Position numbers and translations under genes: made by a program | In this document: piece after piece, positions 1 to 41,360 of the stretch | How the letters are laid out: each line of letters opens with the position of its first letter | Position numbering within the stretch: position 1 is the first letter of the stretch | Notes under the pieces: model-generated | Databases searched by the model: none | Seen by the model: only the letters and a program-made list of their open reading frames with translations | What the model was told of the DNA's origin: nothing | Assembly (NCBI GenBank): GCA_903926205.1 | Contig: CAIYID010000052.1 | Span: 1-41,360, forward strand | DNA: 41,360 nucleotides | DNA from: an uncultured Bdellovibrionales bacterium | GTDB taxonomy: Bacteria; Bdellovibrionota; Bdellovibrionia; Bdellovibrionales; Bdellovibrionaceae | Direction: 5' to 3'

Positions 1-14
1 CGAGAGAGCTTTGA

Positions 15-296
15 ATGAAAAAGATTTTGGCTCTACTTGTTTTCTCGATACTTCCTGCTCATTTTACGGCTTATGCGCAAAACTTGCCGGGAAATAACAA
101 AGTTGATCTCGGCGATGTCCAGATCAAGGGCGAGCTTTTGAATGATAAAAGATTGGGATTCTCTAGCCGAGAGAAAAATTATCTCACTGATCAAATCAAA
201 CTTCGAACCAATTTCAGAGATGAAATGCTCGAAGAACTTCCGCCCTATTTCAAATCGCCGGAAGTAGCTCCGGCGTCGGCGACGGCTGGTAAATAA
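15..296 (+). CDS. Small exported protein, unknown function
   Basis: A 93-residue protein beginning MKKILALLVFSILPAHFTAYA, a clear Sec signal peptide (Lys-Lys, hydrophobic core, cleavage after A-Y-A). The mature part is about 70 residues, charged and probably helical, with a G-D-V-x-I-K-G-E-L segment followed by R-E-K-N-Y-L and R-x-N-F-R. A GAGAG sequence precedes the ATG at a usable distance. It lies at the window edge and is probably the last gene of a plus-strand operon that starts outside. It converges with the adhesin-like operon on the other strand, with only 28 bp between the stops. Small exported proteins with a similar G-x-V/L-x-I-x-G motif occur beside TolQR-type gliding motors, so a link to the motor genes is possible, but this is from memory and unproven. 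Confidence 0.75.
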   Translation: MKKILALLVFSILPAHFTAYAQNLPGNNKVDLGDVQIKGELLNDKRLGFSSREKNYLTDQIKLRTNFRDEMLEELPPYFKSPEVAPASATAGK

Positions 297-324
297 GATT
301 TAGATTTAAATATCATTGCTGTAA

Positions 325-1098
325 TTATGCTGGAGGAGCGGGCGCCGGTGGTGGCGGTTGTGGTGCAGGAGCTGGCGCAGGTGCGGGAGCGGGAGCTGGC
401 GCAGGGGCTGGAGCGGGCGCAGGTGCGGGGGCTGGAGCTGGTCCTGGAGTTGCTGTCGGTCCTGGTGTTGCTGTTGGCGCTGGTGCTGGCGCCGGACAGT
501 AGCTTCCACCTCCGCACATAGGTAAGCTGCCGCAGCCTTGCGCTTGAGTATTCGAAGGCGCTGTTGCACAGGAGTTTGAACTCGGACCTGCAACTAAAAC
601 ATAATTGCTCGGAACTGGTGGACTTGCCTTAGACCAATAATTCGGCGGAGGACAACTCTCAAAACGGCAAGTATTATTTGTATTGGTATGATCTGTGATA
701 AGTCGTGGAATAAACTGCTTTGTAATATCGACAAAACAGCCATGGGAAACCGACGTGCAGCAAGGAGATGAAGTTTGAGTACATCCAGTTGCCACTGTCG
801 GATTATTAGGATCGCCATAAGTATAGTTAGCATTGGTTTCTGAAGATGGTTCAAAAGTATAATAGGTACCAGGAGTTTCATAATAACATTTTGTTGTGGA
901 GGCGCCCAGTACTGGCGGGCAACATCCTTGCAAATGCACACCCTCTAAACGTGGGCAAAAATTATCCAATGGTGTCCGAAGGTTATTTATCCAAGTTCCC
1001 CAGGGCGAGGGCGCTGGATTATACGATTTTGGAGCTGTTTGAGCACTTGCACCGAAAGAAATAATTCCAAATATTAAAATCGAAAAAAATTTTATCAT
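325..1098 (-). CDS. Cys-rich secreted protein with (Ala-Pro)n tail
   Basis: A 257-residue protein starting MIKFFSILIFGIISFGASAQ, a Sec signal peptide. The reading frame stays open further upstream, but that part is low-complexity translation from the neighbouring gene, so the ATG at 1098 is chosen. The mature protein has about 150 residues with many cysteines (C-C-P-P, C-C-T, C-F-V-D-I-T-K, C-R-F-E-S-C), which suggests disulfides, then a tail of about 50 residues made almost wholly of Ala-Pro with two T-A-T-P-G-P units, ending P-P-P-P-A-P-A-P-P-A. It is a tandem paralogue of the next gene upstream; the two are nearly identical through the Cys-rich core. Last gene of the operon that starts at 7324. 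Function unknown; a surface-exposed structural or adhesive protein is the natural guess. Confidence 0.8.
   Translation of the reverse strand: MIKFFSILIFGIISFGASAQTAPKSYNPAPSPWGTWINNLRTPLDNFCPRLEGVHLQGCCPPVLGASTTKCYYETPGTYYTFEPSSETNANYTYGDPNNPTVATGCTQTSSPCCTSVSHGCFVDITKQFIPRLITDHTNTNNTCRFESCPPPNYWSKASPPVPSNYVLVAGPSSNSCATAPSNTQAQGCGSLPMCGGGSYCPAPAPAPTATPGPTATPGPAPAPAPAPAPAPAPAPAPAPAPAPAPQPPPPAPAPPA
328..496 (-). repeat. Ala-Pro coding low-complexity tract
   Basis: Imperfect 6-12-bp repeats (GGCGCAGGTGCGGGAGCTGG-like on the plus strand) encode the Ala-Pro tail of the last gene in the operon. Such tracts change length easily by slippage or recombination. The frame has been kept open, so selection for protein coding is likely. 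Confidence 0.8.
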
Positions 1099-1110
1099 TG
1101 AGCCTCTGTC

Positions 1111-1185
1111 CTGATTTTTATCATGATAAAAAATCCTTTTCTTCGATGAAATACCAAAGCTGCTGAATAAACTTGAGATTGAACT
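1111..1185 (-). pseudogene. Relict of the 3' end of the TSP3 lipoprotein gene
   Basis: This intergenic stretch matches positions 2092-2180, the 3' part of the lipoprotein gene two places upstream. The shared pieces are CTGATTTTT-TC-TGATAAAAA, then CAAAGC, then TGATAA/CTTGAG. In translation the relict still reads F-Y-H-D-K-N-Q, as the intact gene does. It has no start and no stop in frame with function. The simplest reading is that a segment reaching from the end of the lipoprotein gene through the Cys-rich gene was duplicated in tandem, and the lipoprotein part then decayed. Confidence 0.65.
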
Positions 1186-1186
1186 A

Positions 1187-1933
1187 TTATCCTGGCGGTG
1201 CAGGAGCGGGAGGCGGAGGAGGAGGCCCGCTACTGCTTCCACTTCCACTTCCACTTCCACTGCTGCTGCTTCCACTGCTGCTACTGCTGGAACTACCGCT
1301 GCTGCTTCCACTGCTTCCACCACCGGTACTTGGGCAGCTGCCACCGCCTCCGCAAAGACCTAATCCTCCACAACCTTGAGCTTGAGTGTTTGATGGCGCG
1401 GTGGCACAAGAATTCGGATTTGGAGCACTCACTAATACATAGTCGCTCGGAACCGGTGGACTTGCCTTAGACCAATAATTGGGCGGCGGACAACTCTCAA
1501 AGCGGCAAGTATTATTTTTGTTGGTATGATCCGTGATAAGTCGAGGAATAAACTGTTTTGTGATATCAATAAAACAACCATGAGAAATTTGCTCGCAGCA
1601 GGCCGATACCGATGTCGTACAAGAAGTCATCACATCAGGATTGTTGGGATCGTTATATTGAGGATTTGCTACGGTCTCTGAAGATCGTTGATAAGTATAA
1701 TAAACCCCTGGAGTCTCGTAATAACACTTTGTCGAAACCCCCGTCACCGGCGGACAGCAACCTTGCAAATGCACACCTTCTAAACGCGGGCAAAAATTAT
1801 CCAAGGGTGTTCGAAGATTATTAGTCCAAGTTCCCCAGGGCGAGGGCGCAGGACTGTAGGGCGTTCCGACCGTTTGGGCCCAAGCACTCACTGAAATAAT
1901 TCCAAATAAAAAAAATAAAAATACTTTCGTCAC
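1187..1933 (-). CDS. Cys-rich secreted protein with (Ser-Gly)n tail
   Basis: A 248-residue protein beginning MTKVFLFFLFGIISVSAWAQ, a Sec signal peptide. The Cys-rich core (G-V-H-L-Q-G-C-C-P-P, F-I-D-I-T-K-Q-F-I-P-R-L, C-R-F-E-S-C-P-P-P-N-Y-W) is almost the same as in the downstream paralogue. The tail differs: about 40 residues of Ser and Gly, then P-P-P-P-P-P-A-P-A-P-P-G, so only the last dozen residues match the paralogue again. Its ATG overlaps the stop of the preceding lipoprotein gene by 4 bp (ATGA), so the two are translationally coupled. The role is unknown. The flexible hydrophilic tail after a disulfide-rich module suggests a cell-surface or wall-spanning position. Confidence 0.8.
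   Translation of the reverse strand: MTKVFLFFLFGIISVSAWAQTVGTPYSPAPSPWGTWTNNLRTPLDNFCPRLEGVHLQGCCPPVTGVSTKCYYETPGVYYTYQRSSETVANPQYNDPNNPDVMTSCTTSVSACCEQISHGCFIDITKQFIPRLITDHTNKNNTCRFESCPPPNYWSKASPPVPSDYVLVSAPNPNSCATAPSNTQAQGCGGLGLCGGGGSCPSTGGGSSGSSSGSSSSSSSGSSSSGSGSGSGSSSGPPPPPPAPAPPG
1233..1320 (-). repeat. Ser-Gly coding repeat tract
   Basis: Runs of TTCCAC (four consecutive copies near 1240-1262) and TGCTGC/TTCCACTGCTGC units encode the Ser-Gly tail of the second paralogue. Perfect short units make this a likely site of length variation between strains. Confidence 0.75.
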
Positions 1934-2886
1934 TGAGCCACCGTTCCGGCTTCTTTGAAATCAGTTGCAAAAATCATTGGAAACTGTGAAGTACCGAAAT
2001 CAAGTTTATAATAGGAATAAAGAAAAATATAGGGAGCGCCCACATTAGGACCAGGATTGGGCTTTAGTCGAAGAGTCACTAAAACAATGTTCTGATTTTT
2101 GTCGTGATAAAAATTCATTTGCGATGCCGAAGGAACAAAGCCCACCGGTGCCTGATAAGCTTGAGTCTGAAATAACGGCATTTGCGAAATATTCATTTGC
2201 CAGTTTTCTTGACAACTAGAACCCACAGCAGCTGATACTTTTTTTACCTCTGACTGAATTAAATATTGCGACGGATAGCCGGCCTCTACATAAACAGGAT
2301 TCGTATTATGAGCAATCTCTTGAAAGTTTAAAACTCCATCATTATCAGGATCAGACAACGCATCGACAATCGCAGGATTGGTTCCTTTTAATAGTTCAAT
2401 AAGATCAGGAATCCCATCGCCATCAGAGTCCACTCCAAATTCACTCTGATTAGCGCTCGCTAATTGAAGCGATTTCACATCACACTCCGTCAAGCCAAAA
2501 GGATTAACCACGGTGTTGGAACAATTCAGAGGAAGATATTGTTGGCAATCCGAGCTGCCAGACAAATTATAGCAAATCACATCCAATAAGCCCTTGCTAT
2601 GACGATCCTTGGAATCAAACCCATATTGCAATTTTTCGATATCGGATAATCCGCTGGAGTTGGAGTCAATAAATACACTATTTTTTCGATTAACCACATT
2701 CAAGTTCACTGTGTAAAAGGAATCCACCGTGTAATTGGGATAAAAAGAGTCTAAACAAAAATTCATCTTTGAGGACGCCACCACCGTTTTCACTTGTTGC
2801 ATCAATGGCACATCAGAACAATTCTGAAAAAACAGAATCAACGAAAAACTTATTAATGAAAGAACAATCACAGAGAGTTTCTTCAT
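1930..2886 (-). CDS. Putative lipoprotein with TSP3-like calcium repeats
   Basis: A 318-residue protein. The N-terminus is a lipoprotein-type signal ending L-F-F-Q-N-C-S, Cys23 being the probable lipidated residue although the lipobox is not canonical. Around residues 145-205 it has D-S-D-G-D-G-I-P-D-L-I-E and D-P-D-N-D-G-V-L-N-F-Q-E, thrombospondin-type-3 calcium-binding motifs. A degenerate copy (D-S-N-S-S-G-L-S-D-I-E-K) lies earlier. The C-terminal region shares H-D-K-N-Q-N-I-V-L-V-T-L-R with the 778-residue protein. It is a shortened paralogue of the two larger proteins upstream and lacks their vWA domain. It overlaps both neighbours by 4 bp. Probable role: surface lipoprotein of the same complex. 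Confidence 0.8.
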   Translation of the reverse strand: MKKLSVIVLSLISFSLILFFQNCSDVPLMQQVKTVVASSKMNFCLDSFYPNYTVDSFYTVNLNVVNRKNSVFIDSNSSGLSDIEKLQYGFDSKDRHSKGLLDVICYNLSGSSDCQQYLPLNCSNTVVNPFGLTECDVKSLQLASANQSEFGVDSDGDGIPDLIELLKGTNPAIVDALSDPDNDGVLNFQEIAHNTNPVYVEAGYPSQYLIQSEVKKVSAAVGSSCQENWQMNISQMPLFQTQAYQAPVGFVPSASQMNFYHDKNQNIVLVTLRLKPNPGPNVGAPYIFLYSYYKLDFGTSQFPMIFATDFKEAGTVAQ

Positions 2887-4988
2887 TGAGTCACTTTACC
2901 CATTAAAATAAATTGATTCAAGTTACCCGTAAAACCATTGATTGGCTGCGGCTGCCCATTACCATCGTACACATTCACGGGAGTTAAACTGAGCGTGTTA
3001 TTTTCGATCGTTTGTTTTACATCTAAAAACATGCCATAAAATTCACTCACCGGACGCGCTGTATTTTGTGGCGTCAGTCGATAATACACAAATACTTTTT
3101 GCATAGTAATTGAACTCTGCGCATTGAGTGTAGTGGTTTGTAATCTAAAGATATCCAAGAGTTGGCCATCCAAATTTTGTGCGGGCAATGTCGCGGTGGC
3201 GGCCTTTGTGCAAAGAGGATTTTGATAATTAATATTGAATTGATTCAAATTCACAGGATCAGTTCCTGAGTCAGGAAAAAACGGATCTCGCCCCAGTTGA
3301 ATCTCCTGAGCATTGGTCGTACCATCGCCATCAGTGTCAACATTAGAATCCACGGTGGTAGGATCAGTGCCTTTTAAAATTTCCATATAATCTGGCAAAC
3401 CGTCGCCATCTGAATCAATCCCAAGATTATAATCACTGTTACTTGCCGTACATTGAGCTGCGGTTAGAGAATTGGTGCAAGGATCGACAGCTGGTTGTGG
3501 ATTTGTATGTAAATCAACGTAATTTAATGGCGTTCCGATTTTATCGAGCCCCATAATTTTAATATCGCAGTCGTTCAAACCATGCCAACCGCTGCTATCG
3601 CTATAGCCTATTTTATTGTGAATCAGCGGATTGCATTGAATTTGTGCATAAGCCGAGGCACAGGCCGTTTGCACACTCGTTATGGTCGTCGTTGGTAAAA
3701 TCCCTCCCGCCAAACGCACGCAAATACCATCAAGAATTGGCAACGCATTTGAAGCACGATTAAACTTTCCAACACTTCGAGGGTCAGTCATTGACAAGCA
3801 GCCGGCGGCCAAATTTGATTGCTTACAGAGCGTATCTTTATCTACATCCGGAAGTCCGCTAGCAGAGGAATCTATAAGTACTTGTCCTTTGCGATTAATG
3901 GCATTTAAATTGAAAAACCCAAAAGAATCAGGTTTGTAGCTGACAGATAATTTACTATTTAAAAGATCTAAAAGTGTATTGCTATTAAAACTACTACCAA
4001 TAATTTGCAGAACTCCGGTTCCGCCAGAAATTTGATTAATATAATAAGTCTGACAAGTGGCCGAATTGGTTGGATCTGGACAAACACTTTGACTGTTTTG
4101 TGAGTAAAAAACTCCGTAGATGGTTAAGCTATTGCCCGCTGTCGCCGTGGTTGTGCTAAGAAGCGCGGTGGATTGTTGAATTTCTTGAGCGTAACATTGC
4201 TGTTTCAGAACAGGATTTGTGACTGTACCACAAGCTGTTTTACCATCATCGGGCGCACCATCAGAGAGAAAGAAAATTTTATAATTTGTATTTTTAGTAC
4301 TGTAGACATTCATGTCATTCATGATTACGCCTTGAGCACAATTCAAAGCATTCACATAATTTGTACCCCTCATGATGGGCGGCTGTGTACTCGCATCGAC
4401 GGCCTGATAATAACGACCATTGGTGATATTCAAAGTACGATACCAACTCGAATTTTGCTCCGCAGATTGAACCGCTTTCAGATCATTGATAACACCGCTT
4501 GGATTAGCCACAAAACCAAGATTATTCACTTGAGTTAAATCACAATTTAAACCCGTGGCCGAACTGCCGTTATACACCACCCCACCGGCAGTATCGCTAA
4601 ACCCTATCACTGAATAAGCCGCGCTCGAGCCCTGCGCGTTCTGGGCGCTAATAAAATTTTGAATCGCCGTTAAGCGTGCTGCGGCAACATCGGAGGCCTT
4701 ACTCGCATCCCAAAAATAACAAGCGCTGCAAGAGCTGGATTTTGTGTTCCAAGCCCCAATATTTGAAGACGACATATCCACCACGAAAACAAATTTATTA
4801 TTTGCATCCAGCGGCTCGACGCGTGAGTCCGAACACATTGCCGCTTTGATATCTTGAGTGAATTGCATCGCCTGCACAGCTAAAGAACGAACCAAATGAA
4901 CATCATTCGAACAGTTTTGAAAACCAAACACCAAGAGATAAAAAAATGGAAATACTAATAAAAATCTTTTTCTTCTTAGATTTTTCAT
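2883..4988 (-). CDS. vWA and TSP3 repeat putative lipoprotein (adhesin-like)
   Basis: A 701-residue protein. The signal region ends F-G-F-Q-N-C-S-N-D, putting a possible lipidated Cys at 26. From about residue 67 there is a von Willebrand A domain: the MIDAS motif V-V-D-M-S-S-S is complete, with the Thr in R-G-T-N-Y-V-N-A-L and the Asp in F-L-S-D-G-A-P-D-D. Near residues 360-375 there is a degenerate D-S-S-A-S-G-L-P-D-V-D-K repeat, and at about 530-575 two TSP3 repeats (D-S-D-G-D-G-L-P-D-Y-M-E and D-T-D-G-D-G-T-T-N-A-Q-E). vWA domains bind ligands through a metal ion; the Myxococcus gliding adhesin CglB is also a vWA lipoprotein. The start overlaps the upstream stop by one base (TAATG). A surface adhesin role is inferred. 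Confidence 0.82.
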   Translation of the reverse strand: MKNLRRKRFLLVFPFFYLLVFGFQNCSNDVHLVRSLAVQAMQFTQDIKAAMCSDSRVEPLDANNKFVFVVDMSSSNIGAWNTKSSSCSACYFWDASKASDVAAARLTAIQNFISAQNAQGSSAAYSVIGFSDTAGGVVYNGSSATGLNCDLTQVNNLGFVANPSGVINDLKAVQSAEQNSSWYRTLNITNGRYYQAVDASTQPPIMRGTNYVNALNCAQGVIMNDMNVYSTKNTNYKIFFLSDGAPDDGKTACGTVTNPVLKQQCYAQEIQQSTALLSTTTATAGNSLTIYGVFYSQNSQSVCPDPTNSATCQTYYINQISGGTGVLQIIGSSFNSNTLLDLLNSKLSVSYKPDSFGFFNLNAINRKGQVLIDSSASGLPDVDKDTLCKQSNLAAGCLSMTDPRSVGKFNRASNALPILDGICVRLAGGILPTTTITSVQTACASAYAQIQCNPLIHNKIGYSDSSGWHGLNDCDIKIMGLDKIGTPLNYVDLHTNPQPAVDPCTNSLTAAQCTASNSDYNLGIDSDGDGLPDYMEILKGTDPTTVDSNVDTDGDGTTNAQEIQLGRDPFFPDSGTDPVNLNQFNINYQNPLCTKAATATLPAQNLDGQLLDIFRLQTTTLNAQSSITMQKVFVYYRLTPQNTARPVSEFYGMFLDVKQTIENNTLSLTPVNVYDGNGQPQPINGFTGNLNQFILMGKVTQ

Positions 4989-7324
4989 TAATTTTTTCCT
5001 TTATCAAGAACTCCGTACATTGGAGCAAATAATGACAAACTTAACTCCGCGTTCGTAATCACATTATTGATAATAATTGGACGTTTATAAATCCACCACT
5101 TCACCTGACCAGGATCACTTTCGTTGACCGTTCTGATCAAAGCTAAAATATTGTTTTGGTTCACATCAGAAATGTAAGTAATCAACTGCTGAGAATAATC
5201 TATTGGATGATGATGTGGTCGATCAGAATACATTTGTAAAACAGGAGCCTGATGGAAGGCGCTGTAATTGGTTCCCTGTGCTGATTTTACCGTTCTCCAA
5301 CTGCTCACATTTACTTGAACTACAGGGGACACTTTTAAACCAGACAAAGTCGGCAAAGCATGAAGTAAAATTTGTGTCTGACCTGAGCCCAAGTCATTCA
5401 CGCTGTATGAAATTTTAGCTTCTGCGGGAACCTGATTAATCAAAGCCATCGGATTTAAGCCGCTAGCAAAATTAATCAAGTTTGGTACTCCGTCATTATT
5501 TGAGTCCAAAATTCCGTCTGAATTGTTTGGATTAAAACCGTAAACAACCTCTAAGAAATCAGGGATTGAGTCACCATCGGAATCAAAATTATAAGGATCC
5601 GATCCAATGATTTGCTCTTCGCACTCATTGAGACCATCACCATCTGAATCCAATTGTGGATCACAACCCAATTCACTGCCATTCAATAAAAGTTGACCTA
5701 GCTCCTGACAACGAGATTGATAACTTGGATTTAAGTAAATCGAATTCAAACACACGCCGTTACTTCGTGGGTTATAAGGATCAAGTCCGGCTGCTATTTT
5801 GTCAGCATCAAAAGAACCATCTCCTGCCGAGTCCACGCTCAATGTTCCATGCTGATTCAAACGAACATTCGGATTAAATATGTAGGTGTTAGTAATACGA
5901 TAGTTAAAAGGATTTGAGTCCAGCAAAGGAAACGGAGGGTTGGTCGGTTTAGTCATGTCTTGATTCCAGTTGTATTGTCGTTGCCGTGCCGACTGATCCG
6001 CCATCAATGCGGAGATATAATTAGTTTCACCAGTTGGCGCTAACGCCGCCACTCTGGCAGGATCAAGCTGCACCATATCGACTCGTGCAAAGCCACCGCC
6101 AAAATATTCAGGTAAACTTTGAATCATGCCATAATAAATTCCAATTTGATTAATGGAATTTGCAACAGGATCTCCCCAGGAGTTTTTCATCGATTGATAG
6201 AGTAGCGTACAAGTTGGATCCGAGGCTCTTAAATTATCTAACAAACAAGTTGAAGCATTATTTGGTGGCACAAACATATTAAACACTGTTTGAAAATACT
6301 TCTGAATTGGTGATAAATATCCATCGGTCACATGGATAATTTGATACTCCGGATAGTAACTCTGATTGTTGTACATATCATTATAAATGAAAGTGTACAG
6401 TCTTTTCAAAAAGGAACCTAAGTCTGTTGTGCCCATGGTGGTGTCTTTGTACCGATAAGGAAAGGGCGTACCATTTGGATAAAGTGTTGTTCCGTCTTGA
6501 GTTAAATCCGAAATCGCTGTGGCCGCTAATTGATTGTCAGCCTGAATAGTATTCAACGCTGTTAACGTACTTTGCCAGAGCAGATTTCCACTTGCATCCA
6601 CATCGTTTAAGTTCATAAAATTCAAACCACCATTGGGCGCAGACGGATTTGGTGGCAATAAATTCTCCAACACCTGTTGATTCAAACCACCTGTCACAGG
6701 TACAATCAGCACTTTAATATTAGAGGCTGTCGAATTACCATTCTGTTTCACGATGCTAGCAATGGCATTGTAGATCATCTGAATTCGATTCGCCACGCCA
6801 CTGACGGCATAATCAGCTCCAGCGGCAGTCAAGAAGGGCGTCATAAAGTTCGAGCCCCCGCCCCAATTTCCAGTGAGCAAAGAAATATTTGTCGGATTCG
6901 TAAAGTAATTTGGATAAGAAGGAGCATTCACCGCGCGACTCGGTTGAACAACACAATCCATCCCCGAAGCCCTTTGATCTGTCGGGCTACCATTCGTTGA
7001 ATTATAGCCGCCCCCATTAGCAAAATTTGGATCATAAAGCACAAAGGGATTGGCGCTTGGCTCATTCTGATTAAGAGTACCGCCATCTATATCTTGTGCA
7101 CAGGTCCCGGAGATCATCGAGTGACTCATATCGAGCATGAAAATATAGCGACGAGGAACCACAAATTGACCTCGTGGCAATTCATAAGGATTGCCATCAA
7201 CGCCCGCTAATAAATTCACATTTGGAGCTTGTTTTAATTTAATATCATTCGAGCATTGTTGGCCAATGACCAACAAAAAAAACATCGCCGTTATCAGACT
7301 AAGGATAACTGTAGGTTTCATCAC
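4988..7324 (-). CDS. Large vWA and TSP3 repeat putative lipoprotein
   Basis: A 778-residue protein and first gene of the five-gene block. The N-terminus is hydrophobic and ends V-I-G-Q-Q-C-S-N-D, a variant of the lipobox of its two paralogues. A vWA domain begins near residue 60 with F-M-L-D-M-S-H-S-M (MIDAS D-x-S-x-S); a later strand has H-V-T-D-G. Between about 550 and 625 there are three TSP3-type repeats (D-S-D-G-D-G-L-N-E-C-E-E, D-S-D-G-D-S-I-P-D-F-L-E, D-S-N-N-D-G-V-P-N-L). The C-terminal domain has S-D-V-N-Q-N-N-I-L-A-L-I-R, matching the smaller paralogue. The sequence before the ATG is only a weak ribosome-binding site (AGGTG). It lies 299 bp after the motor operon in the same direction, so read-through is possible. 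Substrate or ligand is unknown. Confidence 0.82.
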   Translation of the reverse strand: MMKPTVILSLITAMFFLLVIGQQCSNDIKLKQAPNVNLLAGVDGNPYELPRGQFVVPRRYIFMLDMSHSMISGTCAQDIDGGTLNQNEPSANPFVLYDPNFANGGGYNSTNGSPTDQRASGMDCVVQPSRAVNAPSYPNYFTNPTNISLLTGNWGGGSNFMTPFLTAAGADYAVSGVANRIQMIYNAIASIVKQNGNSTASNIKVLIVPVTGGLNQQVLENLLPPNPSAPNGGLNFMNLNDVDASGNLLWQSTLTALNTIQADNQLAATAISDLTQDGTTLYPNGTPFPYRYKDTTMGTTDLGSFLKRLYTFIYNDMYNNQSYYPEYQIIHVTDGYLSPIQKYFQTVFNMFVPPNNASTCLLDNLRASDPTCTLLYQSMKNSWGDPVANSINQIGIYYGMIQSLPEYFGGGFARVDMVQLDPARVAALAPTGETNYISALMADQSARQRQYNWNQDMTKPTNPPFPLLDSNPFNYRITNTYIFNPNVRLNQHGTLSVDSAGDGSFDADKIAAGLDPYNPRSNGVCLNSIYLNPSYQSRCQELGQLLLNGSELGCDPQLDSDGDGLNECEEQIIGSDPYNFDSDGDSIPDFLEVVYGFNPNNSDGILDSNNDGVPNLINFASGLNPMALINQVPAEAKISYSVNDLGSGQTQILLHALPTLSGLKVSPVVQVNVSSWRTVKSAQGTNYSAFHQAPVLQMYSDRPHHHPIDYSQQLITYISDVNQNNILALIRTVNESDPGQVKWWIYKRPIIINNVITNAELSLSLFAPMYGVLDKGKN

Positions 7325-7500
7325 CTAGACTATCGTCGAAAGATTGGCAAAACTTGAGAGTTTTTTTAAAAAAAATTGGCGTACTTTTTGAATACTGTTT
7401 TATTGCCTTTGAATCTAAAAGGCTTTTTGTTTTATATGATCAAGTTATTCTTTTCGACTTAATAACGAAATTCCAAAATTGGGATATCTCAAAAAGATAA

Positions 7501-7529
7501 AAATCTCAAAATTGTAAATCTCAAAATTG
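7501..7529. repeat. Two 14-bp direct repeats in the motor/adhesin gap
   Basis: AAATCTCAAAATTG occurs twice with a 15-bp period, and the upstream CCAAAATTGGGATATCTC shares parts of it. The gap 7325-7623 is otherwise AT-rich, without a convincing gene. A weak 6-bp inverted repeat (AGAGCC/GGCTCT, near 7556-7586) could end some motor transcripts. Role of the repeats unknown; binding sites for a regulator are possible. Confidence 0.4.
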
Positions 7530-7623
7530 ACCATGATTAATTCTAATTATCAAGCAAGAGCCTAATGCGACTCAATGGCTCTATCTCAGAAAACTGTAAG
7601 TGGTTCTTGCGGTTCAAATGAGA

Positions 7624-8187
7624 TTATTTTTTCGAAGGATCGACGACAAAGTTAATGCCCGTCCAGCCCTCATTCATTAACACCCTCATGACTTTTTTAA
7701 TTTCTTCCACTGGCGTGTTCACATCGGCCTGTAAATTGATCTTGCCCTCAAATTTTGCGTCGGGACTCATCTGTTTTTTAAAGGTTTTATATTTTTGCAA
7801 CCAAGCCCGCAAACGGGGAACTTTTTCATCATTGATCTCTTCAAACTTGGTTTTTTCTTCAGTTTCAACATTGAAAATAACTTTATTTCCAACGACGGCA
7901 ATCAAAGGCAAACTAACCATAGGTTTTCCCTGAGTCGCTTTGGGCAAGGTGAGATTCTGAGAAACGAAAAAAGCATCCCCAGACGAAGAGAAATTCATCA
8001 ATAGGAAAATAACTAGCACCGAAAACATATCCACCATTGGAGCCAAATTGAGGGTGAATTTATTTTTGTGACTTCGACGAGTCTCAATCAGATGGCGTAA
8101 ATGCACCAAATCATATTCTGGATGAATGTGGTATCCAGGGACTGAAATTAATCGTGGGGCTAATCCTTTAACTTTATCACTCGACAT
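7624..8187 (-). CDS. ExbD/TolR-family motor protein (AglS/AglV-like)
   Basis: A 187-residue inner-membrane protein with one transmembrane helix. The family signature is at about residues 48-66, N-L-A-P-M-V-D-M-F-S-V-L-V-I-F-L-L; the Asp is the proton-relay residue of ExbD/TolR. A periplasmic domain of about 120 residues follows and ends in I-N-F-V-V-D-P. The cytoplasmic N-terminal part is about 46 residues, longer than in typical ExbD proteins, and rich in His and Arg (Y-H-I-H-P-E-Y). It is third in the motor operon, 6 bp after the other ExbD gene. With the TolQ-like channel it should convert the proton gradient into force across the periplasm; gliding is the likely use by analogy with Myxococcus AglRQS. 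Confidence 0.88.
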   Translation of the reverse strand: MSSDKVKGLAPRLISVPGYHIHPEYDLVHLRHLIETRRSHKNKFTLNLAPMVDMFSVLVIFLLMNFSSSGDAFFVSQNLTLPKATQGKPMVSLPLIAVVGNKVIFNVETEEKTKFEEINDEKVPRLRAWLQKYKTFKKQMSPDAKFEGKINLQADVNTPVEEIKKVMRVLMNEGWTGINFVVDPSKK

Positions 8188-8193
8188 AAAATC

Positions 8194-8640
8194 TCAATTG
8201 GGGTTAATGGCCACATCAGGCCACTTCGAGGATATTAATATATCATACATCGATATGAGAGAGCCATACTTCACATCTTTTTCCGAGTTAAGAACAATAT
8301 CTTTCTGCTCCGTAAATTTAGTTCGCCAATCAAGAAGCGCTTGGCTCACGCGTGCTCGATCAATTTGATTATTGCTATTGGGAAAGGCTTTCTCCGCTTG
8401 GTTTTCACTGAGAACCACTTTGTCAGCGTAAAGTTTCACACTGAGTTTCACCTGATTGAGTGGAGGCGGTGGTGGTGGCTCTTGCGATTGGGCTGGAGCA
8501 TCTGGATTTGAGGGATCGATATTGATTTGCAGAGCTTCCAATTGAAGCCATGCTGCGGTCATCAACAAAAAACAAACCAACACTGAAAATAAATCAATGA
8601 ACGGGGTTAGATTCGGCTCTTCACTACTGCCCGCAGACAT
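8194..8640 (-). CDS. ExbD/TolR-family motor protein
   Basis: A 148-residue protein with a short cytoplasmic N-terminus, one transmembrane helix and a periplasmic domain. The motif N-L-T-P-F-I-D-L-F-S-V-L-V-C-F-L-L holds the conserved Asp near residue 17. After the membrane a Pro-rich linker (E-P-P-P-P-P-P) leads to a domain with K-L-S-V-K-L-Y-A-D-K-V-V-L-S, typical of this fold. It starts 2 bp after the channel gene and is followed after 6 bp by a second, different ExbD protein. One channel with two unlike ExbD subunits matches the composition of Agl/Glt-type gliding motors, where AglS and a second ExbD-like protein accompany AglR. Confidence 0.88.
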   Translation of the reverse strand: MSAGSSEEPNLTPFIDLFSVLVCFLLMTAAWLQLEALQINIDPSNPDAPAQSQEPPPPPPLNQVKLSVKLYADKVVLSENQAEKAFPNSNNQIDRARVSQALLDWRTKFTEQKDIVLNSEKDVKYGSLISMYDILISSKWPDVAINPN

Positions 8641-8642
8641 AG

Positions 8643-9290
8643 TTAGGGACCTTTAAATATTTTTGCTTTATTCGCCAAAATAAAATTTAAAGTTGAAACA
8701 CTGGCTTCATGAACATCATCAATCACCTGCTGAGACCAGGAATTTAAACCGCCCCAACAAGCAAAAAGTAAAATCGAAACTAAAAGTCCAAAACCTGTGG
8801 CATTTAAGGCCTCTGCGATGGAAGAGGCCAAAACTTGCGCTTTTTCTGCAGGAGGAAGCTTGGCCACGGCAGAGAACGCCGCAATCATCCCGGAGACTGT
8901 TCCCAAAAGTCCAAGGAGCACGGCTACATTGGCTAAAGCAGAAAGTAAATCAATTCGGCGTCCGAGTTTTGGAATCTCTCGCAGCGCCACAGCATCCATC
9001 GCTGTTTGCACTTCTTCCGGAGATTTTCCATTCACCACACAAAGCAAACCCGCGCGCACAATATTCGACAGTGGTCCCTTGCTCTGAGAAACCGCACTGA
9101 TGGCTTTTTGAATCTGCCCTTGCATGCAATAAGACTGAATAAAGTTTAACAATTGGTCTTTATCCACCGAAGAGGCCGCCTTAAGGGCAAAAATTCTTTC
9201 CACGACAATAGCAATCCCAATGGCTGAGCAAGCAGCAATAGGGAACATAATGTACCAGTGACTAAAAAATATGGCAGCAAACTGACTCAT
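8643..9290 (-). CDS. MotA/TolQ/ExbB proton channel (AglR-like)
   Basis: A 215-residue protein with three predicted membrane helices: about residues 12-34, 108-140 and 160-185. The second carries G-L-L-G-T-V-S-G-M-I-A-A-F, the hallmark of the MotA/TolQ/ExbB family. The cytoplasmic loop between the first two contains A-L-R-E-I-P-K-L-G-R-R-I-D-L-L, also usual. First gene of the motor operon; GGAAG precedes the ATG. It should form the stator channel and, with the two ExbD proteins, a proton-driven motor. By context (large surface lipoproteins next door, predatory-type genome) gliding or envelope work is more likely than TonB-dependent import, but TolQ-like function cannot be excluded from sequence alone. 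Confidence 0.88.
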   Translation of the reverse strand: MSQFAAIFFSHWYIMFPIAACSAIGIAIVVERIFALKAASSVDKDQLLNFIQSYCMQGQIQKAISAVSQSKGPLSNIVRAGLLCVVNGKSPEEVQTAMDAVALREIPKLGRRIDLLSALANVAVLLGLLGTVSGMIAAFSAVAKLPPAEKAQVLASSIAEALNATGFGLLVSILLFACWGGLNSWSQQVIDDVHEASVSTLNFILANKAKIFKGP

Positions 9291-9298
9291 AGACTTCC

Positions 9299-9317
9299 CG
9301 TGAATTGTGTTAACACG
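9299..9317. promoter_or_regulatory. Palindrome upstream of the motor operon
   Basis: GTGTTAACAC (9307-9316) is a perfect 10-bp palindrome, and CGTG/CACG at 9299-9302 and 9314-9317 form an outer dyad. It sits just 10-27 bp before the start codon of the channel gene, where an operator could block transcription or translation. No regulator is identified. Confidence 0.3.
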
Positions 9318-9465
9318 AGCCTAAATAACTCACAGTTCAAAGGCAAGTATAAAGGCCACAGACCATCGTCTGGAAAAATATCATCGAAAAAAAGGGGAAA
9401 ACGACCCCGATCTGCTCTGAAGCTCCTTGACGATCTCGAAAAAGACAATTCACACCTGCTTGATC

Positions 9466-9480
9466 TGGCACTAATTATGC
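9466..9480 (+). promoter_or_regulatory. Candidate sigma-54 promoter
   Basis: TGGCAC-N5-ATGCT, with the -24 GG and -12 GC separated by exactly 10 bases, one mismatch from the consensus TGGCAC-N5-TTGCW. A start near 9492 would give a leader of about 30 bases that includes the strong AGGAGG ribosome site of the beta-barrel gene at 9522. Confidence 0.4.
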
Positions 9481-9521
9481 TTCGCTATTACCGGAAAACT
9501 TAAACTTACCAGGAGGTACAA

Positions 9522-10139
9522 ATGAAACGTTTTTTTATGTTACTCACTTTCATCAGTTTATGGACAAGCGCCTCTTTTGCGCAAGATTACCCTGAGCAAT
9601 CGACTCGATCGGGCATGGATCAGCAAGCTTGGCGTTACAGGGACCATACCGGATGGACGCCCTACCTTGGAGCGGGCGTTGGTTATACCAATAATACGAA
9701 CAACCTCTACGCCGAAGGAGTGCCTAGTTCTGTGAAAATTATCGGCTCCTATCAGTTAAAAAGTACAAAAGGAATTTTTGATTTAGGCTACGGCCTTCAA
9801 AATCAAAGTTTTTCTCAAACCAAAGCTCTGGAAAATAACATTTCTACTGCCGCAATGGAATTAGCCGCCCGATATCAGTTTGAAACCCAACTTCAGCTTG
9901 GTATTGTTTATAACCAATTATTCAATAAAGGACAAAATTTTGGCGCTAACCAGGCCGATGCAGAATTTGCCGGTGTTCAATTATTGAAAGAATTTGGAAT
10001 GGGCAGTGACTACGCAGGACGCTTCGGAGGAAAAATTCTCACCAGTCTCAATGTCAATAATGAAACCTCCAACATGTACATGCTGGAATTTCAAATTGGC
10101 TGGGGTGGAGCAGGCCCTGCCTCGACAGCCAGTAATTAG
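9522..10139 (+). CDS. Outer-membrane beta-barrel protein
   Basis: A 205-residue protein with signal peptide (MKRFFMLLTFISLWTSASFA, cut before Q-D). The mature chain shows alternating hydrophobic and polar residues typical of membrane beta-strands: W-T-P-Y-L-G-A-G-V-G-Y, K-G-I-F-D-L-G-Y-G-L, A-A-R-Y-Q-F-E-T-Q-L-Q-L-G-I-V-Y, and a late strand M-Y-M-L-E-F-Q-I-G-W-G. Length and pattern fit a small barrel of about eight strands (OmpA/OmpW-like size), but no specific family is recognised. AGGAGG stands 6 bases before the ATG, which suggests strong translation. It is monocistronic, with its own promoter candidate and terminator. Confidence 0.78.
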   Translation: MKRFFMLLTFISLWTSASFAQDYPEQSTRSGMDQQAWRYRDHTGWTPYLGAGVGYTNNTNNLYAEGVPSSVKIIGSYQLKSTKGIFDLGYGLQNQSFSQTKALENNISTAAMELAARYQFETQLQLGIVYNQLFNKGQNFGANQADAEFAGVQLLKEFGMGSDYAGRFGGKILTSLNVNNETSNMYMLEFQIGWGGAGPASTASN

Positions 10140-10183
10140 TTTCTATCGTTGTCCCGCGACGAATTGGTAAATCCTTTTCAATG

Positions 10184-10217
10184 AAAGCACCTTTGCTTAA
10201 ACAAAGGTGCTTTTTAT
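10184..10217 (+). terminator. Intrinsic terminator after beta-barrel gene
   Basis: A perfect 12-bp stem, AAAGCACCTTTG paired with CAAAGGTGCTTT, with a 6-base loop, followed by a T-rich stretch. It lies 45 bp after the stop codon. Confidence 0.88.
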
Positions 10218-10295
10218 TCGTGGTCAATGCTTAGTCCTCAAACAATTCGCTGGGATGAAATGAGTGTCGCAAATTGAGAAAAAATGTCAAAACAC

Positions 10296-10322
10296 TTATG
10301 TCTCCACCCCGTCTGCCGATAA
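10296..10322 (+). promoter_or_regulatory. Possible sigma-28 promoter
   Basis: GCCGATAA at 10315-10322 equals the sigma-28 (FliA) -10 consensus exactly. The -35 position at the required 11-base distance, TTATGTCT, matches TAAAGTTT at only 5 of 8 positions. If real, transcription of the SUMF1-like gene would start near 10332 and depend on the flagellar regulon, as the che operon appears to. Confidence 0.35.
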
Positions 10323-10407
10323 AGCATTGTACTTTAAACATAATTAATGAGGCAGACATTCATATATCTTAATTTCAATTAGGAGACACCTCTTTCCAAA
10401 ACGGAGG
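10299..10407 (+). promoter_or_regulatory. Nested inverted repeats and masked ribosome site
   Basis: TGTCTCC (10299-10305) pairs with GGAGACA (10382-10388), and inside it GTCTGCC (10311-10317) pairs with GGCAGAC (10351-10357). Just after, CCTCT (10389-10393) can pair with the ribosome site GGAGG (10403-10407) of the gene at 10418. Either DNA-level operator dyads or a leader RNA that controls translation would explain this; the exact -10-like octamer overlaps one arm, so both cannot be fully used at once. Confidence 0.4.
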
Positions 10408-10417
10408 ATTTAATTTT

Positions 10418-11359
10418 ATGAACAATAAACTATTACTTCCAATTCGCTGCGTAATAATTTCTTCGATGATCTTGATAAATCTTGCTTGTATGGGCATAGG
10501 TTCAAGTACAGTCGCTGGCTCAGCCTCCTTGAATACCTCCATTTCATGCCCGACGGGCTATGTTCCGGTTCCTCATAATTCAAACTATACAAGTACCGAC
10601 TTCTGCGTAGGAAAATACATAGCTTCTCAAAGTGGCTCTCAAGCTGTTTCTGTTGCTACAAATACACCTTGGGTCAATATCACACAGCCATCCGCTATTA
10701 CTGCTTGCCAGGCCAACGGCGCAGGCTATGACCTGATCAGCAATGCCGAGTGGCAAACCATAGCCCAAAACATTGAACAACAAGCCTCGAATTGGTCAGG
10801 GGGAGCCCTTGGCAATGGCTTTCTCAGTAATGGTATGTCCAACGGTTTTCAAAGTTCTGTCCAGGTCGCTAACGTCAGTGATTCTCAGGGGTGTTACTTG
10901 ACGGGGGACTCCTGCACCACAAACTGGGATAACCAAAAACGCACCTTTAATTTGAGTAATGGCAATGTTGTTTGGGATATTTCTGGAAATGCTTACGAGT
11001 TTATGAAAGACCTGAACACCACAAATTTTGGTACTAGCAACAATGCTTCTCAAGTCACGGCGACAACCAACCCAATCATCGGAACCTTGACCGGAGGTGC
11101 CGGTATTGCAACCGGAACTGCTGTTTTTCTTTTTGGCCCGGCTGGAAATTACACTTCATTAAACACAGGAACTATTGGTGCTGTTCAATCCTATGGCGGT
11201 CTTGGATGGATGCAAATAGGCTTTAACGGAGGAGCCATGGTTCGTGGTGGTTGCATTAGCGATCTAGGCTATACTGGCATATTCGCACTCTCTTTAGACA
11301 TGGGCACGTCGAATACCGCTGGGTACTACGGATTCCGTTGCGTCTATCACGTGCCATAA
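10418..11359 (+). CDS. SUMF1/FGE-fold lipoprotein
   Basis: A 313-residue protein. The signal region ends L-I-N-L-A-C, a good lipobox with Cys24 lipidated. The rest follows the formylglycine-generating-enzyme (SUMF1) fold: F-C-V-G-K-Y near residue 65, A-I-T-A-C-Q then Y-D-L-I-S-N-A-E-W-Q at 103-120, W-D-I-S-G-N-A-Y-E-F at about 188-197, and the ending R-G-G-C ... Y-Y-G-F-R-C-V. In this fold the family includes both real sulfatase-activating enzymes and many non-catalytic binding proteins; the paired active-site cysteines of FGE are not evident to me, so an envelope-binding role is more likely. Ribosome site ACGGAGG is 10 bases before the ATG. Monocistronic, with an unusual structured leader. 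No clear terminator follows in the gap to 11631, in which I see no other gene. Confidence 0.78.
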   Translation: MNNKLLLPIRCVIISSMILINLACMGIGSSTVAGSASLNTSISCPTGYVPVPHNSNYTSTDFCVGKYIASQSGSQAVSVATNTPWVNITQPSAITACQANGAGYDLISNAEWQTIAQNIEQQASNWSGGALGNGFLSNGMSNGFQSSVQVANVSDSQGCYLTGDSCTTNWDNQKRTFNLSNGNVVWDISGNAYEFMKDLNTTNFGTSNNASQVTATTNPIIGTLTGGAGIATGTAVFLFGPAGNYTSLNTGTIGAVQSYGGLGWMQIGFNGGAMVRGGCISDLGYTGIFALSLDMGTSNTAGYYGFRCVYHVP

Positions 11360-11631
11360 GAAGCGCTGAAGAGAAAAGATACAGCACAATATGAAATTTT
11401 GGTTCCATTATGGCTCTATTATCGTTCCATAAAATATGAAAATTATGAATTTATTATAAGCTTTTCTCGGGAAATAAATAAAGTTATCTTTAGAAAACGA
11501 ATTTGATGAATATTCTCACGAAATCCTGTATGTTCCTCGCGATGACTAACCAGTTTCGTGTTGTAACTTATGGAAAATTAATTCCTACAACATTGAAATG
11601 GCATTAAAACTAAACAGGAGAATAAATAACT

Positions 11632-12168
11632 ATGAATAAATTACTTTGTGCATTGATGATGATTTCATTTGCAAGCGTCACTTGGGCAGCGAATTTAGAT
11701 CAATTATCGCTCGACGAACGTTATAAAACTATCGAATCTCTTTTTAAAAGTGGAAGTCCGATTTCAGTAGAAAACGTAGCTAATGCTCATCCGAAATTTA
11801 AATACCTCATGAACAATGAGGAATCTGGGCGCGTTCAAGCTTTGAATAATTTACTAAACAACGTCGACATAAAAATAAGCCAAAAGTTTTTTCAACCTGG
11901 TTCTTATTCGGTTTCGCTTCGGTACATTTTTGAACAAGATCCTTATGACAAGCCATTTGTCGTAATCAACTTCAATGCGGCGGGAGATATTTCAAAACTT
12001 GAAACGCAATCAAACGAGGCTACTGTCAAAAACCTCGGCTGGGGCAGCACTCTTCCTCCTTGGTACCAAACACAAGATATACTTACTTTTAAAACAGCAA
12101 GCTTAGATGGTAAAAACTATCTTCTTGTCTCTTTTGGCTTAAACATGTTCGGCTACTCTGAACTATAG
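11632..12168 (+). CDS. Exported protein of unknown function
   Basis: A 178-residue protein with a signal peptide (MNKLLCALMMISFASVTWAA). The N-terminal half looks helical (L-D-E-R-Y-K-T-I-E-S-L-F-K-S-G, N-A-H-P-K-F-K-Y-L-M). The C-terminal half looks like beta-strands (S-V-S-L-R-Y-I-F, F-V-V-I-N-F-N, N-Y-L-L-V-S-F-G-L). No family recognised. A CAGGAG ribosome site stands 12 bases before the ATG, and an intrinsic terminator follows, so it is a single-gene unit. Likely periplasmic or on the outer membrane. Confidence 0.72.
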   Translation: MNKLLCALMMISFASVTWAANLDQLSLDERYKTIESLFKSGSPISVENVANAHPKFKYLMNNEESGRVQALNNLLNNVDIKISQKFFQPGSYSVSLRYIFEQDPYDKPFVVINFNAAGDISKLETQSNEATVKNLGWGSTLPPWYQTQDILTFKTASLDGKNYLLVSFGLNMFGYSEL

Positions 12169-12190
12169 AAAAAATCTAAATTTAAATTAA

Positions 12191-12226
12191 AAAAGAAGGT
12201 CGCAGGAAGCGGCCTTCTTTTTTTTC
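12191..12226 (+). terminator. Intrinsic terminator
   Basis: GAAGGTCGC pairs with GCGGCCTTC (one G-T pair) around AGGAA, with A-run before and a run of at least eight T after. It lies 22 bp behind the stop of the exported protein gene. Confidence 0.88.
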
Positions 12227-12447
12227 ATTTAAATTAGTACCTTTCGAAATCCGCTTCTCATTTTCGTGTGGCCGACAAGACAAAATCAGCTGACAAAAGC
12301 AAAAGATCTTCCCTCCCATGTTCTAGCAACGGGGCTAACCGCATAAACATATGGATTTAATAAATTTTCTAGATTGCGCTGAGTGATAAACGATGAAGTG
12401 AGAAGAACCCTTTGGCTGTGTTGGTTGAAACCAAAGAAAATGTAAGT

Positions 12448-12532
12448 TGGTGCGCGAAGGGGGACTCGAACCCCCACACCTTTCGGCTTACGCACCTCAA
12501 GCGTACGTGTCTACCAGTTCCACCATCCGCGC
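12448..12532 (-). tRNA. tRNA-Leu (anticodon GAG)
   Basis: Read on the minus strand, 85 bases form a class II tRNA: acceptor G-C-G-C-G-G-A pairing with the 3' T-T-C-G-C-G-C, D-loop with A-A-C-T-G-G-T-A-G-A, anticodon stem TACGC/GCGTA around T-T-GAG-G-T, a long variable arm containing CCGAAAGG, T-loop G-G-T-T-C-G-A-G-T-C-C, and an encoded CCA. The anticodon reads CUC and CUU. Reading frames across this gene on either strand are artefacts. Confidence 0.95.
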
Positions 12533-12550
12533 TCCGGAGTAGAAGGACTA

Positions 12551-12579
12551 TTTAAAACTCTGGAGCCCCTCAAAGTCAA
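12551..12579 (-). promoter_or_regulatory. Promoter of tRNA-Leu
   Basis: On the minus strand TTGACT (12579-12574) and TTTAAA (12556-12551) are separated by 17 bases. The start would fall near 12544, about 12 bases before the mature tRNA. Confidence 0.6.
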
Positions 12580-12680
12580 TAGAACTCGATCCCAGACCAA
12601 AGTTTTCCTTTTGCGACCTATAAAAACAATCACGTCTATTTTTTTAACCCCAAAGACGGGAGTCGGAGTCTTACTTATGT

Positions 12681-12843
12681 ACGGAGCATGATGCTCCAAA
12701 GGTAGAGGGAGAGCAGCTAGGATGGCTTAAATTCTCCCAGTGAAGTAAGAAGTTCCTCCTTTAGTTAAATGGTTAAGTAGGTCTCATGAGGTTAGGTGGT
12801 TCCCTCTTGAGATCTCGCGGGGCGAAAAGCCCCGCTTTTTTTT
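12681..12843 (+). ncRNA. Possible small RNA ahead of an orphan terminator
   Basis: A strong plus-strand terminator ends here, but no plus-strand gene feeds it: the nearest one ends at 12168 with its own terminator, and the tRNA and che genes run the other way. The stretch before it has hairpin GGAGCA-TGA-TGCTCC (12683-12697) and a long-range pairing AGAGGGA (12704-12710) with TCCCTCT (12801-12807), plus an imperfect stem CCTCCTT/AAGTAGG inside. I see no known RNA family (not SRP, RNase P or tmRNA). The 5' end is a guess. No strong sigma-70 promoter is visible. The rest of 12533-12863 holds only the tRNA promoter. Confidence 0.35.
12817..12843 (+). terminator. Strong intrinsic terminator (orphan)
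   Basis: GCGGGGC, loop GAAAA, GCCCCGC, then eight T. On the other strand the hairpin is followed by no T-run, so it works in the plus direction only and does not end the che operon. Confidence 0.85.
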
Positions 12844-12863
12844 CTTTTTTTGATTTTTTAGAG

Positions 12864-15329
12864 TTAGCTCACTTTGGCCGTTCGGCCCTTGCTCTTTTCT
12901 TCGACAAGCTCGACAATTTTTTCTGCAATATCATCAAGAGGTAGTTGATATTCAACTCCACCCATTTTTGCAGCTTCTTTAGGCATACCATAGACCACTG
13001 AGGTTTCTTCGTCCTGACCGATGGTTCTCGCCCCTGCGTCTCTCAAAACTTTCATCTGTCTTGCTCCGTCGGCGCCCATTCCAGTCAATATCACACCAAC
13101 CACATTTCCAATGCGATTATCGGCCACACTCTTAAACAAATAATCCACAGAAGGTCTATGTCGATTCATCAAAGGATCATCATTGATGACTACTTTTATT
13201 CCACTTCCCGATTGTGTTATTCCCATTTGTTTTCCACCAGGGGCGATTAAAACCAAATTAGGTTTTACTTCATCTCCATCTGCCGCTTCACGCACCTCAA
13301 AAGGACAATAACTGTTCAATCGAGCCGCAAAGGCCTCGGAAAATACGGGTGGAATATGCTGTACAATCAGAATTGGAGGAATTTGATCAGGTAAACTTTC
13401 CAGCACATGGCGCAAGGCCTCTGTACCACCGGTGGAAGCACCCATAACAATAAGAGATAATTCATCACCATATGCCGTTTTGCGCAAAACTTTGCGTCTT
13501 TTTTGATTTTTCACAAGATTTGCTTTGGCCGCGGTTTTTAAGCTCTCACAAATTCTATCTGCAGCCTCTTTCAAATCATTGAATTCTGGTTTCTGAATGT
13601 AGTCAACCGCGCCAATCTCAAGAGCTTTGAGGATTTGCGGTCCTTCTTCTTTACTGATCGAGGTGATCATGACTGTCGGTATCCCATAAACAGGATGGAG
13701 TTTCTGCAATAGCGTTACACCGTCCATCTCAGGCATATTAACATCCATTGTAATCACGTCAGGACGATTGGCTTTAATCGCCGCTTCCACCTCAGAAGGC
13801 CTGCCGATAGCGCCAATCACTTCTAAATTTGGATCTTTTGATATCAATTGGCCTAAAAGATGACGAATGGTTGCAGAATCGTCGACGATCAACACTTTCA
13901 CTTTTTTCGTCATCACTGGCGACACTATTTTTGGCTCTGGAGTCACCACCTTCCGAGGCGCAAGTTTTGTAAAACTATTTGCTTTTGGAAGAGCAACTCT
14001 TTGCGGTACCGCCATGCTCTTTTGAGCCTTTGCATCTCGAAGAGAAAGAATTGTTTTAATTTTCGATCGAAGCTCATCGCCAGCCTCCACTAAATTTTCA
14101 AGTGAAGGTTTTTCTACGTAATCAATTGCTCCCAATTTTAAAGCTGTTTGTGCCATCGTTGGATCATCTCGATTGATCGCTGAGACAATCACAACCGGAG
14201 TGTTTGGATCGTTGAACTCTTTCAAAAATCCCACGCCATCAAGTTCTGGCATATGCAGATCAAGCAAAACGATATCGAATTTATTTTTAGCGAGAATATT
14301 CAAAGCTTCGCGTCCATTTTTGGCCGTCGCCCCCACTTTGAACCCATGATCTTGCACCAAGATTTTTTTCAGCAAAGCGAGTATCGTGGGGGAATCATCC
14401 ACAGCAAGAACAGAAATTTCTTTTCTGTCGCGAGTCCTCGATGCTGGTACCAGAAAATTGATTGATGGAGCCGACTCCCCTGCAACTTTATGACAATAGA
14501 TCGAAGATCCCGCCAAATTCAAAGGTAGCCCCAGACCATTAAGACTTTCAGAAATTCCCAAGTATAAAAATCCTGAAGGATGCAAATGGTTGATCATCTG
14601 TTTTGTCACTTGTTTGATTTGCATTTGCTTGAAATATATAAATACATTTCTGCAAAAAATTATATCAAATTCCTTGCCTGCCAAAAATGAATTAGGATCC
14701 AATAAATTCAAAGGCAAAAATTCACAATGATGACGTAAATCATCTCTGACCTTCGAAAAATCAGAGACTTCACCCTGACCTCGAATCCAATGATTACTCA
14801 CATAAATCGCTGGAGAAGTGCGAACCTCTTCGACTCGATAAACTCCATTTTTTGCATGCTTCACAGACTCTGGATCAATATCAGTTCCCCAAATTTTAAA
14901 ACTCAGTTCAGGGGCTAATTGTTTTAAATGAACATTCAGAAACATTGCCAAAGAATATACTTCTTGACCTCGGCTGCAAGCGGCTGACCAAACTCGAATT
15001 TGCTTATCTGGTCTTGCGCGAGCCGCTTCTATAGCTGCAGGTAAGCCTGTCGAAATCAAGTGTTCAAAATGCGCGAACTCTCGAAAAAAATACGTGTGAT
15101 GTGTCGTCATGAGAGAAAGTAGAGCCTGACTCTCCTGCTCCAGATGATGAGTCAAATACTCCAAATAGTGAGAAAAGCCATCAATGCCGAGCCTCACCAT
15201 TCGACTACGAAGTCGATTTTCAACCATAGCAACTTGCCGCGCTCCCAATTGGATCCCGGCCATTTCAGATACTATCTGAGAAACTTTTTCAACAACGGTA
15301 GCAACAAGCTCCTTAGATTCATCACTCAT
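12864..15329 (-). CDS. cheB: CheR-REC-REC-CheB fusion chemotaxis protein
   Basis: An 821-residue protein joining four modules. Residues 1-285: CheR methyltransferase, with the SAM-binding A-A-C-S-R-G-Q-E at 116-123 and I-I-F-C-R-N-V-F-I-Y-F near 223-233. Residues 305-425: receiver domain with Asp357 (L-L-D-L-H-M-P-E). Residues 478-595: second receiver with Asp529 (T-M-D-V-N-M-P-E). Residues 625-815: CheB methylesterase with the triad Ser632 (G-A-S-T-G-G), His658 (Q-H-I-P-P) and Asp754 (G-M-G-A-D-G). So one chain can add and remove receptor methyl groups, with the second receiver most likely gating the esterase. CheR has G-Q-E where enterobacterial CheR has G-E-E. Last gene of the cheA-cheW operon, 14 bp after cheW. 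No chemoreceptor or separate cheY is in the window. Confidence 0.92.
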   Translation of the reverse strand: MSDESKELVATVVEKVSQIVSEMAGIQLGARQVAMVENRLRSRMVRLGIDGFSHYLEYLTHHLEQESQALLSLMTTHHTYFFREFAHFEHLISTGLPAAIEAARARPDKQIRVWSAACSRGQEVYSLAMFLNVHLKQLAPELSFKIWGTDIDPESVKHAKNGVYRVEEVRTSPAIYVSNHWIRGQGEVSDFSKVRDDLRHHCEFLPLNLLDPNSFLAGKEFDIIFCRNVFIYFKQMQIKQVTKQMINHLHPSGFLYLGISESLNGLGLPLNLAGSSIYCHKVAGESAPSINFLVPASRTRDRKEISVLAVDDSPTILALLKKILVQDHGFKVGATAKNGREALNILAKNKFDIVLLDLHMPELDGVGFLKEFNDPNTPVVIVSAINRDDPTMAQTALKLGAIDYVEKPSLENLVEAGDELRSKIKTILSLRDAKAQKSMAVPQRVALPKANSFTKLAPRKVVTPEPKIVSPVMTKKVKVLIVDDSATIRHLLGQLISKDPNLEVIGAIGRPSEVEAAIKANRPDVITMDVNMPEMDGVTLLQKLHPVYGIPTVMITSISKEEGPQILKALEIGAVDYIQKPEFNDLKEAADRICESLKTAAKANLVKNQKRRKVLRKTAYGDELSLIVMGASTGGTEALRHVLESLPDQIPPILIVQHIPPVFSEAFAARLNSYCPFEVREAADGDEVKPNLVLIAPGGKQMGITQSGSGIKVVINDDPLMNRHRPSVDYLFKSVADNRIGNVVGVILTGMGADGARQMKVLRDAGARTIGQDEETSVVYGMPKEAAKMGGVEYQLPLDDIAEKIVELVEEKSKGRTAKVS

Positions 15330-15343
15330 TTACACACCAGTTT

Positions 15344-15808
15344 TTATGCTGCTTTTACATTTTTTTGTTTCATCACTGAACGATCTTCAACTGACAATGC
15401 TCGAGAAATATCTAGCATCAAGATGAGTTTTTCATCTTTGCGAAAAACCCCCGTAATATAATCAGACTTACTGGTCGACTCGACCACTGGGGGCTCAGAA
15501 ATTTTATCTTTTTCAACTGTTTGTACAGAGTTCACACGATCAACAACTACACCTAGATTGTAGTCCCCTAAATCCAAGATAATGATGGTATTTTCTTCGC
15601 TTGTGACTGGTTTGATGCTCAGCTTTAACCGCAAATCGAGCACTGAAATTACATTTCCGCGCAGATTCATAATCCCCAAAAAATGACTCGGAGATTGAGG
15701 CACCGCCGTCACTTCTGGAATACCGATCACCTCTTTGGCTGAAAGCAATGGAATCGCAAATTCACGATTACCCAAATCAAAACATAGATATCTCATATTA
15801 TCGATCAT
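15344..15808 (-). CDS. cheW: CheW coupling protein
   Basis: A 154-residue CheW domain protein of usual length. It shows the family pattern: Y-L-C-F-D-L-G at the start, K-E-V-I-G-I-P-E-V-T-A-V-P, F-L-G-I-M-N-L-R-G-N-V-I-S-V-L-D-L-R, and L-G-V-V-V-D-R-V. It links chemoreceptors to CheA in the signalling array at the inner membrane. Its ATG overlaps the end of cheA by 4 bp (ATGA), so translation is coupled. A second ATG four codons on (M-R-Y) would also give a full domain. Confidence 0.93.
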   Translation of the reverse strand: MIDNMRYLCFDLGNREFAIPLLSAKEVIGIPEVTAVPQSPSHFLGIMNLRGNVISVLDLRLKLSIKPVTSEENTIIILDLGDYNLGVVVDRVNSVQTVEKDKISEPPVVESTSKSDYITGVFRKDEKLILMLDISRALSVEDRSVMKQKNVKAA

Positions 15809-17772
15809 GCCGACTCCCCTCTAACTACCTTTAAATTTGTCTTTGGAACAAAACATGAAACCACTTTACGTTTGAGTAAGTCTTGCGGCTCTATAATCAG
15901 CGCCGGTCGTCCATCCCCGAGAATGGTCGTTCCTGATACGCCTTTCATGCCTGCCAGCTCTTTCCCTAAACGTTTTATCACTACTTGATATTGACCCAAT
16001 ATATCATCAACAACAATGGCAAAGGGCAAAGGGCCACTCTTTACGACTAGCGCGATCATATCTGTCATTGCATTCGAATTTTTTATTGAGAAAAAATCTC
16101 CCAATCGGAATATTGGAATATTTTCATTTCTTAGCATCAGAACGTCACCCAAACCCACTGTTTGTTGAAGCATCTGAGTCGTCGGTCTTAGCGTTTCATG
16201 CACATGGTTCATTGGTAAAACAAATTTTTCATCTGAATAAGTGATCACCATCGCATCCACAATGGCTAAGGTCAGTGGTAAAACCATTCGGAAAGTCGTT
16301 CCCTTGTGCAAAACAGATTCTATTTGCACCTCTCCACCCATTTCAAGAATATTAGTGTTTACGACATCCATCCCAACACCACGACCTGAAATGTCAGTGA
16401 CTTTTTCTTTCGTCGAAAATCCAGGCGCAAAAACTAAATTGAAAGCTTCTTTTTCTGTCAGGACAGTTCCAGGTTTTAAAATTCCCTTTTCGAAAGCTTT
16501 TCTTTTAAGTTTTTCTGCATCCAAACCGCCGCCGTCATCACTCACTTCAATAACCAATTTCCCAGCTGAGTGGTAAGCCCTTAATTCCACGTGGCCCGTC
16601 GGATTTTTACCAGCAGCCAATCGCATTTCCGCTGACTCAATTCCATGATCCACAGAGTTTCGAACGAGATGCACCATGGGATCAGTGATCCGCTCAAGCA
16701 CTGTCTTATCCAATTCCGTCTCTTCGCCTTTTAAAGTGAACTCGATTTCTTTATTTAGCTCTCGTGAGACGTCACGAACAATTCTCTGCATTTTTAAAAA
16801 CGACGATTTCACCGGAATCATTCGCATTCCAAGTGCAATGTCTTGAATTTCTTTACCAACTTTTCCCATTTGGGAAATTGTTTTTCTCAATAGAGAAGAC
16901 TCTTCTGATTTTCCGATGACTTGCTCACGAATAACACTTTGTAAGATCACCAGTTCACCGACAAAATCAATCAAAGACTCCACCTTCGGCAAAGCTACAC
17001 GAATACTTTCTTCAACAACACTGGATTTAGAAGCTCCAGTTGATCCTACGGAATTCGACAAAGATTTCTCGGGATTTTGTAACGGCTGCACGGCCACTTG
17101 AGAGGCCACTTCGGGCACGGGGACCAACTCCACGTTTGCAGATTCGGCCGTCAAATTAAAAACCGCCGCGTCCATGATCGCATCCAAAGATTCTTCAAGC
17201 GTCGGACCGGCTGCAACTTCCGTCGGAATGTTAACTTCTAATGTTGAGTTATTTTCTTCTGAAAATTCTTGTGCTAAAGGAATCATCCCATCATACATTG
17301 ACGGATCCATCTGAAAATCAATCGAAGGCTCGCTCTCAACTTCGACGGATCGTTCCGCTATTGAAGCATCAACTGAAACCTCACCATTACTCTCTTGATA
17401 ATTTTTTATTTCATTCAGAAGCTCAATTGAATCAAAACGAGCTTCTAAATCTTCCCTTAATCCTGCGATCATTAAAGACACATGATCATTCGCCCGTAAA
17501 AGTAAATTAACAACTTTTTCTGTCGGCTGAAGTTCCTTATTTTTTACTCGTAATATGAATGACTCGAATTGATGAGTGAAAGCTCCGAATTCATCAAAAC
17601 CAACCGCTTTTGATGAACCTTTCAGATTGTGCGCGAGTCGAAAAATTTTATTGATATTTTCTTGATTACTCGGATCAGATTCCAAAGCAAGAAAACACTG
17701 CTCAACATCTGAGACAGACTGAGCGGCTTCTTCAAGAAACCCTATCTTTATTTCCTTCTCAAAATCATCCAC
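15805..17772 (-). CDS. cheA: CheA chemotaxis histidine kinase
   Basis: A 655-residue protein. HPt domain at 1-110 with phosphorylated His48 (A-H-N-L-K-G-S-S). Residues 130-250 are an acidic, low-complexity linker without a recognisable P2 (CheY-binding) domain. Dimerisation helices at about 255-330 (R-M-I-P-V), then the ATPase: N-box H-L-V-R-N-S-V-D-H-G at 368-377, D-D-G-G-G-L at 412-417, G-R-G-V-G-M-D at 463-469. A CheW-like regulatory domain ends the chain. It phosphorylates itself and passes phosphate to receiver domains, here probably those of the CheR/CheB fusion and of a CheY encoded elsewhere. The start is GTG at 17772, chosen because GGAGG lies 6 bases before it. A near-consensus sigma-28 promoter precedes it. 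Confidence 0.94.
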   Translation of the reverse strand: MDDFEKEIKIGFLEEAAQSVSDVEQCFLALESDPSNQENINKIFRLAHNLKGSSKAVGFDEFGAFTHQFESFILRVKNKELQPTEKVVNLLLRANDHVSLMIAGLREDLEARFDSIELLNEIKNYQESNGEVSVDASIAERSVEVESEPSIDFQMDPSMYDGMIPLAQEFSEENNSTLEVNIPTEVAAGPTLEESLDAIMDAAVFNLTAESANVELVPVPEVASQVAVQPLQNPEKSLSNSVGSTGASKSSVVEESIRVALPKVESLIDFVGELVILQSVIREQVIGKSEESSLLRKTISQMGKVGKEIQDIALGMRMIPVKSSFLKMQRIVRDVSRELNKEIEFTLKGEETELDKTVLERITDPMVHLVRNSVDHGIESAEMRLAAGKNPTGHVELRAYHSAGKLVIEVSDDGGGLDAEKLKRKAFEKGILKPGTVLTEKEAFNLVFAPGFSTKEKVTDISGRGVGMDVVNTNILEMGGEVQIESVLHKGTTFRMVLPLTLAIVDAMVITYSDEKFVLPMNHVHETLRPTTQMLQQTVGLGDVLMLRNENIPIFRLGDFFSIKNSNAMTDMIALVVKSGPLPFAIVVDDILGQYQVVIKRLGKELAGMKGVSGTTILGDGRPALIIEPQDLLKRKVVSCFVPKTNLKVVRGESA

Positions 17773-17800
17773 TTTGATCCTCCGAAGATATCCATTGAAC

Positions 17801-17827
17801 CTTTCGGCTTATAAATTCAAAACTTAA
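17801..17827 (-). promoter_or_regulatory. Sigma-28 (FliA) promoter of the che operon
   Basis: On the minus strand TTAAGTTT, 11 bases, GCCGAAAG, against the consensus TAAAGTTT-N11-GCCGATAA: 7 of 8 and 6 of 8 with exact spacing. Transcription would start about 20 bases before the GTG of cheA, leaving room for the GGAGG site at 17780-17784. Confidence 0.7.
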
Positions 17828-18016
17828 CCTCTTCTTCCTATGAAAATTGAATTATTGACAGGAACGCCGAAAGTCGAGTCCAGCGCCTGAAGCACTTAAG
17901 TCTATCAAGCAAAAAAATGGAACTGATTCCAAAAATAAGTCGTTAGTTCTTTGCTAATTTCTAACTCAATACCTAGACCTAGGCCTAAAAATAAGTCTAG
18001 AAGTAGATCAAGACTT

Positions 18017-18030
18017 TGCTGAATTCAGCA
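18017..18030. repeat. Perfect 14-bp palindrome
   Basis: TGCTGAATTCAGCA lies 18 bp behind the stop of the dienelactone hydrolase gene. It has no loop and no T-run, so it is a poor terminator. The rest of the gap between this gene and cheA (17828-18016) has only short CTAG-rich motifs around 17972-18008. Confidence 0.4.
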
Positions 18031-18047
18031 TCCAGAACATAAAAAAA

Positions 18048-18848
18048 TTACTGAGTTACTTCTCTCATAAAGTTTTTGAATTCAGACCAAGATCTTTGAT
18101 CTGCAACGGCATTATAGGCGGCCCCGGATTTGGGATCACTTCCAGCGGAGGGAACAGCAAAGGCATGCACGGCACCACTGTACGAAATAAATTGATAATC
18201 AATACCGGCTTCATTCATTTCTTTTTGAAACGCCAGAACTTCATCCGCAGGAACAAAAGGGTCAATCGCTCCATGCATAATCAAAGCTCTCCCTCTGATA
18301 TTTTTTGCATCGGCAGGAGTTGGATTACTCAAACCACCATGGAAACTGACTGCACCGGCAAGTTCAACCCCTGCACGAGCCAATTCGAGAGCTGTAGTCC
18401 CACCAAAACAATATCCAATGACAACGATTTTTTTGACATCAACATTCTTCATTGATTTCAATTCATCATAAGCGGCACGAACACGACGGCGAAGTTCTGC
18501 TCGATCCGCCTTGTATTTTCCGGCTAAAACACTAGCCTCTTTTGCATCTTTTGGTCGAACACCTTTTCCATAAATATCCGCAGCTAAAGCAATATAGCCA
18601 AGCTCAGCAATCTGTTCCGCCTTTTTAGAGGTAAAGTCACTCACTCCCATCCAGTCATGAACAATTAAAACCGCAGGAACTTTGCCAGATATTTTTTTCG
18701 GTTGCGCCAAATAACCAACGGCTTCGCTCTCACCCATTTTGTAAAGATGCGTTTCGGCCGTGACCACCTGAGCAAAAGAAAAAATTCCAAAAACAGTAAG
18801 ACTTAAAAAATTAATACTAAAAAGCTGAGAAAAAATGAGATGATTCAT
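18048..18848 (-). CDS. Secreted dienelactone hydrolase family protein
   Basis: A 266-residue alpha/beta hydrolase. An N-terminal hydrophobic stretch to about residue 31 (…V-V-T-A before E-T) acts as signal peptide, unusual for cytosolic dienelactone hydrolases but common in exported members. Catalytic triad as in the family: Cys147 in G-Y-C-F-G-G, Asp196 in H-G-A-I-D-P-F-V, His228 in G-A-V-H-A-F. An early V-H-D-W-M-G-V also fits. The real substrate is unknown; dienelactone is unlikely in this context. A GGGGAG ribosome site precedes the ATG. It follows argS by 24 bp in the same direction and is probably co-transcribed. Confidence 0.88.
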   Translation of the reverse strand: MNHLIFSQLFSINFLSLTVFGIFSFAQVVTAETHLYKMGESEAVGYLAQPKKISGKVPAVLIVHDWMGVSDFTSKKAEQIAELGYIALAADIYGKGVRPKDAKEASVLAGKYKADRAELRRRVRAAYDELKSMKNVDVKKIVVIGYCFGGTTALELARAGVELAGAVSFHGGLSNPTPADAKNIRGRALIMHGAIDPFVPADEVLAFQKEMNEAGIDYQFISYSGAVHAFAVPSAGSDPKSGAAYNAVADQRSWSEFKNFMREVTQ

Positions 18849-18872
18849 AAACTCCCCTTTACAAATTAATAA

Positions 18873-20612
18873 TTACATTCGCTCTGGTGTTGGAATTCCA
18901 AGCGACAATAATCCGTTTTCTAAAACTTGCCCAACGCAGTAACTCAAAGCCAAGCGAGCTTGCTGCAACGCCTCGGTCTCCGCCTGACCAATGGAACATT
19001 CGTGATAAAATAAATTAAATCTTTTCGCTAGATCGTACAAATAAGTACAAATTATGCTAGGTCGATAAGTTTCTGCTGCCGTGATCATCACTCCATTAAA
19101 ATTCACGAGCGCCTGAAATAAATTTCGTTCACTCGAATGAGTGAGTAAGGACCACTCAGTCGCTTGTTTTTTCATTTCGAATTTACGACACAAGCTGTGA
19201 ATCCGCGCCGCTGAATATTGAATAAAGGGCCCCGAATCCCCGTCTATTTTTAACCATTCGTCCATATCGAAAACAATTTTTTTATTATTATCGATTTTTA
19301 CCATTCCGTACTTGATCGCTCCTTGAGCCACCTGCGAACTCACTAAATCAATTTCCTGTTGAGTCCACTCGTCCTCATATCGCGAAAGATACTTCGTACG
19401 AACCATATATTCCATTTCATGCACGAGTTTCATCAATGGAACGATATTCCCTTTTCGCGAGCTCATCGCACCATCAGGAAGCTCCACAAAATTGTACTGC
19501 AAATGGAAGCAATCCTTCGCTTGAGTAAATCCCAAAAACTCCAGCACTTTGAAAACCTGCTTAAAATGCAAAGCTTGCCTCATGTCGACAACATAAATAC
19601 TTTTATCAATTTTGAAATCTTGAAATTTCCTCTTAGCAAGTTCGATGTCTTTCGTTGCATACAAACCAGTTCCATCCGATTTCAACAAAAGACAAAATCC
19701 CAAATTATCGGCACTCAAATCAAGACCAATTGCACCTTCAGATTTTTGCAAACGTCCTTGGCTGTAGAGTTCTTTCACATACTGAACACTGGAGGAGTCC
19801 ACTTCAGATTCCCAATACCATTGATCAAAAGTAACCCCGGCCCAGGCATAAACATCTTTCATGAGTTCTACAGACCATTCACGAGTCTCTTTCCATTGTT
19901 GGAAATACTCTCCTTGTTTCGATTCTAACTGACGCAAAATTTCTGTGAGTTGTTTCTTATTTTCTTCTCCCGCTGGAGTTTTCTCTTCATCTTCCAACTT
20001 CAAATGCGCCCTGGAATAAATCTTTCCCAACCACTCCCCGCGTCCTTTAATCGGAGTTTGCTCCTGATTGTGAAATTTTAAATACCACAAACATTTGGCC
20101 ACATGAGTTCCCACATCGCCTGGAAAGGTCGAAGAAATCACATCATAACCTGCATAACGCATAGTTTTAACAAGAGCGTCGCCCAAACAAGCATTTCGCA
20201 TATGCCCTACATGCAATTCTTTGTGGGTGTTAGGTTGTGAATATTCGACCATGATTTTTGGATTATTTTCTGTCAATTTTTGTTTAAAAAATTCTCCGCT
20301 TAAAATCGACTGCAACAAATCCTCACCAAAGGCCTCTGGAGATAACCGAAAATTTAAATAGGGCCCTACGGCTTCCACTTTTTCCAACCATTGATCAGTA
20401 GAAATAAGCGTCTTTAATTCTTGAGCAATTTGAGGCGGTCCTTTGCGGCGCATTTTAGCCAATGCAAAGCAACCGAAAGCGAGGTCACCCAATTCCAAAT
20501 TGGGCGGTTCGACGAGTTGTGAGTAAATCTCATTTATTGTCAGTTCATTTGTGCAAGCCTGCCGGATACGTTCGGCCAGTTTCAATCGAATTTGGTCTGT
20601 TAATCTTCGCAT
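18873..20612 (-). CDS. argS: Arginyl-tRNA synthetase
   Basis: A 579-residue class I synthetase of usual length. It charges tRNA-Arg with arginine in the cytosol. The N-terminal Arg-specific domain covers about 1-95. The HIGH motif is H-V-G-H at 134-137 followed by M-R-N-A-C-L-G-D, and the second signature is M-S-S-R-K-G-N at 383-389, the form typical for this enzyme rather than K-M-S-K-S. The anticodon-binding (DALR) domain begins with F-I-Q-Y-S-A-A-R-I-H. The C-terminus ends L-L-S-L-G-I-P-T-P-E-R-M, normal for the family. It is the only core translation enzyme in the window; the secreted hydrolase downstream seems a chance operon partner. Confidence 0.96.
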   Translation of the reverse strand: MRRLTDQIRLKLAERIRQACTNELTINEIYSQLVEPPNLELGDLAFGCFALAKMRRKGPPQIAQELKTLISTDQWLEKVEAVGPYLNFRLSPEAFGEDLLQSILSGEFFKQKLTENNPKIMVEYSQPNTHKELHVGHMRNACLGDALVKTMRYAGYDVISSTFPGDVGTHVAKCLWYLKFHNQEQTPIKGRGEWLGKIYSRAHLKLEDEEKTPAGEENKKQLTEILRQLESKQGEYFQQWKETREWSVELMKDVYAWAGVTFDQWYWESEVDSSSVQYVKELYSQGRLQKSEGAIGLDLSADNLGFCLLLKSDGTGLYATKDIELAKRKFQDFKIDKSIYVVDMRQALHFKQVFKVLEFLGFTQAKDCFHLQYNFVELPDGAMSSRKGNIVPLMKLVHEMEYMVRTKYLSRYEDEWTQQEIDLVSSQVAQGAIKYGMVKIDNNKKIVFDMDEWLKIDGDSGPFIQYSAARIHSLCRKFEMKKQATEWSLLTHSSERNLFQALVNFNGVMITAAETYRPSIICTYLYDLAKRFNLFYHECSIGQAETEALQQARLALSYCVGQVLENGLLSLGIPTPERM

Positions 20613-20714
20613 AGATAAAAACTATAAATTAAATTACATTCAGGGGAAAGCGGCAAAACCAAGATTTTGCAGAAAGACTCAAAGAAAAACGAGAGAAAGA
20701 AAGATAACAGTTCC

Positions 20715-20754
20715 AAATCAAAAAAAGAGCTGGATATTTCGTTTCCAGCTCTTT
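20715..20754 (-). terminator. Intrinsic terminator after subtilase gene
   Basis: AAAGAGCTGGA pairs with TCCAGCTCTTT around a 9-base loop. On the minus strand the stem is followed by a run of seven T. It lies 34 bp behind the stop of the protease gene. Confidence 0.85.
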
Positions 20755-20788
20755 CAATAATTATAGTTTTATAAATCGATGGTTAATT

Positions 20789-22510
20789 TTAATTATTCAC
20801 AGCCTGATTCACAGCGGCTTCAGCATCAATCAAACCAGAACCTGTCTGATTTTCATCATTTGGTTGCAAAGCATGAGCTGTTGACTTCAAGATCTTCTTT
20901 ACATCTGCGCCGGTCAGATTCTTGTTTGTCGCTCGCAACAAAGCTGAAACACCAGCAACATGAGGCGCGGCCATTGAAGTTCCAGAGAAACTTTCATAAT
21001 CCGTTGCCACTGTTTGAATGGTGCTTGTCACTTTTTTGCTCACACCAAGAGCACTTGCTAATTGTTGTCCGACAGTTTGTTCAATAGAGAGCACAGGAAT
21101 TGCGACAATCGAACCATCTTGAGTCAGGCCCCCAGAAGTGATCAAGCCCGCTTCATTATTAAAGATGATAACACCAATGGCATTCGCAGCGATGGCATTT
21201 TTGACTTTGTCCGAAAACCTGATAGTGCCACGTTGAACCAAAGCAATTTTACCAGTCAGATCCAATTTTTGAAAATCCTCTGGTTGCCCCAAACCCGCAT
21301 AAATTAAATCAGCAGTCAGTTGATTTGGAACTTCAGGAGAACCTTGGAAGGCACTTGATGAAATCGTTTGATCCGACCCGTTAACATTCACAGTGACACG
21401 ACTCTCTCGACCCGTTCCTTGAGGAACAGAAGAAACAACCTCAACTCCAGGAGCGACCACTGCTAATTCAGGTCCCCACTGAGAAAAACTGCCTTTTTTC
21501 GAATTCCTGTCAATGGCACCAACCGCAATAACGCTAGGAAAGGCGGCTGGAAAGCCCACTTGACCAACACCATCGTTACCTGAAGCTGCGACCACAACGA
21601 TTTTAGCTCGATCAGCTGATTCCACAGCCGATTGTTCAGCCGCTGAAGCGTTCGCACCACCCAATGACATACTAATAACATCTACTTTTTGAGAAATTGC
21701 CCAATTGATTCCTTGAGCAACGGCAATGTTTGAACAACCTTGTTCGCTACAAACACGACCAGAAAGAATTTTTGCTTCTGGCGCCACACCCGTAAAACCA
21801 TCAGCCGATTGAACTCCTGCAATCGTACCTGCGCAATGTGAACCATGACCAACTTTATCCGCAAAAGGATACGGCGTATTACCATCGTGAATGAAGTCAC
21901 GTCCTTGTTCAAAGTTTGCAGCTAGTGCCGGATGGTCTTTATCAATACCAGTATCAATCACAGCAACACGAGCGCCTCGACCGTAATTAGCTTTTTCCCA
22001 TGCTTGCGGAGCATTGACCGCAATTATTCCCCACGGAGTTTTAGGGCCTGTGCCCTTAGAATAATTGTCCATCAAATGAGGAGTCGAACCTGAAACGTAG
22101 TGTTTTGCATATTGCAAAGAGAAATCCCAAGGCTTAGTTAAAGAATATCCCGACACAGGACGCGGAGCCGGATGAAAAAATTCTTTTTCGATCACAAGAG
22201 CCTGACCGCTCGCTTTGATCACCGCCACAGCAGAATCGTCTTCTGAATTCACGATGATCGAGTGAAGCTGAGCCAAAGAGTCTTCTACGACTGCATCTGA
22301 ACCAGCAAAAGGTTTCAGGGTTTTTCCGTTCATCACTACAGTCAGTGAAGACATAGTAGAACCAGAAGATAAACTCACTTGAGAGTGAATTTGTTGAAAT
22401 ACCATCGCATTTTTCATGACGACGATGTAGCGAGAGGCAAAGGCCGATGTTGATAAACCAACTACGATCAATACTGCTAAGGCTTTAGTTGCCAATCTTA
22501 AGGAATTCAT
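20789..22510 (-). CDS. Secreted subtilisin-like protease with PA domain
   Basis: A 573-residue S8 family serine protease. Signal peptide to about residue 26 (S-A-F-A). Residues 27-115 look like a degenerate propeptide inhibitor. Catalytic residues: Asp186 (V-I-D-T-G-I-D), His222 (G-H-G-S-H-C-A-G-T), Ser512 (S-G-T-S-M-A-A-P-H), with the oxyanion Asn in A-A-S-G-N-D-G near 312. Between about 380 and 500 a PA (protease-associated) domain is inserted, with L-T-G-K-I-A-L-V-Q-R-G and I-G-V-I-I-F-N-N, as in lactocepin-type subtilases; it likely binds substrate. Two Cys near V-C-S-E-Q-G-C may pair. GGAG is 5 bases before the ATG. It has its own terminator. An exported protease fits a predatory or proteolytic life style. 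Confidence 0.93.
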   Translation of the reverse strand: MNSLRLATKALAVLIVVGLSTSAFASRYIVVMKNAMVFQQIHSQVSLSSGSTMSSLTVVMNGKTLKPFAGSDAVVEDSLAQLHSIIVNSEDDSAVAVIKASGQALVIEKEFFHPAPRPVSGYSLTKPWDFSLQYAKHYVSGSTPHLMDNYSKGTGPKTPWGIIAVNAPQAWEKANYGRGARVAVIDTGIDKDHPALAANFEQGRDFIHDGNTPYPFADKVGHGSHCAGTIAGVQSADGFTGVAPEAKILSGRVCSEQGCSNIAVAQGINWAISQKVDVISMSLGGANASAAEQSAVESADRAKIVVVAASGNDGVGQVGFPAAFPSVIAVGAIDRNSKKGSFSQWGPELAVVAPGVEVVSSVPQGTGRESRVTVNVNGSDQTISSSAFQGSPEVPNQLTADLIYAGLGQPEDFQKLDLTGKIALVQRGTIRFSDKVKNAIAANAIGVIIFNNEAGLITSGGLTQDGSIVAIPVLSIEQTVGQQLASALGVSKKVTSTIQTVATDYESFSGTSMAAPHVAGVSALLRATNKNLTGADVKKILKSTAHALQPNDENQTGSGLIDAEAAVNQAVNN

Positions 22511-22844
22511 TTCAGCTCCTCTTCAAGTTGATGCATTCGTTTCTGAAAAGAATCTTCAACATGTTCTCATTCGCCATGCAAAGTTTTTTTGCCAGCTTCA
22601 GCGCAAACAAAGCCTGAATTAAAATCTTAAATAAAATGAAAACATTGGAGAAAGGTTCCAAAACGGAACCAGCTCAAAAATATTTGTGTTTGAGGGGCAT
22701 AAATAAGCTAAACTTATGGACTCTATTCAGTTCACTGCTAAAAAAAGAGCTCTAAAAAAACATATCTTACGCTGTATTGCGTTGATGAAAACTGAGGCCT
22801 TTTGCTGTTTTTATAAGAATTCTGTCACAGAAACCGATGACTCA
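22511..22844. other. Intergenic region between protease and efflux operon
   Basis: These 334 bp carry the ribosome site GGAGCTGAA of the protease gene and a small hairpin GGTTCC-AAAAC-GGAACC (22654-22670) that could be a weak terminator for the efflux operon on the minus strand; the T-rich stretch after it is poor. A plus-strand reading frame starting at 22716 runs into the TolC-like gene antisense and looks like chance. No clear promoter is visible. Confidence 0.5.
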
Positions 22845-24155
22845 TTAAAAGCAATTAAGAATGCTTTCGTTCTGAATGTGGCACTGTTCAACAATGAGTT
22901 GATGGTAAGCACTCATGGAATTGAGCAAAGAGTTTTCTGCATCCAAAAAACGAGTTTCATCAATGAGCAAATCATTCACCGAGAGCCGCCCTAAGCGAAA
23001 TCGCCTGAGGCTGTCATTTCGAAGTTCTTGCAGTTTCGTTACACTTTGCTTTGAACTTTCCAAATTTTTTCTTGCGAGTTGAACTCTTAAATCCAAGGTT
23101 TCAAGATTCGCCTGACTCTGACGCAATGACTGATTCAAATTTGCCATCGCAGCGCGAGCGCTGGCTTCAGACTCTTGAGCTTGAGCCACCCCCGCCCACT
23201 GATCCCAGAGTGGTATAGTCAGAGTAAGCCCTGCATACCACTGCCCCTGTTGTGAGGAACCATTACCTAAATCCGTCCAACCACCCGTGGCATCAAGAGA
23301 GGGAAGATAAGAACTGCGCCATAATTGTTGCGCATTTTTATGAAAGTAATCTGTGTCAGCGGTAAAAGCTCTGACTGCAAAAAAATCCTGAGGATTTTTT
23401 CGAACTTTAGTGTTCTTGTTATCATATCTATTAAGAGTCAGTGGCCAGTCGGTGACTTTTGGATTCACCTCAGCCAACGTCTTGATGGAGTTAACAATTT
23501 GCACCTCTCCCAATTGAGCTTCAGCAAGAAAAATTTGTGAGGCCTCATAATCGACCTTGGCTTTTTCATATTCTTGCTCAGCCAGCTGTCCTTGCCTGTA
23601 GCGCTCTTTGGCCACATCCACTGATTGTTGTTGGACGGACACATGACCTTTGCGAATCTCAATGATCTGGCGCTGCTGTATCAGTTGAAAAAGTAAATTT
23701 GCGACGGAAGTTTCGACATCTTCTTTGGTTTGGCTCAAACGAGCTTCTTCCGCTGTAACCTTTGAGTTAGCCGCCCTTCGGCTAAGTTCACTACTGCCAA
23801 ATTTAAAAACATTCAGATTTGCCGTGGCTGTCGTCGTATTCCCGACATTCCCACTGCCTGATAAAAGAGCCATGTTTTGATTGGTGATTGTCACTGAAGC
23901 TATTGGTGTCCAGTAAAGTGACTTTGAGGTTTTCATCTCTTGTGCGGCCGCAAGAATTGCCTTCTGTGACTCAATCGAAGAGGCTTGTTCGAGCACCGCT
24001 TTTACAATGGACTTGAACTCAAATGCGGCACTGGAGGGATCATTGCTGGTCGTTTTTGCTCGGAGTTCCGGAGAGAAAATAAATCCAAATAGAAAAAAAC
24101 TTATTCCCGTGGTTTTAAGCAGAGTTTTTATTGGAGTTTTACGTTCAGTTTTCAT
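22845..24155 (-). CDS. TolC-family outer-membrane efflux protein
   Basis: A 436-residue outer-membrane factor. The N-terminus is K-R-rich and hydrophobic, ending about S-P-E-L-R-A-K, probably a signal peptide. Two long helical repeats follow: in the first, E-E-A-R-L-S-Q-T-K-E-D-V-E and R-Y-R-Q-G-Q-L-A-E-Q-E-Y-E-K-A; in the second, S-S-Y-L-P-S-L-D-A-T-G-G-W, L-T-L-T-I-P-L-W-D-Q-W and R-F-R-L-G-R-L-S-V-N-D-L-L. The R-x-x-x-G repeats are typical of the family. As a trimer it forms the exit duct for the pump encoded upstream; it overlaps that gene by 4 bp. Last gene of the operon. Confidence 0.9.
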   Translation of the reverse strand: MKTERKTPIKTLLKTTGISFFLFGFIFSPELRAKTTSNDPSSAAFEFKSIVKAVLEQASSIESQKAILAAAQEMKTSKSLYWTPIASVTITNQNMALLSGSGNVGNTTTATANLNVFKFGSSELSRRAANSKVTAEEARLSQTKEDVETSVANLLFQLIQQRQIIEIRKGHVSVQQQSVDVAKERYRQGQLAEQEYEKAKVDYEASQIFLAEAQLGEVQIVNSIKTLAEVNPKVTDWPLTLNRYDNKNTKVRKNPQDFFAVRAFTADTDYFHKNAQQLWRSSYLPSLDATGGWTDLGNGSSQQGQWYAGLTLTIPLWDQWAGVAQAQESEASARAAMANLNQSLRQSQANLETLDLRVQLARKNLESSKQSVTKLQELRNDSLRRFRLGRLSVNDLLIDETRFLDAENSLLNSMSAYHQLIVEQCHIQNESILNCF

Positions 24156-27100
24156 TGCAACTCCGGAGAGGATTCTCGCCAGCTCATCTTTGTTCCCGCC
24201 TGCATTGAAAGGGCCTCATTATCTTTTTTGACTCCACCACGAGAGATCTTCCACTGCATATAATTAACTTGAAGCGAGGGAACCAAAAAGAGGGTCAACA
24301 GCATTGAAACCCAAAGCCCCCCGGCAACAGCGATCCCTAAAGGTTGAAGTATTTTTCCACCCTCCCCCATCCCCAAGGCGATCGGAGTCATTCCTAAGAT
24401 AGTCGTGAGTGAGGTCATCACGATAGGCCTTAGTCGAACACGTGCGGCATAAACTGCGGCCTCAACAGGAGCACGCCCCTGGTCAACAAGACGCTTCATA
24501 AAATCGACCAAGATCACACTGTTAGCCACGGCAATACCGTTAAGAAGAATCACACCCAATACGGAGTTCAAAGAAAGATTGCTGGAGAAAATCCAAAGAC
24601 TGGCAAGGACACCAATGATTCCTAGTGGAATAGCAATGAGCACTAGAAGTGCGTGCATTAAATCTCCAAACTGAAGAACCATTGTTAAAAAAATCAAAAC
24701 CACCGATAAAAGAACGGCCCACTTCAATTGGTCAATAGCCTGGTTGAGCTCCACATCAGGATCTGTAAGTTTAATGGAAAGTTGTTTTTTATTTAAAACC
24801 TCAGCATTGCTACTTTTCCAGTTTTCCACTTTGCTGGTCGCAAGAAGTCGAGATTCAGAAATTTGTGATTTTTTTGCCTCTGCTTGACGAGCTTCAACAA
24901 TGTTAACGAAGCTCTGATCTTCAATGTAGGTGGGCGCGGGTTTTTCAATCTGAGTCACAGTGGCTAGAGCTGATAAAGGAAGCACTTTGTTTTTTATGCC
25001 AATGGGCAAGCCTTTTAAATCCGCAATAGAGGAAACTCGATGGGCGGGATACTTTAACTGTACCTTGTATGTTTTCAATTGATCGCCGATTTCAGCAACG
25101 ACTTTACCCTGAGTCGCCACCCTCATCATACTGCCAAGGTCGTAATCACTCACTAGCGTGTCCGTTTTTGCTAGTTCAAAAAGCGTGCGTCGAAGTGGAT
25201 TTACAATGATCGCTTTATCTTTTCCTGCAAAATTTGGTTTTTCGGACACTGATGGAAAAATATTTTCTTCCTGAATCAGAAGTCGTAAATCGTGAGCAGT
25301 CAAAGAGCGATCACTCGCCGTGCCTCCGCGAACCTCAACCCTTAAGTGAGGAGGATTGGGAATTTTTAACTCTGAGGGATTCCACGGTTGCACCCAAAAA
25401 TTTGTTTCCGGAGTATTGGTGTAATCTGCTTCGATGCTCTTCCAAACACGATCCATATTTTTTTTTGTTTTCAGACGTATCATTACTTGAGCATCATTCA
25501 CCCCATGCAACTGCGTGAAGGTGTATTGCATATCGGAATCATATTTCTGAAGCACCTCGAACTCAATTTTCTCTACCAGATTGGTTAATTGCGCAGGCTC
25601 TGTGAAATTTTGTGGTTGAATACCTAAGATGATCCAATCGGTCTCTGGCCGTCCGACGATTTCTTTTGGCAGTCGGGGCAAAACTAAAACGGTGAGCCCA
25701 ACCACCAGTGCCGCAACGAGGCCGTAGCTTAAAATTTGAAGTTTTTTTCTCAGCAAAAAGTAATTAAGGGCCTTGGAATAAATATTCTCAAGTCCCGTGA
25801 GAGTTCCTTCGATGGGACTTTTCGGATGAAACTGAGTTTCACCGCTCAAGAGCTGCAGACGGATTGTCGGAACCAACACCAGCGCGACAACAGCTGAAAG
25901 CGCGTGAGAAAAAACAACGGCTTTGGCAAGATCACCTAAGATTGCGTTGGTCAAACCATGTGTCGCTATCAAAGGGATAAAAACAACCAGCGAAGCCACA
26001 GTTGAAGAAATGATCGGTGCTTTAACCTCATTCACGGCCTTAACAATCAATGCCAATCGTTCATCAACATTTAGCTTTTTGGTTACGCCTTCGAAATGTC
26101 GAAAGATATTCTCCATAACAACAACGCTGGCATCGACATTCATTCCCGCTGATAGAGCCAACCCGCCGAGAGAAATAAGGTTGAGGTTCATATTAAAAAG
26201 CTTCATGAAAATAAACGCCAACACCATGCTGAGTGGAATCTCAATGGCGGCAGTGATGACATTTTTAAGACTTCCGATGAAAATAAAAAGCACAATGACC
26301 GCGAGTAAAGCCGCGAGCCCGACCTCTCTCAAAACACCTGAAATACTCGCATTGATGAATTCACTGGGGTTGACAAGAACTTTGTACTCAATGTCTGCAG
26401 GAATCAATGGTTTCGTTTTTTCAACAATCGCCATGATATCGTCCGACATTCGTTTGATATTACCGCCCGCTCGAGGTGAGGCAAAAAGGATGAGGCTCGA
26501 CACACCATTTGTTTTGAAGGATTGTACTGACTTTTTATCAACGGCTAAGCGAATCGTGGCAATGTCCTTCACTTGCATTGAACGCCCGGCTCGAGTGCTG
26601 ACCATGATGTTTCCAATATCTTCTGTGCCTTTTAAGACTCGAGGAAAAAAGATATTCAGGTGATTACCTTCGCCGACCTCTAAAGAACCTCCATTCACTC
26701 CGCGATTGGCATTAACAATTGCATTTTCAACGTCACTTGGAAAAATTTGGAATGAAGCCAATTTTTCCGGATCAAGACTAACTTCGATGCTTTTTTCTTG
26801 CGGGTTCCACAAAGCAGCGCCATCGGAATCGGCAATGGCTGCAAGACCAGGCTTCATGAGCGGATTAACAATATCATAAACTTCTTCAAGACTTCTCTTC
26901 GAACTATAAAAGCTCACTGCTAAAAATCCGCTATTCTCATTCCAAAAACCCACTTGAGATGAATTGCGTAATTCTTCAGGCCAGGTTCCAGAAAGACTAT
27001 TGATCAAGCTTTGAACTTCCCTCAACGCCTTCTGGCCATTTGTTCCCCATTCGAATTGAATTTTGAAATTTCCCTGACTGTCTCTGTAATCAGAATAAGT

Positions 27101-27340
27101 GTGTTCCACTCGGTAGCCATCAACCAGGATTGCTGAAAGCTCGCTTTCCACTCGAGAACCAATAACAGCGCGAAACTCTTCAGCGGACATATCCCCGTAT
27201 CTCAGCCAAACGCCAATCATCGGCTGGGAACTATTAGGAAATAAAGAAATCGGTAGATTAAAGCCTGCAATAATTCCCGCCATCGCTAAGAGTGCAAGCA
27301 AAACATAAACGCGAAGAGGCCGACGATAAATTTCCTGCAT
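24152..27340 (-). CDS. RND efflux permease (hydrophobe/amphiphile type)
   Basis: A 1062-residue inner-membrane pump of the AcrB/MdtB class with the usual 12-helix duplicated layout: helix 1 near residue 12, the periplasmic loop to about 330, helices 2-6 (with V-I-V-L-F-I-F-I-G-S-L), a second loop, and helices 8-12 ending before K-I-S-R-G-G-V-K-K. The helix 4 motif reads G-M-N-V-D-A-S-V-V-V-M-E-N-I: one Asp where AcrB has two (V-D-D-A), so the proton relay differs from AcrB. Substrate cannot be told from sequence. The start ATG overlaps the adaptor stop by one base (TAATG) and the end overlaps the TolC-like gene by 4 bp, so the operon is fully coupled. Confidence 0.92.
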   Translation of the reverse strand: MQEIYRRPLRVYVLLALLAMAGIIAGFNLPISLFPNSSQPMIGVWLRYGDMSAEEFRAVIGSRVESELSAILVDGYRVEHTYSDYRDSQGNFKIQFEWGTNGQKALREVQSLINSLSGTWPEELRNSSQVGFWNENSGFLAVSFYSSKRSLEEVYDIVNPLMKPGLAAIADSDGAALWNPQEKSIEVSLDPEKLASFQIFPSDVENAIVNANRGVNGGSLEVGEGNHLNIFFPRVLKGTEDIGNIMVSTRAGRSMQVKDIATIRLAVDKKSVQSFKTNGVSSLILFASPRAGGNIKRMSDDIMAIVEKTKPLIPADIEYKVLVNPSEFINASISGVLREVGLAALLAVIVLFIFIGSLKNVITAAIEIPLSMVLAFIFMKLFNMNLNLISLGGLALSAGMNVDASVVVMENIFRHFEGVTKKLNVDERLALIVKAVNEVKAPIISSTVASLVVFIPLIATHGLTNAILGDLAKAVVFSHALSAVVALVLVPTIRLQLLSGETQFHPKSPIEGTLTGLENIYSKALNYFLLRKKLQILSYGLVAALVVGLTVLVLPRLPKEIVGRPETDWIILGIQPQNFTEPAQLTNLVEKIEFEVLQKYDSDMQYTFTQLHGVNDAQVMIRLKTKKNMDRVWKSIEADYTNTPETNFWVQPWNPSELKIPNPPHLRVEVRGGTASDRSLTAHDLRLLIQEENIFPSVSEKPNFAGKDKAIIVNPLRRTLFELAKTDTLVSDYDLGSMMRVATQGKVVAEIGDQLKTYKVQLKYPAHRVSSIADLKGLPIGIKNKVLPLSALATVTQIEKPAPTYIEDQSFVNIVEARQAEAKKSQISESRLLATSKVENWKSSNAEVLNKKQLSIKLTDPDVELNQAIDQLKWAVLLSVVLIFLTMVLQFGDLMHALLVLIAIPLGIIGVLASLWIFSSNLSLNSVLGVILLNGIAVANSVILVDFMKRLVDQGRAPVEAAVYAARVRLRPIVMTSLTTILGMTPIALGMGEGGKILQPLGIAVAGGLWVSMLLTLFLVPSLQVNYMQWKISRGGVKKDNEALSMQAGTKMSWRESSPELQ

Positions 27341-28284
27341 TACAATTGAGCCTTATCAGACTTGTCCTGAGTTTGAATCTCCACTTCTTCGCCATCTGCG
27401 ATGAATCGATTCCAGCGAGTGATAATTTGTTGTCCGTCGATCAAGCCAGTTTGAATTTCTACTTTATCGCCAAGATCAAGGCTCACGATGACCGGTACAA
27501 GTTTGGCTTTTGTCCCAGTCAACACTCGCACAAAAGTTCCGCCTCCGCGCAAGACAAGAGTGCTTTCCGGCAACACAAAGCTCTTTCTTGGATTCACATG
27601 AAACAAGACTTGTCCCAACTGTCCCTGACTTAAATTTTGACTTAGAGAAGCTAATTCCGTCTTTGAGGCAACGAAGGTGAGAATCGCATTGGATGTTCCG
27701 GTTTTAATATCAACCGCCGGAGATAACGCTTGAATGAGCATATGATATTCTTGGCCAGCTTGACTTTTTAAAATGCCTTTATCGCCGATTTTAAAAAAAT
27801 GAAGATCCGAGGCCGGAACTTCAGTGTCAACAACAAGTGATGATGGATCTGTGACAGAGAATAATTTGTCTCCACGATCCACTCTTGTCAGAAGATCAAT
27901 TTCCAGACTCGTAATAAAACCATCCGCCGGCGCTAAGATTTTCACCGGCGCGTATTTAAACACAGGATCAATATTTTTAATAATCAGTACAACATCGCCG
28001 CGATGAACTTGAGATCCTACAGGTTTCAAGATTTTCTGAACTTGACCGGCGGTCTCGGCACTCACCCAGGCATTAATTTTAGAACGGACTCGTGCCGGAT
28101 ACTGAACCAAATCTGAAAAATCTGATTTTGTCGCAGGTGTAACAAAAACAACCGCTTTTTTATCGAAGGCTTTCTCCACCGTCGCCAGGGCTGGCTCAGC
28201 TTGCAAAAGTAAGAGAGAAGTCCCAATCAAAAGCACAACGAAAATCCTTTTTAAGAACTTTTTTGGCAAAAACGAAAAACGCAT
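27340..28284 (-). CDS. Short RND periplasmic adaptor without hairpin
   Basis: A 314-residue membrane-fusion protein. The N-terminal hydrophobic segment up to about A-L-A-T-V is a signal or anchor. The two halves of the lipoyl domain are clear: A-E-T-A-G-Q-V-Q-K-I with G-S-Q-V-H-R-G-D-V-V-L, and A-P-A-D-G-F-I-T-S with D-R-G-D-K-L-F-S-V. Between them only about ten residues (I-D-P-V-F-K-Y-A-P-V) remain, where AcrA or MexA has a helical hairpin of 60 or more residues that reaches TolC. The beta-barrel and membrane-proximal domains follow (P-E-S-T-L-V-L near 235). First gene of the operon. Contact with the channel must therefore differ from AcrA-TolC. An 8-bp inverted repeat (GCGAAAAT/ATTTTCGC, 28306-28351) lies upstream. 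Confidence 0.86.
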   Translation of the reverse strand: MRFSFLPKKFLKRIFVVLLIGTSLLLLQAEPALATVEKAFDKKAVVFVTPATKSDFSDLVQYPARVRSKINAWVSAETAGQVQKILKPVGSQVHRGDVVLIIKNIDPVFKYAPVKILAPADGFITSLEIDLLTRVDRGDKLFSVTDPSSLVVDTEVPASDLHFFKIGDKGILKSQAGQEYHMLIQALSPAVDIKTGTSNAILTFVASKTELASLSQNLSQGQLGQVLFHVNPRKSFVLPESTLVLRGGGTFVRVLTGTKAKLVPVIVSLDLGDKVEIQTGLIDGQQIITRWNRFIADGEEVEIQTQDKSDKAQL

Positions 28285-28747
28285 AGATAACCCCTACAGA
28301 TCGAAGCGAAAATTCATCAACGACGATCAATGAATAAACTTGTATTTTCGCTCACCTGATATCACATCCTTTAAAAAAGAGCGAATTTTTTAAAATTTTT
28401 AACTCGCCTTCATTGACTTGAAATTGATCTGCACAGTGGGTGGTTTCGGAAAAACTTTTGAGAATTTTTTTCAATGGTTACGCGCATCAACTAAAATCGT
28501 GCTGATAAAAAGTGCTTTGCTCTTTTCTGAGGTGAAGCCCCCTGGATTTTTCAAGCGCCGAAGGCCGCTTATGAAAAATCCCGGAGCCCGAACACTGTAT
28601 AAAAAATTGACAACAGCAAACCTAAAACTGGCTTTTGACGGGTTTTAATCTTCTTCTGTTTCAACACGAGACTCCAGATCAAATAAAACTTATACGCACC
28701 ATCAGTTTCACGGCATAAGTCTCGCAGTAGGTGAGTGTGAGGTGATT
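28285..28747. other. Divergent intergenic region with hairpin
   Basis: This 463-bp gap separates the efflux operon (minus) from a lipoprotein gene (plus). It holds the inverted repeat GCGAAAAT/ATTTTCGC (28306-28313, 28344-28351) near the efflux operon start and a strong hairpin at 28544-28581, listed separately. A 76-codon frame at 28418-28648 spans the hairpin and lacks a good ribosome site, so I do not call it a gene. No clear sigma-70 or sigma-28 promoter is visible. Confidence 0.5.
28544..28581. repeat. Long imperfect hairpin in intergenic DNA
   Basis: GGATTTTTCA pairs with TGAAAAATCC over 10 bp; inside, AGCG/CGCT and CC/GG extend the stem to about 16 bp with two small bulges (TA and C) and a GAA loop. 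There is no T-run on either side, so it is not a normal terminator. It might be a REP-like element, part of a small RNA, or an mRNA-stabilising structure. Confidence 0.6.
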
Positions 28748-29230
28748 ATGAAAACAAATATTTTAACTAAATGGACTGTCGCTGTTGTTTCCTCTTTACT
28801 CATGGTAGGAACTGTTGCCTGTAATAGTGGCGGAGGTGGTAGTTCGTCAGCTGCAACCACCAATCCATATTATATGTCTAATGGTCAATGTTATGCAACG
28901 GGCGGCCAAGTTACGGCACTTTCAAATTGCAACAATCTTGCGAACAATGGTTACTCCTTGGTGAATGGGCAATGCGTGTATACATCCACCAATCAAGTCG
29001 TGGCGGCACAAAATTGCAATATGGGCAGCGTGACATCAGGAATTACCAATTACCCAACAGGGGTTTATCCCACATCAGGAATGTCGGGAGTGACCATGGG
29101 ACAATGCTACGGAATTTTCTACTACGTAGTGTATGGATACGGTTACTTCCAGCCAGTTCAGTGCATGATCACTAATTGCAGCGGCTACACCTTGATCAAT
29201 GGATACGGTCAATACCAATACTGTATGTAA
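28748..29230 (+). CDS. Cys/Gly-rich putative lipoprotein with repeats
   Basis: A 160-residue protein. The ATG at 28748 is preferred over the in-frame GTG at 28742, because GAGGTGA directly before it is a good ribosome site and overlaps that GTG. The signal region ends V-G-T-V-A-C-N-S-G-G-G-G, a lipobox-like site followed by a Gly-Ser linker. Two repeats follow, Y-M-S-N-G-Q-C-Y-A-T-G-G-Q-V-T-A and S-L-V-N-G-Q-C-V-Y-T-S-T-N-Q-V-V-A-A, each ending N-C. The C-terminal part is rich in Tyr, Gly and Cys (Y-G-Y-G-Y-F-Q-P-V-Q-C). Probably a disulfide-bonded surface lipoprotein of unknown role. Monocistronic with a terminator. Confidence 0.78.
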   Translation: MKTNILTKWTVAVVSSLLMVGTVACNSGGGGSSSAATTNPYYMSNGQCYATGGQVTALSNCNNLANNGYSLVNGQCVYTSTNQVVAAQNCNMGSVTSGITNYPTGVYPTSGMSGVTMGQCYGIFYYVVYGYGYFQPVQCMITNCSGYTLINGYGQYQYCM

Positions 29231-29253
29231 TTTTACTAAATGTAATTAACCTT

Positions 29254-29291
29254 AAAGAGAAACCAAAGTGATTTTGGTTTCTCTTTTTTTT
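29254..29291 (+). terminator. Bidirectional intrinsic terminator
   Basis: AAAGAGAAACCAAA pairs with TTTTGGTTTCTCTTT around a 4-base loop, with ten T after it in the plus direction. It also lies 50 bp behind the stop of the convergent minus-strand gene, where a shorter T-run follows the stem, so it may serve both. Confidence 0.85.
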
Positions 29292-29341
29292 TTGATTATC
29301 CCAATTGTACTTATTTCAGTTGCAAATTTTTTCCGCGCTCA

Positions 29342-29953
29342 TCAATTCTTATAGTACTTCGTGATTGTGGAGGGTGGGCTCCAGATAAACATAAATTGAG
29401 CTTGAACATTGTCAGAGTAAGAATTTGAAAGCAAAGCCGGATTGTCCACTTTCTTAATTACACCAAGTTTATACCAAGCCGAACACCCAAGTGTCCAATT
29501 TTCATTCAATTGAAAATCATATCCAACGAAAAACCCAGACAGGTATTGATTGAGCTGAGTCGTACCCTGAGAATTTGTGATAGACTGTGTGTAATAAGAG
29601 ACCCCGCCCCCCATAAATAAACCGATGGAAGTGTAGGTCTTTGCTCCAATAAAAGTTTCCGTTTTAGTCATCGTATCGGAGGTCACTTGTTCACCGCTGG
29701 AATTTCCCAGATTGTATTGCACAAAAATTGAAAGATCACGGACAGGATTAATTCCTAATTGCAAACCGGCGATATAACCTGTGTATGAAGAGTAAGTTCC
29801 ATTATTGTTTAAAAGTTTGATATGGTCATATCCGAGATCAAATCCCAGAGACAAAAATCCACGTTCCGAATCTGCATTAATCAGTGTTTCCTTGGCTCCG
29901 GCTGGAAACATAAAAACGCAGCTAAGGAAAAAAAATAGCAATGAACTTTTCAC
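29342..29953 (-). CDS. Outer-membrane beta-barrel protein
   Basis: A 203-residue protein starting with GTG at 29953: this start gives a proper signal peptide (V-K-S-S-L-L-F-F-F-L-S-C-V-F-M-F-P-A-G-A) and overlaps the stop of the preceding gene by 4 bp (GTGA). The mature protein shows beta-strand repeats with aromatic ends, such as F-L-S-L-G-F-D-L-G-Y, I-A-G-L-Q-L-G-I, S-I-F-V-Q-Y-N-L-G, L-S-G-F-F-V-G-Y-D-F-Q-L and A-Q-F-M-F-I-W. It should be a small barrel of about eight strands. Coupled translation suggests that it works with the propeller lipoprotein encoded before it. Confidence 0.75.
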   Translation of the reverse strand: MKSSLLFFFLSCVFMFPAGAKETLINADSERGFLSLGFDLGYDHIKLLNNNGTYSSYTGYIAGLQLGINPVRDLSIFVQYNLGNSSGEQVTSDTMTKTETFIGAKTYTSIGLFMGGGVSYYTQSITNSQGTTQLNQYLSGFFVGYDFQLNENWTLGCSAWYKLGVIKKVDNPALLSNSYSDNVQAQFMFIWSPPSTITKYYKN

Positions 29954-30903
29954 GGAATCACCGTGATGCTTGTTGGATGTTGTGAATAAGCCCCTGGTCC
30001 AATAAAAGGACCGGAAAGAACGCGAGTTGCCGCACCAGAACCACTCCAATAAATTTTTTCGACCGTGTTTGTACCATTAGACCCAACGTATATATTTCCT
30101 TGTGCATCCGTCGCAATCGCCTTTGGAGTATTGATGATGGCTGAGTTGAGATAAATTTGCGTTGCTCCTGTGCCATCAAAATTCATTGCCCAGATGGCGT
30201 GACTGGTCGCGAATGTGACCAGAAGCATTCCCGATGTTGAATGATAAGCCACTCCCGTCGGAGTGCCGGCATTAAGAGGAGCCGCGACCACTTGGTTGAT
30301 GCAATTTCCGTTGGTATCGTAAACGTCAAGTTTTCCCGCCACCGCAGAAGAAATCACTGCGATGTAATTTAAATTTGGCATATAGGCGATGCCCCAAGGA
30401 GTCGCAAGCACGCAAGAACCCACGGTTGTAGGAATAAAAGGATTACCAACCCGTTGTCCCGAAACAGTAAATTTTTCTATGTCCTGCTGAGCCGCCGCAG
30501 CTTCAACAATCCAAATTGATTGTGCGCTATCTACTGCGATTTGCCGTATGGGCGCCGAAGTCAAATTTGCATTTGCAATTGAGGTGTACGAATTGGTCCG
30601 AATGTCTGTGAGCTCCAATCGAACAGTGCCTTGTATCGAAGACACAATGGTGTAAGGTGAAAGGAATGCCGTACCAGTGGCCCACTCACTTGAAGAATAC
30701 AAATCTCTCATCAAAGAGACAAGGGCTCCTCTTGAGTTAAACATCGTGACAAGACCAGGGCCCGTTGCAGGGTCTGTCGCCACTGTGCTGACAATAATAT
30801 TTCCAGAATAACTTGTAGAATTGGTATAAGGCTCAGTGCCCATGCACGCGGACAAGAAAAATGCATAAAAACTTAAAATATAGAATATTCTCTGGGTTCT
30901 CAT
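29950..30903 (-). CDS. Beta-propeller (NHL-like) lipoprotein
   Basis: A 317-residue protein. The ATG at 30903 is chosen over an in-frame TTG at 30930 because it gives a compact signal peptide ending F-F-L-S-A-C-M-G, a good lipobox. After a Thr/Ser-rich linker there are repeats of the NHL/six-blade propeller kind: I-A-V-D-S-A-Q-S-I-W-I-V, G-I-A-Y-M-P-N-L-N-Y-I-A-V, G-V-A-Y-H-S-T-S-G-M-L-L-V, A-I-A-T-D-A-Q-G-N-I-Y-V-G. Such propellers bind proteins or sugars and are rarely enzymes. It is followed by the coupled beta-barrel gene. Promoters for it and for divergent recQ must share the 119-bp gap. Confidence 0.75.
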   Translation of the reverse strand: MRTQRIFYILSFYAFFLSACMGTEPYTNSTSYSGNIIVSTVATDPATGPGLVTMFNSRGALVSLMRDLYSSSEWATGTAFLSPYTIVSSIQGTVRLELTDIRTNSYTSIANANLTSAPIRQIAVDSAQSIWIVEAAAAQQDIEKFTVSGQRVGNPFIPTTVGSCVLATPWGIAYMPNLNYIAVISSAVAGKLDVYDTNGNCINQVVAAPLNAGTPTGVAYHSTSGMLLVTFATSHAIWAMNFDGTGATQIYLNSAIINTPKAIATDAQGNIYVGSNGTNTVEKIYWSGSGAATRVLSGPFIGPGAYSQHPTSITVIP

Positions 30904-31022
30904 CGTCACTGATATCGGAATGATACTCAATTCAGAAAATGGACTAAATGCCAGATATTTTTAAGACTAAGAAGCTTTCATCCAAAACTAGCCTTTAGGT
31001 TTAACTTACGGTATGAAGAATT

Positions 31023-32576
31023 ATGCCGTCACAGATCATTTTAAATGAGCGTTTTAAATTAACTCAGTTTCGACCAGGACAAAAAGAAATCATTAGCTCA
31101 GTGCTTACTGGGAAAGATGTGATGGCCGTTCTTCCCACCGGTGGCGGCAAATCATTGTGCTACCAATACCCCGCCGTCGCTCGACAGCAATTGGTTGTGG
31201 TGGTTTCGCCCTTGATTGCCTTGATGAAAGATCAAGTGCGAGGATTGCAGGAACGCGGCATTCCCTCTGGAGCCCTTCATTCCGGACAAAATCTTGATGA
31301 AAAAAGAAAAATTTTTTCAGACATAAAAAAAGGCGGCGCTTATGTTCTCTACCTTTCGCCGGAACGTGTTCAAAAAGAGGGTTTTCAGACTTGGATTCAA
31401 ACCCAAAAATTAGCTCTGTTTGCCATCGATGAAGCCCACTGTGTTTCTCAGTGGGGTCATGATTTTCGAGAAGAATATTCTCAACTTTCAATTCTAAAAA
31501 AATTGCGGCCTGACATTTCGACCCTAGCGCTAACGGCTTCAGCGACACCACTGGTGTTAGACGATATCGCTCGCCAACTCAAGTTGGACCAACCAGAGCG
31601 ACGGGTGCATGGATTCTACCGGTCTAATTTATATTTCCAGGTTGAAAAATGCGAAGAGGAAGAGAAATACTCTTATTTGAAATCAGCACTCAAACAATTT
31701 TCAACCGGTCGAAGCATCGTTTACTGTGGCACACGCAAGACCACCGAAGAAGTTGCCGCGCGAGCCTCCCGAGATTTTACAAAAGTCGGATTTTACCACG
31801 CAGGATTAAGTTCCGAGCATAGAACTTCCATTCAAAAATCTTATGATAGCGGTGAATTCCGAATATTAGTGGCCACTAACGCTTTTGGAATGGGGGTTGA
31901 TCAACCGGATGTTCGCCTTGTCGTTCATTACAATATGCCCGCTAATTTAGATTCACTTTCTCAAGAAATGGGTCGCGCCGGTCGTGATGGCCTACCTTCC
32001 ACCTGCCTTCTTCTGCACTCTGGAAAGGACAAGGGCCTGCAATCATTTTTCATTCAAAGTTCCGACGCTGCTCGCGAAATAAAAGCTTTGCGCTGGCGAA
32101 ATTTAGACACTCTCATCAACTACGCCGAGGGCGGCGAGTGTCGACATGCGGAGATTCTGACCTACTATCGAGACGCTCAGCGACTAAAACGCTGTGGTCA
32201 CTGCGATAGTTGCGCTCCGCAATCAGAGCGAAAAATCATTGCTGTGGCGACCCCTCTTTCCGCCTTCATTGAAAGGACAGCGAAATCTGCCGGAAAGGTA
32301 AAAGCACGCTTACGTAAGCAATTGAAAATGGATGATGACACTCTGACTAAGGAACAAAAAATTATTTATGATCATCTGAAAAAATGGCGTTTAGAAAAGG
32401 CCAATGAATTGGATGTCCCCGCCTTTGTTATTTTTGCGGATAAAACCTTGCGCCAATTAGCCATTCGAAAACCCAGCTCAGAAAATGAGCTTGAAGGCAT
32501 TTATGGCATCGGTCCCGATAAAATGGAACGCTTTGCCAGAGATCTACTTCGCACGATTGCGGATGCGGATAATTGA
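31023..32576 (+). CDS. recQ: RecQ-family ATP-dependent DNA helicase
   Basis: A 517-residue superfamily 2 helicase that unwinds DNA 3' to 5' in recombination and repair. Motifs: Q-F-R-P-G-Q near 15-20, Walker A L-P-T-G-G-G-K-S at 37-44, D-E-A-H at 136-139 with V-S-Q-W-G-H-D-F-R, F-G-M-G-V-D and Q-E-M-G-R-A-G-R-D-G. A zinc-binding region follows with four Cys (E-C-R-H, C-G-H-C, D-S-C). The C-terminus is HRDC-like (F-V-I-F-A-D-K-T-L, I-Y-G-I-G-P-D-K-M). The stretch between zinc site and HRDC is only about 50 residues, so the winged-helix part of the usual RecQ C-terminal domain seems missing, in line with 517 against about 600 residues. Next in the same direction is the copper efflux operon, a few bases on. 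Confidence 0.93.
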   Translation: MPSQIILNERFKLTQFRPGQKEIISSVLTGKDVMAVLPTGGGKSLCYQYPAVARQQLVVVVSPLIALMKDQVRGLQERGIPSGALHSGQNLDEKRKIFSDIKKGGAYVLYLSPERVQKEGFQTWIQTQKLALFAIDEAHCVSQWGHDFREEYSQLSILKKLRPDISTLALTASATPLVLDDIARQLKLDQPERRVHGFYRSNLYFQVEKCEEEEKYSYLKSALKQFSTGRSIVYCGTRKTTEEVAARASRDFTKVGFYHAGLSSEHRTSIQKSYDSGEFRILVATNAFGMGVDQPDVRLVVHYNMPANLDSLSQEMGRAGRDGLPSTCLLLHSGKDKGLQSFFIQSSDAAREIKALRWRNLDTLINYAEGGECRHAEILTYYRDAQRLKRCGHCDSCAPQSERKIIAVATPLSAFIERTAKSAGKVKARLRKQLKMDDDTLTKEQKIIYDHLKKWRLEKANELDVPAFVIFADKTLRQLAIRKPSSENELEGIYGIGPDKMERFARDLLRTIADADN

Positions 32577-32590
32577 TTGTACGATGCCTC

Positions 32591-33817
32591 ATGTTTAAAC
32601 AGCTCTTTTTTTTAAAATTTATCCCTTGTTTTTTATTTATCAATTGGAGCCCTTCACAGGCTTTAGCCAACTTAGAAAAAACCGAGCCCCTTTCTCTTGA
32701 ACAATTTCTCTCTTCCGTAAAAAACCAAAATCTGAATCTCAAAGTTGAAAAAACTTCTGCGCAGGCGGCCAAAGAAGCTTCGGCTGGAATTTCACTTCCA
32801 GCTCCAATGATTGGAATAACTCAAATCCAAGATCAAAGCGGCAACGCCAATGGCATTGAAATAAGTCAGACAATTCCTTTGCCTTCTGCTCTCAGCCACG
32901 AACATTCGGCGAGAGAATCAGAGGCAAAGGCAAAAGGCGCAACCTCGAACCAACGGCAGCGGGAAGTTCTTTCCGAAGCTAAGCTTCTCTATTTTAATCT
33001 TTGGAAAAGCCAGGAGCGCTTGACATTCCTTCAAGAAAAAAAAGTGGCCCTCTTGGATCATCTAAAACTTGCACGAGCCACAACAAGATCTGATAGTTTC
33101 CTAAAAATTCATACTCTTAAAGTTGAAGCCGACCTTGATCTTTTGGAAAATGAAATCACGCAATCCGAACTTGAAAATAGAGAAAAACAAATTCAATTAG
33201 CAGAGCTTATCAATCGTGACGAAAAAAACTTTCACCCTTTGGCTCTGGAATTTCCAGAGTCTTCTGTCCCTAACGAAAATCTTCTAAAATCCCCCTTATC
33301 ACTAGAAATCAAACGTCACGAGCTTGAATCTCTTAAAGCGCGAGAACAAGTGGCAAGAGGCTCTTGGTTTCCAGAGATCAGTCTTCGATATCGACAAATG
33401 GGCGGGACACAAATGAATCCTCGATTTTCTGAAGCCATGATCGGAGTCACCCTTCCCTTCGTCTTTTTTTGGGAGCCCCAGGCCAGTTCAGGAAAAGCGG
33501 CCGCAGAAACTCTCCAAGGTGAATTTTCACTCAGCCAAGAACAACGCCAAGTTGAAACCAAACGATCCATTTTGATTGCCCGAGCTCTGTCGTTCAAAAA
33601 ACAACTCACTCAATTGAAAGAAAAACTTTTACCTAAAGCAGAAAACAGAATGCGTCTTGTTCGTAATTTAGCTCCTAGAGACTTGGAGACACTCCAAGAT
33701 CATCGAGAAGCCATGGAAGCTTATCCAGAGCTTAAACTTAAAACTCTCGAAATGCGTGGGCAATACGAAGAAACAATTTCCGCACTTGAAAAATTTATCT
33801 CAGGAGATTCTCAATGA
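32591..33817 (+). CDS. Outer-membrane factor of the Cu/Ag efflux system
   Basis: A 408-residue TolC/CusC-family protein. The ATG at 32591 starts a signal peptide (MFKQLFFLKFIPCFLF, cut near S-Q-A-L-A); an in-frame TTG at 32573 overlaps the recQ stop and could be used instead, and no strong ribosome site decides between them. The chain has the two-fold helical pattern: Q-A-A-K-E-A-S-A-G-I-S-L-P-A-P, I-S-Q-T-I-P-L-P-S-A-L, then R-H-E-L-E-S-L-K-A-R-E-Q-V-A-R-G-S-W-F-P-E-I and V-T-L-P-F-V-F-F-W. The E-I-S-Q-x-I-P-L-P pattern resembles outer-membrane proteins of heavy-metal efflux systems. Its end overlaps the adaptor start by 4 bp. It should form the outer-membrane duct for copper or silver. Confidence 0.86.
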   Translation: MFKQLFFLKFIPCFLFINWSPSQALANLEKTEPLSLEQFLSSVKNQNLNLKVEKTSAQAAKEASAGISLPAPMIGITQIQDQSGNANGIEISQTIPLPSALSHEHSARESEAKAKGATSNQRQREVLSEAKLLYFNLWKSQERLTFLQEKKVALLDHLKLARATTRSDSFLKIHTLKVEADLDLLENEITQSELENREKQIQLAELINRDEKNFHPLALEFPESSVPNENLLKSPLSLEIKRHELESLKAREQVARGSWFPEISLRYRQMGGTQMNPRFSEAMIGVTLPFVFFWEPQASSGKAAAETLQGEFSLSQEQRQVETKRSILIARALSFKKQLTQLKEKLLPKAENRMRLVRNLAPRDLETLQDHREAMEAYPELKLKTLEMRGQYEETISALEKFISGDSQ

Positions 33818-34686
33818 AAAAACAGACCTGGATTGTGCTCCTTATTGTTTTTGCCGCTGCTCTTTTTTTTACGAATAAATTTTTTCAAAAAAAAGTCAGC
33901 TTAGTGGGAAATCCTTCCGCCACTCAAAATGAAGAAATAGCTTACTGGACTTGTCCTATGCACCCGCAGATTCACTCCGGTAAAGCCGGTGAATGTCCGA
34001 TCTGCCACATGAAATTAGTGAACGTGAAAACCTTTGGCTCACCTGCTTTCAAAGAGCAAGAAAACGAGTCCCGCGCAATGGTCGCAGCCTCCCCAGAACA
34101 GATGAAATTACTCGGGGTGCAAAAAGTGCAAGTAGAGAAAATGGATCTCACAGCACACATTCCAATTTCTGGGCATTTGATTTCTTCTTCGTCTGTGGCC
34201 TTCCAGGTTTATGAAGCTGACCTGCGGTACATTAAAACAGGACTCACCTTCCATGGTGAAAGCAGCTTTATTCCTGAAACCGAAATTGTCGGTGCGATCT
34301 CCTCAGTTGACAGTATTGTTGATCCAACCAGCCGTACGGTTCGCGTGCTAGGCCAAATTAAAAAAGGCCCACAAAGTTTAATTTCAGAGACCACTTTTCG
34401 CGGTGAAATTGAAATTCAACTCAAAGGTGTGATTGCTATTCCAGAAAGTTCTGTCTTACACACAGGAAATGCGGATTTAGTCTATCTTGTTCACGACGAT
34501 GGAACATTGATGGCGCAAGCGGTGAAACTTGGTCAAAAAACCGAAAGTTATTACGAAGTCGTAGAGGGTTTAAAGCCTGGAGAAAACATTAGTTCTGGTC
34601 CCAATTTTTTGATTGATTCAGAAGCCAAGATTAGAGGAGCCGATCAGAGCGCAAGCGGAGGATCAAGTGGTCACACGCATCATTGA
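33814..34686 (+). CDS. cusB: CusB-like adaptor with metal-binding domain
   Basis: A 290-residue adaptor. Residues 5-20 form a membrane anchor or signal. A heavy-metal-binding domain (HMBD type) sits at 44-69: Y-W-T-C-P-M-H-P with C-P-I-C-H-M-K-L-V. After the usual first strand (H-I-P-I-S-G, to residue 120) the sequence jumps straight to V-Y-E-A-D-L-R-Y-I-K-T-G, which in CusB lies after the lipoyl and helical hairpin parts. These parts, over 100 residues in relatives, are absent. The beta-barrel and membrane-proximal domains remain (P-T-S-R-T-V-R-V near 171, P-E-S-S-V-L-H near 215). The C-terminus G-H-T-H-H is His-rich. It should bind Cu(I)/Ag(I) in the periplasm and hand it to the pump. It overlaps both neighbours (4 and 20 bp). 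Confidence 0.86.
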   Translation: MKKQTWIVLLIVFAAALFFTNKFFQKKVSLVGNPSATQNEEIAYWTCPMHPQIHSGKAGECPICHMKLVNVKTFGSPAFKEQENESRAMVAASPEQMKLLGVQKVQVEKMDLTAHIPISGHLISSSSVAFQVYEADLRYIKTGLTFHGESSFIPETEIVGAISSVDSIVDPTSRTVRVLGQIKKGPQSLISETTFRGEIEIQLKGVIAIPESSVLHTGNADLVYLVHDDGTLMAQAVKLGQKTESYYEVVEGLKPGENISSGPNFLIDSEAKIRGADQSASGGSSGHTHH

Positions 34687-37600
34687 TTTTTCGGCGCGTC
34701 ATCGGTTTCTTGTTCTTTCTATTGTCTTTGTGACAGCAATGCTTGGTATTTATTCTCTCAAGCGGATTCCTTTAGATGCAATTCCTGATCTTTCAGACAC
34801 TCAAGTTATTATTTATTCAAAGTGGGATCGTTCTCCGGACATTGTTGAAAATCAAGTCACCTACCCCATTGTGTCTTCTCTGCTGGGCGCTCCAAAAGTG
34901 AAATCTGTACGGGGTTTTTCAGATTACGGTTTTTCCTACGTCTATGTGATTTTCGAAGATGGTGTTGATCTCTACTGGGCCAGAAGTCGCGTTTTAGAAA
35001 GCCTGAACCGAATTTCCTCACAACTTCCTGGCGGAGTTAAAACGGAGATTGGACCGGATGCCACCAGTGTGGGCTGGGTTTACCAATATGCTCTTCGAGA
35101 TGACTCCGGTCGATTTAACTCCGCAGATTTAAGATCCATACAAGATTGGCTGATTCGCTTTCAGCTTCAATCGGTTCCGGGTGTGGCGGAGGTCGCTCCC
35201 GTTGGTGGTTTTGTTAAACAATACCAAGTCAAAGTTGACCCCACACGCCTAGCTCATTTTCAGATTTCACTGAATCAAGTCATGGACGCGGTGAGGAACT
35301 CCAATCAAGAAAGCGGTGGTCGAACCATCGAGTATTCCGGAACGGAAGCCATGATTCGAAGTCGCGCGCTGGTGGATAAAACCGGCGACATTGAAAATGC
35401 CGTCGTCACTTATAATCCAAGGAGTCGCGCTCCAATTCTTGTAAAACAAGTAGCCACTGTTTCGGTGGGACCTGAAATGCGACGCGGAATTACGGATCTT
35501 AACGGCCTTGGTGATGCCGTCGGCGGAATCGTTGTTATGCGCCAAGGGGAAGATGTTCCCGTTGTCATCGAGCGCGTGAAAGAAAAAATATCGAAAATTC
35601 AAAAGAGTCTTCCTGACGGAGTCAAAATCATTTCCGTGTACGACAGATCAGAGCTAATTGACCGAGCGATCGAAACTCTGAAAAGCACACTAACAGAAGA
35701 GCTCATCATCGTGAGTCTTATTATTCTTTTATTTCTTTGGCATGTGCCTTCGGCGCTCATTCCTATTTTTACCATTCCTATTTCGGTTTTGCTGGCCTTT
35801 ATTCCGCTTTATTTCTTAGGCTTAAGCTCCAACATCATGTCCCTTTCTGGCATTGCTATTTCCATCGGAGTTTTAGTTGATGGGGCGATTGTCGAAGTGG
35901 AAAATGCTTATAGAAAAATTTATCTTTGGAACACCAGCGGCAGAAAGGAAAACTTCTTTGAAGTTCGATTGAATGCGCTAAAAGAAGTCGGTCCTTCTGT
36001 TTTCTTTTCCCTTCTGGTTATTGCCGTGGCGTTTTTGCCGATTTTTACCTTAATAGACCAGGAAGGTCGCTTGTTCAGACCACTGGCCTTCTCTAAAACC
36101 TTCGCCATGGCGATTGCGGCGCTCCTAGCCATCACTCTTGACCCTGCTCTGCGAATGCTTTTTGCCAGAGCGGATGGCTTTAAAACCAAAAACAAATGGC
36201 TCAATAAAATAGGCGACGCAATGTTGGTTGGCACCTATTATTCTGAACACAATCATCCCATCAGCAAAAGACTATTTCGGATTTATGAGCCCTTGATCGA
36301 CTGGGTACTGACACACAAAAAGAAAACTCTGATCTTCGCCACGGTCGGAATTCTATCAATCATTCCTGGTTTCTGGCTCTTAGGTTCAGAGTTTATGCCC
36401 ACTCTACACGAGGGCAGCCTTCTTTATATGCCGACGGCCATGCCCGGCATTTCTGTCAGCGAAGCGCAGAGAGTTCTGACTCTGCAAGATCGAATCATAA
36501 AATCTTTACCTGAAGTGGAATCGGTTTTTGGCAAAGCTGGAAGAGCCGAAACCTCCACTGACACGGCTCCGATGAGTATGTTTGAAACGACCATCGTGCT
36601 TAAAGCTCAATCCGAATGGCGAAAAAATCATCGCTGGTTTTCATTTTTACCTCAGTTTTTAAAAAGCCCTTTTCAACGAGTTTGGCCCGAAACGATCAGT
36701 GAAGAGCAGCTCATTGAAGAACTGAATGAAAAACTGAGTTTCATCGGGATGCCAAATATTTGGACTATGCCAATTAAGAACCGAATCGATATGTTGTCGA
36801 CAGGAATTCGTAGCCCCATCGGAATCAAAATTTTTGGTTCTGATTTAAAAACGATTCAGTCCATTGGTGAATCCATTGAAAAAGAAATCAAAAAACTGCC
36901 AGGAACAAGAACCGTTATTGCCGAGCGAATTGCAGCGGGAAATTTCTTAGATATTGATTTCGACCGCGAAAAATTAAAAATTTACGGACTTTCACTTAAA
37001 GACGCTCAAGACCAAGCAATGACTTCCATTGGTGGCGACAATGTTTCACAAATTTTAGCAGAACGTGAAAGATATCCCATTCAAGTGCGCCTGGCTCCCG
37101 TCTTTCGCCAAGATGAGCCAGCGATCAAACGCATTCTCATCACCACTCCAACTGGGACGCAAATTCCCCTTCACGAGATTGCGAAAGTTCATTTTAAAAA
37201 TGGTCCCTCAATGATTCGCGATGAGAACGCTTCGCTTGTTGGCTATGTTTATATTGATATCGATCCAAATCAAACTGATATTGGAACCTATGTTGACCGA
37301 GCAAAAGATCTTTTAGAACAAAAACTTCAAGTGCCCAGTGGCTACCTTATTTCGTGGAGTGGCCAGTTTGAAAACATGGAGCGGGTCAAAACTCGTCTGC
37401 AATTCGTGATTCCTATTACGCTCTTTCTGATTATGTTTTTGCTTTTCTTCAATACAAAATCATGGATTAAAACAGGCATCGTACTTCTGGCGGTTCCATT
37501 CTCTCTGATTGGAGCAGTTTGGTTTTTGGTGGCACTTGGCTATAATCTTTCGATAGCGGCTTGGGTTGGGATGATTGCGCTTCTAGGGCTTGATGCTGAA

Positions 37601-37939
37601 ACCGGAGTTTTTATGCTCATGTATCTTGATCTCGCTTTCGATGAGCGAGTGAAAAGCAATAAAATGAAAAATCTTACCGATTTAAAAAACGCTGTCGTTG
37701 AAGGAGCAGTTCATCGAATGCGTCCAAAATTGATGACAGTAGCTGCCCTCTTTATGGGACTCATTCCAATTATGTGGTCCATTGGTGCCGGGGCTGACGT
37801 CATGAAACGAATTGCAGCACCAATGATTGGTGGACTGATTTCTTCTTTCTTGATGGAACTTTTAATTTACCCTGTGGTCTTTTTTCTCTGGAAACAAAAA
37901 ACGCATTTTAAACTTAAACTTTTCGAGGATGACTTATGA
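34667..37939 (+). CDS. cusA: CusA/CzcA-family heavy-metal RND pump
   Basis: A 1090-residue pump; the GTG at 34667 is taken as start because GGAGG lies 5 bases before it and I-I-D-F-S-A-R-H-R-F matches family N-termini. The helix 4 motif G-V-L-V-D-G-A-I-V-E-V-E-N-A-Y marks the heavy-metal subfamily. Substrate-channel features of CusA are present: M-P-G-I-S-V-S-E-A, M-P-N-I-W-T-M-P-I-K-N-R-I-D-M-L-S-T-G-I and A-P-M-S-M-F-E-T-T, rich in Met for Cu(I)/Ag(I). Proton-relay residues correspond to Glu in L-D-A-E-T-G-V-F-M-L-M-Y-L and Lys in R-M-R-P-K-L-M-T-V. Twelve helices expected. It exports copper or silver from periplasm and cytoplasm with the two preceding proteins. The start overlaps the adaptor gene by 20 bp. 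Confidence 0.94.
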   Translation: MVTRIIDFSARHRFLVLSIVFVTAMLGIYSLKRIPLDAIPDLSDTQVIIYSKWDRSPDIVENQVTYPIVSSLLGAPKVKSVRGFSDYGFSYVYVIFEDGVDLYWARSRVLESLNRISSQLPGGVKTEIGPDATSVGWVYQYALRDDSGRFNSADLRSIQDWLIRFQLQSVPGVAEVAPVGGFVKQYQVKVDPTRLAHFQISLNQVMDAVRNSNQESGGRTIEYSGTEAMIRSRALVDKTGDIENAVVTYNPRSRAPILVKQVATVSVGPEMRRGITDLNGLGDAVGGIVVMRQGEDVPVVIERVKEKISKIQKSLPDGVKIISVYDRSELIDRAIETLKSTLTEELIIVSLIILLFLWHVPSALIPIFTIPISVLLAFIPLYFLGLSSNIMSLSGIAISIGVLVDGAIVEVENAYRKIYLWNTSGRKENFFEVRLNALKEVGPSVFFSLLVIAVAFLPIFTLIDQEGRLFRPLAFSKTFAMAIAALLAITLDPALRMLFARADGFKTKNKWLNKIGDAMLVGTYYSEHNHPISKRLFRIYEPLIDWVLTHKKKTLIFATVGILSIIPGFWLLGSEFMPTLHEGSLLYMPTAMPGISVSEAQRVLTLQDRIIKSLPEVESVFGKAGRAETSTDTAPMSMFETTIVLKAQSEWRKNHRWFSFLPQFLKSPFQRVWPETISEEQLIEELNEKLSFIGMPNIWTMPIKNRIDMLSTGIRSPIGIKIFGSDLKTIQSIGESIEKEIKKLPGTRTVIAERIAAGNFLDIDFDREKLKIYGLSLKDAQDQAMTSIGGDNVSQILAERERYPIQVRLAPVFRQDEPAIKRILITTPTGTQIPLHEIAKVHFKNGPSMIRDENASLVGYVYIDIDPNQTDIGTYVDRAKDLLEQKLQVPSGYLISWSGQFENMERVKTRLQFVIPITLFLIMFLLFFNTKSWIKTGIVLLAVPFSLIGAVWFLVALGYNLSIAAWVGMIALLGLDAETGVFMLMYLDLAFDERVKSNKMKNLTDLKNAVVEGAVHRMRPKLMTVAALFMGLIPIMWSIGAGADVMKRIAAPMIGGLISSFLMELLIYPVVFFLWKQKTHFKLKLFEDDL

Positions 37940-38268
37940 ACTATTTTTTAGCCGCAGCTTTATTATTCACAACACCAATCTCCTGTTTTGCTGAGACCAA
38001 TAAAGTTCAGGTGATCGAACTACAAGTCACGGATAATGGTTTTGAGCCAAACTCGATCAATATAAAGCCTGGAACTTCGGTGACTCTCAAAATCACCAGA
38101 AAGACGGAGTCGACTTGCGCCACCAATATTCAAATTCCATCCAAAAAAATCAAAATGGACTTGCCTCTAAACAAAACAATCACGATCGATCTTGGAAAAC
38201 TTGAAAAAGGTGAAGTCCGCTTTGCCTGTGGCATGGACATGATTTCAGGCGTACTTATCGTGAAATAA
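37936..38268 (+). CDS. Periplasmic cupredoxin-domain protein
   Basis: A 110-residue protein with signal peptide (…P-I-S-C-F-A before E-T). It is one cupredoxin domain: V-T-D-N-G-F-E-P-N-S-I-N-I-K-P-G, then T-C-A-T-N-I-Q-I-P, and the copper-ligand-like end F-A-C-G-M-D-M-I-S-G-V-L-I-V. The Cys and Met residues are placed as in small copper-binding cupredoxins found beside copper pumps. It overlaps the pump stop by 4 bp, so it is the last coupled gene of the operon. A role as periplasmic copper carrier or buffer feeding the adaptor is the natural inference; electron transfer is possible but less likely. Confidence 0.87.
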   Translation: MNYFLAAALLFTTPISCFAETNKVQVIELQVTDNGFEPNSINIKPGTSVTLKITRKTESTCATNIQIPSKKIKMDLPLNKTITIDLGKLEKGEVRFACGMDMISGVLIVK

Positions 38269-38315
38269 TGGGACATGTTTCTACGTTTCCCTGAAAGGAC
38301 TATCGGGCAGACTCG

Positions 38316-38534
38316 ATGAAATTAATTTCAATTTTGACCATATTAATTCTTTGCGTTTCTTGCTCGACATCGAAATGGCTTTGGAAAGATGAATCGAAAG
38401 GTTGTGTTAACTACGATCCAGACTGTGGTCTTTTATTTGCAACGAAGGAATGTACTTACAATAATTTAGGCTGTAAAAGCTGCACCTGCGTTCCGGCTCC
38501 CGGCACTTACTTCGATCAAGAACGAAGACGTTGA
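38316..38534 (+). CDS. Small Cys-rich lipoprotein
   Basis: A 72-residue protein. The signal region ends I-L-C-V-S-C-S-T-S; Cys16 is the likely lipidated residue. The mature part of about 55 residues has eight further Cys-rich positions in the pattern G-C-V-N-Y-D-P-D-C, K-E-C-T-Y-N-N-L-G-C-K-S-C-T-C, suggesting disulfides or metal binding. A GAAAGGA site precedes the ATG. It lies 47 bp behind the cupredoxin gene, so it may belong to the copper operon, and it converges with the next gene with only 5 bp between stops. Confidence 0.7.
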   Translation: MKLISILTILILCVSCSTSKWLWKDESKGCVNYDPDCGLLFATKECTYNNLGCKSCTCVPAPGTYFDQERRR

Positions 38535-38539
38535 GCCTA

Positions 38540-39208
38540 TCAGTAAATCCCCACCTCAAAGGGCGGCTCAGATCCAATATTTTCAAGGCGCTGGGAATAT
38601 TTTGCGAGCGCCTGTTTTAGCTCTTCATCGCTCAGATGAGCAGGTCCGTAAACAATTTGCGGGGCTAAAACATTAAAACCGACGAATTGCAAAATTCCGC
38701 GATGAATCGGTCGCAGAATTCCCGCGATATCCCCATTGAAAGCGCCTTTTAGATAAGCCGCCTCCGGGCCGCCAGTAGTTAAAGAAAGTAACACCTGCTT
38801 TCCGTTAAATACTCCGTTCTGATAAAATTGATTTCCTCCATAGGTGCGTCCCATAGCAAAAACTCGATCAACCCAACCTTTGAGCGATGCCGGTAAACCA
38901 AACCACCAGAGTGGAAACTGCCAAATCATCAGATCACACCATTCAATTTTTTTAAGCTCAGACTCTATCTCATCTGAGAATCCGTTGTTTTCATTGGCAT
39001 ACATTTCTTCAAGCTGTGGTTTGAAGTAAGTTGGATTTTTTATCGTTTTAAAATTTTTACGACTTGAAACTGGATCGAAGTGCATCTCCTGAAGGTTCGA
39101 AGTCTTCACCTCATGCCCCATTGCCGTGAGCGTCTTGCAAGCCGTTTGGAACATTGCAAAATTAAAGCTTTGTGGCTCTGGATGCCAATAGACAATAAAT
39201 ATTTTCAT
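38540..39208 (-). CDS. NAD(P)H quinone reductase-like flavoprotein
   Basis: A 222-residue flavodoxin-fold protein of the NQO1/MdaB/KefF family. It begins M-K-I-F-I-V-Y-W-H-P-E-P-Q-S-F-N, the phosphate-binding part for FAD or FMN. The hallmark Q-F-P-L-W-W-F-G-L-P-A-S-L-K-G-W-V-D-R-V-F is at about 97-117, and L-S-L-T-T-G-G-P-E-A-A-Y at about 142-153 also fits. It should reduce quinones by two electrons in the cytosol, a stress defence. It follows the GH5 gene by 58 bp on the same strand and may be co-transcribed. Confidence 0.88.
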   Translation of the reverse strand: MKIFIVYWHPEPQSFNFAMFQTACKTLTAMGHEVKTSNLQEMHFDPVSSRKNFKTIKNPTYFKPQLEEMYANENNGFSDEIESELKKIEWCDLMIWQFPLWWFGLPASLKGWVDRVFAMGRTYGGNQFYQNGVFNGKQVLLSLTTGGPEAAYLKGAFNGDIAGILRPIHRGILQFVGFNVLAPQIVYGPAHLSDEELKQALAKYSQRLENIGSEPPFEVGIY

Positions 39209-39266
39209 AAAAAACCCTTCTCCAAATTCAGCGAAAGTATATTACAACTCGTCCCAACCTAATATT

Positions 39267-40343
39267 TCATTTTGCATAAGATTTTTTGAGTAGCTGAACA
39301 AACTCATTATCCTTACGTTCTGTTTTAATATTTTTCGCATCGGGTCTCATCTCAAGATCCATCGCGTGCCACTCTCGATACGAATAATAGGCCCAGCCAA
39401 TTTTATGAGCCTCAAAAATATCAATCATATCTTGCAGCCACGTCGCCGCACCTTTTGACCATCGTGTGGTTCCAAATTCGCCACACCAAATTGTCACATT
39501 GTTTTTATTGGCAAACTCAAAAACAGGAGCTAATTTTTTTTCCATTGTCGCTTTATTCCAAAGTTCTCCTTCGAGGACACTCCCAGGATAAATTCTTTTT
39601 TTCCACTCTTCTTCCGTCGCAGTTAAAAATCCTTTATCGGATTTTTGCACCGTGAACTCGTTGGGCGCATAGGTGTGAAAACTATAAATCGTGTTACTAT
39701 CACCAGTGGGTTTTAAAAACGCAAATCCGCTCGGCCAACTCCACTCAGGAGCTTCGACGATGATTGAATGTCGGTCATCGATACTTCGAATGGCTTTAGT
39801 CAGTTCTCGCGCATAATCTGACCATTGTTCGCGGGCTAATTTATCGTGGGGTTCGTTCATTAAATCGTAAGCAATAATTCTTTTTTCGTTTTTAAAATGC
39901 AAAGCCACTTCTTTCCAAAATTCAACAAAAGCGGCCTGATATTCTTTTTTTGAAAAGAACAGGTCATTGTCCTCCATGGCAACTCCAGGAGCAAAGACAA
40001 CGGCCAGTCCTTCATCAAGAGCTCTTGACGAAGTTCGATACATATCGGCCAAGACCTTTTCGTTTATTAAGTAGGGTGGTTCATTTGACAAGGGTGATAA
40101 ATGGAGGACTCGAACAACTTTTCCCCCCCAATTTTTTGCAAAATGATGAAGGTCTTCAACGGAGGCAGAGGTGCTTACGTTCGCTCCACGAAGAGCCTCC
40201 TTTGGCCAATTTTTTTTCTGTGATTCAAGTTGGACTGATTGAAAATGAGAACAAGACAAAAAAATGAAAACGACTACAGCCATTATAAAAGTGATACTCA
40301 AGGTTGGTCTAAGCTTTTTAAAATCTCGTCTTCTGTTGATCAT
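39267..40343 (-). CDS. GH5-family glycoside hydrolase, lipoprotein
   Basis: A 358-residue protein. The N-terminus has basic residues, a hydrophobic stretch and F-I-F-L-S-C-S, so Cys31 is the likely lipid anchor. The catalytic domain is a GH5-type (beta/alpha)8 barrel: R-V-L-H-L near 78-82, the acid/base Glu164 in D-L-M-N-E-P-H, S-F-H-T-Y-A-P near 221-227, nucleophile Glu289 in I-W-C-G-E-F-G, and a late W-A-Y-Y-S-Y-R-E-W. Substrates of GH5 include cellulose, mannan and other beta-glycans; which one cannot be told. The start codon is overlapped on its 5' side by a hairpin (see next entry). Confidence 0.88.
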   Translation of the reverse strand: MINRRRDFKKLRPTLSITFIMAVVVFIFLSCSHFQSVQLESQKKNWPKEALRGANVSTSASVEDLHHFAKNWGGKVVRVLHLSPLSNEPPYLINEKVLADMYRTSSRALDEGLAVVFAPGVAMEDNDLFFSKKEYQAAFVEFWKEVALHFKNEKRIIAYDLMNEPHDKLAREQWSDYARELTKAIRSIDDRHSIIVEAPEWSWPSGFAFLKPTGDSNTIYSFHTYAPNEFTVQKSDKGFLTATEEEWKKRIYPGSVLEGELWNKATMEKKLAPVFEFANKNNVTIWCGEFGTTRWSKGAATWLQDMIDIFEAHKIGWAYYSYREWHAMDLEMRPDAKNIKTERKDNEFVQLLKKSYAK

Positions 40344-40377
40344 CGTCTATTCTCCACAGACTCCCACAGAATAGACG
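40344..40377 (-). promoter_or_regulatory. Hairpin directly before the GH5 start codon
   Basis: CGTCTATTCT (40344-40353) and AGAATAGACG (40368-40377) form a perfect 10-bp inverted repeat around a 14-base loop. The stem touches the ATG on the minus strand, and the only ribosome-site-like GGAG lies at the junction of loop and stem. In RNA it could block translation; in DNA it could be an operator. Confidence 0.55.
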
Positions 40378-40616
40378 TAGGGACAACTAGCTATTTCGGC
40401 CCATTTTTGGCACTTGTGTAGATTTTAAACTCGGAGCTGGATTTTAAACGCCAAGGACCGTTGAATTTTTTTACAGAGAAAGCGACTTGCTGTCGAAATA
40501 ATAACAGGCGAAATTTATTATTGGATGAATTATATTATGGCCCATAAAGCCGATAGCGAGGGAAATTTTGGGAAATTAATCCCGCCCAAATCGCATGACG
40601 GTATCAAGGAAATTTT

Positions 40617-41096
40617 ATGAAAAAAACGGGCTTATTTTCAATCTTACTGACTTTGGCCGCTTCTTCCGCCTTCGCGGACATGAGCTATCACTGCACAATG
40701 ACTGATGCTGGTAATCTTTCCTATAAAGTACTTGAATACCATGTTGATTTCACCCACAGTTTTTTGTCAAAAAATAAAGTTAGCTTTAGTGTTCTCAACC
40801 TCGCCGGAAACAGTGCGACGACAATCCTAAGCGGCATAAAAATTGTTAACTCACCCACCCTAACGGCTGGCCCAAAATGGTCAGAAAAACAAAATTACGA
40901 CTACTCTGAACAAAAATTTCTAAAGATTCAAGATCAAGAAACTAATACAATCATTGGTGAGTCTAACACTGTCTACTTAAGTGAGGCTCTTCTCAATGGG
41001 GAAGCTCAAGCTGTTGCTGTCTATGAACACGATGTTGCTAACTTTATTAGTTACAATAATGAGTTCACCGACCTCGCCTGCACACGTGTAAAATAG
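40617..41096 (+). CDS. Small exported protein of unknown function
   Basis: A 159-residue protein with signal peptide (MKKTGLFSILLTLAASSAFA, cut before D-M). The mature chain starts S-Y-H-C-T-M-T-D-A and has a second Cys near the end (L-A-C-T-R-V-K), so one disulfide may join the ends. The rest looks like beta-strands (K-V-S-F-S-V-L-N-L, Y-L-S-E-A-L-L-N-G-E-A-Q-A-V-A-V-Y). No family recognised. A GAAATTTT stretch precedes the ATG. In the 273-bp gap before it, GCCGATAG (40549-40556) resembles a sigma-28 -10 box, but the -35 match is only 4 of 8. Confidence 0.72.
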   Translation: MKKTGLFSILLTLAASSAFADMSYHCTMTDAGNLSYKVLEYHVDFTHSFLSKNKVSFSVLNLAGNSATTILSGIKIVNSPTLTAGPKWSEKQNYDYSEQKFLKIQDQETNTIIGESNTVYLSEALLNGEAQAVAVYEHDVANFISYNNEFTDLACTRVK

Positions 41097-41179
41097 AGGT
41101 TCTCCCTCAATGACAGGGGCAGTCAGGGAATCTGTTAGAATGTTTTTACTAAGAAACGTTTTAACAAAAGGAACCCCAA

Positions 41180-41326
41180 ATGCCCCCAATCGTTCACGAA
41201 CCTATCATTGGATTGCCCGATTGGCCGATTTCGTCTGAAATCCACCGCCCAATTTCATCGAGATGTACCAGTCAATTTCATGCAAGTGCACCACCCGATT
41301 TCATCGTAATGCACCACTTGTATTGA
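41180..41326 (+). other. Possible gene start cut by repeats
   Basis: An extended -10-like TGTTAGAAT (41133-41141), an AAAAGGA site and an ATG at 41180 look like a real gene start (M-P-P-I-V-H-E-P-I-I-G-L-P-D-W-P). After about 15 codons the frame runs into the degenerate repeats and stops at 41326, giving 48 codons in all. It may be the 5' end of a gene disrupted by an insertion, or a chance frame. Confidence 0.25.
41227..41318. repeat. Four degenerate 23-24-bp repeats (IS21-like end?)
   Basis: Four copies of a unit like C-C-G-A-T-T-T-C-A-T-C-G-x3-A-T-G-C-A-C-C-A begin at 41227, 41251, 41274 and 41297, spaced 24, 23 and 23 bp. Units 2 to 4 are closest. No transposase lies within the window. 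Multiple repeats of about 20 bp at the ends are a known trait of IS21-family elements, so the right edge may enter one or carry its remnant. Confidence 0.5.
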
Positions 41327-41360
41327 ATTTGAGGAATATTTCCCAGAGCGTCAGAGACAA

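Follow-up and report, generated by a model that had tools for sequence, protein, structure and literature searches.

In the 41,360-nucleotide stretch of DNA from an uncultured Bdellovibrionales bacterium that was analyzed here (the window), one gene on the minus strand encodes a CheR methyltransferase, two receiver domains (REC1 and REC2) and a CheB methylesterase as a single chain of 821 amino acids. Trees of moderate strength indicate that this compact protein, cheRB, is most likely a derived fusion and that REC1 is most likely a CheB-type receiver instead of an added CheY. We propose that cheRB may act as a tethered, two-headed adaptation enzyme with the canonical switch on CheB and a second switch probably directed at CheR, and give this reading about an even chance of being correct.

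The cheRB gene and its surroundings

The reading frame starts with ATG, runs for 821 codons before the stop and contains no internal stop; the plus-strand reading of the same positions has many. Pfam detected CheR_N (residues 14–62), CheR (78–266) and CheB_methylest (627–805, E 4e-62), all above cut-off, and matched Response_reg to two stretches, best to residues 307–415. The NCBIfam CheB subfamily model scored the protein at 467.8 bits (cut-off 293), with the best stretch at 475–811. In comparison with solved structures, residues 14–279 align with Salmonella CheR (1bc5, E 2e-41) and residues 475–807 with the entire CheB (6ymz, 1a2o). All 21 residues checked were as expected (21/21). They include Arg83, Glu123, Asp150, Asn208 and Tyr232 of CheR (alignment to 1bc5) and the triad Ser632, His658 and Asp754 of CheB (alignment to 1a2o and 6ymz), whose roles in catalysis and SAM binding we take to be those of the aligned residues. 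Asp357 of REC1 is accompanied by the Asp pair 311/312, Ser 383 and Lys 407, and Asp529 of REC2 by the pair 483/484, Ser 557 and Lys 580. By sequence, the protein thus combines a CheR (CheR_N and SAM domain above the Pfam cut-off, with its residues present), a CheB (N-terminal receiver, linker and Ser-His-Asp methylesterase domain) and, in REC1, a response regulator with Asp pair, phospho-Asp, Thr/Ser and Lys. An earlier, sequence-only reading of this DNA had described the four domains on one polypeptide, without stating the strand, and had considered both receivers complete and all catalytic residues present, which these comparisons bear out. From knowledge of the families, both enzyme halves are expected to be active and REC2 to operate as the CheB switch.

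An AlphaFold model built from 19 sequences has four confident domains (mean pLDDT 86, pTM 0.47). Its REC2–CheB part overlays the complete CheB structures 6ymz and 1a2o with TMt 0.90–0.93, and Foldseek matched its CheR part to 1bc5 with TMt 0.82. Tethers of low confidence separate CheR from REC1 (residues 286–301) and the two modules from each other (residues 440–472). Because of the low pTM, the model does not predict how the modules are arranged, nor, with the tether at 286–301 being of low confidence as well, an interface between REC1 and CheR.

Table 1. Features of the cheRB locus in the window
Feature	Positions	Strand	Basis and remarks
cheRB fusion gene, 821 aa, CheR–REC1–REC2–CheB	12864..15329	-	Single ORF, Pfam, eight-genome alignment
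CheR methyltransferase (CheR_N + SAM domain), aa 14-285	14475..15290	-	Pfam; 1bc5 E 2e-41; Foldseek
REC1, most likely CheB-type receiver, aa 307-415, phospho-acceptor Asp357	14085..14411	-	Pfam; residues in 28/28 loci; REC tree
Linker between the two modules, low confidence, aa 440-472	13914..14012	-	pLDDT <50; comparison with split relatives
REC2, canonical CheB receiver, aa 475-600, phospho-acceptor Asp529	13530..13907	-	NCBIfam, structure matches, residues
CheB methylesterase domain, aa 627-805, Ser632/His658/Asp754	12915..13451	-	Pfam; 6ymz/1a2o
cheW, sole stand-alone CheW found in the genome	15344..15808	-	14 bp before the fusion gene; Pfam
cheA, sole CheA found in the genome	15805..17772	-	4-bp overlap with cheW; Pfam, NCBIfam, genome search

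The genes cheA, cheW and cheRB follow each other in this order on one strand, with spacings of -4 and +14 bp. The genome of the window comprises 3.34 Mb in 94 contigs and is estimated to be 99.96% complete. The genome search identified one CheA, one stand-alone CheW in addition to the CheW domain of CheA, three MCPs and FliM, as well as two matches to the CheX family, while neither CheD nor CheZ had a match in this genome. CheR was matched four times, by cheRB, by two CheB–CheR hybrid kinases and by a partial match of 61 positions on contig C19, which reads as an unrelated small methyltransferase. The five CheB matches were cheRB, the two hybrids and two receiver-less proteins (on contigs C87 and C23). 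Hence, no other conventional CheR for the array was found besides cheRB, whereas CheB has further copies; since the receiver-less C87 protein has an intact triad, the total amount of CheB may exceed that of CheR. Each of the three MCPs contains one site with the pattern that we take to mark methylation sites (shuffled means 0.15–0.17, maximum 2). A canonical C-terminal pentapeptide tether was not found on the MCPs, one of which has an NHEGF-like tail. A second chemotaxis patch of the genome (L146, positions 4324-7506 within C87:64000-78000) encodes a CheX match together with a CheY-like receiver, and also a CheB that has an intact triad but no receiver.

Relatives of cheRB and the origin of the fusion

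A search for the same domain order in other genomes, as the earlier reading had suggested, recovered the compact ORF end to end in seven further genomes, and in total 8 of the 66 genomes of the family contain it (G000, G006, G019, G020, G002, G016, G034 and G082). The seven other proteins share 47–60% identity with that of the window. Identity is 44–73% in the domains and 21–41% in the linker, a pattern to be expected when tethers connect genuine domains, and the SAM-binding and catalytic residues of CheR are identical in all eight compact fusions. Four additional copies are cut by contig ends and were kept out of this count: the one in G028 stops after the start of REC2, those in G014 and G026 stop within CheR and the one in G015 begins near REC2. 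In three genomes (G029, G087 and G079), CheR–REC1 occurs as a protein of 441–445 amino acids with an intact phospho-site and no CheB behind it. G029 and G087 carry the same genus code and may represent one event. As all three genomes have a further CheR with a 528-aa REC–CheB protein beside it elsewhere, the fusion is not indispensable. Other domain orders were found in G017, for which 6% contamination is listed, namely REC–CheR–REC–CheB (L141, 768 aa) and CheR–REC–CheB (L142, 628 aa), which shows that fusions of the CheR/CheB pair recur. In G019, a receiver-less CheD–CheB fusion (L200, positions 4851-5954) lies beside a second cheR and near a cheW. The contig CALQIT020000017.1, titled as a Streptomyces griseus MAG, contains a gene equal to that of G020:C17 from the family of the window, and is probably a mislabelled bin.

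At the level of the phylum, 140 of 368 genomes surveyed had a match at 1e-80. CheR–REC1 was found as one piece in at least 80 genomes (counted by eye), mostly in a frame of about 600–650 amino acids, and among the matches listed REC2–CheB forms a separate piece of about 470–500 amino acids in many phylum genomes. The usual form among these matches is a pair of genes encoding CheR–REC1–X and Y–REC2–CheB, in which X denotes about 180 residues after REC1 in most upstream proteins and Y about 120 residues before REC2 in the downstream ones. In the window, the linker of residues 440–472 takes the place of X and Y. All 19 adjacent pairs measured lie within 32 nt of each other and four overlap by 4 nt. 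Nine of these pairs were chosen for a long reported frame, so that the in-frame share among the 19 is not a fair sample, and the count excludes L126 (distance 47 nt), which has a run of N. Among ten split relatives with a long reported open frame, nine turned out to be two ORFs and one (G270) a true fusion. X and Y are retained in two fused proteins, G042 (1179 aa) and G270 (1107 aa), the latter of which has lost the acidic pair of REC2 and kept REC1 intact. CheR–REC1–X is present in L134, L136 and L138, where no REC2–CheB gene adjoins within the stretch examined.

X resembles the catalytic domain of CheB but lacks its triad. In profile comparison with hhalign, X matched this domain with a score of 44.9 (E 1.5e-6, probability 90%, 143 columns), compared to at most 15.1 for CheR, CheW, REC and CheD and at most 16.0 for 40 column shuffles. 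CheB chains also ranked top, weakly, when the X profile was compared with the PDB (E 0.016 and 0.045), and among Pfam families only CheB_methylest was hit by several members, namely three of 23 (best E 0.0037). Over 23 rows, the catalytic Ser occurs in eight, His in one and Asp in one, and none has all three. The single-sequence structure model of X had a pLDDT of only 38. X reads as a dead, decayed CheB catalytic domain. Such a degenerate domain after CheR–REC is kept across the phylum (L125, L123, L127-L129, L131, L185-L194 and other split relatives). Y has a weak resemblance to CheD (hhalign score 20.9, E 0.0085, 40 shuffles at most 16.0; CheR 17.4, CheB 16.7) and may be a decayed CheD; the Y profile had no CheD among its Pfam or PDB matches. 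A true CheD occupies the place of Y before REC–CheB in G029 (L122, Pfam), and by eye the same appears to hold for G050, G042 and G021 (loci L137, L148 and L150).

In a tree of 26 rows built from the joined domains, in which the midpoint root separates the CheD-type set from all other rows, the nine compact rows form one group within a larger set, with support of 94/90, just below the support mark, and the other split rows fall outside. Nested within the compact group are two exceptions, the split L126 and L122_R, a CheR–REC1 without the CheB half; L126 (G011) is perhaps a broken fusion, with a run of N in its linker. As the compact rows group together, the fusion most likely had a single origin from the two-gene form, with loss of X and Y. 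In the receiver tree, REC1 is a single clade of all 21 sequences (97/95) that lies with the CheB receivers, separated from 15 receiver-only proteins of less than 150 amino acids by a split with 80/87 support, based on few columns; two CheB receivers, both from L142, are placed with CheY instead. The capture of a CheY as REC1 is disfavored by this grouping. Together, REC1 and X look like a CheB paralogue that became attached to CheR. With the receiver of a CheB copy as its likely ancestor, the original partner of REC1 would not have been CheR.

Possible function of the second receiver

Conservation was compared over the 28 loci in which none of the four domains is missing, namely eight compact fusions, two fusions that retain X and Y and 18 split pairs; partial loci were excluded. 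Mean identity is 50.9% for REC1, 47.5% for REC2, 46.1% for CheR and 54.5% for CheB, and 20.8% for X (23 rows) and 15.7% for Y (16 rows). The Asp pair, phospho-Asp and Lys of REC1 are present in all 28 loci, with Ser in 25 and Thr in three at the remaining position, and the acidic pair of REC2 is missing from one of the 28 (G270). This pattern suggests that REC1 is maintained by selection. Because it is conserved like its neighbors, has its phospho-site in 28/28 loci and stays with CheR in the three genomes that lack the CheB half, REC1 probably acts, most likely through CheR; control of CheR is favored since REC1 accompanies CheR and not CheB when the two are separated. The earlier reading had taken the position of the first receiver directly after CheR as a hint that methylation may also be controlled by phosphorylation. 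This suggestion gains comparative support from the association across the phylum, whereas the position alone proves nothing, because the arrangement was inherited and a dead CheB domain follows REC1 in relatives. That REC1 controls CheR, and the direction in which it would do so, we rate slightly below an even chance.

In the proposed mechanism, cheRB would work at the one chemosensory array that was found in this bacterium, which has flagellar genes. CheR would methylate the MCPs and CheB would demethylate or deamidate the same receptors, and as parts of one chain the opposing activities would come to the array at a ratio of one to one, with the same receptors within the reach of one tether. 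Phosphorylation of Asp529 by CheA~P would lift REC2 off the active site of CheB, as in classical CheB, which is stimulated by phosphorylation of its receiver (PMC7698151). REC1 would stem from a second copy of CheB, of which the receiver persists, while the catalytic domain has decayed in the relatives and is absent from the window. Having remained on CheR, REC1 would most likely be phosphorylated at Asp357 by the same CheA and tune CheR reciprocally, so that the molecule might alternate between two states, one methylating and the other demethylating. With less confidence, we extend this proposal to the phylum: in much of Bdellovibrionota, CheR itself may have become a response regulator by means of a grafted, CheB-derived receiver, and the clade of the window may have condensed both arms into a bistable enzyme. 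If this holds true, CheA~P throttles methylation while it activates demethylation, giving two reciprocal arms of phospho-feedback. In the textbook scheme, feedback acts on demethylation only and CheR works at a constant rate. A phylum in which CheR often has a receiver with its phospho-site intact, together with a clade in which the two enzymes form one chain, offers a natural test of two-arm integral feedback and of whether genes fuse under selection for a constant CheR:CheB ratio.

Somewhat less probable than the proposed mechanism, though still a serious candidate, is a bifunctional tethered enzyme in which CheR is constitutive as in E. coli and REC1 takes up phosphate from CheA~P as a sink or docks to CheA or the array. 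REC1 clusters with CheB receivers and with no known regulator of CheR, its tether to CheR is flexible in the AlphaFold model, and lone receivers are mentioned as phosphate sinks in other bacteria (PMC9239204). However, REC1 remains with CheR and not with CheB in the three genomes whose gene has no CheB half, and the two CheX-family matches may make a sink less necessary, although CheZ was not found. We consider it unlikely that the fusion is an expression device only, which keeps CheR and CheB at equal amounts, with REC1 as a vestige. The tight spacing of the split gene pairs and E. coli simulations, which predict less variation in motor bias when cheR and cheB are fully coupled (PMC2716512), would suit such a device, but REC1 is at least as conserved as CheR and REC2 and has a complete site throughout, while X and Y do look vestigial. 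Slightly less likely again is the production of two functional proteins from cheRB by an internal start or by cleavage in the 33-residue linker. The linker is of low confidence, and a simple rule detected in-frame starts with a ribosome-site-like stretch at codon 439 (ATG) in the window and at codon 469 (GTG) in L116; the ATG at codon 473 of the window, just before REC2, has no such stretch. The remaining six compact fusions have no such start by this rule and the two existing ones differ in place, so an internal start before REC2 that is shared by the eight compact fusions at a common place was rejected. A frameshift, chimera or assembly error joining two genes, which the earlier reading had named among the findings that would refute its claim, has a negligible probability: two-gene relatives exist and G011 has its run of N in the same linker, but no sign of such an error was found in the window, the same ORF without X and Y occurs end to end in eight independent genomes that form one tree group with two nested exceptions, and the model has four well-folded domains.

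Known systems and neighboring genes

Our preferred reading, a tethered enzyme with a second switch on CheR, combines features that are known separately. With CheB of Salmonella (1a2o) and Pectobacterium (6ymz), the protein shares the order of receiver, linker and catalytic domain, the triad, the phospho-site and the fold in the model overlay, but its CheB follows CheR and a second receiver on the same chain. With Salmonella CheR (1af7/1bc5), the protein has in common the two CheR domains and the residues for SAM binding and catalysis. Classical CheR has no receiver and is held to be constitutive, whereas the CheR of the window carries a receiver at its C-terminal side. The statement of the earlier reading that methyltransferase and methylesterase are normally separate overlooked the CheB–CheR hybrid histidine kinases, two of which (1639 and 1076 aa) are encoded in the genome of the window itself. 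Since these also have CheB and CheR on one chain, cheRB is not new in kind. The hybrids differ in the order CheB–CheR, in the absence of a receiver before CheB and in the PAS and kinase domains that follow, and the window protein does not have this order of CheB, CheR, PAS and kinase. MapZ, a separate c-di-GMP-binding protein, inhibits CheR1; in the complex (PDB 5xly) CheR is likewise under another signal protein, while the window protein has a built-in receiver. An added domain on CheR is also known from CheR-TPR proteins, which have been linked to alternative-function pathways (PMC3447774); there the added domain is a TPR, and the Pfam matches of the 821-aa protein include no TPR, which sets it apart from this class. 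In the open-access literature searched, with subscription journals mostly outside, we found no description of CheR–REC–REC–CheB beside cheA-cheW, although domain databases may list the architecture, and none of the CheR–REC–dead-CheB form.

Beside the chemotaxis genes, three ORFs of 205, 313 and 178 amino acids (9522-12168, plus strand) were without a match in Pfam or NCBIfam at 0.001. Elsewhere, the window contains a subtilase with a PA domain (20789-22510), two RND efflux gene sets (22845-28284, minus strand, and 32573-37939, plus strand), the second of which includes a membrane-fusion protein with a heavy-metal-binding domain, and a protein of the GH5 cellulase family (39267-40343).
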